Below are positions 1 to 64,000 of a DNA stretch of 64,000 bases, piece after piece. Source of the DNA: Alphaproteobacteria bacterium (GTDB taxonomy: Bacteria; Pseudomonadota; Alphaproteobacteria; Micropepsales; Micropepsaceae); assembly GCA_947467345.1 (NCBI GenBank), contig CANIHD010000008.1, positions 1 to 64,000 on the forward strand, given 5' to 3'. Every line of letters starts with the position of its first letter. The stretch's first letter is position 1. The notes under the pieces are model-generated. The model searched no databases, was not told where the DNA came from, and was given only the letters and a program-made list of their open reading frames with translations. The translations under genes were made by a program, and so were the position numbers.

Positions 1-139
1 TCTTGAGCGCGATCGCGTACTTTGAGGCCTATCTCGCCGCCGCGTCTCAGCCGCCGGCCGGATTGCGCGAGCAGTTGGCGGCGCTATACACGTTAGAGGA
101 GGCGCGCTGGCGCGGAGTGATAGCGCATGCACTCGAAAT

Positions 140-576
140 TGTGCATGGCGGTGACAAAACCAGCCACTGGAACGCCGGCGAAGTGCTGAGCGAGGCGGCG
201 TAAAAGTCTGCCAGTGGATAGGTTGGTCCTTTTGGGGGTCGACCGGGGATGTATGCCGTGGAGGTATATGCCGCAGTTCGTCGTTTTGTGTTTGTGGAAG
301 GGAGGAGCCAGCGCGAGGCGGGGCGGGTATTTGGTCTGAGCCGCGAGACGGTGGCCAAGATGTGCCTGTTCTCGCTGCCGCCGGGCTACACGCGGACGAA
401 GCCGGTGGGCAAGCCGAAGCTGGGGCCACTGCTGCCAGTGATCGACGCGATCCTGGAGGCGGATCGGACGGCGCCTGTGAAGCAGCGGCATACGGCAAAG
501 CGGATCTTTGAGCGGCTGCGCGATGAGCATGGCTTCGGCGGCGTTCCAGTGGCTGGTTTTGTCACCGCCATGCACA
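140..576 (+). mobile_element. Internally deleted (MITE-like) IS21-family element with ~36-37 bp perfect inverted terminal repeats
   Basis: TGTGCATGGCGGTGACAAAACCAGCCACTGGAACGCC at 140-176 is the exact reverse complement of 540-576. It encloses an istA 5' fragment and is flanked by AAAT direct repeats. Confidence 0.8.
249..539 (+). pseudogene. istA: IS21-family IstA transposase, N-terminal fragment (~97 aa) truncated at the right inverted repeat
   Basis: MYAVEVYAAVRRFVFVEGRSQREAGRVFGLSRETVAKMC...PVIDAILEADRTAPVKQRHTAKRIFERLRDEHGF is typical of an IstA N-terminus. There is no DDE domain and no istB. Confidence 0.8.
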
Positions 577-836
577 AATCGCCGAGCGCGATGGCCCCCG
601 CGCTGCGTTTCAGTGCTTTTCCGACTTGATTGAGTACCATGTGCCGAAGTTGACGCGGCAGGCGGTTGTCGGGGCGGAGGATGGGCCAATGACGCTCGAG
701 GTGAGGTGGCTGACCTCGGGCGAGACGCAGGCCTGAAAGCCTCCCCAAAAGTTCCCCCGAGGTTCCCCGCCGTCCAGCGCAAGCAGCCCCCCGGAGGGGT
801 GGTTCTCTATAACCCATTGATATGATTGGTTCTTGT

Positions 837-911
837 TGGAGCGGGCGAGGCGATTCGAACGCCCGACCCTAACCTTGGCAAGGTTATGCTCTACCCCTGA
901 GCTACGCCCGC
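837..911 (-). tRNA. tRNA-Gly(GCC)
   Basis: Minus strand GCGGGCGTAGCTCAGGGGTAGAGCATAACCTTGCCAAGGTTAGGGTCGGGCGTTCGAATCGCCTCGCCCGCTCCA; 7-bp acceptor stem, anticodon GCC, encoded CCA. Confidence 0.95.
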
Positions 912-1100
912 GTTCCAGCAAGGGGAGGCATATTGCCCAGGCGCGCCGAAGATTCAAGGGGAACCAGGGTTTAGGGCGAATCTCATTTCAGTGGGTATTC
1001 CGGCGGACGGGAGCCGGCCCGGCCCGTCGCCCGTTCAACCGTCGCCCCATCAACCATTGTTTAAGCATGACGGGGCACCATCCGGCTCAACGAGGTGTCT

Positions 1101-1445
1101 ATGAGCGAATCCGCCGCTGACCTGCCACCACGCGTGGTCGACCCGCGCAAGCAAGCGCGTCAGCGCATGCTGCAGGTGGGTAAGATCACCTACAGCGAAG
1201 GCGCGATTTCGCTGGATTGCACGATCCGCGATCTGTCGCGGACCGGCGCGCGCGTCACTATCCCCAAGGGCCAAATCATTCCCACCAAAGTGGTACTGAT
1301 CTATCCGCGGCTGCAAAATGCCTATGAATGCGAAATCGCGTGGATCAGAGCGACGCAATACGGGCTGAAATTTCTCCACATCCACACGCTGAAGGATCTG
1401 TCGGCGCATCTGAAATTCACGATCCGCTTCGGCAATATTCCATAA
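1101..1445 (+). CDS. PilZ domain protein
   Basis: RKQARQRMLQVGKITYSEGAISLDCTIRDLSRTGARVTIPKG is PilZ-like (RxxxR ... D.S..GA). The ATG at 1101 is preferred over the GTG at 1095. Confidence 0.8.
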   Translation: MSESAADLPPRVVDPRKQARQRMLQVGKITYSEGAISLDCTIRDLSRTGARVTIPKGQIIPTKVVLIYPRLQNAYECEIAWIRATQYGLKFLHIHTLKDLSAHLKFTIRFGNIP

Positions 1446-1496
1446 GCCTCGGGGAGGCCGACGCCTAACGCCCGCGAGTGACTTCCTTTGCGCGTC

Positions 1497-3005
1497 CTAG
1501 TTGCGTGGCAGCGCCGTCGCATGCGCGATGACGTGGAAAATGTAATTCTCGTCCACCACGCCGGAGAAAAGATGCGCCCAGGGGCCGCCGGCAAATATCG
1601 CCACGTCCTCGCCGCCATGGGTTTCACCGCCGAATGGCACCAAAGCCTGCTGCTTAAAGTCTAGCGCTGTGGTGTCGACATTGGTGAGGTCGGCGCGTGG
1701 GCTACCATCGCGCGGCGCGCCAGGACCATTGGCGTAGCCGAGCGTGGTGAAGGGCTTGCCGTCGCCGGCGATCACCGGTTTTAAGCTGACATCATTCATC
1801 TTGCCGAGAATCGGATTGTTCCGGCTGGGATAGCCGCTGAGGGTCAGAACATGGCTGTGATCGGCGGTCACGATGATCAGCGTTTCCGCAGGGTTTGTGG
1901 CCGCACGCGCGGCTTGCACAGCGGCGTCGAAGGCTAACGTATCTTCGAGGGCGCGGGCTGCGTTGCCGGCGTGATGCGCGTGGTCGATGCGTGCGCCTTC
2001 CACCATCAGCACAAAGCCGTCGGCGTCTTGCGAAAGATTGGCGATCGCTTTGGTCGTCATCTCGGCCAATGACGGCTCGCCCGCCGGATCGCGGGCGCGG
2101 TCGGCGTCGAATTGCATGTCGTTGCGGTCGAAGAGGCCGAGAACATGATGATGCGTCTTCATATCTAGCGCGTCGAACTGCGCCTTATTCCAGACATAGG
2201 CACCGTCATTGTAGCGCCGTTGCCATTCTTGAATCAGATTACGCCCATCGGTGCGCTCGCCGCGCGTGTTGGCATATTCGGGATCGACCGCATCGGTGGG
2301 CGTCAGCTTATTGCGCCCGGCACCCAGGATCATTTCGAAACCGTCGCCATAGGGCCAGGTCACCAATTGCAGGGCGATGTCGGTGCAGCCTGCCGCCTTC
2401 GCCGCCGCCGGCATCACGGCATCGGATTCCCAGTCGCGATCAGCGGTGTGGGCGTAGGCCGCAGCAGGCGTCGCATGCGTCACGCGCGTAGTGGTGACAA
2501 TGCCCGTCGCGAGCCCCGCATTCTCCGCCATTTCAAATACGGTCCGCACTTCGTTGGCGCGCGCGCTGGCGCAATCGTCCAGTTTCACCGCGCTTGAAAC
2601 GCCGAGCACATCGTTGATGGTTTTCACGCCGGTGGTCATCGCCGTCGCCGATGGCGCCGAGTCCGTCACCTGGCTGTCGTGCGAATAGGTGCGCGAGAAC
2701 GCGCCATAGGGCAGCGTCTCCATATTCAGTTTGTTGCTCACGCCGTCGCGCCCGGCCTTCTGCCCGCCATAGATGCGCGCCGCCGTCACGGTCGAAATAC
2801 CCATGCCATCGCCGACGAAGAGAATGACGTTCTTCGCCCGGCCGGTGTTGGGCTGTTGAGCGGCCTTGATGGCCAGCGCCGCTTGGGCGTCGCGAAAATA
2901 GGGGTCGTTCGCCTGCGGCAGATTTTGGGCGTTGGGATTTTGGGCGTTGGCGGCGCCGAGTGAGCAAATCGTTACGGCAAAGATCACGGCGAATTCTGTG
3001 CGCAT
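1497..3005 (-). CDS. Alkaline phosphatase (PhoA family), secreted
   Basis: VTDSAPSATAMTTGVKT active-site motif, NVILFVGDGMG, and metal-site residues HAHHAGN and TADHSH. The signal peptide begins at MRTEFAVIFAVTICSLGAANA. Confidence 0.9.
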   Translation of the reverse strand: MRTEFAVIFAVTICSLGAANAQNPNAQNLPQANDPYFRDAQAALAIKAAQQPNTGRAKNVILFVGDGMGISTVTAARIYGGQKAGRDGVSNKLNMETLPYGAFSRTYSHDSQVTDSAPSATAMTTGVKTINDVLGVSSAVKLDDCASARANEVRTVFEMAENAGLATGIVTTTRVTHATPAAAYAHTADRDWESDAVMPAAAKAAGCTDIALQLVTWPYGDGFEMILGAGRNKLTPTDAVDPEYANTRGERTDGRNLIQEWQRRYNDGAYVWNKAQFDALDMKTHHHVLGLFDRNDMQFDADRARDPAGEPSLAEMTTKAIANLSQDADGFVLMVEGARIDHAHHAGNAARALEDTLAFDAAVQAARAATNPAETLIIVTADHSHVLTLSGYPSRNNPILGKMNDVSLKPVIAGDGKPFTTLGYANGPGAPRDGSPRADLTNVDTTALDFKQQALVPFGGETHGGEDVAIFAGGPWAHLFSGVVDENYIFHVIAHATALPRN

Positions 3006-3148
3006 AGGAAACTCGATTGGATTCGCAAACCAAGATACCGCAGCCGGACGACGGACGCATGACATCGCGTTCAGCGTTGAGAAATTCCGGCCTGATGCCG
3101 CGTTCCGAACACGGACTAGGCCCTGTTCTGCCTGTCCGCTAGAGCCGC

Positions 3149-3165
3149 GATTTTGCTGCAAAATC
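3149..3165. promoter_or_regulatory. Perfect 17-bp palindrome GATTTTGC-T-GCAAAATC in a divergent intergenic region
   Basis: 8-bp arms with a 1-nt centre, between the phosphatase start (3005) and the pilin start (3231). Confidence 0.4.
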
Positions 3166-3230
3166 TACAGAAACGAACATTTAAGGAAAGCCCTCTAGTG
3201 CGCGCCTCGTGTTCACCTTCGGAGCGTAAG

Positions 3231-3623
3231 ATGACTTCTCTCCCGCGCAACGCACGGCAAAAAGGCTTTACGCTCGTCGAGCTGATGGTCGTGGTCACGA
3301 TCATCGGAATTTTGGCGGCAATCGCCGTGCCCCGGGTTTTTACCTATATCCGGACAAGCGCGACGGCTGAAGTCGCTCAAACATCGAGCGCGATTGCTGC
3401 TGCCATCAGCGGCTATGCGCAATCGCAGCTCAAAACCCCTGCTGCTCTAAAACTCGAAATCGATGGTAGAACCGTTTTGGCAGGCGGCAGCGGCACGTTG
3501 TCGGCGCTCATTCCGCAAATTCAGGTTTCGCCTGGCTCCGGCAAATTAACCAGCGCGCCTGACGCGGAAAGATCGGTCACGGTGACGGGCACTGCATTGC
3601 CGTCAAAGCGCAGTTCGCCATGA
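3231..3623 (+). CDS. Type IV / type II pseudopilin-like protein
   Basis: Class III prepilin signal QKGFTLVELMVVVTIIGILAAIAVPRV. Confidence 0.85.
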   Translation: MTSLPRNARQKGFTLVELMVVVTIIGILAAIAVPRVFTYIRTSATAEVAQTSSAIAAAISGYAQSQLKTPAALKLEIDGRTVLAGGSGTLSALIPQIQVSPGSGKLTSAPDAERSVTVTGTALPSKRSSP

Positions 3624-3762
3624 AGCTCAACTTCATAGCGTCTTTCACGCCGTCGCTCCTGGGGAAACCCGAGAGTCATCTTGCTGGTTCCGGTAAGTTC
3701 TTGCTCAGGATGCGCGTCCGTTGGTTAACGGACATCTAAGCGGCTCCTAAACCTAGGTCATT

Positions 3763-4377
3763 TCAGGGGCTGAGGCGCACGAGGCGTTTCACGCTGAAAG
3801 TTCCGATGGGATGGCCGTCATTATTCTGCGAAATCGGGCCACAAACCCCCGTGGTCGAAGCCATGCCGGCACAGAAGCCTAGTTCGTAGGAGCCAATTTC
3901 CTGCGTGAGGCCGGAAAGAATAGGCAACGTGCTTTGACCGCCGGGAAATGTTCCCGTCATTTTAAGATGGCCGCTGTACGTGTGCCGCGTCGGATCCGGG
4001 TCCACCGCGCCGGTCATGGCGATATCCAGAAAGTAACTGGCGCTTTCCTCCGGATAGGTGAAGTGGCGCAAGTTCGAAATCTCGTTGAGATAGAGCTGCA
4101 GGGTCGCTGCCTTGTCGGTGTCCTTAACGCCCCTCGTCGGAAGGCATTTGTCGCTCTCTGCACAGAGTCCATCTTCCGCCACGCGGCTTAAGGCATAGTT
4201 GAAATGCCCCTGTATGGCCCAATAGGCGCGAATTTCCCCCAGTTGTGCTTCTACCGCGCGGCTCTCCAAAACGATGGCGTGGTTCATCAGGGCAGCAAAC
4301 GATAACGTCGCCGCCAACCCAATGACCGCAACGGCAATCATTACATTGCTCTTTTGCCCATTGCGCTGCGCGCTCAT
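3763..4377 (-). CDS. Hypothetical single-TM protein, possibly pilus-associated
   Basis: N-terminal TM segment VMIAVAVIGLAATLSFAALMNHAIVLESRAVEAQL followed by an extracytoplasmic domain with Cys residues; lies next to the pilin gene. Confidence 0.6.
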   Translation of the reverse strand: MSAQRNGQKSNVMIAVAVIGLAATLSFAALMNHAIVLESRAVEAQLGEIRAYWAIQGHFNYALSRVAEDGLCAESDKCLPTRGVKDTDKAATLQLYLNEISNLRHFTYPEESASYFLDIAMTGAVDPDPTRHTYSGHLKMTGTFPGGQSTLPILSGLTQEIGSYELGFCAGMASTTGVCGPISQNNDGHPIGTFSVKRLVRLSP

Positions 4378-4522
4378 GGATCGGTCTCGTCGCGGCTGAA
4401 GCCCTCCTGCCTGCGCAACATATGGTCCGCCCAATAGAGAACTACTGCGGTGCTTAGAGTATTGGGTGCGTGGTTTACCGCTCGTAAACCGTGGCGCTTT
4501 TCGATTGCCGCCTAGCGTCGAA

Positions 4523-4845
4523 TTAACGCATCAGACTGCGGTCGCCGACCTTGGCGTCCAGCCATTTTTGCAGCGTCCCCAGATCGCCGGCATCGGCCAC
4601 CCTTACACCGCAAAACTGACGCCGGCCCGCACCACAACCAGCCTGGCCATATCGCCGTTTTCAAGGGAGAGCTCGACTTTTGTGCCCAACGTCGGCGGGC
4701 TGTCCAGGATCAGCAATGCGCCGGTTTCCGAGAGATCGGCGATGCGCGCGCGGCGATATTCGCCGGAAAAGCGCAATTCGGCCCGCACGTTCATCGTATG
4801 ACGTTCGGCACGGCGTCGCTCATCTCGCAGCCGCTCGCTATACAT
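4523..4845 (-). pseudogene. PilZ domain protein with an apparent 1-nt frameshift near the C-terminus (annotatable ORF is 4603-4845)
   Basis: The ORF ends ...RLVVVRAGVSFAV*. The adjacent frame continues ...CGVRVADAGDLGTLQKWLDAKVGDRSLMR*. Adding one A to the AAAA run at 4612-4615 joins them. Confidence 0.6.
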
Positions 4846-4961
4846 AGAAAATTCCCCCTTGGCGGGCGGAGGATGGAGGCGGCCGGTTAACGGGTGCTAA
4901 ACATACGGTTCCCATCGCGTGGCGTGGTGAAGACGGTCAGGTTAAAGAAAGGTTTTCACTA

Positions 4962-5534
4962 ATGGTACCTGACCGGGAATGCGGCGCCTGCACGGTTTGC
5001 TGTGTCGCTCTTCCGATCGACAGCGAGGAAATCCAGAAAGCGCCCGGCATTGCTTGCCGCCATTGCCAAAGCGGGGGCGGGTGCGGCGTCTACGAAACGC
5101 GCCCCAATGTTTGCCGAATCTATCATTGCGGTTGGCGCCAGATGCGCGAACTCGACGAGATGTGGCGGCCTGATCTCAGCGACGTGCTGATCGAATTGCA
5201 CAACGATGCTATTCCGGTGGCGTATACAAGACGTCCCGCTGTTCGGCTCTATGTTCTCAGCGATCCGCAAATCGTTTTAAAGCGCGGCTTCGTGAGTCTG
5301 GTGGTGAGGCTGGTCGCGAACAATATTCCCACGTCGCTCAGCGTCATGGGGCCGCGGGGATGTTATCCCGCCGTGACGTTCCTGAACGATCTCACCCGAG
5401 TCGCTTCATATGCCGGCGACGAGCGCGGTGTCTCCCGCGCCATGGGTGAGATGATGGCCGCGCTCGCCGGCTATGAATATAGCCCGGCGGTTTTCAAACA
5501 TTCCGGCAATCGCACCGATTTGCCAGAAGGTTAG
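4962..5534 (+). CDS. YkgJ-family cysteine cluster protein
   Basis: Cys-rich N-terminus ECGACTVCCVALPI...CRHCQSGGGCGVYETRPNVCRIYHCGW. Confidence 0.8.
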   Translation: MVPDRECGACTVCCVALPIDSEEIQKAPGIACRHCQSGGGCGVYETRPNVCRIYHCGWRQMRELDEMWRPDLSDVLIELHNDAIPVAYTRRPAVRLYVLSDPQIVLKRGFVSLVVRLVANNIPTSLSVMGPRGCYPAVTFLNDLTRVASYAGDERGVSRAMGEMMAALAGYEYSPAVFKHSGNRTDLPEG

Positions 5535-5544
5535 AAGCGCCGCT

Positions 5545-6897
5545 TTAGCCCTGCCAGCGGATCGAGGCGCGGCAGATTTCCGCTGCGTCCGGCAATTTCG
5601 CAACGTCCCAGCACAGGCTCAGCAATTTGGCGGTGGTCGATTTACCGATGATGGGTTCGCAGAGTCCGCGGAATTTCGCTTCCAGATCGGCATCGCTCAT
5701 CGGGCGTTCCAAACTGCCAATGGCGTGGGGCACATGCTTCTCCAGCGTGCGTCCATCCTTCAGCACGATGCGTACATAGGATTCATCGTCGCGCAGCGAT
5801 TTGTCGATCGTTGCCTCAACGCGGTCGCGAAGCGCCATGACTGTGGGATCTTTGACGCGTGCATCGCTATATTCGTTCTCGCCGGCGGCGCCCTCGATCA
5901 CCGCTACGGCAACCGAATGGAACACGCTGAACTTTCCTTCCAAACCGACTTGCGGCGTGCGTTTGCCGGTTAATTCCAGAACCAGCGGCGCAACGCGCAG
6001 TTCGATTTTCTCGACCTCATCGCCGGTCAGCCCATTTTCCTTCTTCAGCTGAATGGCGCCGTCGATGGAGGGATGAATTACGATGCCGCAAGCAAACGGC
6101 TTGTAGGAATTAAGCGCGGCTTCGAAGCGCGTGCCCAGCCCTTCGGTGATCTCGTCGAAATTGCGCCTGGTCGACATGACATGAGCAAAGCCGCGCGGCG
6201 CTTCCAGTACGCGATTGGAGCTGGTGAAATTCTGCTTCGCCAGAATTGCCGACATCAATCCGTTTTGCGCCGCGCGTCCGGGATGGAAACTCTTGCACAT
6301 GGTGCCGAACATTTCGCGGAAGCCTGACGATTGCGTGCCGGCAATGCCAAGTGCCCAGATCATCTGCTGTTCGTTGAGGCCGAGAATTTTTCCCGCTGCT
6401 GCTGCCGCGCCGAAAACGCCCGCCGTGCCGGTGATGTGCCAGCCGACATCGTAATGTTCAGGATAGACGGAATTGCCGATGCGGCATTCCACTTCGACGC
6501 CCAGGATGAAAGCGTGCAGCAATTCTTCGCCGGAGATCGGCATGTGCTCAGCCAGTGCAAACAATGCCGACGCTACGGGACCCGAAGGATGGATGATGGT
6601 CTTCAGATGGGTGTCGTCAAAATCGAAGACATGGCTGGAAATGCCGTTCAGAAGGGCGGCGTGGAAGATATCCAGTTTTTCCTCGCGTCCCAGCACGCTG
6701 GCCACTGCCGGTCCGGAGAACGGCGCCAAGGCCGCCAGGGCCCGGTCCACCGTTTCGTGCCGCGCCGCGCCCACCGCGCAGCCCAGCCAATTGAGGATGG
6801 AACGTATGCCCGATTGCCGGACAGGCTCGGGAATCTCCGCCGCGCGTGAATTGACGACATAGCGCGCGAGTATGCGGGTGACTTCCATCGTGGACAT
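5545..6897 (-). CDS. MmgE/PrpD family protein
   Basis: ALLNGISSHVFDFDDTHLKTIIHPSGPVASALFALAE...GWHITGTAGVFGAAAAAGKILGL. The start is placed at MSTMEVTRIL. Confidence 0.88.
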   Translation of the reverse strand: MSTMEVTRILARYVVNSRAAEIPEPVRQSGIRSILNWLGCAVGAARHETVDRALAALAPFSGPAVASVLGREEKLDIFHAALLNGISSHVFDFDDTHLKTIIHPSGPVASALFALAEHMPISGEELLHAFILGVEVECRIGNSVYPEHYDVGWHITGTAGVFGAAAAAGKILGLNEQQMIWALGIAGTQSSGFREMFGTMCKSFHPGRAAQNGLMSAILAKQNFTSSNRVLEAPRGFAHVMSTRRNFDEITEGLGTRFEAALNSYKPFACGIVIHPSIDGAIQLKKENGLTGDEVEKIELRVAPLVLELTGKRTPQVGLEGKFSVFHSVAVAVIEGAAGENEYSDARVKDPTVMALRDRVEATIDKSLRDDESYVRIVLKDGRTLEKHVPHAIGSLERPMSDADLEAKFRGLCEPIIGKSTTAKLLSLCWDVAKLPDAAEICRASIRWQG

Positions 6898-7009
6898 CCT
6901 TCTTGGGGCACGCGGCTTTTGCCGCGTTTTCCCCGTCCGGACAATCCAAAACTTGATGGAAGGCCGCCGTTTTACTTGCCGCCGCCCTAAGGTGCCCGCC
7001 TTAGCGGAC

Positions 7010-7107
7010 CTCATGGTTCGAGACGGTCGCTTCGCGACCTCCTCACCATGAGGATTTAGCTTACCCTCATCCTGAGGAGCGCCGCAGGCGCGTCTCGAAG
7101 GATGAGG
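7010..7107. repeat. Intergenic double-hairpin repeat, copy A
   Basis: ctcatggttcgagacggtcgcttcgcgacctcctcaccatgag followed by cctcatcctgaggagcgccgcaggcgcgtctcgaaggatgagg; shared with 18342-18582 and 35610-35710. Confidence 0.8.
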
Positions 7108-7115
7108 CCGAAATC

Positions 7116-8525
7116 TTACGCGCCAAGAAGTGCCGTTAACTCTCCAATGGCAGGCAGTTTCTCCAGGTGGGCGACTAGGGAAACAATCTTGTCGGTCTTG
7201 GCCTTCTCGAAGCGGGAGAAATACGCGCTTTGGCGGAATTTCTCCGCCACCTCGTCATAGTCCATCGGGTTGGACGGGCTGCCTTTGCCGAAATCCGCCC
7301 GGCCTGAAATCGTGCGCCCATCGATCAGCGTGATGTCGATGATCGTCGTCATTTTGTGATAGCCGGCACGCTCGGCCTCGTCATCGACCACAAAATCGAT
7401 TTTTTCGATCATCTCCTGCACGTCGTCGCGATGAACGGATTCGTCGGTGAATTCCCTCAATCCGGCGCAGCGGTCCAGAAGCAGGATCGCCATGCAGAAT
7501 TCCATCGAGAATTTTGCCTGCAACTCGTCTTGCGGTCGGTGATGGATGAGCGCGTTCGGCATATTGGAATTCGTTCCGACGCGCACGCATTTCACGCTGC
7601 GGGGGCTGATATTGTGTTCTTCGATGAGCCGCGCCATCTCGGTCATACCGGGATGCGTGAGCGAGCCGGACGGGTAGGGTTTGATCGACACGCCGGGATC
7701 AGCGAAGGTCCAAGGCGCGCCTAGCCTGCCATTGATCGCGGCGAGATCGAACCCGCCGCCCGCAGCGCGGAAAAAGCCGCGCGTCGCTTCCAAAATCTTG
7801 TCGGTGGCGGTCCATCCGAGTGCGGCGAACTCCGCCGCAATGACGCCGCTTTCGCTGGCGCGCCCGGCGTGAAACGGCTTGGTCATGGTGCCGAAATTTT
7901 CGCGCAAGCCGGCGGATTGGCTACCGGCGATGGAAAGCGCGCGCGCCGTCATTTCCGCATCAAATCCTAATAGGACGCTCGCAGCGGCAGCGGCGGCGAA
8001 GGTGCCGCAGGTTGCGGTGGCGTGAAATCCGGTCTGGTAGTGACGCGGGTTGATGGCTTCGGCGATTTTGCATTCCACCTCGACGCCGACGAGATAGGCG
8101 AGAAGCACATCGGCGCCGCTGGCATTCTTTTGCTCGCCAACTGCAAGCGCCGCCGGCAGTGCCGGCGCGGTGGGGTGGGTGAGAAGGCCGTAAACGCGGT
8201 CCGCTGCTACCGCCAATTGCGTGTCGTCATAGTCGTCGGCGTGAATGGCGACGCCATTGGCGAACGCTGCGAAACGCGGCGCCACTTTGCGTTTTGTACC
8301 GATGATGGTGGCGGGGCCGGTGCCCAGATTCAGCCCATCGAGATGCTCTTCCACCAGACGGCCGCTTTCCGCGCCCGCCCCGGAAAGCGCCAGGCCAAGC
8401 CCGTCGAGGATGGATTTCTTTGCCAGCGCCGCAACGTCGGGCAGAATGGCCAATGATTTTGCGTTTGCAATGAAACTTGCGACGTAGCGCGTCAAACCGG
8501 CGCCGTCGGCTTCGGCAATGCTCAC
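7116..8525 (-). CDS. MmgE/PrpD family protein (paralog of 5545-6897)
   Basis: FANGVAIHADDYDDTQLA...HPTAPALPAALAVGE...GFHATATCGTFAAAAAASVLLG. Confidence 0.88.
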   Translation of the reverse strand: MSIAEADGAGLTRYVASFIANAKSLAILPDVAALAKKSILDGLGLALSGAGAESGRLVEEHLDGLNLGTGPATIIGTKRKVAPRFAAFANGVAIHADDYDDTQLAVAADRVYGLLTHPTAPALPAALAVGEQKNASGADVLLAYLVGVEVECKIAEAINPRHYQTGFHATATCGTFAAAAAASVLLGFDAEMTARALSIAGSQSAGLRENFGTMTKPFHAGRASESGVIAAEFAALGWTATDKILEATRGFFRAAGGGFDLAAINGRLGAPWTFADPGVSIKPYPSGSLTHPGMTEMARLIEEHNISPRSVKCVRVGTNSNMPNALIHHRPQDELQAKFSMEFCMAILLLDRCAGLREFTDESVHRDDVQEMIEKIDFVVDDEAERAGYHKMTTIIDITLIDGRTISGRADFGKGSPSNPMDYDEVAEKFRQSAYFSRFEKAKTDKIVSLVAHLEKLPAIGELTALLGA

Positions 8526-8542
8526 TCTATCCCCCCGGATAT

Positions 8543-10252
8543 TTAACCTCGCGCGATCAGCGGAACGCGGTGCGCAATGATGACGACTGCGAAGGAAACG
8601 ACGAGCAGTGTCAAGCCGAGCACCGCAATGGCGCCCAGATTTCCGCTCTCGTTGAGATCGTAAATGATCACCGACACCAGCTTGGTGTTGGCGATGGTGA
8701 GGAGAATCGTCGCCGATAGTTCACGGATGGTGCCGATGAAGACGAAGCACCACGCGGCAATCACGCTGGTCTTGAGGAGGGGCGCGGTGATGCGGCGCAA
8801 TGTGGTGAGGCGTGAGGCGCCGAGAATTCGGCTGGCTTCTTCCACCTCCGGATGCATGCCCGACAGCGATGAAGAAATCTGCTGATAGCCAGCCGGCATT
8901 TCGATGGTGATGAAGGCGATCAGCAAAATCCACAGCGTGCCGTAGAGCATCAGAACGGGATTGGCGTAGCTGAGAAAGAGGCCGACGCCGAGCACGATAC
9001 CCGGAATGGCCACAGGCGCGGTGGCGAGAAAGCCGAGGATAGAGGAGCCGGGAAAGGATTTGCGCACCACGAGATAGGAAATCACCACTACGAGAATCGT
9101 CACGATGCAGGCGGTGGAAATTCCGAGCACCAGCGTGTTCCAGATGGCGAGGCGCGTGGCATCAAATTCGAAAAAGACGAAATTGAAATTCTGCCAGGTC
9201 AGCGATGCAAACGAGAGCGGTTCGCCGATATTGGTTGTGACCGCCGCTTTCAGAAGCGCCGCGTAAGGGAAAACCACTGCCAGCGAGAGAATGAACGCCA
9301 CGAAGGCGAAGGCAGGCCATTTCCAAACGCCGAGATTTGTAATGCGCGCGCTGCCGCTCTTGCCGCCAATTACGGTGTAGCCCTTGCGGCCCAAAAACCA
9401 TTTCTGCCCGCGCAGCAGAATGACCGTGATGAGCAGCAGCGGCAGCGCTGCAGCAGCGGCTAGGCCGGGCTGCGGCGGGAATTGAAACAGGCTCCAGATT
9501 TTCGTGGTGATGACATGGAAGCCGGCTGGCAGCGCCAGAATGGCAGGCGTGCCGAACATGGTCAGCGCTTGCAAAACCGCGATCAGTGAACCCGCCAGCA
9601 TGGCAGGCATAACCATTGGGAGAACGATCTTGCGCAGTGTGGTGAGTTGGCTGGCGCCGAGAATGGCGGAGGCGTCTTCCAAATCCGACGGCACACGCTC
9701 AAGTGCGTTGGCGACCAACGTGAACACGTAGGGGAATGTATAACAGGCAATCGCGAATATGAGGCCCGGGAAGCTGTAGATGTTGACGAAGTAGGCGTCC
9801 GCCTCGAGCCCGAACAGCCAACGATAAATGCCGTTGATGATACCGCTATTGGGCGCCGCGAGAATTTCCCAGGCGATGGCGCCCAGAAACGGCGGCGTTA
9901 CGAACGATGCGGTGACCAGTATGCGCACACCGCTACGGCAGGGCAGGTCGGTGCGCGCGGCGAGCCAGGCCATGGGTGCCGCAATCGCGGTGGCGAGAAT
10001 TCCAACGCCCAATGCCATCAACAGCGCGAGCCCGAAGGCGCGCAGAATGGTGGGATCGGTAGCGAGAATAACGAAATTCTCGAAGGTCCATTCGCCTGCG
10101 TCGTTCTGCAGACTGTAAACCGCCAGCCAAAAAATCGGCAGAATCACCAGCACGCATAGCGCCAGCGCCAGCAATCCAAAGATGGGGCGCGAAAGATCGA
10201 TGCTGCGCCGGAGCCCGGCAGTTTCGGCGGCAGTTTCGGCGTTTAGGCTCAC
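8543..10252 (-). CDS. Fe3+-type ABC transporter permease (fused two-domain, FbpB-like)
   Basis: 569 aa, about 12 TM segments, two copies of an EAA-like loop (EDASAILGASQLTTLRKIVLPMVMP and [23 protein letters not shown]). Confidence 0.88.
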   Translation of the reverse strand: MSLNAETAAETAGLRRSIDLSRPIFGLLALALCVLVILPIFWLAVYSLQNDAGEWTFENFVILATDPTILRAFGLALLMALGVGILATAIAAPMAWLAARTDLPCRSGVRILVTASFVTPPFLGAIAWEILAAPNSGIINGIYRWLFGLEADAYFVNIYSFPGLIFAIACYTFPYVFTLVANALERVPSDLEDASAILGASQLTTLRKIVLPMVMPAMLAGSLIAVLQALTMFGTPAILALPAGFHVITTKIWSLFQFPPQPGLAAAAALPLLLITVILLRGQKWFLGRKGYTVIGGKSGSARITNLGVWKWPAFAFVAFILSLAVVFPYAALLKAAVTTNIGEPLSFASLTWQNFNFVFFEFDATRLAIWNTLVLGISTACIVTILVVVISYLVVRKSFPGSSILGFLATAPVAIPGIVLGVGLFLSYANPVLMLYGTLWILLIAFITIEMPAGYQQISSSLSGMHPEVEEASRILGASRLTTLRRITAPLLKTSVIAAWCFVFIGTIRELSATILLTIANTKLVSVIIYDLNESGNLGAIAVLGLTLLVVSFAVVIIAHRVPLIARG

Positions 10253-11298
10253 GTTCCGAAATATTGCTCATAGCGACGCTTGATCGTCGCGAGATTGGCT
10301 TCCAGCTCTTTGGTGTCGGAGCGGAGCAGTTTGATCTGCGACAATGGCGGGCGCCCAGAGTTATCCTTGACGCTCGGATGAAACGAACGCACGCCGCCAA
10401 AATCGGAATTCAGCTGCTGAGCTTCCAGTGCGAACATCCATGCATAAAAGAGCTTCGCCGCCTTGGGGTGAGCCGGGGTTTTGAAAATGGCGGCATTGCC
10501 GACAACGAGCGGCGTGCCTTCGGTGGCATAGACGATCTGCAGCGGAACACCCTTCTTCTGCTGCATCACGACGACATATTCATTGCCGTCAACTTGCACG
10601 GCACGTTCGCCCAGCGACAGCTTCTTCGGCGGATCTGTGGAGGATTGCACCTGCATGACGTTTTGCTGGCCGAGCTTGGCGAAATAATCCCAGGTCAACG
10701 CTTTGCTCAGTGTATGCGTGGCGGTCATGATCGTGCCGCTATAGCCGGGATGACCTTTGACGAGCTTGCCCTTCCATTTCGGCTGCAAGAGATCGGCAAA
10801 TGATTTGGGTGCATCCTGCGGCTGCACCAGGCGCTTGTTGTAAGCGATCACTGAGAGGTCGGCGCGGAAGGCTGCGAAGTAGCCTTCCGGATCGCGCATA
10901 TCCGCCGGCCACAGTCTCGCCATCTCAGCGGGCACGGCTTGCGACAGCCAGCCACGGCGCTTGAAATAGGTGAAATGCACGGCGTCGGAGGTATCGGCGA
11001 CATCGACATTGTGGATGCCGGTCAAATATTCCTGTCCTATGCGCTGGAACACGCGTTCTGAACCTGCCCGCTCCACGCGCACCTTCACGCCGTAGCGATC
11101 TTGGAACGCTTTCGCCAAATGCTCGGCGGCCACCAATTCCAGCGAGGTGTAATAGGTGACGGTGCCTTCCTTTTTCGCGGCGGCGATCAGCGCAGGCGTG
11201 ATTCCATAGGGCACAGGCGCGGCAGCATGCGCCGATCCGGCGATAAGCCCAGCCAGCAATGCCACTAGGGCAAAAAATCCACGCATGCGTTCCTCCAT
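10249..11298 (-). CDS. Extracellular solute-binding protein of the Fe3+-type ABC transporter
   Basis: Signal peptide; ALIAAAKKEGTVTYYTSLELVAAEHLAKAFQDRYGVKVRVERAGSERVFQRI. Overlaps the permease start by 4 nt. Confidence 0.88.
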   Translation of the reverse strand: MEERMRGFFALVALLAGLIAGSAHAAAPVPYGITPALIAAAKKEGTVTYYTSLELVAAEHLAKAFQDRYGVKVRVERAGSERVFQRIGQEYLTGIHNVDVADTSDAVHFTYFKRRGWLSQAVPAEMARLWPADMRDPEGYFAAFRADLSVIAYNKRLVQPQDAPKSFADLLQPKWKGKLVKGHPGYSGTIMTATHTLSKALTWDYFAKLGQQNVMQVQSSTDPPKKLSLGERAVQVDGNEYVVVMQQKKGVPLQIVYATEGTPLVVGNAAIFKTPAHPKAAKLFYAWMFALEAQQLNSDFGGVRSFHPSVKDNSGRPPLSQIKLLRSDTKELEANLATIKRRYEQYFGT

Positions 11299-11310
11299 TT
11301 AGGCCGGCGT

Positions 11311-12372
11311 CTAGCGCGCCAGTGCCCGGCAATGTTCCGGCGGAAAATATAGCCAGACTTGGCGTCCCGCCGGAATATCGACCGCGACATCCGAAACCAC
11401 GCGGACCGTCGCGCCCGTCTGTAGTCGTACCAGATAGTCGCGGTGCGACCCGAGATAAATCTGACGTTCCACCATGGCGGACGCGACGTTACTGGTAAAA
11501 TCCGGCTGGGTTTCACTCAGTTTCACGTCGTGGTGACGGATGGAGACTGCGGTTTCGCCCGAGGGCCCGAATTCACCGCTGCCGCATTGCAGAACCACGC
11601 CATCCGCACTCACATGATCGTTACCCGCGTTTGCCCCGCGAAAAATATTGGTGCCGCCGATGAAGCGGGCGACGAATTCGGACAACGGCCGTTTGTAAAT
11701 GTCTTCCGGTGAGCCGATCTGATCGATGGCGCCTTGGTTCATGACGACAATCACATCCGCCGTCGTCATCGCTTCGGTCTGATCATGCGTCACGTAGACG
11801 GTGGTGTAGCGATATTGATCGTGCAGGCTGCGAATTTCGAAGCGTATCTCCTCGCGCAGATTCGCGTCGAGATTCGAGAGCGGCTCGTCGAGAAGAAGAA
11901 TTTGCGGTTTGACCACCAGCGCACGCGCCAATGAAACGCGCTGCTGCTGCCCGCCGGAAAGTTCGCCCGGATAACGTTGCGCCAAAGCCCCAAGCTTGGT
12001 GACGTCGAGGATGGCGCCGACCTGCTTCGTGATGTCCGCCTCAGCCAGGCGGCGCAAACGCAGGCCATAGGCTACGTTTTCAAACACCGTCATATGCGGC
12101 CAGAGCGCATAGCTCTGGAAGATCATCGACATGTTGCGCCGCTCGGGCGGCTTGGCAGCGCCGGCCTTCGAAATGACGCGGCTACCAACGCGGATCTCGC
12201 CGCCATCGGGCACAGCGAAACCCGCGATTAGGCGCAATGTCGTGGTCTTGCCGCAGCCGGACGGCCCCAGGAGGCACACCAACTTGCCCTGGTCGATGGC
12301 GAGATTGACGCCATTCACCACCACGGCGGCGCCGTAGCGTTTGGTAAGATTGGCAAGCTCCAGGAACGCCAT
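11311..12372 (-). CDS. ABC transporter ATP-binding protein (FbpC/PotA-like)
   Basis: Walker A GPSGCGKTTTLR, signature LSGGQQQRVSLARALV, Walker B ILLLDEPLSNLD, C-terminal TOBE region. Confidence 0.92.
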   Translation of the reverse strand: MAFLELANLTKRYGAAVVVNGVNLAIDQGKLVCLLGPSGCGKTTTLRLIAGFAVPDGGEIRVGSRVISKAGAAKPPERRNMSMIFQSYALWPHMTVFENVAYGLRLRRLAEADITKQVGAILDVTKLGALAQRYPGELSGGQQQRVSLARALVVKPQILLLDEPLSNLDANLREEIRFEIRSLHDQYRYTTVYVTHDQTEAMTTADVIVVMNQGAIDQIGSPEDIYKRPLSEFVARFIGGTNIFRGANAGNDHVSADGVVLQCGSGEFGPSGETAVSIRHHDVKLSETQPDFTSNVASAMVERQIYLGSHRDYLVRLQTGATVRVVSDVAVDIPAGRQVWLYFPPEHCRALAR

Positions 12373-12615
12373 TCCGGCTCCAATAGTCTCGCGTTTGGAT
12401 TTCCCCACCACCCAGGTGGGCGGGCCGGTCTCGGACCCTTTAAAGCCTGAGCGGCGGCGGAGCTTAGAGCACAGGCTCCGCACATGGAACCGCCGCCGAG
12501 TGCCCTCTTATCGGGGCCTATGATGGAATGCCACACGGCTGGGATGGTGGTTTGGATTGTTGCGGCCCTCGGAACCCCGTTACAGTCTTAAGGATTGTCC
12601 GTCGTCGAGGTTTCC

Positions 12616-14517
12616 ATGCGCTCTTCCTTCCGGCTCGCCGGTCTTCTTTGTTGTGGATTGCTTCTTTCGACCTCTGCGGCCCAAGCGGCCGCGCCCCCGG
12701 CAGCCGCCCAAATTGGAAACACCCAAGACATGACCGCAATGTGGAATCTGACCGAGCTCTATCCGACAGCCGAGGCTTGGAACGACGCTTACGCCCGCAC
12801 CAAAGCGGACGCTGAGAAACTCGAAGCCTTCAAAGGCACGCTAGGGCAAAGCGCCGCTTCGATGCGAACCGCGCTCGACGCCATTTCGAATGTGCGCCGT
12901 TCGCTCTATCGCATCTACACCTATTCTAGCCTCAGGGCGGATGAGGATATCGGCATTGCCGAAAACCAAGAGCGCAAGCAAATGGCGGGCGCACTCTCCA
13001 CGCTGTTCGACGAAAAAACCTCTTGGGTGGCGCCGGAAATTCTAACGATCGGCGTAGCGAATGTGCGCGCCTTCCAGGCGCAGCAGCCCGAACTGGCACA
13101 ACGCTTCAATTTCATGCTCGACAACACGTTGCGCGCCGCGCCTCACACGTTGAGCTTGGAAGGCGAAGCCGTTTTGGCTGCGGCGGGCGATGTGCTGCGC
13201 CAACCAAACACGATCTACGATCAGTTTGCCAATTCCGAATTGCCGTATCCCACCATTACGCTTGCTGACGGCGCCTCCGTGCGGCTCGATCAAACCGCTT
13301 ACACGCGCTACCGCCAGGTCGCGAACCGCGACGACCGCAAGAAAGTGTTCGATGCATTCTGGGGTAAATGGAAAGAATTCGAAGGCACCAACGGCACCGT
13401 CCTCACCTCGAACACCATGGCGCATGTATTCACGGCGAAGGCGCGGGAATATCCGAATTCGCTGGCGCAGGCGCTGTTCCCGGACAACATGCCTGAGAGC
13501 GTCTATCGCGCGCTGGTGGCTCAGGCGAATGCCGGTCTGCCGGCGCTGCATCGCTATTTCCGTTTGCGCAAGGGCCTGCTCGGCATCGATGGCGATCTCG
13601 AATATTACGACATCTACCCCACGATGTTCCGCACCGGCGAGGCGCCGAAATTCACGCTCGCCGATTCCGAGCGCATCACGCTGGAAGCGCTGAAGCCCCT
13701 AGGCGAAGATTATCTCGCCATGCTGCGCACAGGCTTTGCCGGTAGTTGGACCAATGTCTATCCGAAGGATCGCAAAGCCTCAGGCGCCTATATGAATGGC
13801 TCGGCCTATGACGTGCATCCGTATTTGCTGCTCAATTACAACGAGAGTTACGATTCGCTGTCGACTTTCGCGCATGAATGGGGCCATGGGGTTCACACGC
13901 TGCTGACGACCAAAAACCAGCCGTTCGAGAAGTCGGATTATTCCACCTTCATCGCCGAGTCGGCGTCGATCGCGAACGAGATGCTGCTCAGTGATTACAT
14001 GGTCGCTAATGCGAAGACCAAAGAAGAGAAGCTGTTTTATCTGGGCGAAGGTTTGGAATCGATCCGCGGAACTTTTTTCCGTCAAACCATGTTTGCGGAG
14101 TTCGAGCTTTCCATTCACGAAGAGATCGAAGCGGGGCGGCCGCTTTCGGGCGAGCGACTGACGGAACTGTATTGCGGTCTCTTGCGCAAATATCACGGCG
14201 AAGCCGAAGGCGTGATGAAAATCAATCCGGCCTATTGCGTCGAATGGGCCTTCATTCCGCATTTCTATTATAATTTCTATGTCTACCAATACGCCACGTC
14301 GATGGCGGGCGCGGCGCAATTCACTGATGCGATGCATCGCGAAGGGCACCCAGCGGCGGAACGCTTCCTCACCATGTTGCGCGCCGGCGGTTCCGACTAT
14401 CCGTATGAAATCTACCGCCGCGCGGGAATCGATATGGCCACGGCCGCGCCCTATCAGGCTTTGGTGGCGCGCATGAACCGCATCATGGACGAAATCGAGA
14501 CGTTAGAGCGGCAATAA
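12616..14517 (+). CDS. pepF: Oligoendopeptidase F (M3 family metallopeptidase), secreted
   Basis: HEXXH zinc motif in STFAHEWGHGVHTLL; M3-like fold motifs; N-terminal signal peptide. Confidence 0.9.
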   Translation: MRSSFRLAGLLCCGLLLSTSAAQAAAPPAAAQIGNTQDMTAMWNLTELYPTAEAWNDAYARTKADAEKLEAFKGTLGQSAASMRTALDAISNVRRSLYRIYTYSSLRADEDIGIAENQERKQMAGALSTLFDEKTSWVAPEILTIGVANVRAFQAQQPELAQRFNFMLDNTLRAAPHTLSLEGEAVLAAAGDVLRQPNTIYDQFANSELPYPTITLADGASVRLDQTAYTRYRQVANRDDRKKVFDAFWGKWKEFEGTNGTVLTSNTMAHVFTAKAREYPNSLAQALFPDNMPESVYRALVAQANAGLPALHRYFRLRKGLLGIDGDLEYYDIYPTMFRTGEAPKFTLADSERITLEALKPLGEDYLAMLRTGFAGSWTNVYPKDRKASGAYMNGSAYDVHPYLLLNYNESYDSLSTFAHEWGHGVHTLLTTKNQPFEKSDYSTFIAESASIANEMLLSDYMVANAKTKEEKLFYLGEGLESIRGTFFRQTMFAEFELSIHEEIEAGRPLSGERLTELYCGLLRKYHGEAEGVMKINPAYCVEWAFIPHFYYNFYVYQYATSMAGAAQFTDAMHREGHPAAERFLTMLRAGGSDYPYEIYRRAGIDMATAAPYQALVARMNRIMDEIETLERQ

Positions 14518-14580
14518 AAGTCGACATCGACATGCGCGCAGCGCAAGACTGGCGTGTTATTGTTGGCCGCAAGGAGCCTT

Positions 14581-14967
14581 GTGAAAGCTGATCAGGAGCC
14601 AGCAAGCGTCGATGCGAAATCGCGCACGCGCGTTTTCTTGCCCGTAAGCGCATCGCGCAAAAGCGCGATTCGATCTGCGTGGTTGAACACGATCATCACA
14701 ACGACGCTGTTTTATATTCTCGTCCGTTATATCGGCTTCACGACGGCTTTCGTTCTGACCGGCCTGATGAGCCTCGTCTGGTACCTCGTGAACAGAACGG
14801 TGTTCCGCTGCCCATCCTGCACGACGTCGATGTTCGATTACGGCCGTCTACGTAATCGCGGCCCGCGCCTATGGGCCTGTTGGGCAGCTTGGTCTTGCTC
14901 GCAATGCGGAACCGATTTGGTCAAGCGTGAGAAGAAGGCCGAGCGTTCTACTGAATCCCATAAGTAA
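14581..14967 (+). CDS. Hypothetical TM protein with C-terminal Cys pairs (zinc-ribbon-like)
   Basis: GTG start preceded by AAGGAG; TM segments TTLFYILVRYIGFTTAFVLTGLMSLVWYLV; CPSC and CSQC pairs. Confidence 0.55.
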   Translation: MKADQEPASVDAKSRTRVFLPVSASRKSAIRSAWLNTIITTTLFYILVRYIGFTTAFVLTGLMSLVWYLVNRTVFRCPSCTTSMFDYGRLRNRGPRLWACWAAWSCSQCGTDLVKREKKAERSTESHK

Positions 14968-15670
14968 TCGTCACGCTGACTGAGACATTGCTTTCGCCCG
15001 CAGCGATCGTAACTTCGCGTGCTTGCGCCGCCATCATCATCATCGGGTGGGGCGGCTGATAACCGCCGCCGCTTTCCTGAATGCTGAGCACCGGCCCGAG
15101 CGTGATGCCGGCCGCTTCTGCCATGGTGCGCGCTTTGGCGACCGCGTCCCGCACCGCTTCGACGCGCGCGCGTTCCTCAAGCGGCTTCGGTTCGCGAAAG
15201 CCGAAGGAGATGCCGCCGAGCTGATTGGCGCCGCTGCGGACCAGTGCATCCAGCGTGGTTCCGAGATTGCGGAGATCGTCGACAATCACCGTCACCTGAT
15301 TTGAGACTTGATAGCCGATGATGCGTTGCGGCTGCGGTTCCGGTCGGTCGGGTACGAAGGGCGCGTATTGCGGCGAGACTGAGAAATTCGAGGTCTGGAT
15401 TTTCGCGTCCGGAATACCGGCGGCTTTTAGAGTCGCGAACACGCACTGCATCGCATCGTTGTTGGCATTGAGGGCTGCGGCGGCCGTCACCGCCTGCGAT
15501 GTGACGCCGGCCGAAACCTGCGCCTGATCGGGCGCTGCCGAAATGCGCCCCTCCCCTGTCGCCACCACCATGCGCTGAACGACGTTTCCGGCGGCAAAGG
15601 CTGGGGAGCTTCCCAACATGCAAAGCGCGGCGAGGCTTACGACGGGTAGAATGTGGGCCATACGGGTCAT
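14948..15670 (-). CDS. SIMPL domain (DUF541) periplasmic protein
   Basis: VVATGEGRISAAPDQAQVSAGVTSQA...YQVSNQVTVIVDDLRNLGTTLDALVRSGANQLGGISFGF. Confidence 0.88.
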   Translation of the reverse strand: MTRMAHILPVVSLAALCMLGSSPAFAAGNVVQRMVVATGEGRISAAPDQAQVSAGVTSQAVTAAAALNANNDAMQCVFATLKAAGIPDAKIQTSNFSVSPQYAPFVPDRPEPQPQRIIGYQVSNQVTVIVDDLRNLGTTLDALVRSGANQLGGISFGFREPKPLEERARVEAVRDAVAKARTMAEAAGITLGPVLSIQESGGGYQPPHPMMMMAAQAREVTIAAGESNVSVSVTITYGIQ

Positions 15671-15776
15671 GCGTAAATCTCCAAAACTCGGCCCACCATA
15701 CCATGACGATCTTGGCGTTTGTGCGGCGTTTGTTCGGCAGCTAGACTCCGGCGACTAGCAAACGCGAAGGCGGCCA

Positions 15777-16787
15777 ATGAAGATTACATGGACTCGGCGG
15801 ACGGTTCTGGCGGCAGCGGCTGCTGCACCGGCCATTGTGGCCACCCGCGCACGCGCCGCCGAATTCTCCTTCGCGCAATACCATAACCAGGCGGCGGACA
15901 CACCGCTGCATCGCAATCTCGTTTCTATGTGGGACGCGATAGCGCGCGAGAGCGGGGGGCGTGCAACCGCCCGCGTCTATCCTGAGAACAACGGTCTGCC
16001 GGGCGGCGATCAGGACGCGCTCAAGATGTTGCTGTCGGGTGAGATCGCGTTCTTCACTTTGATGGGCGGTATTCTGGGGCAGGTCAGTCCGGTTGCCGAA
16101 GCGCAGCAATTGCCCTTCGCATTTCGCTCGGCCGCTGACGCGCACAAGACCATGGATGGTGCTTTCGGTCGCCACATCGCCGAGGAATTGGCGCCGAAGA
16201 ATGTGCATCTCTTTCAGGTCTGCAGTTTCGACAACGGGATGCGCCAGGTCGCCTCAGTATCCCGCGTTCTTATCACGCCGAATGACTACGAAGGCGTGCG
16301 CATGCGCGTGCCCCCGGGGCAGGTGATCGCCGATACGTTCCGCGCGTTTGGCGCGGTGCCGGTTACGACCACCGCCAATCAGATTCTCGACGCGATGAAA
16401 ACGGGACGCGTGGATGCGCAGGAAAACCCGCTCGCGGTGATCGAAGGTTTCAAACTCTACGAAGCGACCAAACATATCAGCATGACCAATCATATCTGGT
16501 CGGGCTTCAATTTAATGGCGCATCGCCCGACATGGAACGGGCTCCCCGCTGATGTTCGCGCCATCATCGAACGCAATGTCGCGTCCTATGTGCGCCGCCA
16601 GCGTGACGAACAGGAGAGGTTCAACACCGGTTTGAAATCAACGCTTGCGGGGCGCGGCTGCGTGTTTCACGAGGTCGATCAAGCCGCGTTCCGCCGAAAG
16701 CTTACGGGCGTCTATGCGGCGTGGAAGGAAAAAATCGGCACGCGCGCGTGGGCGCTTCTCGAAGAAGATGTCGGGCGTTTGGGGTGA
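15777..16787 (+). CDS. TRAP transporter substrate-binding protein (DctP family), Tat-exported
   Basis: Twin-arginine signal TRRTVLAAAAAAPAIVA; DctP-like MRVPPGQVIADTFRAFGAVPVTTTANQILDAMKTGRVDAQENPL. Confidence 0.85.
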   Translation: MKITWTRRTVLAAAAAAPAIVATRARAAEFSFAQYHNQAADTPLHRNLVSMWDAIARESGGRATARVYPENNGLPGGDQDALKMLLSGEIAFFTLMGGILGQVSPVAEAQQLPFAFRSAADAHKTMDGAFGRHIAEELAPKNVHLFQVCSFDNGMRQVASVSRVLITPNDYEGVRMRVPPGQVIADTFRAFGAVPVTTTANQILDAMKTGRVDAQENPLAVIEGFKLYEATKHISMTNHIWSGFNLMAHRPTWNGLPADVRAIIERNVASYVRRQRDEQERFNTGLKSTLAGRGCVFHEVDQAAFRRKLTGVYAAWKEKIGTRAWALLEEDVGRLG

Positions 16788-16791
16788 GGCG

Positions 16792-17001
16792 TTACGCGGC
16801 CGGCTGCAGGCAGTGATCGCAGAGAAGCGCGGCGCCATCACTTAACGTCTTGGCCACGCGTTCGGCCTTCACCGCACTCGCAAACGGCCCGTGCCATTTG
16901 CCCTCTGTCTTCGCTGTGGCATCGGCGCAGGCCTGACAGGACGCCTCGTGTACCTGCACGATTTCACCCGCCCAGTTTTCGAGCACGTAATATTCACGCA
17001 T
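16792..17001 (-). CDS. Small (69 aa) protein with two CxxC motifs
   Basis: MREYYVLENWAGEIVQVHEASCQACADATAKTEG...ALLCDHCLQPAA. Confidence 0.5.
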   Translation of the reverse strand: MREYYVLENWAGEIVQVHEASCQACADATAKTEGKWHGPFASAVKAERVAKTLSDGAALLCDHCLQPAA

Positions 17002-17166
17002 CGAATACTCCCAATGCTGGACAATGGAATTGCCATTTGCGGGGCATTCAGGCGCTGCCTGTCCCGATTCCTGACAGGTTGCGATCCCAAACCCGCCACC
17101 TGGGCAGCGCGATGCAATGTCTCGGCCATGTGAAATTTGAGAGGCGGGGAGCGCCGAAGCCACGTC

Positions 17167-17355
17167 TTAATTTCCGGGGGGAAACTCTTTGCCCTCGGCG
17201 CCCGCCACCAGAAGCTCAATCAGGCGCCGTTTGTTGTGCCCGTCATCGCCTCCGAACAGCGCATCGCGCGCCACGCCGGCAAATACGTCTTCGCCCTTCA
17301 GCCAGCGTTTTTCGGCGTCGGGATTTTCCAACGCATGGATCGAGGCGCACGGCAT
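17167..17355 (-). pseudogene. Possible C-terminal fragment of a gene interrupted by the IS remnant
   Basis: SIHALENPDAEKRWLKGEDVFAGVARDALFGGDDGHNKRRLIELLVAGAEGKEFPPGN* reads like a protein tail and abuts the transposase remnant. Confidence 0.3.
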
Positions 17356-17727
17356 GAGCCACGTGCGCGGCGCTCCGCTCCATCCCCAGACACAAGGGAA
17401 GATTGAGCGCTGGCACCAGACCCTGAAGAGCCGCGTCCTCCTGGAGAATTACTTCCTGCCCGGTGACCTGGAGCAGCAGATCGAGGCGTTCATTGAGCAC
17501 TATAATCATCGGCGCTATCACGAGAGCCTGGAAAATGTAACGCCCGCGGATGCTTACTTCGGCAGAGCCACAGCCATCATCCAACGACGAGAAAGGATCA
17601 AGCGACAGACAATCGAACATAGACGCTTGCAACACCGCAAGCACGCCGCCTAACATCAACCCCAAGACGAGGCCCATGCTCCACTAATCCAGCCCATCTG
17701 CTGTGCCAAATGTTCTGACGACGGACA
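17340..17727 (+). mobile_element. IS3-family remnant: C-terminal transposase (OrfB) fragment plus probable right inverted repeat
   Basis: MSHVRGAPLHPQTQGKIERWHQTLKSRVLLENYFLPGDLEQQIEAFIEHYNHRRYHESLENVTPADAYFGR is an rve-type C-terminus. The remnant ends TGTGCCAAATGTTCTGACGACGGACA. Confidence 0.8.
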
Positions 17728-17838
17728 GGTGAGGTAATGTGCACGGGATGGCCTGCTAATCTTTCCGAGTCTCGTATATTGGAAGTTCATTCACGATAGT
17801 CCGCAAATGAAGGCCTTATATTAGGCGCCATCGGGGCG

Positions 17839-18135
17839 TTGATCGAACCGTCGCCGGAAGATCGAGATGCGATGCTCAAAGAATTCGAAGCCGTCGTATG
17901 GATTCCAAACTTCAGGATATTTGCGATACAGCTTGATGAAATTGAGATCGAAAATAAACATCTTGGCGACCCATACGTAATGGAAGGGGTCGGATGTGTT
18001 TGCCTCGACGACAGTTGCGATGACAAATGGCCCACACAGGCTCTTTGGGGGATGAACAGCGCCGGCAACCCTTATGAATGCTGGTTTATGCAGAAGCAGG
18101 AAACGGGCTGGCGTGTCCTCCCCTGGCAATACTGA
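17839..18135 (+). CDS. Hypothetical protein (98 aa)
   Basis: Plausible composition (MIEPSPEDRDAMLKEFEAVVWIPNFRIFAIQ...NPYECWFMQKQETGWRVLPWQY). An antisense ORF of similar length exists, so strand is not certain. Confidence 0.4.
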   Translation: MIEPSPEDRDAMLKEFEAVVWIPNFRIFAIQLDEIEIENKHLGDPYVMEGVGCVCLDDSCDDKWPTQALWGMNSAGNPYECWFMQKQETGWRVLPWQY

Positions 18136-18146
18136 GCAGAAACAAA

Positions 18147-18223
18147 TGGTGGGCCCGGCAGGACTCGAACCTGCGACCTAACCGTTATGAGCGGTCAGCT
18201 CTAACCAACTGAGCTACAGGCCC
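18147..18223 (-). tRNA. tRNA with CAT anticodon, probably tRNA-Ile2 (lysidine type)
   Basis: Minus strand GGGCCTGTAGCTCAGTTGGTTAGAGCTGACCGCTCATAACGGTTAGGTCGCAGGTTCGAGTCCTGCCGGGCCCACCA; loop CTCATAA and GGTCGC variable region resemble ileX-type tRNAs. Confidence 0.9.
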
Positions 18224-18341
18224 CAAGGCTGGTGGTAGCAGGAAATTCGCGCGCGGTGAAAGGGTGCCGCGCCCTCAAAAGTGATCGGACGGACCTTCGG
18301 CCCGCCTGCCTCGGGCAAGGCGGTCTTTCTTAAGCAAAGCA

Positions 18342-18582
18342 CTCATGGTTCGAGACGACCGCTCCTCATCGTGAGGAGCGCACCCACCTCTCCTTCGAGA
18401 CGTGACCGCGGACCGTTGGTCCACGGTTACCCTCAGGATGAGGTGGTTGGGCGTCTCGAACGACGCGGTCTCCTCACCAGGAGGATTGGACCTGCTGGTT
18501 CTTAGCCGGAGGGTACTCACATTTGGGTTTCATTTTCCTCATCCTGAGGAGCGCGCGACGCGCGCGTCTCGAAGGATGAAGG
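18342..18582. repeat. Intergenic hairpin repeat, copy B (degenerate and expanded)
   Basis: catggttcgagacgaccgctcctcatcgtgaggagcgc ... cctcatcctgaggagcgcgcgacgcgcgcgtctcgaaggatga. Confidence 0.7.
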
Positions 18583-18612
18583 CTCCCTGACGGATACGAG
18601 ACGTGAAAAAAG

Positions 18613-19203
18613 CTAATACGATTTGCAGGCGACATGGGCCGTCGCCAGGCGAAGATGGAGCCGGCGCGCGCGCACCAGCGGCCACCAATCGTAGAGAAAA
18701 ATCTCCAGCGGTTTCCAATTCGCCACCCAGCCCACAATGATCAGGCCTTCCTCGAGAAAGGCGCTAAACGCGCTGTCGCCGAATTGTGCGGCGGCAAGCT
18801 GGCTGGCGCTGAGGCACACCACAAGCGCCGCGATGCCGATGGCCAAGTAAACGCGGCCGATGCGAAACAAATCCTTCTTCTCAGCGGCTTTACGCGCGGC
18901 GCGTGTTTCGAAGTAATGGCGTATCGCATCGGGCAGCTTCTTCGCTTCCGGCGTTTTCGCCTCGGCGGACGGCATTTGCACAATGATGGCCAGCGGAATT
19001 CCGCGCGGTAATTCACGCGCCCAATTGACGATATAGGCTTCCGCCTCGGGGTCGAGATCGCGTTCAGCGAAGGGAAAGGGATCGAGCGTGTCGAACATCT
19101 GTGACAGATGCTCGACACGAAGCTCAATGGTGCCGACCGGCGGCGCGTCTTGCGCGAAATGATCGGGCGATGACGCGCGCACCTTGGCTTTGGATTCGCT
19201 CAC
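18613..19203 (-). CDS. Hypothetical membrane protein
   Basis: VEHLSQMFDTLDPFPFAERDLDPEAEAYIVNWARELP plus TM VYLAIGIAALVVCLSASQLAAAQF. GTG start overlaps the upstream stop (GTGTGA). Confidence 0.65.
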   Translation of the reverse strand: MSESKAKVRASSPDHFAQDAPPVGTIELRVEHLSQMFDTLDPFPFAERDLDPEAEAYIVNWARELPRGIPLAIIVQMPSAEAKTPEAKKLPDAIRHYFETRAARKAAEKKDLFRIGRVYLAIGIAALVVCLSASQLAAAQFGDSAFSAFLEEGLIIVGWVANWKPLEIFLYDWWPLVRARRLHLRLATAHVACKSY

Positions 19204-20231
19204 ACCATCTTGGCTTTCGGCATTTTCAGGAAGGAATTGGCCGCGTGATAAACCAGCTGGCGATTAATGGCGAATTGCAGTGAGTGCGCGATGCCCGGCA
19301 GCACCACGAATTGCCGGTCAGGATTGGGCAGCTTATCGAAGAAATTGGAAACGTCTTCGATGGTGGCAATGCCGTCATATTCGCCGCGAATGATCAGAAC
19401 CGGCGACTTCACTTTCACCGGATCCACCACCGGCAAATTCGCCGTCATGTCGAGATAGGTGCCGGTCGGAACAGTGTCGCCATGCGGCAGCTCAGCTGCC
19501 GCCAAAACGTCGCCGAGGCGCGCGTCCGACGTGCCGGGATGATCACGCGTGAAAATGCTGCGCACCATCTCAAGGTCGCGCTTGCGGCGGCTATTGGCGC
19601 GGAAGAAGGGTAGGTTCTTGCCGCGATCTTCGAGAGTCGGCGAATCTTTCCCCGTATAGGTGAGCGCGCCCAAGATCAGCCGGTCGGCCTGGTCGGGATG
19701 GGCGGAGGCGAAAGCAGCGGCACGAAGCGCGCCGCTGGACTCGCCCCAGAAATGAAATTTCTCCTGGCCGGTCTCGCGCTTCACGATGGGCATCACGGCG
19801 GCGAGATCGAGCACGCCGGTTTTGATGTCGGAATTGCCTGGCGTGACAGTGGAGCGGCCATAGCCTTCGAAATCCATCGTCCACACGTCGAAGCCATAAC
19901 GGGCGAAGACGTTCATCAGCGAATACTCGCCAAGGCCTGGTGTTGCCAGATCGAAGCTGGGCCGCCCCGAAATGGACGAGCCGTGCACCAGGAAGAGCAC
20001 CGGGCGCTGCAACGCGCCTGCCGCCAGACGCTTGCGATAGATATAGAGCTTCACCGTGCCGCGTTCGGCCCAGAACTCGTCGGTGGCGAATTCAGCGCCC
20101 ACGCCGGGCGCAGTGGCGGCGAGAGCTGCTACCGGCGCTGCAGCGGCGGCCAACGCCGCACCGACGAAAACATCGCGGCGGCTAGGGGCCAATGCTTCTC
20201 TGGAAAACGCTTCCTTGTTGGTGTCGGTCAT
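19200..20231 (-). CDS. Alpha/beta hydrolase, Tat-exported
   Basis: SRRDVFVGAALAAAAAPVAALAA signal; LFLVHGSS, nucleophile region WGESSGALRA, catalytic GIAHSLQ. Confidence 0.85.
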   Translation of the reverse strand: MTDTNKEAFSREALAPSRRDVFVGAALAAAAAPVAALAATAPGVGAEFATDEFWAERGTVKLYIYRKRLAAGALQRPVLFLVHGSSISGRPSFDLATPGLGEYSLMNVFARYGFDVWTMDFEGYGRSTVTPGNSDIKTGVLDLAAVMPIVKRETGQEKFHFWGESSGALRAAAFASAHPDQADRLILGALTYTGKDSPTLEDRGKNLPFFRANSRRKRDLEMVRSIFTRDHPGTSDARLGDVLAAAELPHGDTVPTGTYLDMTANLPVVDPVKVKSPVLIIRGEYDGIATIEDVSNFFDKLPNPDRQFVVLPGIAHSLQFAINRQLVYHAANSFLKMPKAKMV

Positions 20232-20278
20232 GATGCCCTCCCAATATGTTTGTTGTCTATTCTAGGCCCCGCGCCCGT

Positions 20279-21328
20279 CTAACGGCGAGTCAGCACTTCG
20301 CGGTACAGCCGTTCCCATTTGGCATTTTCCCGCACGAAGCGCGGCGCATCGATAAAGGTCAGCGCCAGGCCCGGCGGTAATTTCTGATATTTCAGATTGG
20401 TCGGAACGCGCTGCATATCGGCCCAGATTTTCTGGCCGTCGCTGAGTAGAAAATCGGTAAACAACACAGCGGCATAAGGGTGCGGCGCGCGCTTCATCAC
20501 GCCTGCCGCTGCCATCTGCGCGATGCTGGGGGAGAGATCCACCTCCTCAATCGGCGCGCCGGCTAGTTTCATCGCCACCACCTCGTGGCGATAGACGTTC
20601 CACGCCATCGGCACCTCGCCGGAAATAACCAGGCTGGTCAAAAGCGTGTGACCCTTGCGCGCCGACAGCCCGTTTGCGGCGGCGACGTCGCGAAAGAGCT
20701 TCAGCCCCTTTTCCTCGCCCATGGCCGTGACGAGCGTCATGAACCAGTTGCTGTCCGTGGATTCGATGCCGATCTTGCCCTTCCATTTGGGCTCGAGCAG
20801 ATCTTCATAACGCTTCGGCACGTCTTCTTTGCGCACCAGTTTGGTGTTGTAAGCGACATTGTAGATGATGAGCCGCGAGCCGACCCATGGCGTGTTGGCG
20901 GGCCGCGCTTCTTTCATCAGATCGGCGAAGACAGGAGAAGTCACAGGCTGAAACAGCCCTTCACGCGTTAGCGCTTCCATTTCGGCGGTGGCGGTTTCGA
21001 TGACGTCGACATCGTTGCGATTACCGCGGGCTTCGGTGAGCGCACGCTGCAGAATATCGCCGGAGGCGCCGCGCCAAATGCGGACGCGCACGCCATATTT
21101 CTTTTCGAATGCGCTCGTCAGCGGCGTCATGTCCTCAACCGCCGTGGAGGAATAGAGCGTGAGCGTACCTTCGCGTCTGGCGCCGGCAATCAGGCGCGAA
21201 GTGCGATCGGGGCCGGTGAGGGCGCCGGTCACAGCCGTGGTCACGGGTTGAGCGTGAGCGGGCGTAAAAAGAAGCGTGGCTCCCAGGACCGACAATACAA
21301 ACGCATAGCGGCGCCGGGAGTGGTTCAC
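20279..21328 (-). CDS. Extracellular solute-binding protein, Fe3+ ABC type (paralog 1)
   Basis: RLIAGARREGTLTLYSSTAVEDMTPLTSAFEKKYGVRVRIWRGASGDILQRALTEARGNRNDVDVIET. Confidence 0.85.
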   Translation of the reverse strand: MNHSRRRYAFVLSVLGATLLFTPAHAQPVTTAVTGALTGPDRTSRLIAGARREGTLTLYSSTAVEDMTPLTSAFEKKYGVRVRIWRGASGDILQRALTEARGNRNDVDVIETATAEMEALTREGLFQPVTSPVFADLMKEARPANTPWVGSRLIIYNVAYNTKLVRKEDVPKRYEDLLEPKWKGKIGIESTDSNWFMTLVTAMGEEKGLKLFRDVAAANGLSARKGHTLLTSLVISGEVPMAWNVYRHEVVAMKLAGAPIEEVDLSPSIAQMAAAGVMKRAPHPYAAVLFTDFLLSDGQKIWADMQRVPTNLKYQKLPPGLALTFIDAPRFVRENAKWERLYREVLTRR

Positions 21329-21332
21329 CTTC

Positions 21333-22394
21333 TTAGCGCCGCTGATTGGCTAGGGTTTCGCGAAAGAGATTGCGCCATTTCTCGTTCTCGGTGACGTAGC
21401 GCGAGACATCAACGAAATCGATTTTGAGATCTTTCGGCAGGCGTTGATATTTCAGATTGGTTGGCAAGGCCCCATCGCGCCCGGTGATGCGCGGCTGGCC
21501 TTCTGAAAGTATGTAATCGAGAAACAGCACGGCGGCGTGCGGATGCGGGGCGCGGCGCGCCACGCCGGCGCCCGAGGGAACCGCCAAAACCGGCGGCAGC
21601 AGCAATTCCCCGATGGGCGCGCCGGCTTCTTTCGCCGGCTGCGCGAAATGGCGATAGACATTCAGACCAATTTGAACTTCGCCGGACACCACCATATTGC
21701 CCAATGTCGTATGGCCCTGGCGCGCCGAAAGTCCATTGGTCGCCGCGATATCGCGGAAGAGTTTTAGGCCCTTCTCTTCGCCCATGTTTTGAACAAGCGA
21801 CATGAACCAGATCGCGTCCGTGGCTTCGACGCCGATCTTCCCCTTCCAGCGTGGATTGAGAAGGTCTTCATAGCGCTTCGGCACTTCGTTCGGTTTGACG
21901 AGGCGCGTGTTGTACGCCCCGCTAAACACGATGACTCGCGAGGCAATCCAGCTTCGCCCTGGCGCCGTCGCGCCCGGCATCAAATCGGCCAGCAATGGAA
22001 GCTTCACCTCCTGCAGCAAATGCTCGCGGTGCAATGCCTCCATTTCGGAGGCTGGCGTTTCGATCACGTCCACGGCGAAGCGTCCGCCGCGCGCTTCCGT
22101 TAGAGCGCGTTGCTGGATGGCGACCGTGCCTGCCTTCCAAATGCGCACCTTCACGCCGTATTTGGCTTCGAACCCTTTTGTGACGTCGCCCATCACATCG
22201 GCGGTGGCGGAGGAATAGACATCCACCACGGCTTCCTTCTTGGCGCCCGCGATCAAGCGCTGCATGCGATCGGCGCCGGTGAGACTGCCGAGTTCGGCCG
22301 TCGTAACTGCTTGCGCCGCAAGCGCAGGCGCAGCCAAAAGCGCCAGCGGAGCGGCCAGCATGTCACGTCGCGTGGGTCGGAAACGGAGTACCAT
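21333..22394 (-). CDS. Extracellular solute-binding protein, Fe3+ ABC type (paralog 2)
   Basis: RLIAGAKKEAVVDVYSSATADVMGDVTKGFEAKYGVKVRIWKAGTVAIQQRALTEARGGRFAVDVIET; Tat-like TRRDMLAAPLALLA. Confidence 0.85.
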   Translation of the reverse strand: MVLRFRPTRRDMLAAPLALLAAPALAAQAVTTAELGSLTGADRMQRLIAGAKKEAVVDVYSSATADVMGDVTKGFEAKYGVKVRIWKAGTVAIQQRALTEARGGRFAVDVIETPASEMEALHREHLLQEVKLPLLADLMPGATAPGRSWIASRVIVFSGAYNTRLVKPNEVPKRYEDLLNPRWKGKIGVEATDAIWFMSLVQNMGEEKGLKLFRDIAATNGLSARQGHTTLGNMVVSGEVQIGLNVYRHFAQPAKEAGAPIGELLLPPVLAVPSGAGVARRAPHPHAAVLFLDYILSEGQPRITGRDGALPTNLKYQRLPKDLKIDFVDVSRYVTENEKWRNLFRETLANQRR

Positions 22395-22427
22395 GCATAA
22401 CCCTTGAGAGTTCGAAGCCTAACAGAA

Positions 22428-23552
22428 TCAGGCCGCCTTGGGAGGCAAATCCTCCAGCTCTTTTTTGTAGGCATCCTCCATGCGCGGAGCCAAACCGTGC
22501 TTCCCCAACGCGTCCGTGAACGTGCTGCGGATTTTCGGATCTTCATCGGCGTAATCGATTTGTTCGCCGCCGACGCGGCGGCTGATCCAAGCCGTCGGAA
22601 CCCCTTGCGAATTGCGGATCAACGCCACCTCATGTTTGAAGGCGAGATAGCGCGCCGGGGTCGGGCTCGAATTGAAATGCTGGTGGAACCATTTGTTCGG
22701 CGGTACGATCAGCGATCCCACCTGCCACTCATAGCGGCGCGGCTCTTCGCCTTCCGGCCACATCAGCGAATAGCCTTCGCCGGACAGAATGATGACATGC
22801 GCGCTCGGCCCGTGGGCGTGCGCCTTCTTGTAGGTGCCGACCGGGAACTGCGAGATGTGGCTGCTCATTGAACCCTTGGCCATGTTGAAACGAATATGGC
22901 CGCCGCCGGCACCGCGCTCTTTCGCCGTGATGAGCGGTAGGTTCACGGCGTCCGGCACGAAATTGGTCGGCAGCAAGAAGCCTTTCGGTTCGGTCTTAGG
23001 CGAAAAATAATCCGGCTCGCCGTTGAAGCGGCCTTTGAAATCATATGTCGTGTTGAAGACGAAACTGGGATCGTCATAGAGGTTCATCACCGACGGGCCG
23101 TTGGTGACCGCGACAAAGCGCACGACCTCTTGTCCCGAACCGTTGAAATGCTGATGCCAGGCATTGATCGGAATTGCGAACATGGAGCCAGCCTTCCATT
23201 CGAAGGTGAGGCGCTGACCGGCATCATTCCACACCGATGTTGAACCGCGGCCTTCGAGCACCAGAATCATTTCCTCGAAGAGCTGGCGCTGCGGCTCTAG
23301 TTTCTTTCCGGCTGGAATTTCACAGACATAGCAATCGTTCGAGGTGCGCGATGCGTCGTGATTGATGTAGACGCCTTTGCCGCCGCGTCGTGCCCATGGC
23401 TTCACCTCAACCGTGCGCAAATTCTGCACATAGAGGGCGCTGATGATCTCCAAGCCCTGATCGCGCACCCAGCGCTGATAGGGTGTGTCGCGGTCTTTCT
23501 CGGTGGAGAACTTGTTGGCCAGTTCTTCCGACACCAATGCGTCTTTGCTCAT
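22428..23552 (-). CDS. Bicupin (two cupin domains)
   Basis: Two cupin cores with NAWHQHFNGSGQEVVRFVA and KWFHQHFNSSPTPARYLAF, plus EEMILVLEGRGSTSVWNDAG and AHVIILSGEGYSLMW. Confidence 0.85.
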   Translation of the reverse strand: MSKDALVSEELANKFSTEKDRDTPYQRWVRDQGLEIISALYVQNLRTVEVKPWARRGGKGVYINHDASRTSNDCYVCEIPAGKKLEPQRQLFEEMILVLEGRGSTSVWNDAGQRLTFEWKAGSMFAIPINAWHQHFNGSGQEVVRFVAVTNGPSVMNLYDDPSFVFNTTYDFKGRFNGEPDYFSPKTEPKGFLLPTNFVPDAVNLPLITAKERGAGGGHIRFNMAKGSMSSHISQFPVGTYKKAHAHGPSAHVIILSGEGYSLMWPEGEEPRRYEWQVGSLIVPPNKWFHQHFNSSPTPARYLAFKHEVALIRNSQGVPTAWISRRVGGEQIDYADEDPKIRSTFTDALGKHGLAPRMEDAYKKELEDLPPKAA

Positions 23553-23565
23553 CGTCAACTCCTCG

Positions 23566-24708
23566 TCAGTCTGCGGTATATGGCTTAGTGGCGGCGGTCC
23601 CGCCTTCATGAAGCACGACGCATGAATCCGGGCTCATGCGCATATGAATGGTTTCGTCGACGGACGCGCGCAAGGCCGGATGGGCGCGCGACATCATGAG
23701 GATATTTCCGAGTCTAATTTGGAAATCGGCGTAGTCGCCGAGAAAAATCCGCTGATCGACTTTACCGGAGAACAGATTGAGCGTGCCGCCACCGGAGAAT
23801 GCGTCGTCGGCGAGTTCTACGTTCTCGGGACGGATCGAGAGCGTAACATTCTGGCCAGCTTTAAGGGGCGTATCGCTGATCGCCACCAGATCGCCCATCG
23901 CGCCGCGGATGCGCCAATGGCTGGTGCCGTTCTCAGCGCCCAGCACCGTACCGTCAATGAAATTGCTGTTGCCGATGAACTCGGCAACAAAGCGCGAATA
24001 GGGACGGTCGTAAATCGCCCGCGGCGAACCGATCTGAACGATGCGCCCCTCATTCATCACCGCTATCTCATGGCTGAGCGCCAGCGCCTCCGCCTGATCG
24101 TGCGTGACATAAATCGTGGTTACGCCCAGCTCACGCTGAATGCGCTTCAATTCGAAGCGCATGCGCTCGCGCAGTTTTGCATCAAGGTTGGAAAGAGGCT
24201 CGTCCAATAGGAGCAATTCCGGCTCCATCACCAGCGCGCGCGCAAGGGCCAATCTTTGCTGCTGGCCACCAGAAAGTTTGGTCGCCTCGCGGTCGGTCAG
24301 ATGATCGAGCGCAACGGCTTTGAGAACGGTGGCGACTTTGTCTTTGATTTGCGCCGGCGAAAGGCCGCGCTTGCGCACCTCTAGTGGGAAGGCGGCGTTC
24401 TGATACACCGACATATGTGGCCAGATGGCGTAGGACTGAAACACCATGCCGAAATTGCGCCGGTTAAGCGGCACGAAAACGTTTTTAGACGAAGAATAGA
24501 CAAGCCGCCCGCCCACTTCGATCTCCCCTGATGTAGGGCGCTCCAGCCCTGCAATCGAACGCAATGTCGTGGTTTTGCCGCAGCCGCTCGGTCCGAGCAG
24601 CGTGAAGAATTTTCCGGGGGGCACCTCAAAGGCAACGTCCTGCGCTGCCCGCACGGCGGGGCCGGACTTCGTCTTGTATTCGGTATTGAGCGATCTGACG
24701 CTAAGCAC
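23566..24708 (-). CDS. ABC transporter ATP-binding protein
   Basis: GPSGCGKTTTLRSIAGLERPTSGEI, LSGGQQQRLALARALV, LLLLDEPLSNLDAKLR. Confidence 0.92.
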   Translation of the reverse strand: MLSVRSLNTEYKTKSGPAVRAAQDVAFEVPPGKFFTLLGPSGCGKTTTLRSIAGLERPTSGEIEVGGRLVYSSSKNVFVPLNRRNFGMVFQSYAIWPHMSVYQNAAFPLEVRKRGLSPAQIKDKVATVLKAVALDHLTDREATKLSGGQQQRLALARALVMEPELLLLDEPLSNLDAKLRERMRFELKRIQRELGVTTIYVTHDQAEALALSHEIAVMNEGRIVQIGSPRAIYDRPYSRFVAEFIGNSNFIDGTVLGAENGTSHWRIRGAMGDLVAISDTPLKAGQNVTLSIRPENVELADDAFSGGGTLNLFSGKVDQRIFLGDYADFQIRLGNILMMSRAHPALRASVDETIHMRMSPDSCVVLHEGGTAATKPYTAD

Positions 24709-24725
24709 GCGGACCTCTTCTCATG

Positions 24726-26534
24726 TCAGACTTCCTTGATGCCGAAGCGCTTGCTGATGAGATGCGCGATGATGACAAAAACAAACAGCGCGCAGATCAA
24801 CATCACGCCGAACGCGGAAAGCTGCGTGTATTGGCCGTTCTGCCACAGCTCCCACAACACGATGGAAACGACCTCAGTGCCCGGGCTGTAGAGCAGGATC
24901 GAGGAAGAGAGCTCGCGGATCGAAACGATGACGATGTAAATCCATCCGGCGATGAGGCCCGGCTTTAGAAGCGGCAGCACCACGCGGTAAAATGTTGTGA
25001 GCCAAGACGCTCCCGAAAGCTGTGCCGATTCTTCCAGCTCTTTATGGATTTGCAGCATCGACGTGGTGGAGAAGCGCATGCCGTAAGGCATGAAGCGCGT
25101 CACGTAAGCGAGCAGCAATATCCAGATCGTGCCGTAAATGCCGCCGCCCAGCGCGAGGTAACAGATCATCACCGCAAGGCCGAGCACGAGGCCGGGCATG
25201 ACGAGGGGCATAGACGCCATGTTGTCGAGCAGCCAGCGCCCCGGAATTTTGGTGCGCAAGACGATCCAGCACACGATGGAGGACAGCAGCATGATGATGG
25301 TGGCACTGCCGGTCGCGAGCAGAAAACTGTTCCACACCGCGGTGCCGACGCTGGGGAATTCCAGCACGCGCGCGTAGGAATCGAGCGAGACGTTCTGCAG
25401 CGCTTCCCAAGAAGGAACGCTGTAAAAACGCTGCAGCGAACTCCACAGCAGAATCAGAAACGGCAGTCCGATCACCAATATGCCGTAGAGGATAAAGAAG
25501 CCGAACGCCGCCCAGCGCCAGCGCCCGATATCCATGACGCGCGGGCGAAAGCCCTTGCCGGTGACGGTCGCGTATTTGCTGCCCTGCTGGGAAAGGCGCG
25601 ACTGCCAATAGATACCGACAGACGTGATGGCGAGCAGCGTCACCGCATAGGTTGCGCCGAGGCCGATATCGCTGGGATAGCCGTGAAGCGCCTCGTAAAT
25701 CGACGAGGTGAACACTTCGATGCCGACCGGCAAGCCAATCAAAGCCGGTGTCTCGAACGATTCTACAGAGCGCACAAAGAGAATGAGGAACGCCGCCGAG
25801 GCCGCCGGCAATGCCAGCCGTAATGTGATGCGCCAAGCGATCTGCCACATTGAGGCGCCGCTCATTAGAGCGGATTCTTCCAACGCGGGGTCCATCGAAC
25901 GCAGCGACGCGCTCATCAAAAGGAAGGCCAGCGGGGCGTGCTGAATGCCGTCCACCCACATCATGCCGGTGAGCGTGTAAATATCGACAAAGACATAGTC
26001 GGTGTTGAAGACGCGCTGCAGGACCAGATTGATGATGCCGATCTGAGGGCTCGCCAGCATGATCCAGGCGGTCACGAAGAGAATGCCGGGTATGACGATC
26101 GGAACCACCGATAGCGCATAGAAAAGGGGTTTGCCCGGCGTGTTGGTGCGTTCGCAGATCCACGCCAGAAGGGTGCCTAGGGTCAGCGCGAGAAGGGCGG
26201 AGCCGAGCGCATAGGTCGCTGAGTTGAAAAACAGCTGCAGCGTGCGCGCGCTGCCATAGACTTCGGCATAGTTTCCGAGTGTGAAAACCGCTGGGTTATC
26301 GGCGGTCGCCGGTGTGAAGAAGCTTTGCCAGAACAGAAAGATCAACGGCACAAGCGCAAGCCAGGCGACGATGGCGACCACCGTACCCAGAACAATCCAT
26401 TTCGGGTCGAACAAGGACCGTTCCGGCAATCGTGCCAGCTCGGCGCTTGAGATACCTGTCACGGTTGCTGCGCTCCCCGATATTTTCCCAACGGCGCCGT
26501 GATCGGCGCTTCTATCGTTGTCACAAACTCTCAA
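24726..26534 (-). CDS. Fe3+-type ABC transporter permease (fused two-domain)
   Basis: 602 aa, two sets of about six TM segments, EAA-like loops (EESALMSGASMWQIAWRITLRLALP and EESAQLSGASWLTTFYRVVLPLL). TTG start overlaps the EutA-like stop (TTGA). Confidence 0.88.
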   Translation of the reverse strand: MRVCDNDRSADHGAVGKISGSAATVTGISSAELARLPERSLFDPKWIVLGTVVAIVAWLALVPLIFLFWQSFFTPATADNPAVFTLGNYAEVYGSARTLQLFFNSATYALGSALLALTLGTLLAWICERTNTPGKPLFYALSVVPIVIPGILFVTAWIMLASPQIGIINLVLQRVFNTDYVFVDIYTLTGMMWVDGIQHAPLAFLLMSASLRSMDPALEESALMSGASMWQIAWRITLRLALPAASAAFLILFVRSVESFETPALIGLPVGIEVFTSSIYEALHGYPSDIGLGATYAVTLLAITSVGIYWQSRLSQQGSKYATVTGKGFRPRVMDIGRWRWAAFGFFILYGILVIGLPFLILLWSSLQRFYSVPSWEALQNVSLDSYARVLEFPSVGTAVWNSFLLATGSATIIMLLSSIVCWIVLRTKIPGRWLLDNMASMPLVMPGLVLGLAVMICYLALGGGIYGTIWILLLAYVTRFMPYGMRFSTTSMLQIHKELEESAQLSGASWLTTFYRVVLPLLKPGLIAGWIYIVIVSIRELSSSILLYSPGTEVVSIVLWELWQNGQYTQLSAFGVMLICALFVFVIIAHLISKRFGIKEV

Positions 26535-28306
26535 TGCTGGTGGGTCAGGGCCTTCTTCTTATGCCCATGACTATTGTCGTGATGATGATGTCCGTCCTCG
26601 CGATGATGGTGGCTATGACCATGATCGTGTCCGTGATGATGCCCATGCCCATGATCATGGTGGTGATGGTCTTCGTCGTGATGATGAATGCGTTCCTTAG
26701 CGCCGGAGCCATGGGCGCCGTCGCGGAAGATCAGCGATTTGATGGTCACCGGCACCGTGTAGGACGGAACGCGTAAGCGTCCCAGATCGATGAAATCGAA
26801 ATCGGTCAGCATCACGCCGTCGATGACGAGGATATCGCTCATGACCCCGCACTCTTCGCGCATGATCGCGCCAAGTGTCTGTGCCACGTCGCCATCGAGC
26901 ATGACATGAACCGGTTTTCCCGCCGCGATACGGTCGGCCAATCCCATGACCAATCCGTGCGCGAAGCCATACAGCCTTTCGTAAGAAGGTTGCCCACGCC
27001 AGCGAAAGGCGAGGGCGATTTCCGCGTCGGCATTGGCGACATCGAAATTCTTGCGATGTTTAAGGATGGCGCCCGCCAATTCGTGCGCCTTCACCTCTTC
27101 ACCGAATTCGAAATGCGGCTGAAGCACTTGCAGATTGCGCCGTGGCAGAAGCGTTCCGGGATTTGAGATGTAGCTGGTGTTACCCGAGAGCTGCACGCTG
27201 TATTCCGAGGCGCCCAAAGCTGTGGCGCGAATGCATTCGCCCGCCGGCAGAAGCGGCCAGGGCAGCGCGTTCGCGGCGAGGCGTTCGGCAATCGCGGTGC
27301 CGAGGCGTTTGCCCATATCGCCGAAATCGCGGCTCTCGCGGCCATAGACATATTCCGCCACGCCGCCCGAAAACATCACGCCGCCAATGTTGTTGAGATC
27401 GCTCAAGGGATCGGTGAGATAGAGATTCTCGACATCGTGGGGCAGGGGATCGGCGGTTAGCGCCGTCACCAGCGTGTCGGCCATGGTTGCCGCGACTTTG
27501 TCGAGCGCATCATCGCGCGCGACATCACCGAGCTCCCAGGCGAACCCTGCGCGCCGCGCGTGGGCGCGTCCCGCGGGATCGAGCCGCGAGATATGCCCGT
27601 CTTCGCCCACCACTTGCAGACGCCCGCCAATATGAATCGCGGCGGTGGCCAGAACGCGGCCGGTTTCGACAATCGCGAGTTTGGTCGTACCGCCACCGAT
27701 GTCGATATTCAGAACGCGGCAGGATTTTTCCTGCGATGCATTTGCCGCGCCGGAGCCATAGGCCGCGAGCGTGGCTTCCATATGGTGGCCGGCGGTCGCG
27801 CACACGAAATCGCCGCCACGCGCGGCAATCATGGATGAAATTCCCTCTGCGTTTTCGCGCCGCAAGGCTTCGCCCGTCAGAATGACCGCGCCGGTATCGA
27901 CATCGGCCGGCGCTATGCCAGCGGCCTGATAGGCCTCATCGATGATGCGGGTGAGCCCGATATCGTCGATCCGGGTTTCGTCGCGATAGGGCGTGAGGGA
28001 GACGGGCGAGAGGTACAACGACTCCCGTGACGTCACGTAATAGCGGCTGGTCAATTCTTCCGAGAGCCGGCGCATTTTGATGCGCGAGAAAATGATCTGC
28101 GTACCCGACGAGCCGATATCGATACCGACGCTGGTGAGCTGGACGTGATCCTGAATCCAGAGGGGATTTTCCTCCAGCGGTCCGTCTTCGAACTCGTCGT
28201 GGTCGTGGTCAGCCTCGCCGGCATGCTCATGCGTAAGGTCGCGGCCACCGGAATGGTCGGCGACGCCGTGCATGTTTGCTTTGGCCGCGTCCTTATCGTC
28301 TGCCAT
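26531..28306 (-). CDS. EutA-like protein (ethanolamine ammonia-lyase reactivase family, ASKHA ATPase) with His-rich N- and C-terminal extensions
   Basis: ASKHA motifs SVGIDIGSSGTQIIFSRI, LNIDIGGGTTKLAIVETG and GVMFSGGVAEYVYG. The C-terminus HHHDEDHHHHDHGHGHHHGHDHGHSHHHREDGHHHHDNSHGHKKKALTHQH is extremely His-rich. Confidence 0.85.
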   Translation of the reverse strand: MADDKDAAKANMHGVADHSGGRDLTHEHAGEADHDHDEFEDGPLEENPLWIQDHVQLTSVGIDIGSSGTQIIFSRIKMRRLSEELTSRYYVTSRESLYLSPVSLTPYRDETRIDDIGLTRIIDEAYQAAGIAPADVDTGAVILTGEALRRENAEGISSMIAARGGDFVCATAGHHMEATLAAYGSGAANASQEKSCRVLNIDIGGGTTKLAIVETGRVLATAAIHIGGRLQVVGEDGHISRLDPAGRAHARRAGFAWELGDVARDDALDKVAATMADTLVTALTADPLPHDVENLYLTDPLSDLNNIGGVMFSGGVAEYVYGRESRDFGDMGKRLGTAIAERLAANALPWPLLPAGECIRATALGASEYSVQLSGNTSYISNPGTLLPRRNLQVLQPHFEFGEEVKAHELAGAILKHRKNFDVANADAEIALAFRWRGQPSYERLYGFAHGLVMGLADRIAAGKPVHVMLDGDVAQTLGAIMREECGVMSDILVIDGVMLTDFDFIDLGRLRVPSYTVPVTIKSLIFRDGAHGSGAKERIHHHDEDHHHHDHGHGHHHGHDHGHSHHHREDGHHHHDNSHGHKKKALTHQH

Positions 28307-28411
28307 CACCAATTCCGCTGAAATGCCCCCGACCCCGAAAGGAGCGGGGCGGTAAGGTGCCCGGGGCGGGAGGGCGGCGCAAGTAGAGATTTCCATGACA
28401 TTTCCGGCACT

Positions 28412-29188
28412 TCATGTTCCCCCATCGAGCGTGACGAGAGTCGGATCGAGATGCGCGTACGGGTTTGCCGCAAGCTCGGGCCGCAACGCCACTTGGCGTT
28501 CCAAGGCCTCTAACTCGGTCGTCCACGCCGCCGTCCCATGTGTATGGGCAAGGTCGAGCACCGGCCCTTCGATGGCTATGGAAGCGATGGGGTCGCCCGC
28601 GAGGCGCACCGGTAACGCGAGTGCGCTGCGTCCCGGAACGGCACGGCTGTCATCGATGGCGAAGCCGCGCGCTTGAATGGGCGCCAGAACAGCGGCGAGC
28701 TCGTTAGACTGGGTATTTGCCCAGGCCGCATAGGCGTTGATCCGCTCATCGCCCATGTGCGCGAGGAGTGCGCGCCCGGCATAGTGACCGGCGAGGGGGC
28801 CAAGTGTGCCCAAAGGTGACGCCTGCGTAATTTCATTGCCGCCGCGCGCCACCGCGACGCGTAAACCATGCCAGCCAATGGGCACCACCAACGACGTGGT
28901 TTCGCCCGATGCCGCAGCAATTTTAAGCAAATGCGGCAACGCCAACTCGCGCAGGCGAAAGCGCGCGAAGAAATTTTGGCGTAAGCGAAAGGCGGCTGGT
29001 CCCACGACATAGCGTGAGGACGACCGGTAGCGCTCAGCAAACGCGCCGCGCTGCAGCGCATCAAGCGTTCGGAACACTGTTCCCGGCGGAAGACCAGCGC
29101 GCCGCGCCAATTCGGTGACGCCGAGCGGCTCGCCGCTGCTGCCCAGCAGAGCCAGTATTTTCAAGGCGCGAGTAGCTGAGCTGCTCAT
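28412..29188 (-). CDS. IclR family transcriptional regulator
   Basis: HTH ALKILALLGSSGEPLGVTELARRAGLPPGTVFRTLDAL plus IclR effector domain. Confidence 0.9.
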   Translation of the reverse strand: MSSSATRALKILALLGSSGEPLGVTELARRAGLPPGTVFRTLDALQRGAFAERYRSSSRYVVGPAAFRLRQNFFARFRLRELALPHLLKIAAASGETTSLVVPIGWHGLRVAVARGGNEITQASPLGTLGPLAGHYAGRALLAHMGDERINAYAAWANTQSNELAAVLAPIQARGFAIDDSRAVPGRSALALPVRLAGDPIASIAIEGPVLDLAHTHGTAAWTTELEALERQVALRPELAANPYAHLDPTLVTLDGGT

Positions 29189-30033
29189 ATTTCTTCCAGT
29201 CCGGCCATGGCGGGGAAGAAGCGCAAATGCTGCGACAGCGGCGCAAGAATTTCCGTCATGCGCGGCAATGTTGTGTTGATACGGTCAAGATCGAAACGTT
29301 CTCGTGGTCCACCTACGGTAACGATGGCGTGCGGGCGCGACGAATGATCCAACAACGGAAATATCGCGTAGGCGGCGCTGGTGAGAACCGGATTGCGCCA
29401 CACCACTGCAGAGTTGGCGCGAATGCGTTTCACATCGTCCCAAACGCCTTGCGCTGTTTCACTTTCAGCATCGCGAAACGGTAGGATGCGTGGCAGCGGT
29501 GCTGCCCGTGCGAGATACTCGTCTATGTCTCCATCGGCCATATGCGCCAGCAGTGTGCGCGACATCTTAGTGCAGTGAAGAGGCACCGGCGTTCCACGCG
29601 ACGAGCGCAATACGCGGGGCCCCGGCGGCAAAATTTCATCGATCGTGACGCGATTGTCGCCCATTATCACCGACAGATAGACGCTTTCGCCGGTGTAAGC
29701 GTGCAGGCGCTCCAGATAAGGGCGCGCCAATGATCCAAGTTCGAGAACCGGCTCATCGCCACCAAGACCAAGCACTGCATAGCCAAGCTGATAGCGGTCG
29801 CCGGTACTATCGCGCGCAAGCCAGCCTTCTTTGACCAGTGTGCTCAGTGCGCGATGCACCATGTTCTTGCTCATGCCGAGATCGCGCGCCAAGGCGGTAA
29901 CGCCGTGCGAGTCTTCGGCAACAGCGAATGCCGATAGCACTGTGAGAACGCGCTGCGCCGCCTGATTGCGGTAGGTCGGGCGCGTCGCGCTTCTCGCGTC
30001 TGCTTCCGTTGACAAGGATGCTCCGCCGTCCAT
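29185..30033 (-). CDS. IclR family transcriptional regulator
   Basis: AQRVLTVLSAFAVAEDSHGVTALARDLGMSKNMVHRALSTLVKEGWL. The start is placed at MDGGASLSTE. Overlaps the next IclR gene by 4 nt. Confidence 0.88.
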   Translation of the reverse strand: MDGGASLSTEADARSATRPTYRNQAAQRVLTVLSAFAVAEDSHGVTALARDLGMSKNMVHRALSTLVKEGWLARDSTGDRYQLGYAVLGLGGDEPVLELGSLARPYLERLHAYTGESVYLSVIMGDNRVTIDEILPPGPRVLRSSRGTPVPLHCTKMSRTLLAHMADGDIDEYLARAAPLPRILPFRDAESETAQGVWDDVKRIRANSAVVWRNPVLTSAAYAIFPLLDHSSRPHAIVTVGGPRERFDLDRINTTLPRMTEILAPLSQHLRFFPAMAGLEEI

Positions 30034-30048
30034 ATGCTTCCAGCATAT
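30032..30048. promoter_or_regulatory. Candidate operator ATATGC-ttcca-GCATAT overlapping the IclR start codon
   Basis: 6-bp perfect inverted repeat, 5-bp spacer, in the divergent region between the IclR operon and the + strand catabolic operon. Confidence 0.4.
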
Positions 30049-30097
30049 AAAATACATTTCACATATTAGAACAAGCGCTAAAGCGCGCCACCGGGGG

Positions 30098-30898
30098 ATG
30101 GGGCTCATGGCCGCCGACGATGCAGCGATACGCGAAGTGAACGGCGTGAAGCTCGAGGTGCGGGATATCGGCAGCGGACGGCCCTTGCTGTTCCTGCATC
30201 CTGGCCATCCGAGTGGGCGGCTTGCCGGCAATGCGCCGGTGCTCTCAAAGCTGGCTGAGAATTTCCGCGTCATCGCGCCGACACATCCGGGGTTTGGCCG
30301 TGATACGGCTCCGGAGACGCTGACGACTGTCGAAGATCTCTCCTATCTCTATCTCGAGCTTCTCGACGCGTTGAATCTAAAAGACGCCGTCGTGGTTGGT
30401 GCCTCGCTCGGCGGCTGGATCGCGGCTTCGATGGCGATCAAATCGACAGCGCGCATGTCGCGCCTCCTCTTCGTCAATCCGCTCGGAATCAAAGTGGGCG
30501 GCCGCGAAGCGCGCGATATCGCTGATATCTTCGCGATTTTCGACAAAGAGATTGCAGCGCTCGGCTATGCCGATGCGACGCTCGGCACGCCGGATCGCAC
30601 TAAACTGAGCGAAGACGAATTTCTCTTCATGGCAAAATCGCGCGAGGCGACCGCCCGCTATGCGTGGTCGCCGTATATGCACGATCCGAAATTGAAGGGG
30701 CGGCTCTACCGCATCAAGATTCCGACACTGGTTCTAGCGGGTGAAGCCGATCGCATTGTCGCGCCGGGTTATGCGAAGGCTTTTGCCGATGCGATTCCGG
30801 GCGCGCGTTTTACGACGATCCCAGGCGCCGGACATTTTCCCCATCACGAACAGCCGGACGCGCTTTCCGCCGCCATCGCTCAATTCGCCGGAGGATAA
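30098..30898 (+). CDS. Alpha/beta hydrolase
   Basis: RPLLFLHPGHPSG, nucleophile elbow VVGASLGGWIA, catalytic GAGHFPHHEQPDAL. Confidence 0.88.
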   Translation: MGLMAADDAAIREVNGVKLEVRDIGSGRPLLFLHPGHPSGRLAGNAPVLSKLAENFRVIAPTHPGFGRDTAPETLTTVEDLSYLYLELLDALNLKDAVVVGASLGGWIAASMAIKSTARMSRLLFVNPLGIKVGGREARDIADIFAIFDKEIAALGYADATLGTPDRTKLSEDEFLFMAKSREATARYAWSPYMHDPKLKGRLYRIKIPTLVLAGEADRIVAPGYAKAFADAIPGARFTTIPGAGHFPHHEQPDALSAAIAQFAGG

Positions 30899-30901
30899 AA
30901 C

Positions 30902-32086
30902 ATGCGGGTTTTTCAGTTCACCGAGCAGCCTTATCCGCCCGCATGGGACAAGCACCAAGGCAGCTTGCGTGTAAATCTGCCGAACCGCCTGCTTGATCCG
31001 ACGGTCGCCGCCGATCTCTTCCACCGCTATTACGACGAGTGGCAGCTCTGCGATGAGCTTGGCCTCAACATCATGGTCAACGAACATCACCAGACCGCAA
31101 CCTGCATGTCGTCGACATGCGTCGTTACGCTAGCGGTGCTCTCGCGCATCACCAAACGCGCGCGGCTTCTGGTGCTCGGCTATCCGATTTCCAACCGGCC
31201 AGATCCTTTGCGCGCCGCCGAAGAGCTGGCGACCATCGATGTGATTTCGCGTGGCCGTTTGGAAATGGGCTTCGTCAAAGGTGTGCCGCAGGAAGTGGCG
31301 GTGGCGAATCTCAATCCGGTCTTCACCAATGAACGCTTTTGGGAAGCGCATGATTTCATCATCAAGGCGATGACCAGCCATGACGAGCCGTTCAATTGGG
31401 AAAGCGAGAACTTCCATTATCGGCATGTGAACATCTGGCCGCGTCCCTATCAGCAGCCGCATCCTCCCGTGTGGAGCACCACCGGCAGCAAAGCGACGGC
31501 GATGAAATTCGGCGGGCTGGGTTACACGATGGCAACGCTGGGTACCGGCTACGCCACGCGCCCAATTTATAACGCCTATCGGCAGGCCTATATGGAAAAG
31601 CATCACGTCGCGGCGCCTGCCGACCGCTTCGCTTATCTCGGCTTTGTCGCGGTCGGGCACAACGAAGTTGAAGCGCGGCGCCTCGGCGAAATGGTTCTCG
31701 CTTACCCGCGCACCTCAGGCATCGTGCACCCGCCTTTCCGCAACCCGCCGGGATTTCTCTCGGTGGCCGATAACGTCCGCATTCTGAAGGGCGAGGGTAA
31801 ACCGCGCAGCTACACCAAGGATGGCCGCGTGGTGGATATGGCCAAAGGCAGTGTGCAGGATTTGATCGACGCCGGCGTTCTGTTCTGCGGCACGCCGGAT
31901 CAGGTCTACGACCAGATCACCGATTTTGCCGAACATTGTGGCGGCATGGGAAATCTTCTGATGATGGCCCATGCCGGAGGCATGTCGCATGACGACACGG
32001 TGGGCAATCTCTCGCTCTTCGCGAAGGAAGTGTTGCCGCGCCTGCAAGAATTTCGTCAGCCGGATGCGGCCGTCGCGGCGGAATGA
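30902..32086 (+). CDS. LLM class flavin-dependent oxidoreductase (luciferase-like monooxygenase)
   Basis: MVNEHHQTATCMSSTCVVTLAVLSRITKRARLLVLGYPISNRPDPLRAAEELATIDVISRGRLEMGFVKG. Confidence 0.9.
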   Translation: MRVFQFTEQPYPPAWDKHQGSLRVNLPNRLLDPTVAADLFHRYYDEWQLCDELGLNIMVNEHHQTATCMSSTCVVTLAVLSRITKRARLLVLGYPISNRPDPLRAAEELATIDVISRGRLEMGFVKGVPQEVAVANLNPVFTNERFWEAHDFIIKAMTSHDEPFNWESENFHYRHVNIWPRPYQQPHPPVWSTTGSKATAMKFGGLGYTMATLGTGYATRPIYNAYRQAYMEKHHVAAPADRFAYLGFVAVGHNEVEARRLGEMVLAYPRTSGIVHPPFRNPPGFLSVADNVRILKGEGKPRSYTKDGRVVDMAKGSVQDLIDAGVLFCGTPDQVYDQITDFAEHCGGMGNLLMMAHAGGMSHDDTVGNLSLFAKEVLPRLQEFRQPDAAVAAE

Positions 32087-32895
32087 GCGTGCAAAGCAAA
32101 TTTATCGACGTCGAGGGCATGCGAACGCATTACCTCGAAGCGGGCAGCGGCCATCCTTTGGTGCTCCTGCATTCGGGTGAATTTGGCGCCTGCGCGGAGC
32201 TTTCCTGGGAATTCAATATCGAACCGCTGTCGCAGCATTTCCGCGTGCTCGCGCCCGATTGGCTTGGCTTCGGCCAAAGCGCCAAGATTTTCAGCTTCGA
32301 CGATATGCAGGAATTGCGTATCCGCCACATCGCCGGATTTCTGAAAGAATTGAGAATTCCTAAAGCGCATTTCATCGGCAATTCCATGGGCGGCGGTCAG
32401 CTCGCGCGTGCCGCCGTCATGACACCGCCGGCCTTTCCAATTGTAAAAATGGTGCTGTGCGGCGCGGGCGGTTTCGCGCCCCGGAACGCGGCGCGCGAAA
32501 CGCTCAACACCTATGAAGGCGACCGCGATCACATGCGCCGCATTGTCGAAACCATGTTCGTCAATCCGCGCATATATAGCGATGCATCCTATATCGACCG
32601 CCGCCATCGTCTCTCACTTGAACCGGGTGCCTGGGAATGCACGGCGGCGGCGCGCTTTCGCATGCCGGGCCGCAAATCCGGCGAGCGCGACGAAACAACT
32701 TACGAGAAGATCGCGTTTCCCACGCTGATCATCGCCGGCGCGCGTGACCCCTTGCGCAATCCCGGCTACGCGCAGGAATTGCAGAAGCAGGTCACCGATT
32801 CTGAGATCGTCATGGTCGACGACGCAGGTCATTGTCCGCAGATCGATTCCCCCGAACGCTTCAACCAAGAGGTGATTGCGTTTCTGTCACGTTGA
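32083..32895 (+). CDS. Alpha/beta fold hydrolase
   Basis: HPLVLLHSGEFGACAELSWEFN, FIGNSMGGGQLARAAV, DDAGHCPQIDSPERFNQ. ATGA overlap with the LLM gene. Confidence 0.88.
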   Translation: MSVQSKFIDVEGMRTHYLEAGSGHPLVLLHSGEFGACAELSWEFNIEPLSQHFRVLAPDWLGFGQSAKIFSFDDMQELRIRHIAGFLKELRIPKAHFIGNSMGGGQLARAAVMTPPAFPIVKMVLCGAGGFAPRNAARETLNTYEGDRDHMRRIVETMFVNPRIYSDASYIDRRHRLSLEPGAWECTAAARFRMPGRKSGERDETTYEKIAFPTLIIAGARDPLRNPGYAQELQKQVTDSEIVMVDDAGHCPQIDSPERFNQEVIAFLSR

Positions 32896-33140
32896 ATACG
32901 GCACGTTGAATTGGGCGGCTTGCGAACAGCCGGCCACCTCCAATTTGAAAACGCAGTCCTTTCAAAGGCATGAGACGGTTCGCGGTGTGGGATCGGTCTT
33001 GCGATCCGCGCGAAGATGCGGCTTGGTAAGGCAGTTGCAAACGGGCCGCGCGAGATACAGGCTGCAGCCGAAAATTCAGGACCTGTTCTCAAAACAGGCC
33101 TGTCTTAAGAAGTATGGGCCATAGCGCCCCGGGGGAAGAC

Positions 33141-34583
33141 ATGTCAGCTGCCGATACGATTGCCGTCGATCCACATTCTGTCGCGCCGCCCGAACGCAGT
33201 CTTGCCATGCGCGTTGCCGGCACGGCCGTCTGCGTCATCGTGCCTTTGGCGATCGGGCTTCTGCCATTTCCCATCGAGGCGAACACGCAGCTGGCTTTGG
33301 CCATCACGTCCTTCATGATTTTGGCGTGGATGACCAACATCATGGATTACGCGGCTGCCGGTCTCGTCGGCTGCGCGCTCTATTGGGCCACTGGCGTCGT
33401 GGAACCGGAAGTCGCGTTCGAGGGCTTCGCCAACGACACCACCTGGTTCGTGCTCGGCGCCATATTGCTGGGCCTTATCGCCACCAAATCCGGCCTGCCG
33501 CAGCGCATCGGCGCACGCATCATGACCGCGGTGGGATCATCCTATTCGATGATTTTGCTCGGCCTCATCGTTACCGATTTTGCGCTCACCTTTGTCGTGC
33601 CGACCGGCGCCGGCCGCCTCGTCATCATGGCGACCATCGGTCTCGGTATCATCAAATTGTTTGACGCGCCGGCGAACTCCAATATCGCGCGCGGCATATT
33701 CCTGATCATCACCTACACGGCGGCAATCTTCGATAAAATGATCATTGCCGGCGCAGGTGCCATCACGGCGCGCGGCGCCATTCGCGATTACGGCGGCGTC
33801 GATATCAGCTGGAGCACTTGGTTCATGGCGTTTCTGCCATGCGCGCTACTCACCGTTATCGCTGCGTGGAAAATCACGCTGTGGCTGTTTCCGCCGGAAA
33901 TCAAAGGCCTCGACGAAAAGCGCATGCAGCAATTGCGTGAAGAGATGAAGGTCAACATCCCGTGGACGCCTAAAACCATCCGCGCCGCGCTCATCGTTCT
34001 GGGTGCGATCACGGTGTGGATGACCGATCAGTTCCACGACATCGACGCGTCGCTGGTCGCTTTCGGCGCCAGCATGGTAGCGCTGCTTCCGTTTGTCGGC
34101 GTGATGGATATCGAAGACATCAAGAAGACCAATCTCATGCCGTTCTTCTTTGTCGGTGCGGCGCTGAGCATGAGCGCGGTGTTGCGCGAAACCGGCGGGC
34201 TGGAGCTTCTCACCAATACGGTGTTTAGCGGGCTTGAGCCGCTTCTATCAAACGACGTGGTGGCGGTGCCGGTGCTCTATTGGGGCGCCTTCCTCTACCA
34301 CTTCTTCCTCGCCAGTGAGCTCTCGATGCTGGCAACGTCGCTTCCTATTCTTATGGGTGTGGCCAAGCAGCACATGCTGGATCCGCAATGGATCGGGCTG
34401 GTGTGGTCGTTTGCCGCCGGCGGTAAGCTCTTTGTCTATCAATCAGCCGTGCTGGTGGTGGGCTATTCCTATGGCTTCTTCCGTCACACCGACATGATCA
34501 AGCTAGGCGCCGCTCTCACGATATTCGAATTTTTCGCACTCGCCCTGACGGTCGCCTTCTGGTGGCCAATCATCGGGCTTTGA
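33141..34583 (+). CDS. SLC13/DASS-type anion permease
   Basis: Multi-TM protein; GLLPFPIEANTQLALAITSFMILAWMTNIMDYAAAGLVGCALYW, FDKMIIAGAGAITARG. ATG preceded by GGGGGAAG. Confidence 0.8.
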   Translation: MSAADTIAVDPHSVAPPERSLAMRVAGTAVCVIVPLAIGLLPFPIEANTQLALAITSFMILAWMTNIMDYAAAGLVGCALYWATGVVEPEVAFEGFANDTTWFVLGAILLGLIATKSGLPQRIGARIMTAVGSSYSMILLGLIVTDFALTFVVPTGAGRLVIMATIGLGIIKLFDAPANSNIARGIFLIITYTAAIFDKMIIAGAGAITARGAIRDYGGVDISWSTWFMAFLPCALLTVIAAWKITLWLFPPEIKGLDEKRMQQLREEMKVNIPWTPKTIRAALIVLGAITVWMTDQFHDIDASLVAFGASMVALLPFVGVMDIEDIKKTNLMPFFFVGAALSMSAVLRETGGLELLTNTVFSGLEPLLSNDVVAVPVLYWGAFLYHFFLASELSMLATSLPILMGVAKQHMLDPQWIGLVWSFAAGGKLFVYQSAVLVVGYSYGFFRHTDMIKLGAALTIFEFFALALTVAFWWPIIGL

Positions 34584-34613
34584 TTTTTCTCTAGAAGCAA
34601 AACAGGACATAAA

Positions 34614-35600
34614 ATGGCCAAGTTGCAGTTGAATTTCGCATGCGCGCTCTATGACCGCATGCAGCCGCTTTACACCGGCGAGGTGCAGCCCGAAGGGATC
34701 GACCTCAATTTCATTCCCATCGAATTGCCGCGCCCGATTTTCGACCGCATGTCGGGAGGTCTGGAATTCGACGTCGCCGAATATTCCAGCTCCGAATTCG
34801 TGCAGCGCTTCGCCGCTAAGGAATGCCCCTTCGTTGCCATTCCGATTTTCCCCTCGCGCTGCTTCCGCCACAGCTTCATTTCCGTGTCGCGGCGTTCCGG
34901 CATCAAGACGCCCAAGGATCTTGAGGGAAAACGCGTCGGCCTGCCGCTCTATACGATGACCGCCGCCATTTTCATTCGCGGGCTGCTGCAGCACGAATAC
35001 GGCGTCAATCTCGACAAGATCCATTGGGTGCAAGGCGCCATCAATGAAGGCGGCGCGCACGGCGCGCCCACCGTTCTGCCGCTGCTCAAACATGTTCCGA
35101 TCGAAATCAATAAAAGCGGAAAATCCCTAAGCGATTTGATCGAGCAGGGCGATGTCGACGCGACGCTTGGCACCAGCCTGCCGGAAGCCATTCGCCACAA
35201 TCCGGAGATCAAGCGACTGTTCCCGAATTTCCGCGAGCTTGAAAAGGAATATTACGGGCGCACCAATATCTATCCGATCATGCATTTGGTCGCGATTCGT
35301 AAAGACGTTTACGAGAAGCATCCGTTCGTGGCGACATCGCTGGTGAACGCCTTCACCAAGTCAAAGGAGATCGCGCTACAGAAAATGTTCAATCTGCGCG
35401 CGCTGCGCTACATGCTGCCGTGGATGACCGACGATCTCGACGAGATCTACGACGTGTTCGGCGGCGATCCGTGGCCTTACGGCGTGGAAAAGAACCGCGC
35501 CACGCTGGACGCTTTGATCACCTATCTCGTGGATCAAGCATTGGTGGCGCCCGAAAACCGTCCCACAGTCGACGATCTCTTCGTTCCGACTTACGGCTAA
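34614..35600 (+). CDS. SBP-fold protein resembling 4,5-dihydroxyphthalate decarboxylase; no signal peptide
   Basis: MAKLQLNFACALYDRMQPLYTGEVQPEGIDLNFIPIELPRPIFDRM...FDVAEYSSSEF. The mature-like domain starts at Met1. Confidence 0.75.
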   Translation: MAKLQLNFACALYDRMQPLYTGEVQPEGIDLNFIPIELPRPIFDRMSGGLEFDVAEYSSSEFVQRFAAKECPFVAIPIFPSRCFRHSFISVSRRSGIKTPKDLEGKRVGLPLYTMTAAIFIRGLLQHEYGVNLDKIHWVQGAINEGGAHGAPTVLPLLKHVPIEINKSGKSLSDLIEQGDVDATLGTSLPEAIRHNPEIKRLFPNFRELEKEYYGRTNIYPIMHLVAIRKDVYEKHPFVATSLVNAFTKSKEIALQKMFNLRALRYMLPWMTDDLDEIYDVFGGDPWPYGVEKNRATLDALITYLVDQALVAPENRPTVDDLFVPTYG

Positions 35601-35609
35601 AATTCGTCC

Positions 35610-35710
35610 TTATGGTTCGAGGCGGCCGCTCACGCGGCCTCCTCACCATGAGGATGATTTATCGCCCTCATCCTGAGGAGCGCGCAACGCGCGCGTCTCG
35701 AAGGATGAGG
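35610..35710. repeat. Intergenic double-hairpin repeat, copy C, between convergent genes
   Basis: tatggttcgaggcggccgctcacgcggcctcctcaccatgag ... cctcatcctgaggagcgcgcaacgcgcgcgtctcgaaggatgagg. Confidence 0.8.
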
Positions 35711-35723
35711 GTTGTCGCCCCGC

Positions 35724-36596
35724 TCAAAAATCCGGCGTGTCGTCTTTCGGAATCGGGAATTCGCCGAGGCCGCCGCCGGTCGTCACGTCGCGGTTGTTTT
35801 CGGCGCAAGCGACTTCCTCGAACTTCGTGGTCTGCGGCTGGCGGCGGTAATGCGCCTGCGCATAGAAGGGCGCGGTGAACGCGCCCCGATCGGTGATCTT
35901 CAGAATCACGCGCAAGAATTGTCCGTTCTCGACCAGCTCGTAGCGCTCTTCGACGCGGAGCTGTTCGGTGTGCTGCGTGTTGAAACGGTCGATGCCCGTT
36001 TTGGCGTTCAGCCCAGCGGTTTCGATTACCAGCGTGTCGCCTTCATAGTGGCCAACCGAATGGCCGAACCAGCTTGGTGTCAGCTTCTCCGGCAATTTTT
36101 CATTCAGATAGACGCGGCGGACCGTATGATCGCGCTGATAGATCATGGTCACCATGTTCGGCTCCTGCAGCAATTGCAGCGGCTCGCGCATGAGGGTTAC
36201 CTGCGGCACACCAGACGGCCAGCAAATGTTCCAAGACACGTTGTTGACGTCCACCAATTCCCGCTCGCCGCGCTTCTTCAAATATTCTGCATTCCACGGC
36301 AGCAGAAGCGGATTGGCGGAATCGGCGATCCACTCGACACCTGCTCTTTCGCCGGTGACCGTATTCATCGGCGGGCCGGGACGCAGCTTGGGGTCGGTCG
36401 GCATTTCGAAGGTCGAGGGTGCTGCAATGCCATTACGCGCTTGGCGAACGAAGACACCGGAAAGATCGGGCACTTTCTGGGCGGTAGCCGCCGGCGCGTT
36501 TTGCGCGGGCGCTGCTGCCGGCCATGCCAGCGCGCCGATGGCGCAGAGGCCGGCGATGGCGGCCGGAATAAAGGTCGAGGACGAAAATCTACGCAT
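35724..36596 (-). CDS. Secreted protein of unknown function (paralog family, member 1)
   Basis: Signal peptide; CWPSGVPQVTLMREPLQLLQEPNMVTMIYQRDHTVRRVYLN...PSWFGHSVGHYEGDTLVIETAGLN. Confidence 0.75.
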   Translation of the reverse strand: MRRFSSSTFIPAAIAGLCAIGALAWPAAAPAQNAPAATAQKVPDLSGVFVRQARNGIAAPSTFEMPTDPKLRPGPPMNTVTGERAGVEWIADSANPLLLPWNAEYLKKRGERELVDVNNVSWNICWPSGVPQVTLMREPLQLLQEPNMVTMIYQRDHTVRRVYLNEKLPEKLTPSWFGHSVGHYEGDTLVIETAGLNAKTGIDRFNTQHTEQLRVEERYELVENGQFLRVILKITDRGAFTAPFYAQAHYRRQPQTTKFEEVACAENNRDVTTGGGLGEFPIPKDDTPDF

Positions 36597-36764
36597 TGCA
36601 AATTCCTCTGGGCAAATTCCTCTGGCGAGCGTCCCGGTCAGGAACGTCTTCCGCTCCTATCTATTACGTTCAGGAGGCCCGCGAAAGCGGCGGAAGGGTC
36701 TTGAGCGACCCACTTTTTGGCGAGCGCGGCTGCGCTCCCGCAAGGTTCGTGATAGGAAGCAGAC

Positions 36765-37550
36765 ATGAGCATGAGAGCACTCGCACGCACGGCCGTAGCG
36801 CTTGCGGCGTCAATCCTGGTCACATTTACCGCAGCATCCGTTCGCGCGGCCGAGCCTCCGGTCCTGGTCTTCGCGGCCGCATCGCTAACCAACGTGCTGC
36901 AGGAGATTGGCCGCGATTATGAGGCCAAGCAGGGCGCGAAAATCTCGTTCTCCTTTGCCGCCTCCATGACGCTGGCGCGCCAAATCGAGGCCAGCAGCGG
37001 CCCCGATATTTTCGCCTCGGCCGACCAGGAATCGATGGATTACCTCGATACAAAAGGCCTTATCGCGCACGCCTCTCGCAAGGATTTGCTGCGCAATACT
37101 CTGGTGTTGATCGCGCCCATCGACTCAAAGCTGCAGCTTATGATCGGCCAGCGCTTCGGTCTGGCGCAGGCGCTGGGTGCCGGACGCCTCGCCATTGCCA
37201 ACCCTGGATCCGTACCAGCGGGGCGCTATGGCCGGGCGGCGCTGCAAAGACTGGGCGTTTGGGACAGCGTCGCCAACCGGCTGGCGCCCGCGGAAGATGT
37301 GCGCGCCGCGCTGGCCTATGTGGCGCGCGGCGAGGCGCCGCTTGGAATTGTCTACGGCACCGATGCGCGGGTGGAACCGAAGGTGCGCGTGGTTGGCACG
37401 TTCCCGGCGAATTCTCATGACCCCATCGTCTATCCGGTGGCGCTCACACGCGATGCCAAACCGGCGGCGGCGCGGTTTCTGCAATATTTGAGCGGGCCGG
37501 AAGCGCGCGCGGTGTTCGTGCGCGCCGGATTTATACCGGTCACGCAATAG
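36765..37550 (+). CDS. modA: Molybdate ABC transporter substrate-binding protein
   Basis: VLVFAAASLTNVLQEIGRDYEAKQGAKISFSFAASMTLARQIEASSGPDIFASADQESMD. No modB or modC adjacent. Confidence 0.88.
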   Translation: MSMRALARTAVALAASILVTFTAASVRAAEPPVLVFAAASLTNVLQEIGRDYEAKQGAKISFSFAASMTLARQIEASSGPDIFASADQESMDYLDTKGLIAHASRKDLLRNTLVLIAPIDSKLQLMIGQRFGLAQALGAGRLAIANPGSVPAGRYGRAALQRLGVWDSVANRLAPAEDVRAALAYVARGEAPLGIVYGTDARVEPKVRVVGTFPANSHDPIVYPVALTRDAKPAAARFLQYLSGPEARAVFVRAGFIPVTQ

Positions 37551-37675
37551 GCTCGTGTCCGCCTTCGCACATGCAGCAAAACATGCTGCGCCTGCGTGGC
37601 GCGATACTGTTCCGCGTCTTGCGCAACCTGTAGTATAGGCTTCGCAAGACTCACGAATTCCATAGGAGAACGTGC

Positions 37676-38077
37676 ATGAACATCAAAACCATGACGTTGG
37701 CTGGAATTGTGGTTGGCATGTTCGCGGCGCCGGCTTACGCGCACCACTCGTTCGCCATGTTCGACCACGCCAAAACCAGCAAGCTCACTGGCACGATCAA
37801 AGAATTTGAATGGATTAATCCGCATTCGTGGATTCACATGGTCATTGCTGACGCTGCTGGAAAGCAGATCACATGGTCTTTCGAGGCTGGTTCTACCGGC
37901 CAGCTGACGACGGCTGGCTGGAAACGCGAAGACATCAAACCGGGCGACAAGATCGAAATCGGCTTTCATCCGCTGAAAGACGGCTCGTTCGGCGGACAGG
38001 TGCTAACGGTGGTAACGGCCGGCGGCAAGACGCTGTGCCAAGGCAATGAGTGCCCCGGTCGCGAGGGCCGCGAGTAG
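37676..38077 (+). CDS. DUF6152-like secreted protein
   Basis: AYAHHSFAMFDHAKTSKLTGTIKEFEWINPHSWIHMVI. Confidence 0.8.
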   Translation: MNIKTMTLAGIVVGMFAAPAYAHHSFAMFDHAKTSKLTGTIKEFEWINPHSWIHMVIADAAGKQITWSFEAGSTGQLTTAGWKREDIKPGDKIEIGFHPLKDGSFGGQVLTVVTAGGKTLCQGNECPGREGRE

Positions 38078-38101
38078 TCCAACACGTTTTCGAGAGTCGT
38101 G

Positions 38102-38124
38102 AAGGGCGGGCAGGTCCCGCCCTT
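38102..38124 (+). terminator. Hairpin terminator-like AAGGGCGGG-caggt-CCCGCCCTT
   Basis: Perfect 9-bp stem with 5-nt loop, 25 bp after the stop at 38077; weak T-tract. Confidence 0.6.
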
Positions 38125-38203
38125 TCGATTTTCTCGTGGCGCCTTGTGTATCGGTGCGTCCGCGAAATATAGTTAGGTAACGATAAATAACGGGGAGGAT
38201 TTT

Positions 38204-39016
38204 ATGGCTTCGTCTTTTGCGCTTTCGGCGCTTGTCGCGGGTGTGGTGCTCGCCGGTGTTTCAGTGGCACAGGCGGTCGAAGCCCCTGCGGAAGGTGGAC
38301 GTGGCGGCGGACGCGGCGCGCAGCAAAATCTTCCCGTAGGAACGCCCGGTGGTCCGATCTACACGCCGCCCGCGAACCAGAATATTTCCGGTGTGTGGTG
38401 GATTCAAAAATACAGCCCTAAGATTGAAATCGTCGGTGGCGGTAATTTGCCGTTCACGCCGGCCGGCCAGCAGAAATATCAGGCCAATATGGATGGCCTT
38501 AAGGCTGGCACGATCAAAGACGAAGCCCGCCGCGTGTGCGTGCCTGATGGGGTGCCGAGAATTCTCGGTAATCCGTATCCCTTCCAAGTGATTCAAACGC
38601 CGGGACAAGTCACCATCGTTTATGAACTGAACCACGTGATCCGCCCGCTGCTTCTCGACAAGCCGCTGCCGCCCGCAGAAGATTTGGAAATCTTCCCCTA
38701 TTACTCCGGCCATTCGATGGCGAGCTGGCAGGGCGATACGCTTGTCATCACCAGTGCCGGCTTCAACGAAAAGACATTCGTTGACGCAACGGGCGCTCCG
38801 CACTCGGATCAGATGCGTGTGGTCGAGCGCGTGAAGAAGATCAACGATAAGACACTTGAAGTGGTCGCGGAAATCACCGATCCGGTGATGTACACGCGCC
38901 CTTGGCAGGCCCGCTTCGTTTATGACCTGCATCCGGAAGTCAGGCTTGAAGATTATAATTGCGGCGATCCGCATCGGGACATCTATCACATCCCGGGCGT
39001 GCGCCGGCCGCAGTAA
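38204..39016 (+). CDS. Secreted protein of unknown function (paralog family, member 2)
   Basis: Signal peptide; CVPDGVPRILGNPYPFQVIQTPGQVTIVYELNHVIRPLLLD...GHSMASWQGDTLVITSAGFN. Confidence 0.75.
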   Translation: MASSFALSALVAGVVLAGVSVAQAVEAPAEGGRGGGRGAQQNLPVGTPGGPIYTPPANQNISGVWWIQKYSPKIEIVGGGNLPFTPAGQQKYQANMDGLKAGTIKDEARRVCVPDGVPRILGNPYPFQVIQTPGQVTIVYELNHVIRPLLLDKPLPPAEDLEIFPYYSGHSMASWQGDTLVITSAGFNEKTFVDATGAPHSDQMRVVERVKKINDKTLEVVAEITDPVMYTRPWQARFVYDLHPEVRLEDYNCGDPHRDIYHIPGVRRPQ

Positions 39017-39040
39017 GACGACAGCCTAACCGGAGGAGCA

Positions 39041-39883
39041 ATGTTGGCGATGCGGTTCACGCGGCTTAAATTGACCGGCATAGCCGGCGGAATTGCTCTC
39101 GCGCTTGCGTCGGCGACGTCTTATGCCGCCCCGCAAGACGAACAATCCGCTGTTGTCGATTTCTCCGGCTATTGGCAGCGCAACGATCAACCGTTCATGC
39201 AGTTCTTGCCGCCGCCGAACGGGCAGGGCCCGTTGCGCGAACATCCGGTGCAGAAGCGCTCGGCCGGCGACAACAAGCCCTTCATCGGCGATTGGAAAGA
39301 TCCGCTTCTGCAACCAGGGGCGGCGCAAGTCATTAAAGACAAAGCCTATCGCCAGATCGTCGATAGGGAAGAGATTCTTCCGGCACATTCTTTGTGCTGG
39401 CCCGCCGGCGTCCCCGGCGCGCTGCGGTTGCGCGAACCGATGCAGTTCCTGCAAGAACTGAATCTGATCACCATCATCTATCAACGCGATCACACGACAC
39501 GCCGCATACTTCTCAATCAGCGCGAGCACACCAAGAATCTCAAGCCGAGCTGGTACGGCGAATCGATCGGCTATTACGACGGTGATACGCTGGTGGTCGA
39601 TACGATCGGCGTTGATGATCGCTCCACCGTCGATTGGTACGGCACGCCGCACACCACCGAGATCCATGTCATCGAACGCTATCGCATGGTCGACAACGGT
39701 CAGCGTTTGCAGGTGACGTTCACCGTTGACGATCCCAAGACCTTCACCAAACCCTGGACTGCAATCGTCAATTATCGCCGCATGGCGCAGCAATTCGACG
39801 AAATCGTTTGCGCCGAGAACAATAAAAACGCATCGACGGGACAGGATTATCCGGTTCCCACGGCCGCCAAGGCCGATTTCTAA
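39041..39883 (+). CDS. Secreted protein of unknown function (paralog family, member 3)
   Basis: CWPAGVPGALRLREPMQFLQELNLITIIYQRDHTTRRILLN...PSWYGESIGYYDGDTLVVDTIGVDD. Confidence 0.75.
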   Translation: MLAMRFTRLKLTGIAGGIALALASATSYAAPQDEQSAVVDFSGYWQRNDQPFMQFLPPPNGQGPLREHPVQKRSAGDNKPFIGDWKDPLLQPGAAQVIKDKAYRQIVDREEILPAHSLCWPAGVPGALRLREPMQFLQELNLITIIYQRDHTTRRILLNQREHTKNLKPSWYGESIGYYDGDTLVVDTIGVDDRSTVDWYGTPHTTEIHVIERYRMVDNGQRLQVTFTVDDPKTFTKPWTAIVNYRRMAQQFDEIVCAENNKNASTGQDYPVPTAAKADF

Positions 39884-39934
39884 TTCGTGCGGATCATGCT
39901 CTAAGCAGACTGTCCGCCATGCGACGATAGTCTG

Positions 39935-41416
39935 ATGCCGACTCCCGCAAATGCCGATCCGTCGGCAGCCCGAATAGATGCTCATCCGCGCGTGATTGCT
40001 CTCATTCTGGCGATCGTGATCTTCATGGAGCATGTGGATTCGTCGGCGCTGGGCACGGCACTGCCGGCGATGGCGCGCGATTTCGGCGTGGCGCCCTTGC
40101 GCCTCAGCGTGGTGCTGACGGCCTATCTTCTCAGCCTTGCCATCTTCATTCCGGTCAGCGGCATCATCGCCGACCGGTTGGGTTCGCGCACAGTCTTCCG
40201 CTTCGCAATTGTGCTGTTCACCACCGGCTCGATCATGTGCTCCCTCGCCACGGATTTGTGGGTGCTGGTTCTCGCGCGCATTATTCAGGGCATGGGCGGC
40301 GCCATGATGGTGCCGGTCGGACGTCTGGTGCTGATGCGTTCGGTAACGAAATCCGAATTCGTCGCCATGATGGGCTGGGTTCTGGTGCCCGCGATGATCG
40401 GGCCTGTTGTCGGTCCGTTGATCGGCGGCTTCCTCGTCGATTTCTACAATTGGCGTTGGATCTTTTACGTCAACGTTCCCCTCGGGCTACTGGGCATCGT
40501 TCTGTCCACGCTGTTCGTGCCGCAGATAAAATCCGAAACCAAACGCAAATTCGACATCCTGGGTTCGGTTCTGTCGGGGCTTTGCTTGGCTTCGCTTCTG
40601 TTCGTGCTCGACAGCGTGCGCGGCGCGAACGTGCCCTTTATTTTGGTCGCGCTCGCTTCGCTGCTCTGCATCGGCACCGGCTGGGCCTATTGGCGCCACG
40701 CCATGAAACATCCCTGGCCGGTGCTGGATCTGCGCCTGCTGGAAATTCGTTCCATGTATGTTGCGTGCACGGCCGGGCTGTTGTTTCGCATGTCGTTCGG
40801 CGCCTTTCCCTTTCTGTTGCCGCTGATGTTGCAACTTGGATTCGGCGTCAGCGCGCTTGAGAGCGGCGCCACGACATTCGTTGCGGCGCTCGGCTCGATG
40901 CTTGTGAAGGCCGCCGCCAAGCCGGTGCTGCAGCGTGTGGGCTATCGCAATCTGCTGATCTGGAACGGGCTCTTGGTCGTGGCCTATATAGTGACGACCG
41001 CGTTCATTCGTCCCGAATGGCCGATTGTTTTGATCTACGCGATTTTGCTTGTCGGCGGCTCCGCGCGGGCGTTGCAATTCACCGCCTTCGGCACGCTTTG
41101 CTATTCCGACATTCCGCCGGAAAAAAGCGCCGCGGCGATCGGACTGCACAGCACGATGCAACAATTCTCAGTGACGCTCGGTGTCGCGACCACGGCGATG
41201 GTGCTTGGCGTTATCACCGCCATTGCCGGCCATGATGCGCCCCAGCTTTCTGATTTCACCACCGCGTTCTTGGTTGTGGCCGCCATCTCGCTGCTCGCGG
41301 TGCCGCTAACGCTCAGCCTCGACGAGAATGCCGGAGCCGAATTTAGCGGACGTAAAATCGCGCCGCGGCAAACCGGCGATGACGAAGCGCAAGCCGAAGC
41401 GGAAGCCGCGCGTTAA
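39935..41416 (+). CDS. MFS transporter, DHA2 (EmrB/QacA-like) family
   Basis: About 14 TM segments; ALPAMARDFGVAPLRLSVVLTAYLLSLAIFIPVSGIIADRLGSRTVFRFAI. Confidence 0.9.
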   Translation: MPTPANADPSAARIDAHPRVIALILAIVIFMEHVDSSALGTALPAMARDFGVAPLRLSVVLTAYLLSLAIFIPVSGIIADRLGSRTVFRFAIVLFTTGSIMCSLATDLWVLVLARIIQGMGGAMMVPVGRLVLMRSVTKSEFVAMMGWVLVPAMIGPVVGPLIGGFLVDFYNWRWIFYVNVPLGLLGIVLSTLFVPQIKSETKRKFDILGSVLSGLCLASLLFVLDSVRGANVPFILVALASLLCIGTGWAYWRHAMKHPWPVLDLRLLEIRSMYVACTAGLLFRMSFGAFPFLLPLMLQLGFGVSALESGATTFVAALGSMLVKAAAKPVLQRVGYRNLLIWNGLLVVAYIVTTAFIRPEWPIVLIYAILLVGGSARALQFTAFGTLCYSDIPPEKSAAAIGLHSTMQQFSVTLGVATTAMVLGVITAIAGHDAPQLSDFTTAFLVVAAISLLAVPLTLSLDENAGAEFSGRKIAPRQTGDDEAQAEAEAAR

Positions 41417-41428
41417 AATTCAAATATT

Positions 41429-42235
41429 CTAGCCGACCAGAAGCGGACGCATCTTGACCGCTGTGTCCTTCAGAACCGGAAGGAAATGTTCCAGCATTTC
41501 TTTCTTGCTGGTGCGGCTGGCCTGCGTCGATACGTTGAGCGCCGCGATAACCCGACCTGGCGCGTTCTGCACCGGCACGCAAATGGAGCGCAGTTCCGGC
41601 TCCAATTCCTGGTCCACCAGAGAATAGCCTTGGCGCCGCACCTTTTCGAAGATCGCGCGCAATTCATTATTGTCCACCACGGTCGTGCGCGTGAATTTTT
41701 CGAGCCGTGCGACGCGGAAATAGGCCTGCAATTCATTGTTGGTCAAAACGGCGAGAAGCACGCGGCCCATCGATGTACAATGCGCTGGCAGATGTGAGCC
41801 GACATCGCGATGAAGCGATCCCATACGCTTGCGCGTGGAACGCGCGATATAAATGACTTCGTCGCCATGAAGGATCGACAGTGAGCAGGACTCGCCCAGA
41901 TTTTCGCTGACGCGTTCCAAGAAACTCTGCGCCACGCGAGGCAGCGGGCTCGACGACAAATAAGCCTGCGCCAGTGTCAGTACTTGAGGCGACAACGAGA
42001 AGAAGCGCCCGCTATTCTCGACATAGCCGAGCTTCGCCAATGTCAGAAGGCAGCGCCTGACAGTGGCGCGCGGCAGATGAACAATTTTGGCAACATCTGA
42101 AAGCGTTAACCGGTCGCGCTGTTCGCGGAAAGCGGTCATCACGGACAATCCGCGCGCCAAGGCCGTTACGTAGGACCTGTCAGCGCTGTTAGTTTTCGAA
42201 CTCTCCGACTCTGCTTCCACTTTTTCCACCAACAT
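41429..42235 (-). CDS. IclR family transcriptional regulator (PcaR-like subgroup)
   Basis: YVTALARGLSVMTAFREQRDRLTLSDVAKIVHLPRATVRRCLLTLAKLGYV. Confidence 0.9.
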   Translation of the reverse strand: MLVEKVEAESESSKTNSADRSYVTALARGLSVMTAFREQRDRLTLSDVAKIVHLPRATVRRCLLTLAKLGYVENSGRFFSLSPQVLTLAQAYLSSSPLPRVAQSFLERVSENLGESCSLSILHGDEVIYIARSTRKRMGSLHRDVGSHLPAHCTSMGRVLLAVLTNNELQAYFRVARLEKFTRTTVVDNNELRAIFEKVRRQGYSLVDQELEPELRSICVPVQNAPGRVIAALNVSTQASRTSKKEMLEHFLPVLKDTAVKMRPLLVG

Positions 42236-42377
42236 CTTGCGCTCCTCGCGAACCGGAATCCCAAATCCCGCTAAGCCGATGCTTGACTCTATTCAGTGTG
42301 TACCAGAATGTCGTCCGAATTCGCGTTAGAATGTGCGATATGCGAACAACTGTCAAATGTGATTGAAGGCTTTTGCG

Positions 42378-43661
42378 ATGTTGAGAAAAGAGCAGAACGA
42401 GTACGTCACCCGCACAGGCGCAGGCACGCCGATGGGGAAATTGTTTCGACGCTATTGGCTGCCGGCGATCATGGCCGAGGAATTGCCGGAGAATGATTGC
42501 CCGCCCGTTCGCGTAAAATTGCTTGGCGAGCCATTGCTCGCGTTCCGCGACAGCAAAGGCAATTACGGTCTGGTCGACGAGTTCTGCCCGCATCGCCGCG
42601 TATCATTGTGGTTCGGCCGCAACGAAGAATGCGGCATTCGCTGCGCCTATCACGGCTGGAAATTCGACGTTACCGGAAAGGTGATGGAAATTCCGTCCGA
42701 GCCCGATGACAGCCCGTTCTACAAGCGCGTCAAATTGAAGGCCTATCCGCTCATCAAAGTCGGCCGCGTGCTGTGGACCTATATGGGACCGCCCGAACAT
42801 CAGCCGGGTCCGCCGGAATTCGAGTTCGCCACCGTGCCGGACAATCAGAGCTTCGTTTCCAAGCGCTGGCAGGATTCGAACTATCTTCAGGCGATGGAAG
42901 GCGGCATCGATTCCAGCCATGTCGGTTGGTTGCACAAGGCGACCATCGAATCCGATCCGCTATTCACCAAGACCAAGGGCAACGATTACACTGTTGCCGA
43001 TCCTAAGCCGGTGTTCGAAGTCGTCGAACAACCGAGCGGTCTTTATATTGCTGCGCGTCGCAATGCCGAAGGTGGCAAATATTATTGGCGCATCACCACT
43101 TGGATCATGCCGTATTACACGCAGATTCCGCCGCGTGGCGGCCATCCCGTGCACGGGCATTTCTGGGTTCCGATCGACGACGAGAATTGCTGGACCTGGA
43201 GCTACGACTATCATCCGACGCGCCCCCTTTCGGAAAACGAAGTCGCGGCGATGGACAATGGCGAAGGCATTCACTGCAAGGTGGACAACACGTTCCACTC
43301 CTACGCCAATAAGGACAATGATTATCTGATGGACCGCGGGAGCCAGAAGAGCGGCAAGACCTATAGCGGCGTCGAAGGCTTTGCCATGCAGGACGCATCC
43401 TTGCAGGAAAGCATGGGGAAGATCGTTGATCGCTCGCTGGAAAATCTGGTGCCGACCGACATGGGCGTCGTGATGGCGCGCCGGCAGTTGATGGCCGCAG
43501 CCAAAGCGCTTACCGAGGAAGGCAAAGAACCGCCGGGCGTTCAGCCGCACACACATCGTGTGCGTTCAGCGTCGGTGGTTCTCGCGCCCGATCAGGCCTT
43601 CAAGGAAGCTGCCAAAGACGTGCTGGTCGTGCGCCCAGGCCTGGCGCACGCATCGGTCTAA
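42378..43661 (+). CDS. Rieske non-heme iron oxygenase (phthalate 4,5-dioxygenase-like oxygenase component)
   Basis: Rieske motif CPHRRVSLWFGRNEECGIRCAYHGW; mononuclear Fe site EGGIDSSHVGWLHK. Confidence 0.9.
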   Translation: MLRKEQNEYVTRTGAGTPMGKLFRRYWLPAIMAEELPENDCPPVRVKLLGEPLLAFRDSKGNYGLVDEFCPHRRVSLWFGRNEECGIRCAYHGWKFDVTGKVMEIPSEPDDSPFYKRVKLKAYPLIKVGRVLWTYMGPPEHQPGPPEFEFATVPDNQSFVSKRWQDSNYLQAMEGGIDSSHVGWLHKATIESDPLFTKTKGNDYTVADPKPVFEVVEQPSGLYIAARRNAEGGKYYWRITTWIMPYYTQIPPRGGHPVHGHFWVPIDDENCWTWSYDYHPTRPLSENEVAAMDNGEGIHCKVDNTFHSYANKDNDYLMDRGSQKSGKTYSGVEGFAMQDASLQESMGKIVDRSLENLVPTDMGVVMARRQLMAAAKALTEEGKEPPGVQPHTHRVRSASVVLAPDQAFKEAAKDVLVVRPGLAHASV

Positions 43662-43667
43662 GCCGTT

Positions 43668-44882
43668 TTACGGCCGGGCGCGTCCGCGCTCGGCCGCTTC
43701 TGCGCCGGCCAGGCTCTTCTGCAGCCAGTCGACAACCACTTGCGCCACCTGATCGCTGTTGCGCTCCATCATCATCATGTGGCCGTTGCCGTGGATGCCA
43801 ACATCCTGCAGGCGAATATGGGTCGGCTTCACGCCGGCCTGCACCATGTATTCGACCGTGCAGTGATTGTAGGAGGCGTAAAAAGACGCCTCCGATTGCA
43901 TGATCAGAATCGGGCGGTCGAGGCCAACCAGTTTCTTCGCGGGTTCTTTCTGGCGCCAGCAACGCACCAGATCCGGCGCATTGGGTTGTTCCTGCTGCAC
44001 GAATTGCAACGGCGATTGCGCCGTTGCCGCGGGCGCATATTCCACCGGAACATCTTGAATGCCGAAAGTTTTCGTGGCGGCAACTTCGGTGAACCAATTG
44101 GGCGCGCCGTGAAATTCAATGTCATGAACCGGCGGACCTGAGGGCTCGATCGCCACAATGGCTTTCACGAGGTCCGGACGCTTCTGCGCTGCTGTCCACG
44201 GATACACGCCCGATTGAGAATGCACCAACACGATAGACGGGCCGACCTTATCGAGAAGCTGCACCAGCGCATCGATATTCATCTGCACCTGGCGGCCGCG
44301 ATCTTCCATCGAGGGAATGTTGGACGCCCAATATTGATCGAAACTCGGATCGCCCGGCACCGGTTCGCCGACCCATTGCGTGTGCAATTTCGCCTGCGGC
44401 CAAAGTGGGAATTTTCCCTTATTGGCGAAGCGTTCACGCACGAATTGCAATGTTTGATAGGAGCGTTTGCCAAGCACCTCGTCGTGATAGGGCGCGCGTC
44501 CGCGTGCAACCTGATCGACGACATAGACCGCGTAACCACGGCGGAGGAAATATTGCGCCCAGCCTTCGCGACCGTCCGGTGTTTCCAGCCAGCCGGCGCC
44601 CGTCACGCTGCCGCCATGCACCATAATGATCGGATACGGATGGGTGCGGTTCTGCGGGATGTAATATTCGGCATACATCTGCCCGAACATGTGACCCGGC
44701 TCTTGCGTGTCATAGGCGCCGCCGACGAAGAAATTTCCCATCGTGGCGAGCGTCAGCGGCGGCTTCTCTTGCGCCTGCGTCGTGAGCGGCGTTGCAAAGA
44801 ACGCGAGCGCGGCTGCGAGTCCTGCGCCGGCCAGAAGCGCACCACGACGAAGATAGGTTTTTCCACGCATGTTCACGGGCAT
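43668..44882 (-). CDS. Secreted alpha/beta hydrolase
   Basis: PYPIIMVHGGSVTGAGWLETPDGREGWAQYFLRRGYAVYVVDQ; LVHSQSGVYPW; signal peptide. Confidence 0.82.
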   Translation of the reverse strand: MPVNMRGKTYLRRGALLAGAGLAAALAFFATPLTTQAQEKPPLTLATMGNFFVGGAYDTQEPGHMFGQMYAEYYIPQNRTHPYPIIMVHGGSVTGAGWLETPDGREGWAQYFLRRGYAVYVVDQVARGRAPYHDEVLGKRSYQTLQFVRERFANKGKFPLWPQAKLHTQWVGEPVPGDPSFDQYWASNIPSMEDRGRQVQMNIDALVQLLDKVGPSIVLVHSQSGVYPWTAAQKRPDLVKAIVAIEPSGPPVHDIEFHGAPNWFTEVAATKTFGIQDVPVEYAPAATAQSPLQFVQQEQPNAPDLVRCWRQKEPAKKLVGLDRPILIMQSEASFYASYNHCTVEYMVQAGVKPTHIRLQDVGIHGNGHMMMMERNSDQVAQVVVDWLQKSLAGAEAAERGRARP

Positions 44883-44889
44883 TTCTCCA

Positions 44890-45882
44890 TCACACTTTGT
44901 TCTTCAATACATCCGGATTGACGACATGCTGCGGGGCGCCGTCGAGATAGGCAAGGATATTGTCCGCAGCGTTACGGTAAAAATCGCCAATATTCTCAAT
45001 TGTCGAGAAGCCAAGGTGCGGTGAAAGCACCGTATTTGGTGCCGAACGCAACTTGTGGTTCGCCGGCAACGGTTCCTCGTCATAGACATCGAGCGCGGCT
45101 TTGATGTGTCCGTCCTGTAACGCGGCGAGCAGCGCGTCCTCATCGATCAAGGGGCCGCGCGACGTATTGACCAGCATCGCGCCTTTTTTCATGCGCGCGA
45201 TTTCGGGCGCGCCGATAATATGCCGCGTGCGCTCCGATAGAACCAGATGCAGGGTGACGATATCGGATTCGGAGAGGAGCTGATCCTTGCTGACATATTC
45301 CGCGCCCGCCGCTTTTGCTTTCTCTTCCGTCAGATTTTGACTCCATGCCACCACGCGCATGCCAAGTGCGCGGCCGAAGCAAGCCATTTCCACGCCGATG
45401 CGGCCAAGGCCGACAATGCCAAGCGTTCGCTCGAGCAGCACAATGCCGAGGCCGGCGCCTTCTTGGAACTTGCCTGCGCGCATACCGGCGTCGGCTTTAG
45501 CCAGATTGCGGGCGGCTGCGAGAATCAACGCCAGCGTCAATTCCGCTGCATAAGCTGCCGTCTTAGATCCGGCCTGCGACACGACAATGTTCTTGCCGGT
45601 GCAATAGGCGAAATCGACATGCGGGTTTTTGTGGCCGGTCAATGACAACATTTTAAGGCGCGGGAGGCGCGACAGAGTCGGCGCCAGCAACGACGAGCGC
45701 TCGCGCATCGGCAGAATAATATCGAAATCGCGCAGCTCTTTTTCCGCGTCCGCTTCGGCGCCAATGGGATAATTTCGTTGGAAGAATTTCACCTCGCCGC
45801 GCGCGCGCAACGCCGACCAATCGATGATGTTCTCCGCGATACCCAGCCAGTCGTCGATGACCGCGACGCGGATCCCGCCCAT
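44890..45882 (-). CDS. D-2-hydroxyacid dehydrogenase family protein
   Basis: Rossmann LGIVGLGRIGVEMACFGRALGMRVVAWS; LVNTSRGPLIDEDALLAALQDGHIKAALDVYDEEPLP. Confidence 0.9.
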   Translation of the reverse strand: MGGIRVAVIDDWLGIAENIIDWSALRARGEVKFFQRNYPIGAEADAEKELRDFDIILPMRERSSLLAPTLSRLPRLKMLSLTGHKNPHVDFAYCTGKNIVVSQAGSKTAAYAAELTLALILAAARNLAKADAGMRAGKFQEGAGLGIVLLERTLGIVGLGRIGVEMACFGRALGMRVVAWSQNLTEEKAKAAGAEYVSKDQLLSESDIVTLHLVLSERTRHIIGAPEIARMKKGAMLVNTSRGPLIDEDALLAALQDGHIKAALDVYDEEPLPANHKLRSAPNTVLSPHLGFSTIENIGDFYRNAADNILAYLDGAPQHVVNPDVLKNKV

Positions 45883-46046
45883 GTCGTTTGCCCCTTAAGT
45901 TCCCCCTGAAATAGCGGGCGCGGGGCCTGCCGTCTACGTGGCAATGGAACCGCCCTTGGAGCTATGTCCTTGAAAAGGCTTGGCAAGGCCCTTCACCAAG
46001 GGGAATAAGGAGTTGCCGTTTGCAAGTCTCGGCGCTACCAGAAGCT

Positions 46047-46715
46047 ATGAACACTCACGCTGGCACGATGCCGGGCGGGGCCACGCCGGCACTGGCGTCG
46101 ATCGCGCTGGAAGCCTTGCGGGATGCGGCGCTTCAACCGGCGCCGTTTCCGTATGTGATCGTGCCGCATTTCGTGCGGCCCGCGGCCAGCGATGCGATCA
46201 GCGCCGATTTTCCCAAGATCGATCACGCTGGAAGTTTTCCGCTGCAATCACTCACCTATGGCCCTGCCTTTCGCCGCTTCATGGCGGATCTGCAGAGCCC
46301 GGAAATGACGCAATTTGTCTCGGAGAAATTCGGCACCGACTTACGTCCTTATCCGACGATGGTCACCGTTCGCGGCCAGAGCAAAGCAGCAGACGGCAAG
46401 ATTCATACTGACAGCCGCACCAAGCTTTATACCGCGTTGATCTATATGAACGAGGCGTGGGAAAGCCCGGTGGGGCGCTTACGGCTTTTGTCGTCGCCAA
46501 CCGATCTCAACGCCATCATCGCAGAAGTGCCGCCAGCGCAAGGCACACTTCTTGTTTTTGAAAACGTGCCCACCGCTTGGCATGGTTTTGAATCGTTCGC
46601 TGGTCCGCGCCGTGTCATTCAACTGAATTGGGTCACCAGCGAAGATGTGGTGCGGCGCGAACAGCGCCGTCATCGCTTCAGCGCATTCGTCAAACGCCTT
46701 ATTGGTCGCCGGTAG
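46047..46715 (+). CDS. 2-oxoglutarate/Fe(II)-dependent oxygenase (prolyl 4-hydroxylase-like)
   Basis: HxD in KIHTDSRTK, distal His in TAWHGFESFAGPRRVIQLNW. The ORF may start at 46020. Confidence 0.75.
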   Translation: MNTHAGTMPGGATPALASIALEALRDAALQPAPFPYVIVPHFVRPAASDAISADFPKIDHAGSFPLQSLTYGPAFRRFMADLQSPEMTQFVSEKFGTDLRPYPTMVTVRGQSKAADGKIHTDSRTKLYTALIYMNEAWESPVGRLRLLSSPTDLNAIIAEVPPAQGTLLVFENVPTAWHGFESFAGPRRVIQLNWVTSEDVVRREQRRHRFSAFVKRLIGRR

Positions 46716-46718
46716 ACC

Positions 46719-48626
46719 ATGCCGCTGAAAATCGAAACCTTCAGCAATGCCGTGGGCGGGAACGCGTTTTACAAAGCGGTGACGCATCCGCTGGCAGCAG
46801 CACCGGCGCAGCAACTTTTGAAGCATCTGAAGGCAGCAAAATCGGTCGCTGTTTATGATCCGAACAATCTCGCCTCGGCGTTCGATGCGGTTTATCCACT
46901 GGATGGCGTAAAAATCGCAGAGCTTTTCGTTCAAGATGCCGGCCATGTCGGCCGCGTCTTTCACGGCGTGAGCGCGCGTGCCGTGACCGATATTGGCGAC
47001 ATGTCATCCGGCACCATTCTGATCGCCGCGTTCGACGCCACCGCTACGGTGGAACGCCTCCGCCGCGTGGTGCCGAAAGATGTCGTCATCATCAGCTTCG
47101 ATTGGCTCAGGATTCCAGCCGACATGGCGCCTGCGTCGCGGCCCTATTTGTCGAATCTCAATTTCGCCACCAACTTCGCATTCTTCCGCGATGCCGACGG
47201 GCTGCACACGCGCTTGGTCACGGCCAATTATTGGACGGCCTATGGCAGTAAAGAAGGTTTCATCTGGCTGGCTCTGTTCGACGAGGGCGGAAAAATCCTC
47301 GCGCAGTGGCAGCAAAACCTCCCGGCGGCGAATGCGCCGATCGTGCTCGACAGTAAAGAGATACGCGAAAGTTTCGGGCTCTCGCCGTTCACCGGACAAT
47401 TGTTTCTGCACGTCGTCGGCGCGGCCGGACACGACATGGTCAAATACGCGCTCGATACATACGGCGATTCCAACGATGTCGTGAGCTGTACCCACGACGC
47501 CAATTCCTGGCCGGCAGAACGCTATGCGGGCCTGCCGGCGCCCGGTGACGGTGACGAGGTCATTCTGTGGGTACAGAACTCACACCCAACGTCGATTCAG
47601 GCGGGCGAGATTGGTCTCAATCTCATGGGCAATGGTGAGATTGCTTGGTTCGACAGCGAGATCGCGCCGTTTGCCACGAGGGCGTTGCACGTTTCTTCCC
47701 TGCTTCCCAAGGCGCGCTGGCCGCAGCAAATCGAGATTCGGGCCGGTAAGCATTTCGTTCGCCCGCGTTATGAGGTCGTCCAGAAAAACGGACGCCGTAA
47801 TATCGCGCACCCTAATGTCGAGCGCGAGGATCTGAAACCTGATCCTGAATTGCCGAAGCTGAAATCGCTGCTGGGCAAGGGATTTATTCTCCCTGCGCCG
47901 ATCCTGCCGCTGGATCGCTATGCGAGCCACGTATTGCCGACGCCGATGACGACAACGCTAGAACATTTGCCAGTTAAACTGGTGCTCTATGATGCGGAGG
48001 GTGCGGTGGTCGCGGAGCGCAGCTTTGGCAATCTCGCACGCAACGAGTCCATCGCGTTCCAGATCGACGAATTGCTCGGCAATCAGAAGCTCGTTGCGGG
48101 CTACGGCCATGTTGAATTGCTCTACGATTTCGAGGCGGGCCAAGATGCCGATGGTTGGATGCATGCGCTGTTTCGCTACACAGATCGCAAAGCGGGACAT
48201 CAGGCCGAGACAAGCTTCGGCGCACATGTGTTCAACACGCTGGCTACGTATAAAAACGAGCCGCAATCCTACAAAGGGCCGCCGCCGGGGCTGACCACGC
48301 GTCTTTTCTTGCGGGTGGGTGCAGGGCGCGCACGCACCATGTGTCACTTGATCTATCCGGCTTCGTTGCCGTGGTGGGAATTGTCAGACACCGCTCTGAT
48401 ATTGGTTTCGAACGGCGGACTGGAAATTGCTCGGCGCAAGCTACGCATTCCCTGTGGCGGGTCGCGTCTTTTTTATGTCGACGAGATGTTCACCGATACC
48501 GAACGCGAAACCGCCGGCACGAATGCCTATGTCGTGGTGCGCGATACGACCTGCCGCCTTTTCGGCTATCACGGATTGGTGCAAGGCGAATCGGCATTCA
48601 GCCTGGACCATATGTTTGGCTTCTGA
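46719..48626 (+). CDS. Large protein of unknown function (635 aa)
   Basis: Intact ORF 3 nt after the 2OG-oxygenase stop; no family recognised. Confidence 0.75.
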   Translation: MPLKIETFSNAVGGNAFYKAVTHPLAAAPAQQLLKHLKAAKSVAVYDPNNLASAFDAVYPLDGVKIAELFVQDAGHVGRVFHGVSARAVTDIGDMSSGTILIAAFDATATVERLRRVVPKDVVIISFDWLRIPADMAPASRPYLSNLNFATNFAFFRDADGLHTRLVTANYWTAYGSKEGFIWLALFDEGGKILAQWQQNLPAANAPIVLDSKEIRESFGLSPFTGQLFLHVVGAAGHDMVKYALDTYGDSNDVVSCTHDANSWPAERYAGLPAPGDGDEVILWVQNSHPTSIQAGEIGLNLMGNGEIAWFDSEIAPFATRALHVSSLLPKARWPQQIEIRAGKHFVRPRYEVVQKNGRRNIAHPNVEREDLKPDPELPKLKSLLGKGFILPAPILPLDRYASHVLPTPMTTTLEHLPVKLVLYDAEGAVVAERSFGNLARNESIAFQIDELLGNQKLVAGYGHVELLYDFEAGQDADGWMHALFRYTDRKAGHQAETSFGAHVFNTLATYKNEPQSYKGPPPGLTTRLFLRVGAGRARTMCHLIYPASLPWWELSDTALILVSNGGLEIARRKLRIPCGGSRLFYVDEMFTDTERETAGTNAYVVVRDTTCRLFGYHGLVQGESAFSLDHMFGF

Positions 48627-49593
48627 ACACACCAGTTGGGTTGTAACGGACGGCAAGGCCGGCATGGAAAGCCAGTGCCTCGGGCTCGCCGAGGCATTGG
48701 GCCTAAAGCCCGTTATCAAGCGTGTCGCATTGCGTAGCCCGTGGCGTGAATTAACACCGCGTTTGCGGCTGTTTCAGAGTCATGCCTTCGCTGCCGAGAG
48801 CGATCCACTTTCGGCGCTATGGCCAGATATTTTGATCGCGACGGGGCGCCAAAGCATTGCCGCGTCATTGATCGTGCGCGCTGAAAGCCGCAAAGCGGGC
48901 ACACCCACGATCACGATACAATTGCAAAATCCGGGTATCGCGCCGCGCCTTTTCGACCTTATCGTCACGCCGCGTCATGATCGGTTAAGCGGCGAAAATG
49001 TCGTCGCTACCAAAGGCGCGCTGCATCGCATCAGCCGGACCACGCTTGCGCGCGGCGCGGAGAATCTTGGCCGCCACCTTCCGAAATTGCCGCGTCCCTA
49101 TGTTTCGGTTCTGATCGGCGGGTCGAACGATGTCTACACGCTGACGCCGAATTGGATGGAAGGTTTCGCCGCCGAACTCGTGGAAGCGGCAGCAGCCCAA
49201 AAAGGAAGTCTTCTTATCACGCCGTCGCGCCGCACCGATGCGGCTTCGTTGGAAGTGCTCAAAGCGGCTGTCGCAGGCTCGCCGCATTATCTCTGGGATG
49301 GCGCCGGCGAGAATCCCTATTTCGGCCTGCTTGGCCTCGCTGATTTCATCGTCGTCACATCCGATTCCGTGAACATGGTGTCGGAAGCCTGCGCGACCGG
49401 GAAACCTGTCTATGTCGCCAAGCTGAAAGGCGGCTCCGCAAAATTCCGGCGCTTTCACCTCGCGATGCGCGAGGATGGCCTGACGCGCGAATTCGACGGC
49501 GAGCTTGTGCCGTATTATTATCCCGCACTTGATGACATGAGCCCGGTGGTGGCGCGCGTGCAGGCGCTTCTGGATGCGCGGCGCCGCGACTGA
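48616..49593 (+). CDS. ELM1 / DUF1022 family protein (mitochondrial-fission ELM1-like)
   Basis: WVVTDGKAGMESQCLGLAEALGL...SVLIGGSNDVYTL...FIVVTSDSVNMVSEACATGKPVYVAKL. TTG start at 48616 overlaps the upstream stop. Confidence 0.82.
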   Translation: MASEHTSWVVTDGKAGMESQCLGLAEALGLKPVIKRVALRSPWRELTPRLRLFQSHAFAAESDPLSALWPDILIATGRQSIAASLIVRAESRKAGTPTITIQLQNPGIAPRLFDLIVTPRHDRLSGENVVATKGALHRISRTTLARGAENLGRHLPKLPRPYVSVLIGGSNDVYTLTPNWMEGFAAELVEAAAAQKGSLLITPSRRTDAASLEVLKAAVAGSPHYLWDGAGENPYFGLLGLADFIVVTSDSVNMVSEACATGKPVYVAKLKGGSAKFRRFHLAMREDGLTREFDGELVPYYYPALDDMSPVVARVQALLDARRRD

Positions 49594-49597
49594 TCCG

Positions 49598-50356
49598 ATG
49601 GGCATTGCCGAAATAATACTGCTCTTCGGCGTTGGCGCGCTCACCGGCGCCATGAACGCGATTGTCGGCGGCGGCACGCTGATCTGCTTTCCGATTCTCC
49701 TTGCGCTCGGTCTGCCCCCCGTCGCGGCCAATGCCACCAACACAATCGGTCTATGGCCCGCCAGCGTCATGGCGGCGCATATCTACCGTCCTGAGCTTCG
49801 CAAAGTGCGGGCGCATCTTCTGTCGCGCTCGCTCGTGGCACTTGCCGGCGGCACGGTCGGCGCCGTGCTGCTGATCCTATTGGGCGACGATGTCTTCTCT
49901 CAGCTTGTTCCTTGGCTGATCCTGACGGCGACGCTGCTTTACGGTTTCAGCGGCAGGATCGTGCGCCTTATGGCTCGAACGGGTGGCCACCTCGGCGCCG
50001 GCACCTTCCTCGTTCTGGAGTTTTTGTTCGCCATCTATGGCGGCTATTTCGGCGCCGGGATTGGCATCCTCCTGATGGCCACCATGGCGCTGGCCGGCGA
50101 GCGTGACCCGCAGCTGTCGAACGCCCAGAAAAACCTCATGGCCGGCCTCATCAATGGGGCCGCTGTGGTGGTTTTCATTGTCCAAGGTGCCGTGGTTTGG
50201 CCGGTCGCCCTGGCCTTGATCGCCGGAGCGCTCACAGGCGGCAATCTCGGCGCCCGGACGGCCCGCCACATCCCGGCCGTGTGGCTGCGAATTTGCGTTC
50301 TGGCGGCCGGAACCGTCCTGACGCTCTTCTACTTCTATAGAGTATATCTGTACTAA
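49598..50356 (+). CDS. TauE/SafE (TSUP) family membrane protein
   Basis: GALTGAMNAIVGGGTLICFPILLALGLPPVAANATNTIGLWPASV; about 8 TM segments. Confidence 0.88.
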   Translation: MGIAEIILLFGVGALTGAMNAIVGGGTLICFPILLALGLPPVAANATNTIGLWPASVMAAHIYRPELRKVRAHLLSRSLVALAGGTVGAVLLILLGDDVFSQLVPWLILTATLLYGFSGRIVRLMARTGGHLGAGTFLVLEFLFAIYGGYFGAGIGILLMATMALAGERDPQLSNAQKNLMAGLINGAAVVVFIVQGAVVWPVALALIAGALTGGNLGARTARHIPAVWLRICVLAAGTVLTLFYFYRVYLY

Positions 50357-50533
50357 AGGCTGGTCACCGAGCGGGCAGTGCAACATTTTGGTCACGCCTG
50401 CCAAGGATCGGAAGAAAAATGACGGTCGAAGGGCGATTTTGCCAAACGTTCATTTTCCAATGGGGACGGACTTGGTAAAATGTGTGGTATTGAGGAGCGG
50501 GTTCATTTTGGGCCTGCAAACGCGGGGAAACCT

Positions 50534-51718
50534 ATGCGCAGCCGAGTATTAGCGGCAGCCTTGGCAACCGCGGCATTTGCCGCGTGTGGACTCACGCCTG
50601 CACTTGCGCAGTTGAAATCCGTCTCGGTTCCCGAAACTTACCGTGTAAATTCCAAGGCTTACGTTCAAAATCTGGGCTTGGCGGCTGCTACGCAGTCCTA
50701 TGCGCTGTTCCCGAGTCAGACCGAGTTTGGGCTGAACATTTCCGGTTTTGCTTCTAGCGGGCCGAATTTCGCCGTTCAGGGAACGCAGGTCCGTCTGCCG
50801 GTCTTCGGCTCGGCTGGTCTTTCGCAGCCCGAGGTTCTGACGTTGCGCGATATCAGCGTGTCCGCGGCCATTATGCCGGGCGTGCGCTTCGAAGCATCGC
50901 GCTGGTCCTATGCATTCGGCACCGGCATGTGGGATCCGCGTGCCGCCGGGGCCGAGCAGAATCTCGTCCGGGCAGAAACGCCGCTGCGCACACCTTACGC
51001 GCCGATGGGCGCCGAAGGATTTTACGTCGGCGCGGGCGTCGCTCTGACCGAGAATTTGCGCCTCCATGTCGGCCGCGCTTTGTCGTCGCCGACACCTGCT
51101 TTGACCGCCACTGACCCGCTGGCCCGCGATTTCGCGGCCCGTCTTGGCGCTTCCGCCCACACCATCGAAACAACCGCCGCCGGCATCGATTGGAATTTTG
51201 CCGATTGGAGCGGCGTCGGCGTCACCGCTTCGCAGACGCGCGAAACCGGCACCGTCCTGGGCACTTCAGTTCCCGCATCGCTTGGCGCCACCACGTCCGC
51301 GGAAACGGCCGCACTCGGTATTTCGGCGCGTGTCGGTTTCGGCTCGGGCTGGGTTACCACCGTGGCCTATAATGAGGGCGTGACGCAGCTTGATCTTCAT
51401 CAAAACGGCGTGCTCGGCAATCTCGATCCCGTGCGGACACAGACTTACGGTCTCGCCGTCGCCAAGCACGGCCTGTTCGGGGACGATGCTTTGGGCATCG
51501 CCGTGTCGCGTCCGCTGAATGTCTATAATGGTGGCAATCTGACCGCTCCTTTGGGCGCCAACGCGGCGCCAGAATCCGATATCCAAGTGGGCTACGTCAC
51601 CACTTTCCTGGATGGCGCTTTGGCATTGCAGGCCAATGCCGCCTACCAGATGAATACCAACGGCAACCAAGGCAGCGATTCGGTCTCCGTGCTGTCGCGG
51701 GCCAAAATCCGCTTCTAG
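50534..51718 (+). CDS. Putative outer-membrane beta-barrel protein
   Basis: Signal peptide; alternating amphipathic strands; C-terminal Phe (SVLSRAKIRF). Confidence 0.6.
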   Translation: MRSRVLAAALATAAFAACGLTPALAQLKSVSVPETYRVNSKAYVQNLGLAAATQSYALFPSQTEFGLNISGFASSGPNFAVQGTQVRLPVFGSAGLSQPEVLTLRDISVSAAIMPGVRFEASRWSYAFGTGMWDPRAAGAEQNLVRAETPLRTPYAPMGAEGFYVGAGVALTENLRLHVGRALSSPTPALTATDPLARDFAARLGASAHTIETTAAGIDWNFADWSGVGVTASQTRETGTVLGTSVPASLGATTSAETAALGISARVGFGSGWVTTVAYNEGVTQLDLHQNGVLGNLDPVRTQTYGLAVAKHGLFGDDALGIAVSRPLNVYNGGNLTAPLGANAAPESDIQVGYVTTFLDGALALQANAAYQMNTNGNQGSDSVSVLSRAKIRF

Positions 51719-51816
51719 ATTCAGTTAAACCCGTCTGACGGCGCGTTTCTCGCGCGTTGCTCGCGTTCGCGCGCTCCGCTAAAACCGCGCACCTTCCGAT
51801 TTCAGGAGCATCCAGG

Positions 51817-53475
51817 ATGGCCGGCCCGCAATTTGTTTACGTGATGAAGGGTCTATCCAAGACCTATCCCGGCGGCCGTCAGGTGCTGAAGGATATCTGG
51901 CTGTCGTTCTATCCCGGCGCCAAGATCGGCATTGTCGGCCTCAACGGCGCCGGCAAATCGACCTTGCTGCGCATCATGGCGGGGACCGACAAGGATTTTA
52001 CCGGTGAAGCGTGGGCCGCGGACGGCATGCGCGTTGGTTTCCTGCAGCAGGAACCCGAGCTCGATCCGGCGCTCAACGTTCTCGGCAATGTCATGGAAGC
52101 GGTGGCCGAAAAGAAGGCGCTGCTCGACCGCTATAACGAGATCGCATCCAACTATACCGACGAGACCGCCGACGAAATGGCGCAGCTCCAGGACAAGATC
52201 GACGCCCAGAATTTGTGGGATCTCGACAGCCAGGTGGAGATGGCGATGGACGCGCTGCGCTGTCCCGCTCCGGAAGCGAGCGTCGAGCATCTCTCAGGCG
52301 GCGAGAAACGCCGCGTCGCTCTGTGCAAGCTTCTGCTCGAAGCGCCCGACATTCTGCTCTTGGACGAACCGACCAACCATCTCGATGCGGAATCAGTGGC
52401 GTGGCTGGAAAAACATTTGACCGATTATGCCGGCACCGTCGTGCTGGTGACGCATGACCGCTATTTCCTCGACGACGTTACGGGGTGGATTCTGGAGCTC
52501 GATCGCGGCAAGGGCATTCCGCATCAGGGCAATTATTCCACCTGGCTGGACAACCAGGAAAAACGCCTGGCCGGCGAAGGCGAGCAGGAAGAGGCACACG
52601 CCCGCGCGCTCGCCCGCGAAAGCGCCTGGATCAAATCATCTCCGCGCGCCCGCCAAGCCAAATCCAAGGCACGTATCGCGGCCTATGAGGAATTGCTGGC
52701 CAAATCGCAGGAGCAGCGCCAGGCGACACAGCAAATCGTCGTTCCTGCGGGACCGCGTCTGGGCTCCCTCGTCGTGGAAGCGGAAGGGCTGAACAAAGCC
52801 TATGGTGACCGCCTGCTGATCGAGAATCTGAATTTCAAATTGCCGCCCGGCGGCATTGTCGGCGTGATCGGTCCCAACGGCGCTGGCAAAACAACATTGT
52901 TCCGTATGCTGACGGGTCAGGAAGTGCCCGATACCGGCGCGCTGCGCATCGGCGATACGGTGGTCATGGGCTATGTCGATCAGTCGCGCGACTCGCTCAA
53001 TCCCAATAAGAATGTGTGGGAAGAAATTTCCGGCGGGCTCGATGTGTTGGAATTGGGCAAACGCACCATGCCCAGCCGGGCGTATGTCGGCGCCTTCAAT
53101 TTCAAAGGTGGCGATCAGCAGAAAAAAGTGGGGCAGCTATCGGGGGGTGAGCGCAACCGCGTGCATCTCGCGAAAATGCTGAAATCAGGCGCCAATCTTC
53201 TGCTCCTCGACGAACCGACCAACGACCTCGATGTCGAAACCTTGCGCGCGCTGGAAAACGCGCTCGAAGATTTCGCCGGCTGCGCCATGATCATCAGCCA
53301 TGATCGCTGGTTCTTGGACCGCATCGCGACGCATATGCTGGCGTTCGAAGGCGATTCCCATGTCGAATGGTTCGAAGGGAATTTCCAGGATTACGAGGCC
53401 GATCGGAAGCGCCGCTTGGGTGTCGCCGCCGATACGCCGCAACGGATCAAATATAAGCGCTTCACGCGCGTGTAA
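51817..53475 (+). CDS. ettA: Energy-dependent translational throttle protein EttA (ABC-F)
   Basis: Two ABC domains: GLNGAGKSTLLRIMAG / LSGGEKRRVALCKLLLEAPDILLLDEPTNHLD and GPNGAGKTTLFRMLTG / LSGGERNRVHLAKML. Confidence 0.95.
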   Translation: MAGPQFVYVMKGLSKTYPGGRQVLKDIWLSFYPGAKIGIVGLNGAGKSTLLRIMAGTDKDFTGEAWAADGMRVGFLQQEPELDPALNVLGNVMEAVAEKKALLDRYNEIASNYTDETADEMAQLQDKIDAQNLWDLDSQVEMAMDALRCPAPEASVEHLSGGEKRRVALCKLLLEAPDILLLDEPTNHLDAESVAWLEKHLTDYAGTVVLVTHDRYFLDDVTGWILELDRGKGIPHQGNYSTWLDNQEKRLAGEGEQEEAHARALARESAWIKSSPRARQAKSKARIAAYEELLAKSQEQRQATQQIVVPAGPRLGSLVVEAEGLNKAYGDRLLIENLNFKLPPGGIVGVIGPNGAGKTTLFRMLTGQEVPDTGALRIGDTVVMGYVDQSRDSLNPNKNVWEEISGGLDVLELGKRTMPSRAYVGAFNFKGGDQQKKVGQLSGGERNRVHLAKMLKSGANLLLLDEPTNDLDVETLRALENALEDFAGCAMIISHDRWFLDRIATHMLAFEGDSHVEWFEGNFQDYEADRKRRLGVAADTPQRIKYKRFTRV

Positions 53476-53974
53476 GCGCTTTATCCATCACGTGAAGCTT
53501 GGTCACGCGTCCGTCGGCTTCGCGGCGGTCCCGCGTCCCGGCGTTAGAGAATCCGGCGCGGACGTAGAAGCGTTGCGCGTCAGTGTTCTTGTGCGTGACC
53601 GCCAGACGCAGCTTGGCGCCGCCTTCTTCGGCCGCATGACGGCACACGGCGTCGATCATGCGAGCGCCAAGGCCTTCGTTGCGTAGCTGCGGCGTAACGA
53701 ACAAGAGACCGAGAACCCAGGTATCCGGGGTGGGATAATCGCGTATTAGGTCAATGACGGCGACAACCGCGCCATCATCGAAGACTCCCCACACGAATTT
53801 GTCGTGAAGCGCTTTTCCCAGCGGCAGGTCGGTGAAGATGGCATGCGCTTTGTCCGGCGCGAGAACACCCGATTGCACCAATGCGGAATGATTCGGATCG
53901 CTCGCGAATAAGTCCGCGATGATGGCGTGATCAGAAGGCGCAAGACTTCGGACGTCGAAGCCCGAGAGTTTCAC
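53462..53974 (-). CDS. GNAT family N-acetyltransferase
   Basis: VLGLLFVTPQLRNEGLGARMIDAVCRHAAEEGGAKLRLAVTHKNTDAQRFYVRAGFSNAG. Confidence 0.85.
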   Translation of the reverse strand: MKLSGFDVRSLAPSDHAIIADLFASDPNHSALVQSGVLAPDKAHAIFTDLPLGKALHDKFVWGVFDDGAVVAVIDLIRDYPTPDTWVLGLLFVTPQLRNEGLGARMIDAVCRHAAEEGGAKLRLAVTHKNTDAQRFYVRAGFSNAGTRDRREADGRVTKLHVMDKALTRA

Positions 53975-53981
53975 TTGCCGA

Positions 53982-54662
53982 TCAGTTTGCGCCGCCGCGC
54001 AAGGTAATCACTTGCTGGCGAAGGTTTGTCGCGAGGGCAGGCACGCTGCCGCGATTCTGCTGCAGGAAGCCGATGAAATCCGAGCGCTGATTGATGGCGA
54101 GCCAAACGCCCTCGACCTGCATGTCGGTGATGATGGACTTTCCGCCCGCACCGGCGCGGATGCGAAACGCGGCGCGAATGGGATTGGCGCTCGGCGCTGT
54201 CGGGTTCACCACAATCGCGTTCACGACGGAATCATCGGCGGCGCGATTATTAGAGCCGGTGACCTTTAGCGTCTGGCCCTTATATTTGCCGAGCCGTGTT
54301 TCATAGACAGCGGTTGCGTAATCGGTGAACGCCTTCACAAAATCTTCCATGTCTGCCGGCGAGGTGGAGTTGGCATATTGGCCGAGCGTGAAAATGGCGA
54401 TGCGACGGATATCGGTTGTTCCCAGCATAAACTCGCGGAATTGCTCGGCGCGCTGCGGCCGTGACAGAGCATCGTTGTTCAGAATGACATAGCCGCGGTC
54501 GATGGTTTCTTGCGCGTATTTCTCCGTAGCCGGCGACGCAAAGGTCGCGCCTGTGCCGGCCGCAAGGCCAAGAAATACCGCCGCCGCAAGCAGACCGGAT
54601 TTCATGGTCTGCTGAGCTAGAGATTTCGCACCGTTACGCATCGTTTCTATCCTTGTTGCCAA
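53982..54662 (-). CDS. mlaC: MlaC/Ttg2D-family phospholipid-binding protein
   Basis: MEDFVKAFTDYATAVYETRLGKYKGQTLKVTGS...IITDMQVEGVWLAINQRSDFIGFLQQNRGSVPALATNLRQQ. Confidence 0.85.
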   Translation of the reverse strand: MATRIETMRNGAKSLAQQTMKSGLLAAAVFLGLAAGTGATFASPATEKYAQETIDRGYVILNNDALSRPQRAEQFREFMLGTTDIRRIAIFTLGQYANSTSPADMEDFVKAFTDYATAVYETRLGKYKGQTLKVTGSNNRAADDSVVNAIVVNPTAPSANPIRAAFRIRAGAGGKSIITDMQVEGVWLAINQRSDFIGFLQQNRGSVPALATNLRQQVITLRGGAN

Positions 54663-54701
54663 TGTCTTGGCTTCCTAAAGCAAGCTACTCGGAAAAAACC
54701 C

Positions 54702-55430
54702 TTAGAAATTAGGCAGGTCATCAATTTCCTGCGCGCCGTTCCTGATTTCGTTGTTGCGTGCCTGGCGGTAGAGCCCACGCAACGACGTGTAGAAATCCGC
54801 CGAGCTCGCTTCGATGTCGTCTAGAGTCTGGATATTGCTGGAACGCAATTCAAGATAGACCAACCCGGTCCGCACATAGGGCACATAGCTTTCATCGCCC
54901 CATTGCACGTAGGTAAACGGATCGAAGAAGAAATCGACGACGCTTCCCGTCAGATCGCGCGGTGTTGAAGGTCCCAGCAACGGCACAAAAAGATAGGGGC
55001 CTTCGCCGATTCCCCAGACAGCCAAAGTCTGGCCGAAATCCTCGAAATGCCGCGGATAGCCGTAATCTTCTGCCACCTCGAACAAGCCGCCAAAGCCGAT
55101 CGTAGAGTTGACGACAAAGCGAACGAGCGTGGTGCCGGCTCGGGTCGCTTCGCCTTGCAAGATGTCGTTCGCGAAGGTCCGAATCGAACCCAGATTGTTC
55201 AGCACGTTGCGCACGCCGCCGCGGATCTGCCGCGGAACGACGCCGCGATAGGCGACCGCCACCGGCCGCGCGGCCGCCTTATCCAGCGCTACGCTGACGT
55301 GGAAGCTCGCGCGGTTCACGCCCTCCAAAGGGTCGTTCTCGGCGGCGGCTTCCGGTGACTGCGCGGTAGCGCAGCCCGAAAGCGCGAGGCCAAGAAGGAC
55401 GGCACCGAGCAAACCAAAGTTACGCAACAT
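54702..55430 (-). CDS. mlaA: MlaA/VacJ family lipoprotein
   Basis: Lipobox LALSGCATA; DPLEGVNRASFHVSVALDKAAARPVAVAYRGVVPRQIRGGVRNVLNNLGS. Confidence 0.92.
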   Translation of the reverse strand: MLRNFGLLGAVLLGLALSGCATAQSPEAAAENDPLEGVNRASFHVSVALDKAAARPVAVAYRGVVPRQIRGGVRNVLNNLGSIRTFANDILQGEATRAGTTLVRFVVNSTIGFGGLFEVAEDYGYPRHFEDFGQTLAVWGIGEGPYLFVPLLGPSTPRDLTGSVVDFFFDPFTYVQWGDESYVPYVRTGLVYLELRSSNIQTLDDIEASSADFYTSLRGLYRQARNNEIRNGAQEIDDLPNF

Positions 55431-55577
55431 TCATACACCTGAGAACAAATAGGGAAGAACTGTTCCTGAACGCGAACCCAGCCCTAAACGACACCGATTC
55501 TCCCAAAATATAGCTAATACCGCCTTCGTGCCCGAATCGTGGCCGGGGAGATTACCGAGCCGCCGTAACCATTGCAT

Positions 55578-55603
55578 AATGATATAAAGATATGTTTATG
55601 TCA
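55578..55603. promoter_or_regulatory. AT-rich candidate operator (aatgatataaagatatgtttatgtca) upstream of the ArsR-methyltransferase-metF-metH operon
   Basis: Sharp AT-rich island with imperfect ATATAAAGATAT/TTTAT repeats about 35 bp before the ORF start. Confidence 0.45.
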
Positions 55604-55635
55604 TTCGCGATGAAGGCGGCATAGTCGATATCACC

Positions 55636-56610
55636 ATGGAGCACCTCATTGAAATGTTGCGGGCGGCGGGCGATTCAACCCGCTTGCGGCTGCTTTTATT
55701 GCTGGTCGAGGCCGAATTGACGGTCAGCGAGCTGACCCAGATCGTCGGCCAGAGCCAGCCCCGCGTGAGCCGGCACCTCAAACTCCTATGCGAAGCCGGG
55801 CTTATCGAGCGCTTCAAGGAAGGCACCTGGGTCTTTTACCGCGCCGCCGACCGGGGCGGGGCCGCGTCGCTGTCACGCACCCTCGCGACTCTGGCGGACG
55901 CCCCCAACCATGACGTCCTGCTAGGTGACAGCCGGCAGCTTGCCGATGCGCGCGCCGCACGGTCTCAGGAAGCCGCCGCCTATTTCAAAATCAACGCCCC
56001 GAATTGGGAGCGTGCCCGCTCGCTCCATGTGCCGGAGGCGGATGTTGAGAGCGCCATTGTGCGGCTGCTCGGCACGGGGAAGCTGGACGCGGTGGTGGAT
56101 GCCGGCACCGGCACCGGCCGCATTCTCGAGTTATTGGCGCCTCATATCGGGCGCGGCGTCGGGGTCGATGTCAGTCCCGAAATGTTGGCCATCGCGCGTG
56201 ATCGTCTTGCCAAGATCGGCGCCACCCATTGCCAGGTGAGGCTTGGCGATGTGTTTCGCCTGCCGCTGACCAATGGCGCGTTCGACGCGGTGATCTTCCA
56301 TCAGGTTCTGCACTATCTCGACGATCCGCCGGCGGCCTTGCGCGAGGCATTGCGTGTGCTCAAATCGGGCGGGCGCATTCTCATCGCGGATTTCGCGCCG
56401 CATGATTTGGAATTCCTGCGCACCGAACATGCGCATCGCCGTCTCGGATTTGCCGATCGCGAAGTTCAGGGCTGGTTTCAATCGGTGGGTTTGAAACCGC
56501 TCTCCGTAGAAGCTTTGGCGCCTTCGGGCGACAGCCAGAAATTGACCGTGATGGTGTGGCTTGCCGAAGCGCTGGATGTAGCCCAGCGCGGCAAGGTGGA
56601 GGCGGCGTGA
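55636..56610 (+). CDS. ArsR-family regulator fused to SAM-dependent methyltransferase (SahR-like)
   Basis: HTH LLLLVEAELTVSELTQIVGQSQPRVSRHLKLLCEAGLI plus methyltransferase DAGTGTGRILELLAPHIGRGVGVDVSPEML. Confidence 0.88.
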   Translation: MEHLIEMLRAAGDSTRLRLLLLLVEAELTVSELTQIVGQSQPRVSRHLKLLCEAGLIERFKEGTWVFYRAADRGGAASLSRTLATLADAPNHDVLLGDSRQLADARAARSQEAAAYFKINAPNWERARSLHVPEADVESAIVRLLGTGKLDAVVDAGTGTGRILELLAPHIGRGVGVDVSPEMLAIARDRLAKIGATHCQVRLGDVFRLPLTNGAFDAVIFHQVLHYLDDPPAALREALRVLKSGGRILIADFAPHDLEFLRTEHAHRRLGFADREVQGWFQSVGLKPLSVEALAPSGDSQKLTVMVWLAEALDVAQRGKVEAA

Positions 56611-57500
56611 TGAATCAAAAAACGCCTTCTCCCAAAGCACCTGTTGCAGTGTCGTTCGAATTTTTCCCGCCCAAATCGGCGGAGGCGGAAACGCAGCTCT
56701 GGAACGCGATTCATCGGCTGGCGCCGCTGTCGCCATCTTTCGTGTCGGTTACGTACGGCGCGGGCGGATCGACGCGCGACCGCACCCATTCAACGGTGAA
56801 GCGTCTGGTCGATGAAACGAATTTGACGCCGGCGGCGCATCTGACCTGCGTGGGCGCCACGCGCGATGAAGTCCGCAGCGTCATCCGCGATTATTGGAGC
56901 GCGGGCGTGCGCCACATCGTTGCGTTGCGCGGCGACATGCCCGTGGCGGGCGAGCCTTATCGCGCGCATCCGGATGGGTTCCAAACCACCGCCGAATTGG
57001 TGGAAGCGATCCGCGCCATCGCGCCGTTTGAGGTCAGTGTTTCCGCGTATCCTGAGAAACACCCCGACACGCCGACGTTGGAGCGCGATGTCAGCCTCTT
57101 GAAGGAAAAGTCAGATGCCGGCGCCTCGCGCGCGATTACGCAATTTGCCTTCGACACCGACGCGCTGGTCCGCTTTCGCGATGTCGCGGCGAAATCCGGC
57201 GTCACGATTCCGATTGTGCCGGGCTTGATGCCGACAACGAATTTCAAAGGTGTACAGCGCATGTCGTTGCGCTGCGGCGCTTCTGTGCCGAAATGGCTGG
57301 CCGATCTTTACGAGGGCCTCGAAGACGATCTCGAAAGCCGCAAATTGGTGGCCGCCATGGTTCTCGCCGAACAGGTAGAACGCCTGCGCGCCGAAGGCTT
57401 CGCACAATTTCATTTTTACACGCTCAACCAGGCGGAACTGACCTTCGCCGTCTGCAATAGGCTCGGGATCAAACCCGCGCGGAAACCGGTGTCCGTATGA
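56610..57500 (+). CDS. metF: Methylenetetrahydrofolate reductase
   Basis: [20 protein letters not shown]...[20 protein letters not shown]...[16 protein letters not shown] overlap with the upstream gene. Confidence 0.95.
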
Positions 57501-60500
57501 ATCGCACCCAACGTTTGGAATGGCTGAAGAAGACCGCGCAGGAACGCATCCTGGTGCTCGATGGCTCTTGGGGCGTGATGATCCAAGGCTATGGGCTGCA
57601 GGAAAAGGATTTCCGCGGCGCCTGCTTCCACGACCATGGCCAAGATTTGAAAGGCAATAACGATCTTCTGGTCATGACGCGGCCGGATATCATCCGCGAG
57701 ATTGGCCGCGCCTATCTCGATGCCGGCGCAGACATCATCGAAACCAACAGCTTCAATTCCAATTCCGTCAGCCAGGGCGACTACGCACTGGAATCGCAAG
57801 TCTGGGAGCTGAACGAAACGGCGGCGCGTGTCGCGCGCGAGGTCTGTGATGAATTCTCTACTCCGGATCGCCCACGCCTCGTTGCAGGCGTGCTTGGCCC
57901 CACGACGCGGACGGCCTCTCTGTCGCCCGACGTGAACGATCCCGCGTTTCGCGCGGTCACTTACGACCAATTGCGCGAAACCTATCGCGACTCGACGTTG
58001 GCCCTGATGAAGGGCGGCGCCGACATTATTATGATCGAGACCGCATTCGACACGCTCAACGCCAAGGCCGCGCTCTACGCCATCGAGGAAGCCTTTGATC
58101 AGGCCGGCGAAAGATTGCCGATCTGGGTGTCGGGCACGATCACCGATCTTTCAGGCCGCACGCTTACCGGGCAAACAGTGGAAGCGTTCTGGCATTCGGT
58201 GCGCCACGCCAGCCCGTTCGCCATTGGTCTGAATTGCGCGCTGGGCGCTAAAGAGCTGCGTGCCTATATCGCGGATCTCGCCGGTGAGGCCGACACGCTG
58301 GTCAGCGTACATCCCAATGCTGGTCTTCCCAATGCGTTCGGCGGCTATGACGACTCGCCGGAATCAATGGCGGCTCAAATTGGGGAATTCGCGCGCGACG
58401 GGATCGTGAACCTCGTCGGCGGCTGCTGCGGCACGACGCCGGACCATATCCGCGCCATTGTAGAAGCGGTGCGCGGCGTGAAGCCGCGCAAAGTGCCGGA
58501 GAAGCCGCGCTATCTGCATCTCTCGGGTCTGGAGCCATTCACCCTCACGCCCGAAATGAATTTCGTGAATATCGGCGAGCGCACCAACATCACCGGCTCG
58601 GCGAAATTCCGGAAATTGATTGCGGCGTCTGACTATGAAGCGGCGCTGGATGTGGCGCGTCAGCAGGTCGTCAGCGGCGCGCAAATTATCGATATCAACA
58701 TGGACGAGGGGCTTCTCGATTCCGAAGCCGCCATGGTGCGTTTCGTCAATCTCGTCGCGGGCGAGCCCGATATCGCGCGCGTGCCGCTGATGATCGACTC
58801 CTCGAAATGGAGCGTGATCGAAGCAGGCCTGAAATGCGTGCAGGGCAAGCCCATCGTCAATTCCATCAGCCTCAAGGAAGGCGAGGAAGCCTTTATCGCG
58901 CAGGCCCAGAAGGTGCGCCGCTACGGCGCGGCGGTTGTCGTCATGGCCTTCGACGAAAAAGGCCAGGCGGATACGGCGGAGCGCAAATTCGAGATCTCGC
59001 GGCGCGCCTACAATATTCTGGTCGATAAAGTCGGCTTCCCGCCCGAAGACATCATCTTCGATCCGAATATTTTCGCGGTCGCGACCGGCATTGAAGAGCA
59101 CAATGATTATGGCCGCGCCTTCATTGATGCGGTGGTTCGTATTCGCCAAGGCCTGCCCCACACGCATATCTCGGGCGGCGTTTCCAATTTCTCCTTCTCG
59201 TTCCGGGGCAATGAGCCGGTGCGCGAAGCCATGCACTCGATCTTTCTCTATCACGCCATCAAGTCCGGAATGGACATGGGGATCGTCAATGCCGGCGCGC
59301 TGCCGGTCTATGAAGACATCCCGACCGAATTGCGCGACGCGATTGAAGACGTGCTGTTCAACCGTCGTCCCGAAGCCACGGAAAACCTGCTTGGCTTGGC
59401 GCAGAAATATCGCAAGGGCGCGGCGGTGGCCGAGGAAGTCGTTTCGGCCTGGCGGTCATTGCCGGTCGGCGAGCGCCTGACCTACGCACTCGTGCATGGC
59501 ATTGCGGATTTCGTGCTCGATGACGTTGAAGAGGCCCGGCAGATTGCCGTGCGTCCGCTCGACGTCATCGAAGGGCCTTTGATGTCCGGAATGAACGTGG
59601 TCGGCGATCTCTTCGGCGCCGGCAAAATGTTCTTGCCGCAGGTCGTGAAATCGGCACGCGTGATGAAGAAAGCCGTGGGCCACCTCATTCCGTTCATGGA
59701 AGCGGAAAAGGAAGCCGGCGGACGGCGCGAAGCTGCGGGGCGGGTGCTGATGGCCACCGTCAAAGGCGACGTGCACGACATTGGAAAAAACATCGTGGGC
59801 GTCGTGCTTCAGTGCAACGGCTACGAAGTCGAAGACATGGGCGTCATGGTGCCGGCGCAGAAAATTCTGGACCGTGCCCGCGAGATCAAAGCCGATGTGA
59901 TTGGACTGTCTGGCCTCATCACGCCGTCTTTGGACGAGATGGTGCATGTCGCGGCCGAGATGGAGCGTCAGGGCTTTGTGATTCCGCTGTTGATCGGCGG
60001 CGCTACAACCAGCCGCGTACACACGGCTGTAAAAATTCACCCAAGCTATCGCGCTGGCCAGACGATATATGTCACTGACGCATCGCGCGCGGTCGGTGTA
60101 GTGTCGAATCTGCTGAGCAATGAATTGCGGCCGCCCTATATTGCCTCGATACAGGAAGAATATAAGCGTCTCGCCGAGGCGCATGCGGCCAAGACAGGGC
60201 CTTCGCGCCGTCTCTCGCTGACACAAGCGCGCGCCAACAAATTCGCGCCTGATTGGAAAGTCTATACGCCGCCGAAGCCAACCTTCCTCGGCGTGCGCAG
60301 CTTCGAGGCTTACGACATTGCGGAGCTGGTTCCCTATATCGATTGGATGCCCTTCTTCCATGCCTGGGAAATGAAGGGGAAATTCCCCGATATTTTGACG
60401 GACCCCATTGCCGGTGAAGTGGCGAGTTCGCTCTACCGCGATGCGCAGGCGATGCTGAAACGCATTGTCGACGAGAAATGGCTGACAGCGCGCGCTTCTT

Positions 60501-61201
60501 ACGGATTCTGGCCGGCCAATGCCGACGGCGATGACATCACCGTCTTCACCGACGAGACCCGCGGCAAGGTTTTGGCGAATCTCCAAACCATTCGCCAGCA
60601 GGTCGCGCGCGGGTCCGACATGCCGAATTTGGCGCTGGCCGATTTTATCGCGCCTAAAGGCGGGGCGGACTATGTCGGCGGTTTTGTGGTCACCACCGGC
60701 ATTGGCGAGGAACCCATTGCGGCCAAGTACAGGGCCGACAAAGACGATTACAACGCCATTCTCCTCAGCGCGTTGGCAGATCGTTTGGCCGAAGCGTTTG
60801 CCGAGCGCCTGCACCAGCGCGTGCGCAAAGAGTTCTGGGGCTATGCGCCGGACGAGGCGATGACCAATGAGCAATTGATCGCCGAAGCCTATAACGGCAT
60901 TCGCCCCGCGCCGGGCTATCCGGCTCAGCCGGACCATACCGAGAAGGGCACGCTCTTCCAGATGTTGGATGCGGAGCGCGCTATTGGCGTGAAGCTAACC
61001 GAGAATTTCGCCATGTGGCCGGGTTCGTCGGTGTCCGGCTTCTATTTCAGCCATCCCGAGTCACGTTATTTCGGCGTCGGGAAAATCGAGCGCGATCAGG
61101 TCGAGGATTATGCGCGGCGTAAAGGCTGGACGATGGATGTCGCGGAACGCTGGCTGTCGCCGCTGCTCAATTATGATCCGCGGAAGGACGCGGCGGCGTA
61201 A
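57497..61201 (+). CDS. metH: Cobalamin-dependent methionine synthase
   Basis: B12-binding motif [24 protein letters not shown]; homocysteine-, pterin- and AdoMet-activation domains; 1234 aa. Confidence 0.97.
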
Positions 61202-61213
61202 GCTGAGTTAGAC

Positions 61214-61810
61214 TTACGGCGCCCAGGCGCGCCACGCCGGCCACTGTTCGATCGCGTGCGCCCATTCGTCATATCCGGCGGCGATGGGGTGCACGCCGTC
61301 GCCCGCACGCACAGCGGGCAGCCAGGTTTTAGACGCAGATAGCGTCTCGAAAGCGGGGAAAAACGGAACACCCAACTCATGCGTTAATGTGGCAAGATTT
61401 TCCGACAAGGCACGAATGCGCACATTGCGCCAATCTTCGCCGATGGGCGGCGGACCGATCATGAGCGTCGGCCGATAAGAGTTCGCTTCGCTGAGGATGT
61501 CACGCGCCTGCGCGATTGCCTTCTCCGGCGTGAAGATAAGTTGGCCATTCACATCTTTGGTGTCGTTGACGCCGAACGCAAAGACGAGACGGCAATCGGC
61601 GCCTTGCACGTCGCGCGCTTCCACCTCGCGGCGCCAACGCGCGAGAACGGCGGCGCTGGAATTGGCACGAATACCGAGATTGTAGCTGGTGATGTCGTGG
61701 CCGCGCGTTCGTGCGGTTTTGCAAATGCGTCCGGCCCAGCCGAGATATTCAGGGTCGCCGGTTCCGGCGACGAGACTGTCGCCGATAAAACAGACACGAA
61801 AACTGGTCAT
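61214..61810 (-). CDS. SGNH/GDSL-family hydrolase
   Basis: VCFIGDSLVAGTGDPEYLGWAGRI; VFAFGVNDT; GDGVHPIAAGYDEWA. Confidence 0.88.
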   Translation of the reverse strand: MTSFRVCFIGDSLVAGTGDPEYLGWAGRICKTARTRGHDITSYNLGIRANSSAAVLARWRREVEARDVQGADCRLVFAFGVNDTKDVNGQLIFTPEKAIAQARDILSEANSYRPTLMIGPPPIGEDWRNVRIRALSENLATLTHELGVPFFPAFETLSASKTWLPAVRAGDGVHPIAAGYDEWAHAIEQWPAWRAWAP

Positions 61811-61849
61811 GGGAAACCCGGGGGTGTTCAGGCTGCAATGGAAAACGGT

Positions 61850-62785
61850 TTAGCGCGATACGCGCTTTCCGTCATCTGCTGCGACGATGCTCTCTGCCGC
61901 CAGAAAGTCACGAATCTCTGTGAAGGCGTGGGCCATTTCAGCCTTCGAAAACCCGCCATGTGCGCCGCCTGGAATCGTCACAAGGCGGTTGCGAATTCGT
62001 GCGCTCTCCAGTGCTTGATGCAAGAGAACGCTATGCGCGTAAGGAACCTCGTCATCTTCATCGCCATGGATGGAGATGACCGGCGGAATACCGGCCCGCA
62101 CATAATGGAGCGGGGAAATGCGCTTCGCGATGTCCTCGCGATCCGGTGCTTCCCCGAGCCACGCGGTAGCGAAAAACCGTGTATTGGCCCCATGCAGTAG
62201 ATCGTTCACATCCGCGATGCCGTACCAATTGATGATAGCCGCGACCATTGCGTCTTTTGGTTCGGGGCAAGAAGAAGCGAGCTTCGCCTCTGCCGGAAGC
62301 ATGGCGGCGGTGAGGGCCAAATGCGCGCCCGCGGACTGGCCCATCAGAACCACCCGGTTGGGGTCGATCCTGTAAGCGCTCGCATTGCGATGGACCCAGC
62401 GCAGTGCGCAAATCGCGTCCTCAACAGAAGCGGGCGCCAAGGCGACGTCCCCCAGCCTGTATTCCACGTTCACGACATTCCAGCCCATTTCGAGGAATGG
62501 GCGAAATTGCAGCGACTCGGCCTCCTTGCTTCCACCGATCCAGCCGCCGCCATGAAAATAAACCAGCGTCGCGTTTGGCGTTGTTGCGTCGCGCTTGCTA
62601 TAGACATCGAGTTTCACTGCGTGACCATCGACCGTTCGATAGGTGACATCCCGCGAGATTTGGAATTCGTCGTAAATCGGCATTGCGTGGTTCGCCAATT
62701 GGATAAGCACCAGCACCACCATGGCATAGACCATAGCGGCGGCGATGTTGTGCCAACACTTCAATTTTGTGATGTGTGCGACCAT
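61850..62785 (-). CDS. Alpha/beta hydrolase (esterase/lipase, HSL-like)
   Basis: VYFHGGGWIGGSK; LMGQSAGAHLALTAAM; SIHGDEDDEVPYAHS. Confidence 0.88.
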   Translation of the reverse strand: MVAHITKLKCWHNIAAAMVYAMVVLVLIQLANHAMPIYDEFQISRDVTYRTVDGHAVKLDVYSKRDATTPNATLVYFHGGGWIGGSKEAESLQFRPFLEMGWNVVNVEYRLGDVALAPASVEDAICALRWVHRNASAYRIDPNRVVLMGQSAGAHLALTAAMLPAEAKLASSCPEPKDAMVAAIINWYGIADVNDLLHGANTRFFATAWLGEAPDREDIAKRISPLHYVRAGIPPVISIHGDEDDEVPYAHSVLLHQALESARIRNRLVTIPGGAHGGFSKAEMAHAFTEIRDFLAAESIVAADDGKRVSR

Positions 62786-62866
62786 CGCTCCGGTTCCAGA
62801 AGAAACGGTAGCAACGCATGATGAAGGCGATGTTGACGGAGACTGTTAAATTCGCGGTCGCGGGTC

Positions 62867-62944
62867 CTAGAGGACGCCTACGACAATGGCTCCAAGGAAC
62901 ATGAAGACCACGCTTACTGTGAGAAGCTGCAACTCCCGAACCAT
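62867..62944 (-). CDS. Candidate small membrane protein (25 aa): MVRELQLLTVSVVFMFLGAIVVGVL
   Basis: ATG with AGAGGTG 5 nt upstream on the minus strand, one hydrophobic segment, TAG stop; too short for the supplied ORF track. Confidence 0.5.
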   Translation of the reverse strand: MVRELQLLTVSVVFMFLGAIVVGVL

Positions 62945-63140
62945 CGGAACACCTCTAGCTTCTTGGCAGTCCTAATCTACGCTTACCGGGACGGGCCGCC
63001 AAAAGGATTCATCGCTGCGATGCACTCGACACGAGCGCCACCAAAAGGTAATTCCCCAATGATTTGAAAGTTCCACACGTTGCGGCCGCAATCATGCATC
63101 CGGAGGGCCGAAAATTATCACGGTAAATTAGGCGTCAATT

Positions 63141-63827
63141 TCACCAGAGGACATCTTTATTCTCGTAATCGAGGTAGCGCCCGTTATCGGCGGTGGTGAG
63201 ATTTGCGATCACTTTGCGCATCGCACCGATGGAAAATTCCGGCGTCAGTCGCGCTTCCGGATTCATGTCAGTTTGCACCGGACCCGGCGCGATCATCACC
63301 ACGATGAAATTATCGTTCTTCCACGCGACCGACAATCCATACATCGAAGAGTTCAATGCGGCTTTCGACGCGCAATAGGCGATCCCGTCGCCGCGATGGC
63401 GCAAATGCGATCCGCGTCCGCTGCTGATGTTGAGAATGATGCGCCGCGTACCGCGCTCCAGATGAGGGCGAAAGTTTTCTGCCATGCGGAAGGGCGCAAT
63501 CACATTGGTGCGCATTACTTTTTCCCAGAGCGCGCTGTTCGCCGGTTCGAAGACGTGCAGATCGCCTTTGATCCCCGCGTTATTGATCAGGATGTCGATC
63601 GCCTCGCCGGACAATTCGCGCGCGAGCGCGGCGATAGAGGCATCGTCGGTCACTTCCAGACTGTGGAGCGTGATTTTGCCGCCAGACGGTGCCGCGAGCG
63701 CCTTCAACGCATCGGCTTTGGCGGGGTTGCGGCAGGCGGCGAAGATGCGTGCGCCTTCGGCTGCATATTGGCGCACAAATTCATACCCGATGCCGCGATT
63801 GGCTCCGGTCACAAGCACAGATGTCAT
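63141..63827 (-). CDS. Short-chain dehydrogenase/reductase
   Basis: MTSVLVTGANRGIGYEFVRQY; NNAG; YCASKAALN. Confidence 0.9.
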   Translation of the reverse strand: MTSVLVTGANRGIGYEFVRQYAAEGARIFAACRNPAKADALKALAAPSGGKITLHSLEVTDDASIAALARELSGEAIDILINNAGIKGDLHVFEPANSALWEKVMRTNVIAPFRMAENFRPHLERGTRRIILNISSGRGSHLRHRGDGIAYCASKAALNSSMYGLSVAWKNDNFIVVMIAPGPVQTDMNPEARLTPEFSIGAMRKVIANLTTADNGRYLDYENKDVLW

Positions 63828-63915
63828 GGCGAAGAGTCGTCCTGGAAATCCCTTGCCAGCTTGACCCAAGGATCGCGCTTCTGTCTATCTGCCCTTGGCT
63901 CTTTAGACCCGACCT

Positions 63916-64000
63916 ATGAAGACCTCCCACCTTTTCATTGCCGCGCTGCTATGCGTTGCCTGGGGCGTAAATGCGGCTGCCGCCAAAGTTGGCGTCACCT
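63916..64000 (+). CDS. Partial CDS with signal peptide (runs off the window)
   Basis: MKTSHLFIAALLCVAWGVNAAAAKVGVT... open to the window end. Confidence 0.45.
   Translation, partial: MKTSHLFIAALLCVAWGVNAAAAKVGVT

Follow-up and report, generated by a model that had tools for sequence, protein, structure and literature searches.

A EutA-like ATPase that accompanies a bicupin and may load or repair its metal

Why would a relative of EutA, the reactivating factor of ethanolamine ammonia-lyase (EAL), be encoded between the regulators of an operon and the genes of an ABC importer and a bicupin? True EutA removes damaged cobalamin from the lyase EutBC using ATP (PMC5821096). The EutA-like gene studied here lies in a 64,000-nucleotide stretch (the window) on contig C8 of a draft alphaproteobacterial genome of 2.49 Mb that is 96% complete and holds three EutA-family genes (on C7, on C8 in the window and on C15). 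To our knowledge, the EutA family is known only for B12 enzymes, leaving the client of this protein as the question that the locus raises.

The gene lies in a run of ten minus-strand genes from 18613 to 30033, the extent and identities of which, as read in an initial annotation from the letters alone, are borne out by the open reading frames and by domain searches. The run, with the sub-regions of the EutA-like protein and two further genes of the window, is as follows.

18613..19203, minus strand: small membrane protein, 196 aa, with no Pfam match; an orthologue occurs in the same order in locus L060
19200..20231, minus strand: alpha/beta hydrolase with a twin-arginine signal (Tat-type)
20279..21328, minus strand: solute-binding protein 2, from domain and model searches
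21333..22394, minus strand: solute-binding protein 1, from domain and model searches
22428..23552, minus strand: class-A bicupin, the candidate client; likely start 23552; second-cupin residues H264, H266, H271 and H309
23566..24708, minus strand: ABC transporter ATPase with TOBE_2, from domain and model searches
24726..26462, minus strand: two-domain ABC permease (BPD); likely start GTG 26462 rather than TTG 26534
26531..28306, minus strand: EutA-family (PF06277) ASKHA ATPase, class A; likely start 28306, 591 aa
26531..26725, minus strand: His-rich C-terminal tail of the EutA-like protein, with 27 His after a PVTIKSLIF motif; predicted disordered
28172..28306, minus strand: N-terminal extension of the EutA-like protein with the conserved HEH...DHDHD motif; predicted disordered
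28412..29188, minus strand: IclR-family regulator 2, from domain searches
29185..30033, minus strand: IclR-family regulator 1, with an ATGA overlap with regulator 2
34614..35600, plus strand: NMT1-like protein of a kind that recurs in EutA/bicupin loci, from neighbour-family comparison
42363..43661, plus strand: Rieske oxygenase with a LigXa_C domain, 64% to the Phyllobacterium Rieske protein and a relative of the Rieske gene in many EutA/bicupin loci

Alignment of orthologues places the start of the EutA-like protein most likely at 28306 (the longest open reading frame begins at 28396) and that of the bicupin most likely at 23552, with a 13-base gap to the ATPase gene; bicupin residue numbers here count from the start of the 393-aa open reading frame at 23609. 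The TTGA that had been read as joining the EutA-like and permease genes is present at 26531–26534, but the overlap is probably fortuitous, because the permease of relatives starts about 70 bases downstream of eutA and a coding model favours the GTG at 26462.

The EutA-like protein is a bona fide member of its Pfam family (PF06277, 384.5 bits against a cut-off of 27, covering model positions 2–474 of 475), and the nucleotide-site residues D93, G95, D232, G234, G235, T237, G344 and G345 are invariant in the alignment. Its core is predicted with confidence and both ends are predicted to be disordered. It shares with true EutA the ASKHA fold, these nucleotide-site residues and about 30–35% core identity, but reaches at best 316.8 bits against the NCBIfam EutA equivalog cut-off of 598, and in a tree the eut-type EutA proteins form a clade apart from it (support 0.999). 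In this phylogeny, which the initial annotation had suggested building, the bicupin-linked proteins lie outside the eut-type clade; they comprise three classes, A, B and C. A sequence search of solved structures with the EutA-like protein and with the bicupin returned no close relative, and Foldseek gave the EutA-like protein generic ASKHA matches at low TM-scores, 1hux and 4eht among them. The reactivases of diol and glycerol dehydratases and the activators of 2-hydroxyacyl-CoA dehydratases likewise belong to the ASKHA superfamily and embody the idea of an ATP-driven enzyme activator, although they form other families with other clients.

The genomic setting separates the two groups in the same way. 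The EutA proteins of haloarchaea and of C. difficile (Clostridioides) adjoin eutB/eutC, whereas the proteins described here are paired with a bicupin. The initial annotation remarked that the window holds no ethanolamine ammonia-lyase, and the point extends further: EutB is absent from the rest of the 96% complete genome, and 32 of 40 carrier genomes lack it as well. Databases label these proteins ‘ethanolamine ammonia-lyase reactivating factor’, a name that leads pathway annotation astray in soil and freshwater bacteria lacking such a lyase. The ‘EutA’ of papers on ectoine is an unrelated gene.

The link to a bicupin is widespread. Close homologues of the EutA-like protein occur in three genomes of the same genus (68–70% identity). 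Among 399 Pseudomonadota genomes, that of the window alone has a bicupin match better than E 1e-20 (0 of the 398 others), and the 398 gave only five strong EutA-family matches, which are 29–35% identical, resemble eut-type EutA and, judged by eye, in several cases have an EutB-like gene next to them. Many more relatives emerged from a scan of one genome per species. The best 80 class-A loci (57–72% identity) are spread over Alpha- and Betaproteobacteria, Actinobacteria (Streptomyces, Planotetraspora and others) and one Acidobacteria draft, and their neighbouring genes were assigned by tblastn and a codon-model gene call. A search of a literature library found no paper describing a EutA-like/bicupin system.

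Several lines of evidence support the bicupin as the partner. First, a class-A bicupin lies in 52 of the best 80 class-A loci, always on the same strand, rising to 33 of the 44 loci that have at least 5 kb on both sides, and a class-A bicupin is encoded, linked or not, in 18 of 20 carrier genomes tested. Fourteen class-A loci have a EutA-like gene with neither ABC genes nor a bicupin in the stretch examined. Second, the pairing recurs with divergent members: many alphaproteobacterial loci hold a second pair (the EutA-like protein at 40%, the adjacent bicupin at 33%), plasmids of Phyllobacterium and Sinorhizobium hold a third pair type, and the C15 EutA-family copy in the genome of the window lies 65 bases from a class-C bicupin. 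Third, the pairs are class-specific: 41 adjacent same-strand pairs comprise 25 A/A, 13 B/B, 3 C/C and none mismatched, a concordance that is in part a product of linked genes descending together, as the pairs of any one class are related. Fourth, gene order differs between lineages (EUTA-CUP, EUTA-PERM-ATP-CUP, and CUP-EUTA in Actinobacteria and class B, where CUP is the bicupin, PERM the permease and ATP the ABC ATPase), which argues that the association is more than a single operon preserved intact. In the other direction the dependence is looser: bicupins outnumber EutA-like proteins in the genus of the window genome, and one genome of 74% completeness (G006) has bicupins and no EutA-like match, so not every bicupin needs a EutA-like protein. 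The earlier suggestion that the protein serves a client other than EutBC, perhaps by delivering metal to the bicupin or reactivating it at the expense of ATP, gains from the absence of EutB, the separate clade and the co-occurrence with bicupin genes, and we consider it very probable that the bicupin is what it serves. The EutA-like protein would then be dedicated to, and interact physically with, the bicupin instead of ethanolamine ammonia-lyase.

What would such a partner do? Because of its family membership, the EutA-like protein is on balance probably an ATP-driven activase or repair factor. The reading that we favour, with a probability of about 0.5, is that the bicupin is an enzyme of aromatic-acid catabolism and that the EutA-like protein is its Hsp70-like activase, loading or repairing a metal that is probably nickel. 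The Hsp70/actin-fold ATPase would insert the catalytic metal into the bicupin, or exchange it after inactivation, in analogy to the clearing of damaged cobalamin by true EutA. The bicupin itself would be a nickel-dependent (or iron- or cobalt-dependent) enzyme, plausibly a ring-cleaving dioxygenase, with the substrate of the pathway perhaps entering by the ABC importer. If so, the reactivase principle would extend from B12 to a simple metal site, and a cupin metalloenzyme would have an ATP-dependent activase, something for which we know of no precedent.

The structure of the bicupin is predicted with confidence (pLDDT 85) and has the two-cupin fold. The first cupin is degenerate and has lost its HxH. 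The second carries the standard cupin metal motif, H264-x-H266-x4-H271 followed by G298-x5-P304-x4-H309-x3-N313, and so has the ligand set of a nickel-dependent cupin dioxygenase with the usual Glu replaced by His. H264, H266, H309 and H311 are invariant in 63 of 63 bicupins and position 271 is His in 48 of the 63; class-B bicupins have V or I there, giving a four-His site in classes A and C and a three-His site in class B. In the nickel quercetinase QueD, the corresponding Glu-to-His variant, likewise a four-His site resembling the class-A second cupin, kept its fold and residual activity with nickel or cobalt (PMC4416304). The bicupin differs from QueD in its degenerate first cupin and has no quercetinase match in Pfam or NCBIfam. 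We know of no dedicated ATPase partner of QueD.

Sequence features of the EutA-like proteins and their neighbourhoods may point to nickel. In class A the N-terminus bears a conserved HxH...DHDHD motif and, outside Actinobacteria, the proteins almost always end in a C-terminal tail that commonly holds 10 to 30 His and up to 34. Actinobacterial class-A proteins have His at the N-terminus only, class C has a short N-terminal motif, and class B and true EutA have neither motif nor tail; the tails are thus not essential to the pairing. Nickel-uptake genes recur beside these loci. Nine related betaproteobacterial loci encode NicO upstream of the class-A eutA and on its strand; Phyllobacterium has a HoxN-type transporter and nikR immediately next to its class-B pair; and HupE/UreJ separates the bicupin gene from that of EutA in L081 and is found near these genes in L107, L159, L180, L181 and L182. 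HupE is also present in a Sinorhizobium island related to that of Phyllobacterium, which has no match to the HoxN or nikR of the latter, and NikR and TerC/YjbE, both of which Phyllobacterium has, gave no match in the other 80 loci. NicO, HoxN with nikR, and HupE/UreJ represent non-homologous families of nickel uptake.

Among 41 carrier genomes, 5 of 17 strong HupE matches fall near EutA-like/bicupin genes, a proximity with a rough binomial P between 8e-7 and 3e-4 according to how many loci per genome are assumed (about 2e-5 at six), with kinship ignored. Nickel genes occur in a minority of EutA/bicupin loci, and the window has none; its genome has a single NicO, which is on C9 and some 7 kb away from a class-B bicupin. 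The His-rich tails and the recurrent nickel-uptake genes strengthen the idea, raised in the initial annotation, that the EutA-like protein acts on a metal. That metal would most likely be nickel, collected by the class-A tails and supplied in related loci by the NicO, HoxN or HupE transporters, although on gene context, His tails and metal site together we put the assignment to nickel at somewhat under even odds. The fullest version, in which an Hsp70-like machine loads or repairs nickel and at least three further EutA-family classes are each matched to their own ring-cleaving bicupin, a natural four-His (A, C) or three-His (B) nickel cupin of a widespread aromatic-acid pathway, is more tentative still.

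The alternative that survives best keeps the partnership and changes the metal: the bicupin would use Fe(II) (or Mn), as enzymes of the gentisate dioxygenase or oxalate decarboxylase type do, the ATPase would repair oxidised iron centres, and the nickel genes would serve other enzymes. The relatives of the bicupin fit this reading, because Foldseek finds oxalate decarboxylase (OxdC, a Mn enzyme), MncA and the Fe enzyme gentisate dioxygenase, its weak sequence matches are gentisate and 5-aminosalicylate dioxygenases, which share the bicupin fold and an aromatic-catabolic setting, and class-B bicupins have a plain three-His site. These matches are remote, however, with TM-scores of about 0.45 and scores far under the equivalog cut-offs (19.9 bits against 442 for gentisate 1,2-dioxygenase; 34 against 650 for 5-aminosalicylate 1,2-dioxygenase), and the fold matches are generic, so that the fold does not reveal the reaction. 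Against iron or manganese stand the His-rich tails and the recurrence of unrelated kinds of nickel genes, nikR included, beside the loci, and we regard this reading as unlikely, if worth keeping in mind.

An improbable alternative makes the EutA-like protein a nickel-storage or trafficking protein only, its ATPase fold vestigial or regulatory. Its tail does recall those of HypB, UreE and CooJ, nickel chaperones that carry His tails on nucleotide-binding or chaperone proteins in nickel-linked loci, but their fold family is unrelated, and the annotated locus L155 contains no hydrogenase, urease or CODH. The nucleotide site is moreover invariant, and class B keeps its bicupin pairing without tails.

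Less probable again is that the protein belongs to the ABC importer or regulates it, with the bicupin incidental. The order EUTA-PERM-ATP is frequent in Proteobacteria and found on one Acidobacteria contig, and in some Streptomyces the ABC genes come after CUP-EUTA. The permease, however, is present in only 35 of the best 80 class-A loci, and in class-B and class-C pairs and in many EUTA-CUP loci no transporter of this type adjoins the bicupin. The importer, which the earlier account had treated as integral to the system, is accessory, occurring in fewer than half of class-A loci. Nor did its label as an Fe3+-type transporter hold: the ATPase scores 274 bits against the 496-bit cut-off of the ferric (FbpABC-type) model, both solute-binding proteins lack the Tyr-Tyr pair of iron ligands, and the models that ATPase, permease and solute-binding proteins match best are those of 2-aminoethylphosphonate or polyamine systems, with every score far short of the cut-off. 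We reject a strict ferric importer; by sequence the transporter resembles polyamine and phosphonate ABC systems.

Finally, an ordinary reactivase of EAL or another B12 enzyme, displaced from a eut operon and with its Ni/Co transporters bringing cobalt for B12, could draw on the PF06277 domain with its conserved ATPase motifs and on the ability of the NicO and HupE families to transport cobalt as well, but it is very improbable and largely refuted already by the missing EutB, the separate clade, the unreached EutA equivalog cut-off and the absence of any B12 enzyme among the recurrent neighbour families.

The activase reading places the bicupin in aromatic-acid catabolism, and the neighbourhoods fit. 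A LigXa-type Rieske oxygenase is encoded in 18 EutA/bicupin loci, in addition to that of the window at 42363–43661, and other recurrent neighbours include a ferredoxin, a BenC-like reductase, a class II aldolase/decarboxylase, NMT1-like proteins, an amidohydrolase, an alpha/beta hydrolase and an RraA-type protein with similarity to LigK that is below the LigK cut-off. The Rieske, ferredoxin, reductase, aldolase, amidohydrolase and RraA-type genes together suggest a widely spread aromatic-acid pathway of Rieske oxygenase, ferredoxin, reductase, bicupins and LigK-like aldolase that may depend on nickel. In L180–L182, class-A and class-B bicupins are adjacent, and the block that they form also contains HupE, a ferredoxin, a Rieske gene and a class-B EutA; adjacency of this kind in several genomes suggests that the two bicupins may work together.

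The bicupin family is expanded in the genus to which the genome of the window belongs. This 2.49-Mb draft assembly holds at least seven full-length bicupin genes, distributed over contigs C1, C3, C8, C9, C14 and C15, and they outnumber its EutA-like genes, of which there are three. At three loci (L180, L181 and L182), a class-A bicupin gene adjoins a class-B bicupin gene within a single block that also contains genes for class-B EutA, HupE and ferredoxin. This adjacency suggests that the paired bicupins may assemble into a heteromer or catalyse successive steps.

The class-B EutA copies at L009, L014 and L015 have no adjoining bicupin within the stretch examined, and they lie immediately 3′ of genes that, judged by eye, resemble TctA/TctB of a tripartite tricarboxylate transporter.

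Two other bicupin loci carry the following neighbours:

L155 (Phyllobacterium zundukense), 41687-42328: TerC-family metal transporter gene, near a class-C EutA/bicupin pair
L186 (contig C9 of the window's genome), 11375-15253: three tandem Rieske oxygenase genes

No counterpart of the TerC-family gene was found in the other 80 loci. The Rieske trio lies a few kilobases from NicO and a class-B bicupin.

Within the window, two further gene runs were seen:

30098-32895, divergent from the IclR gene: operon of alpha/beta hydrolase, luciferase-like monooxygenase and second alpha/beta hydrolase
5545-12483, minus strand: permease, solute-binding protein (SBP), ATPase and two MmgE/PrpD-family genes

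Because only 64 bases separate the IclR gene from the start of the divergent operon, the two likely share a control region. The minus-strand run encodes another ABC importer, broadly similar in type to that of the EutA/bicupin cluster.
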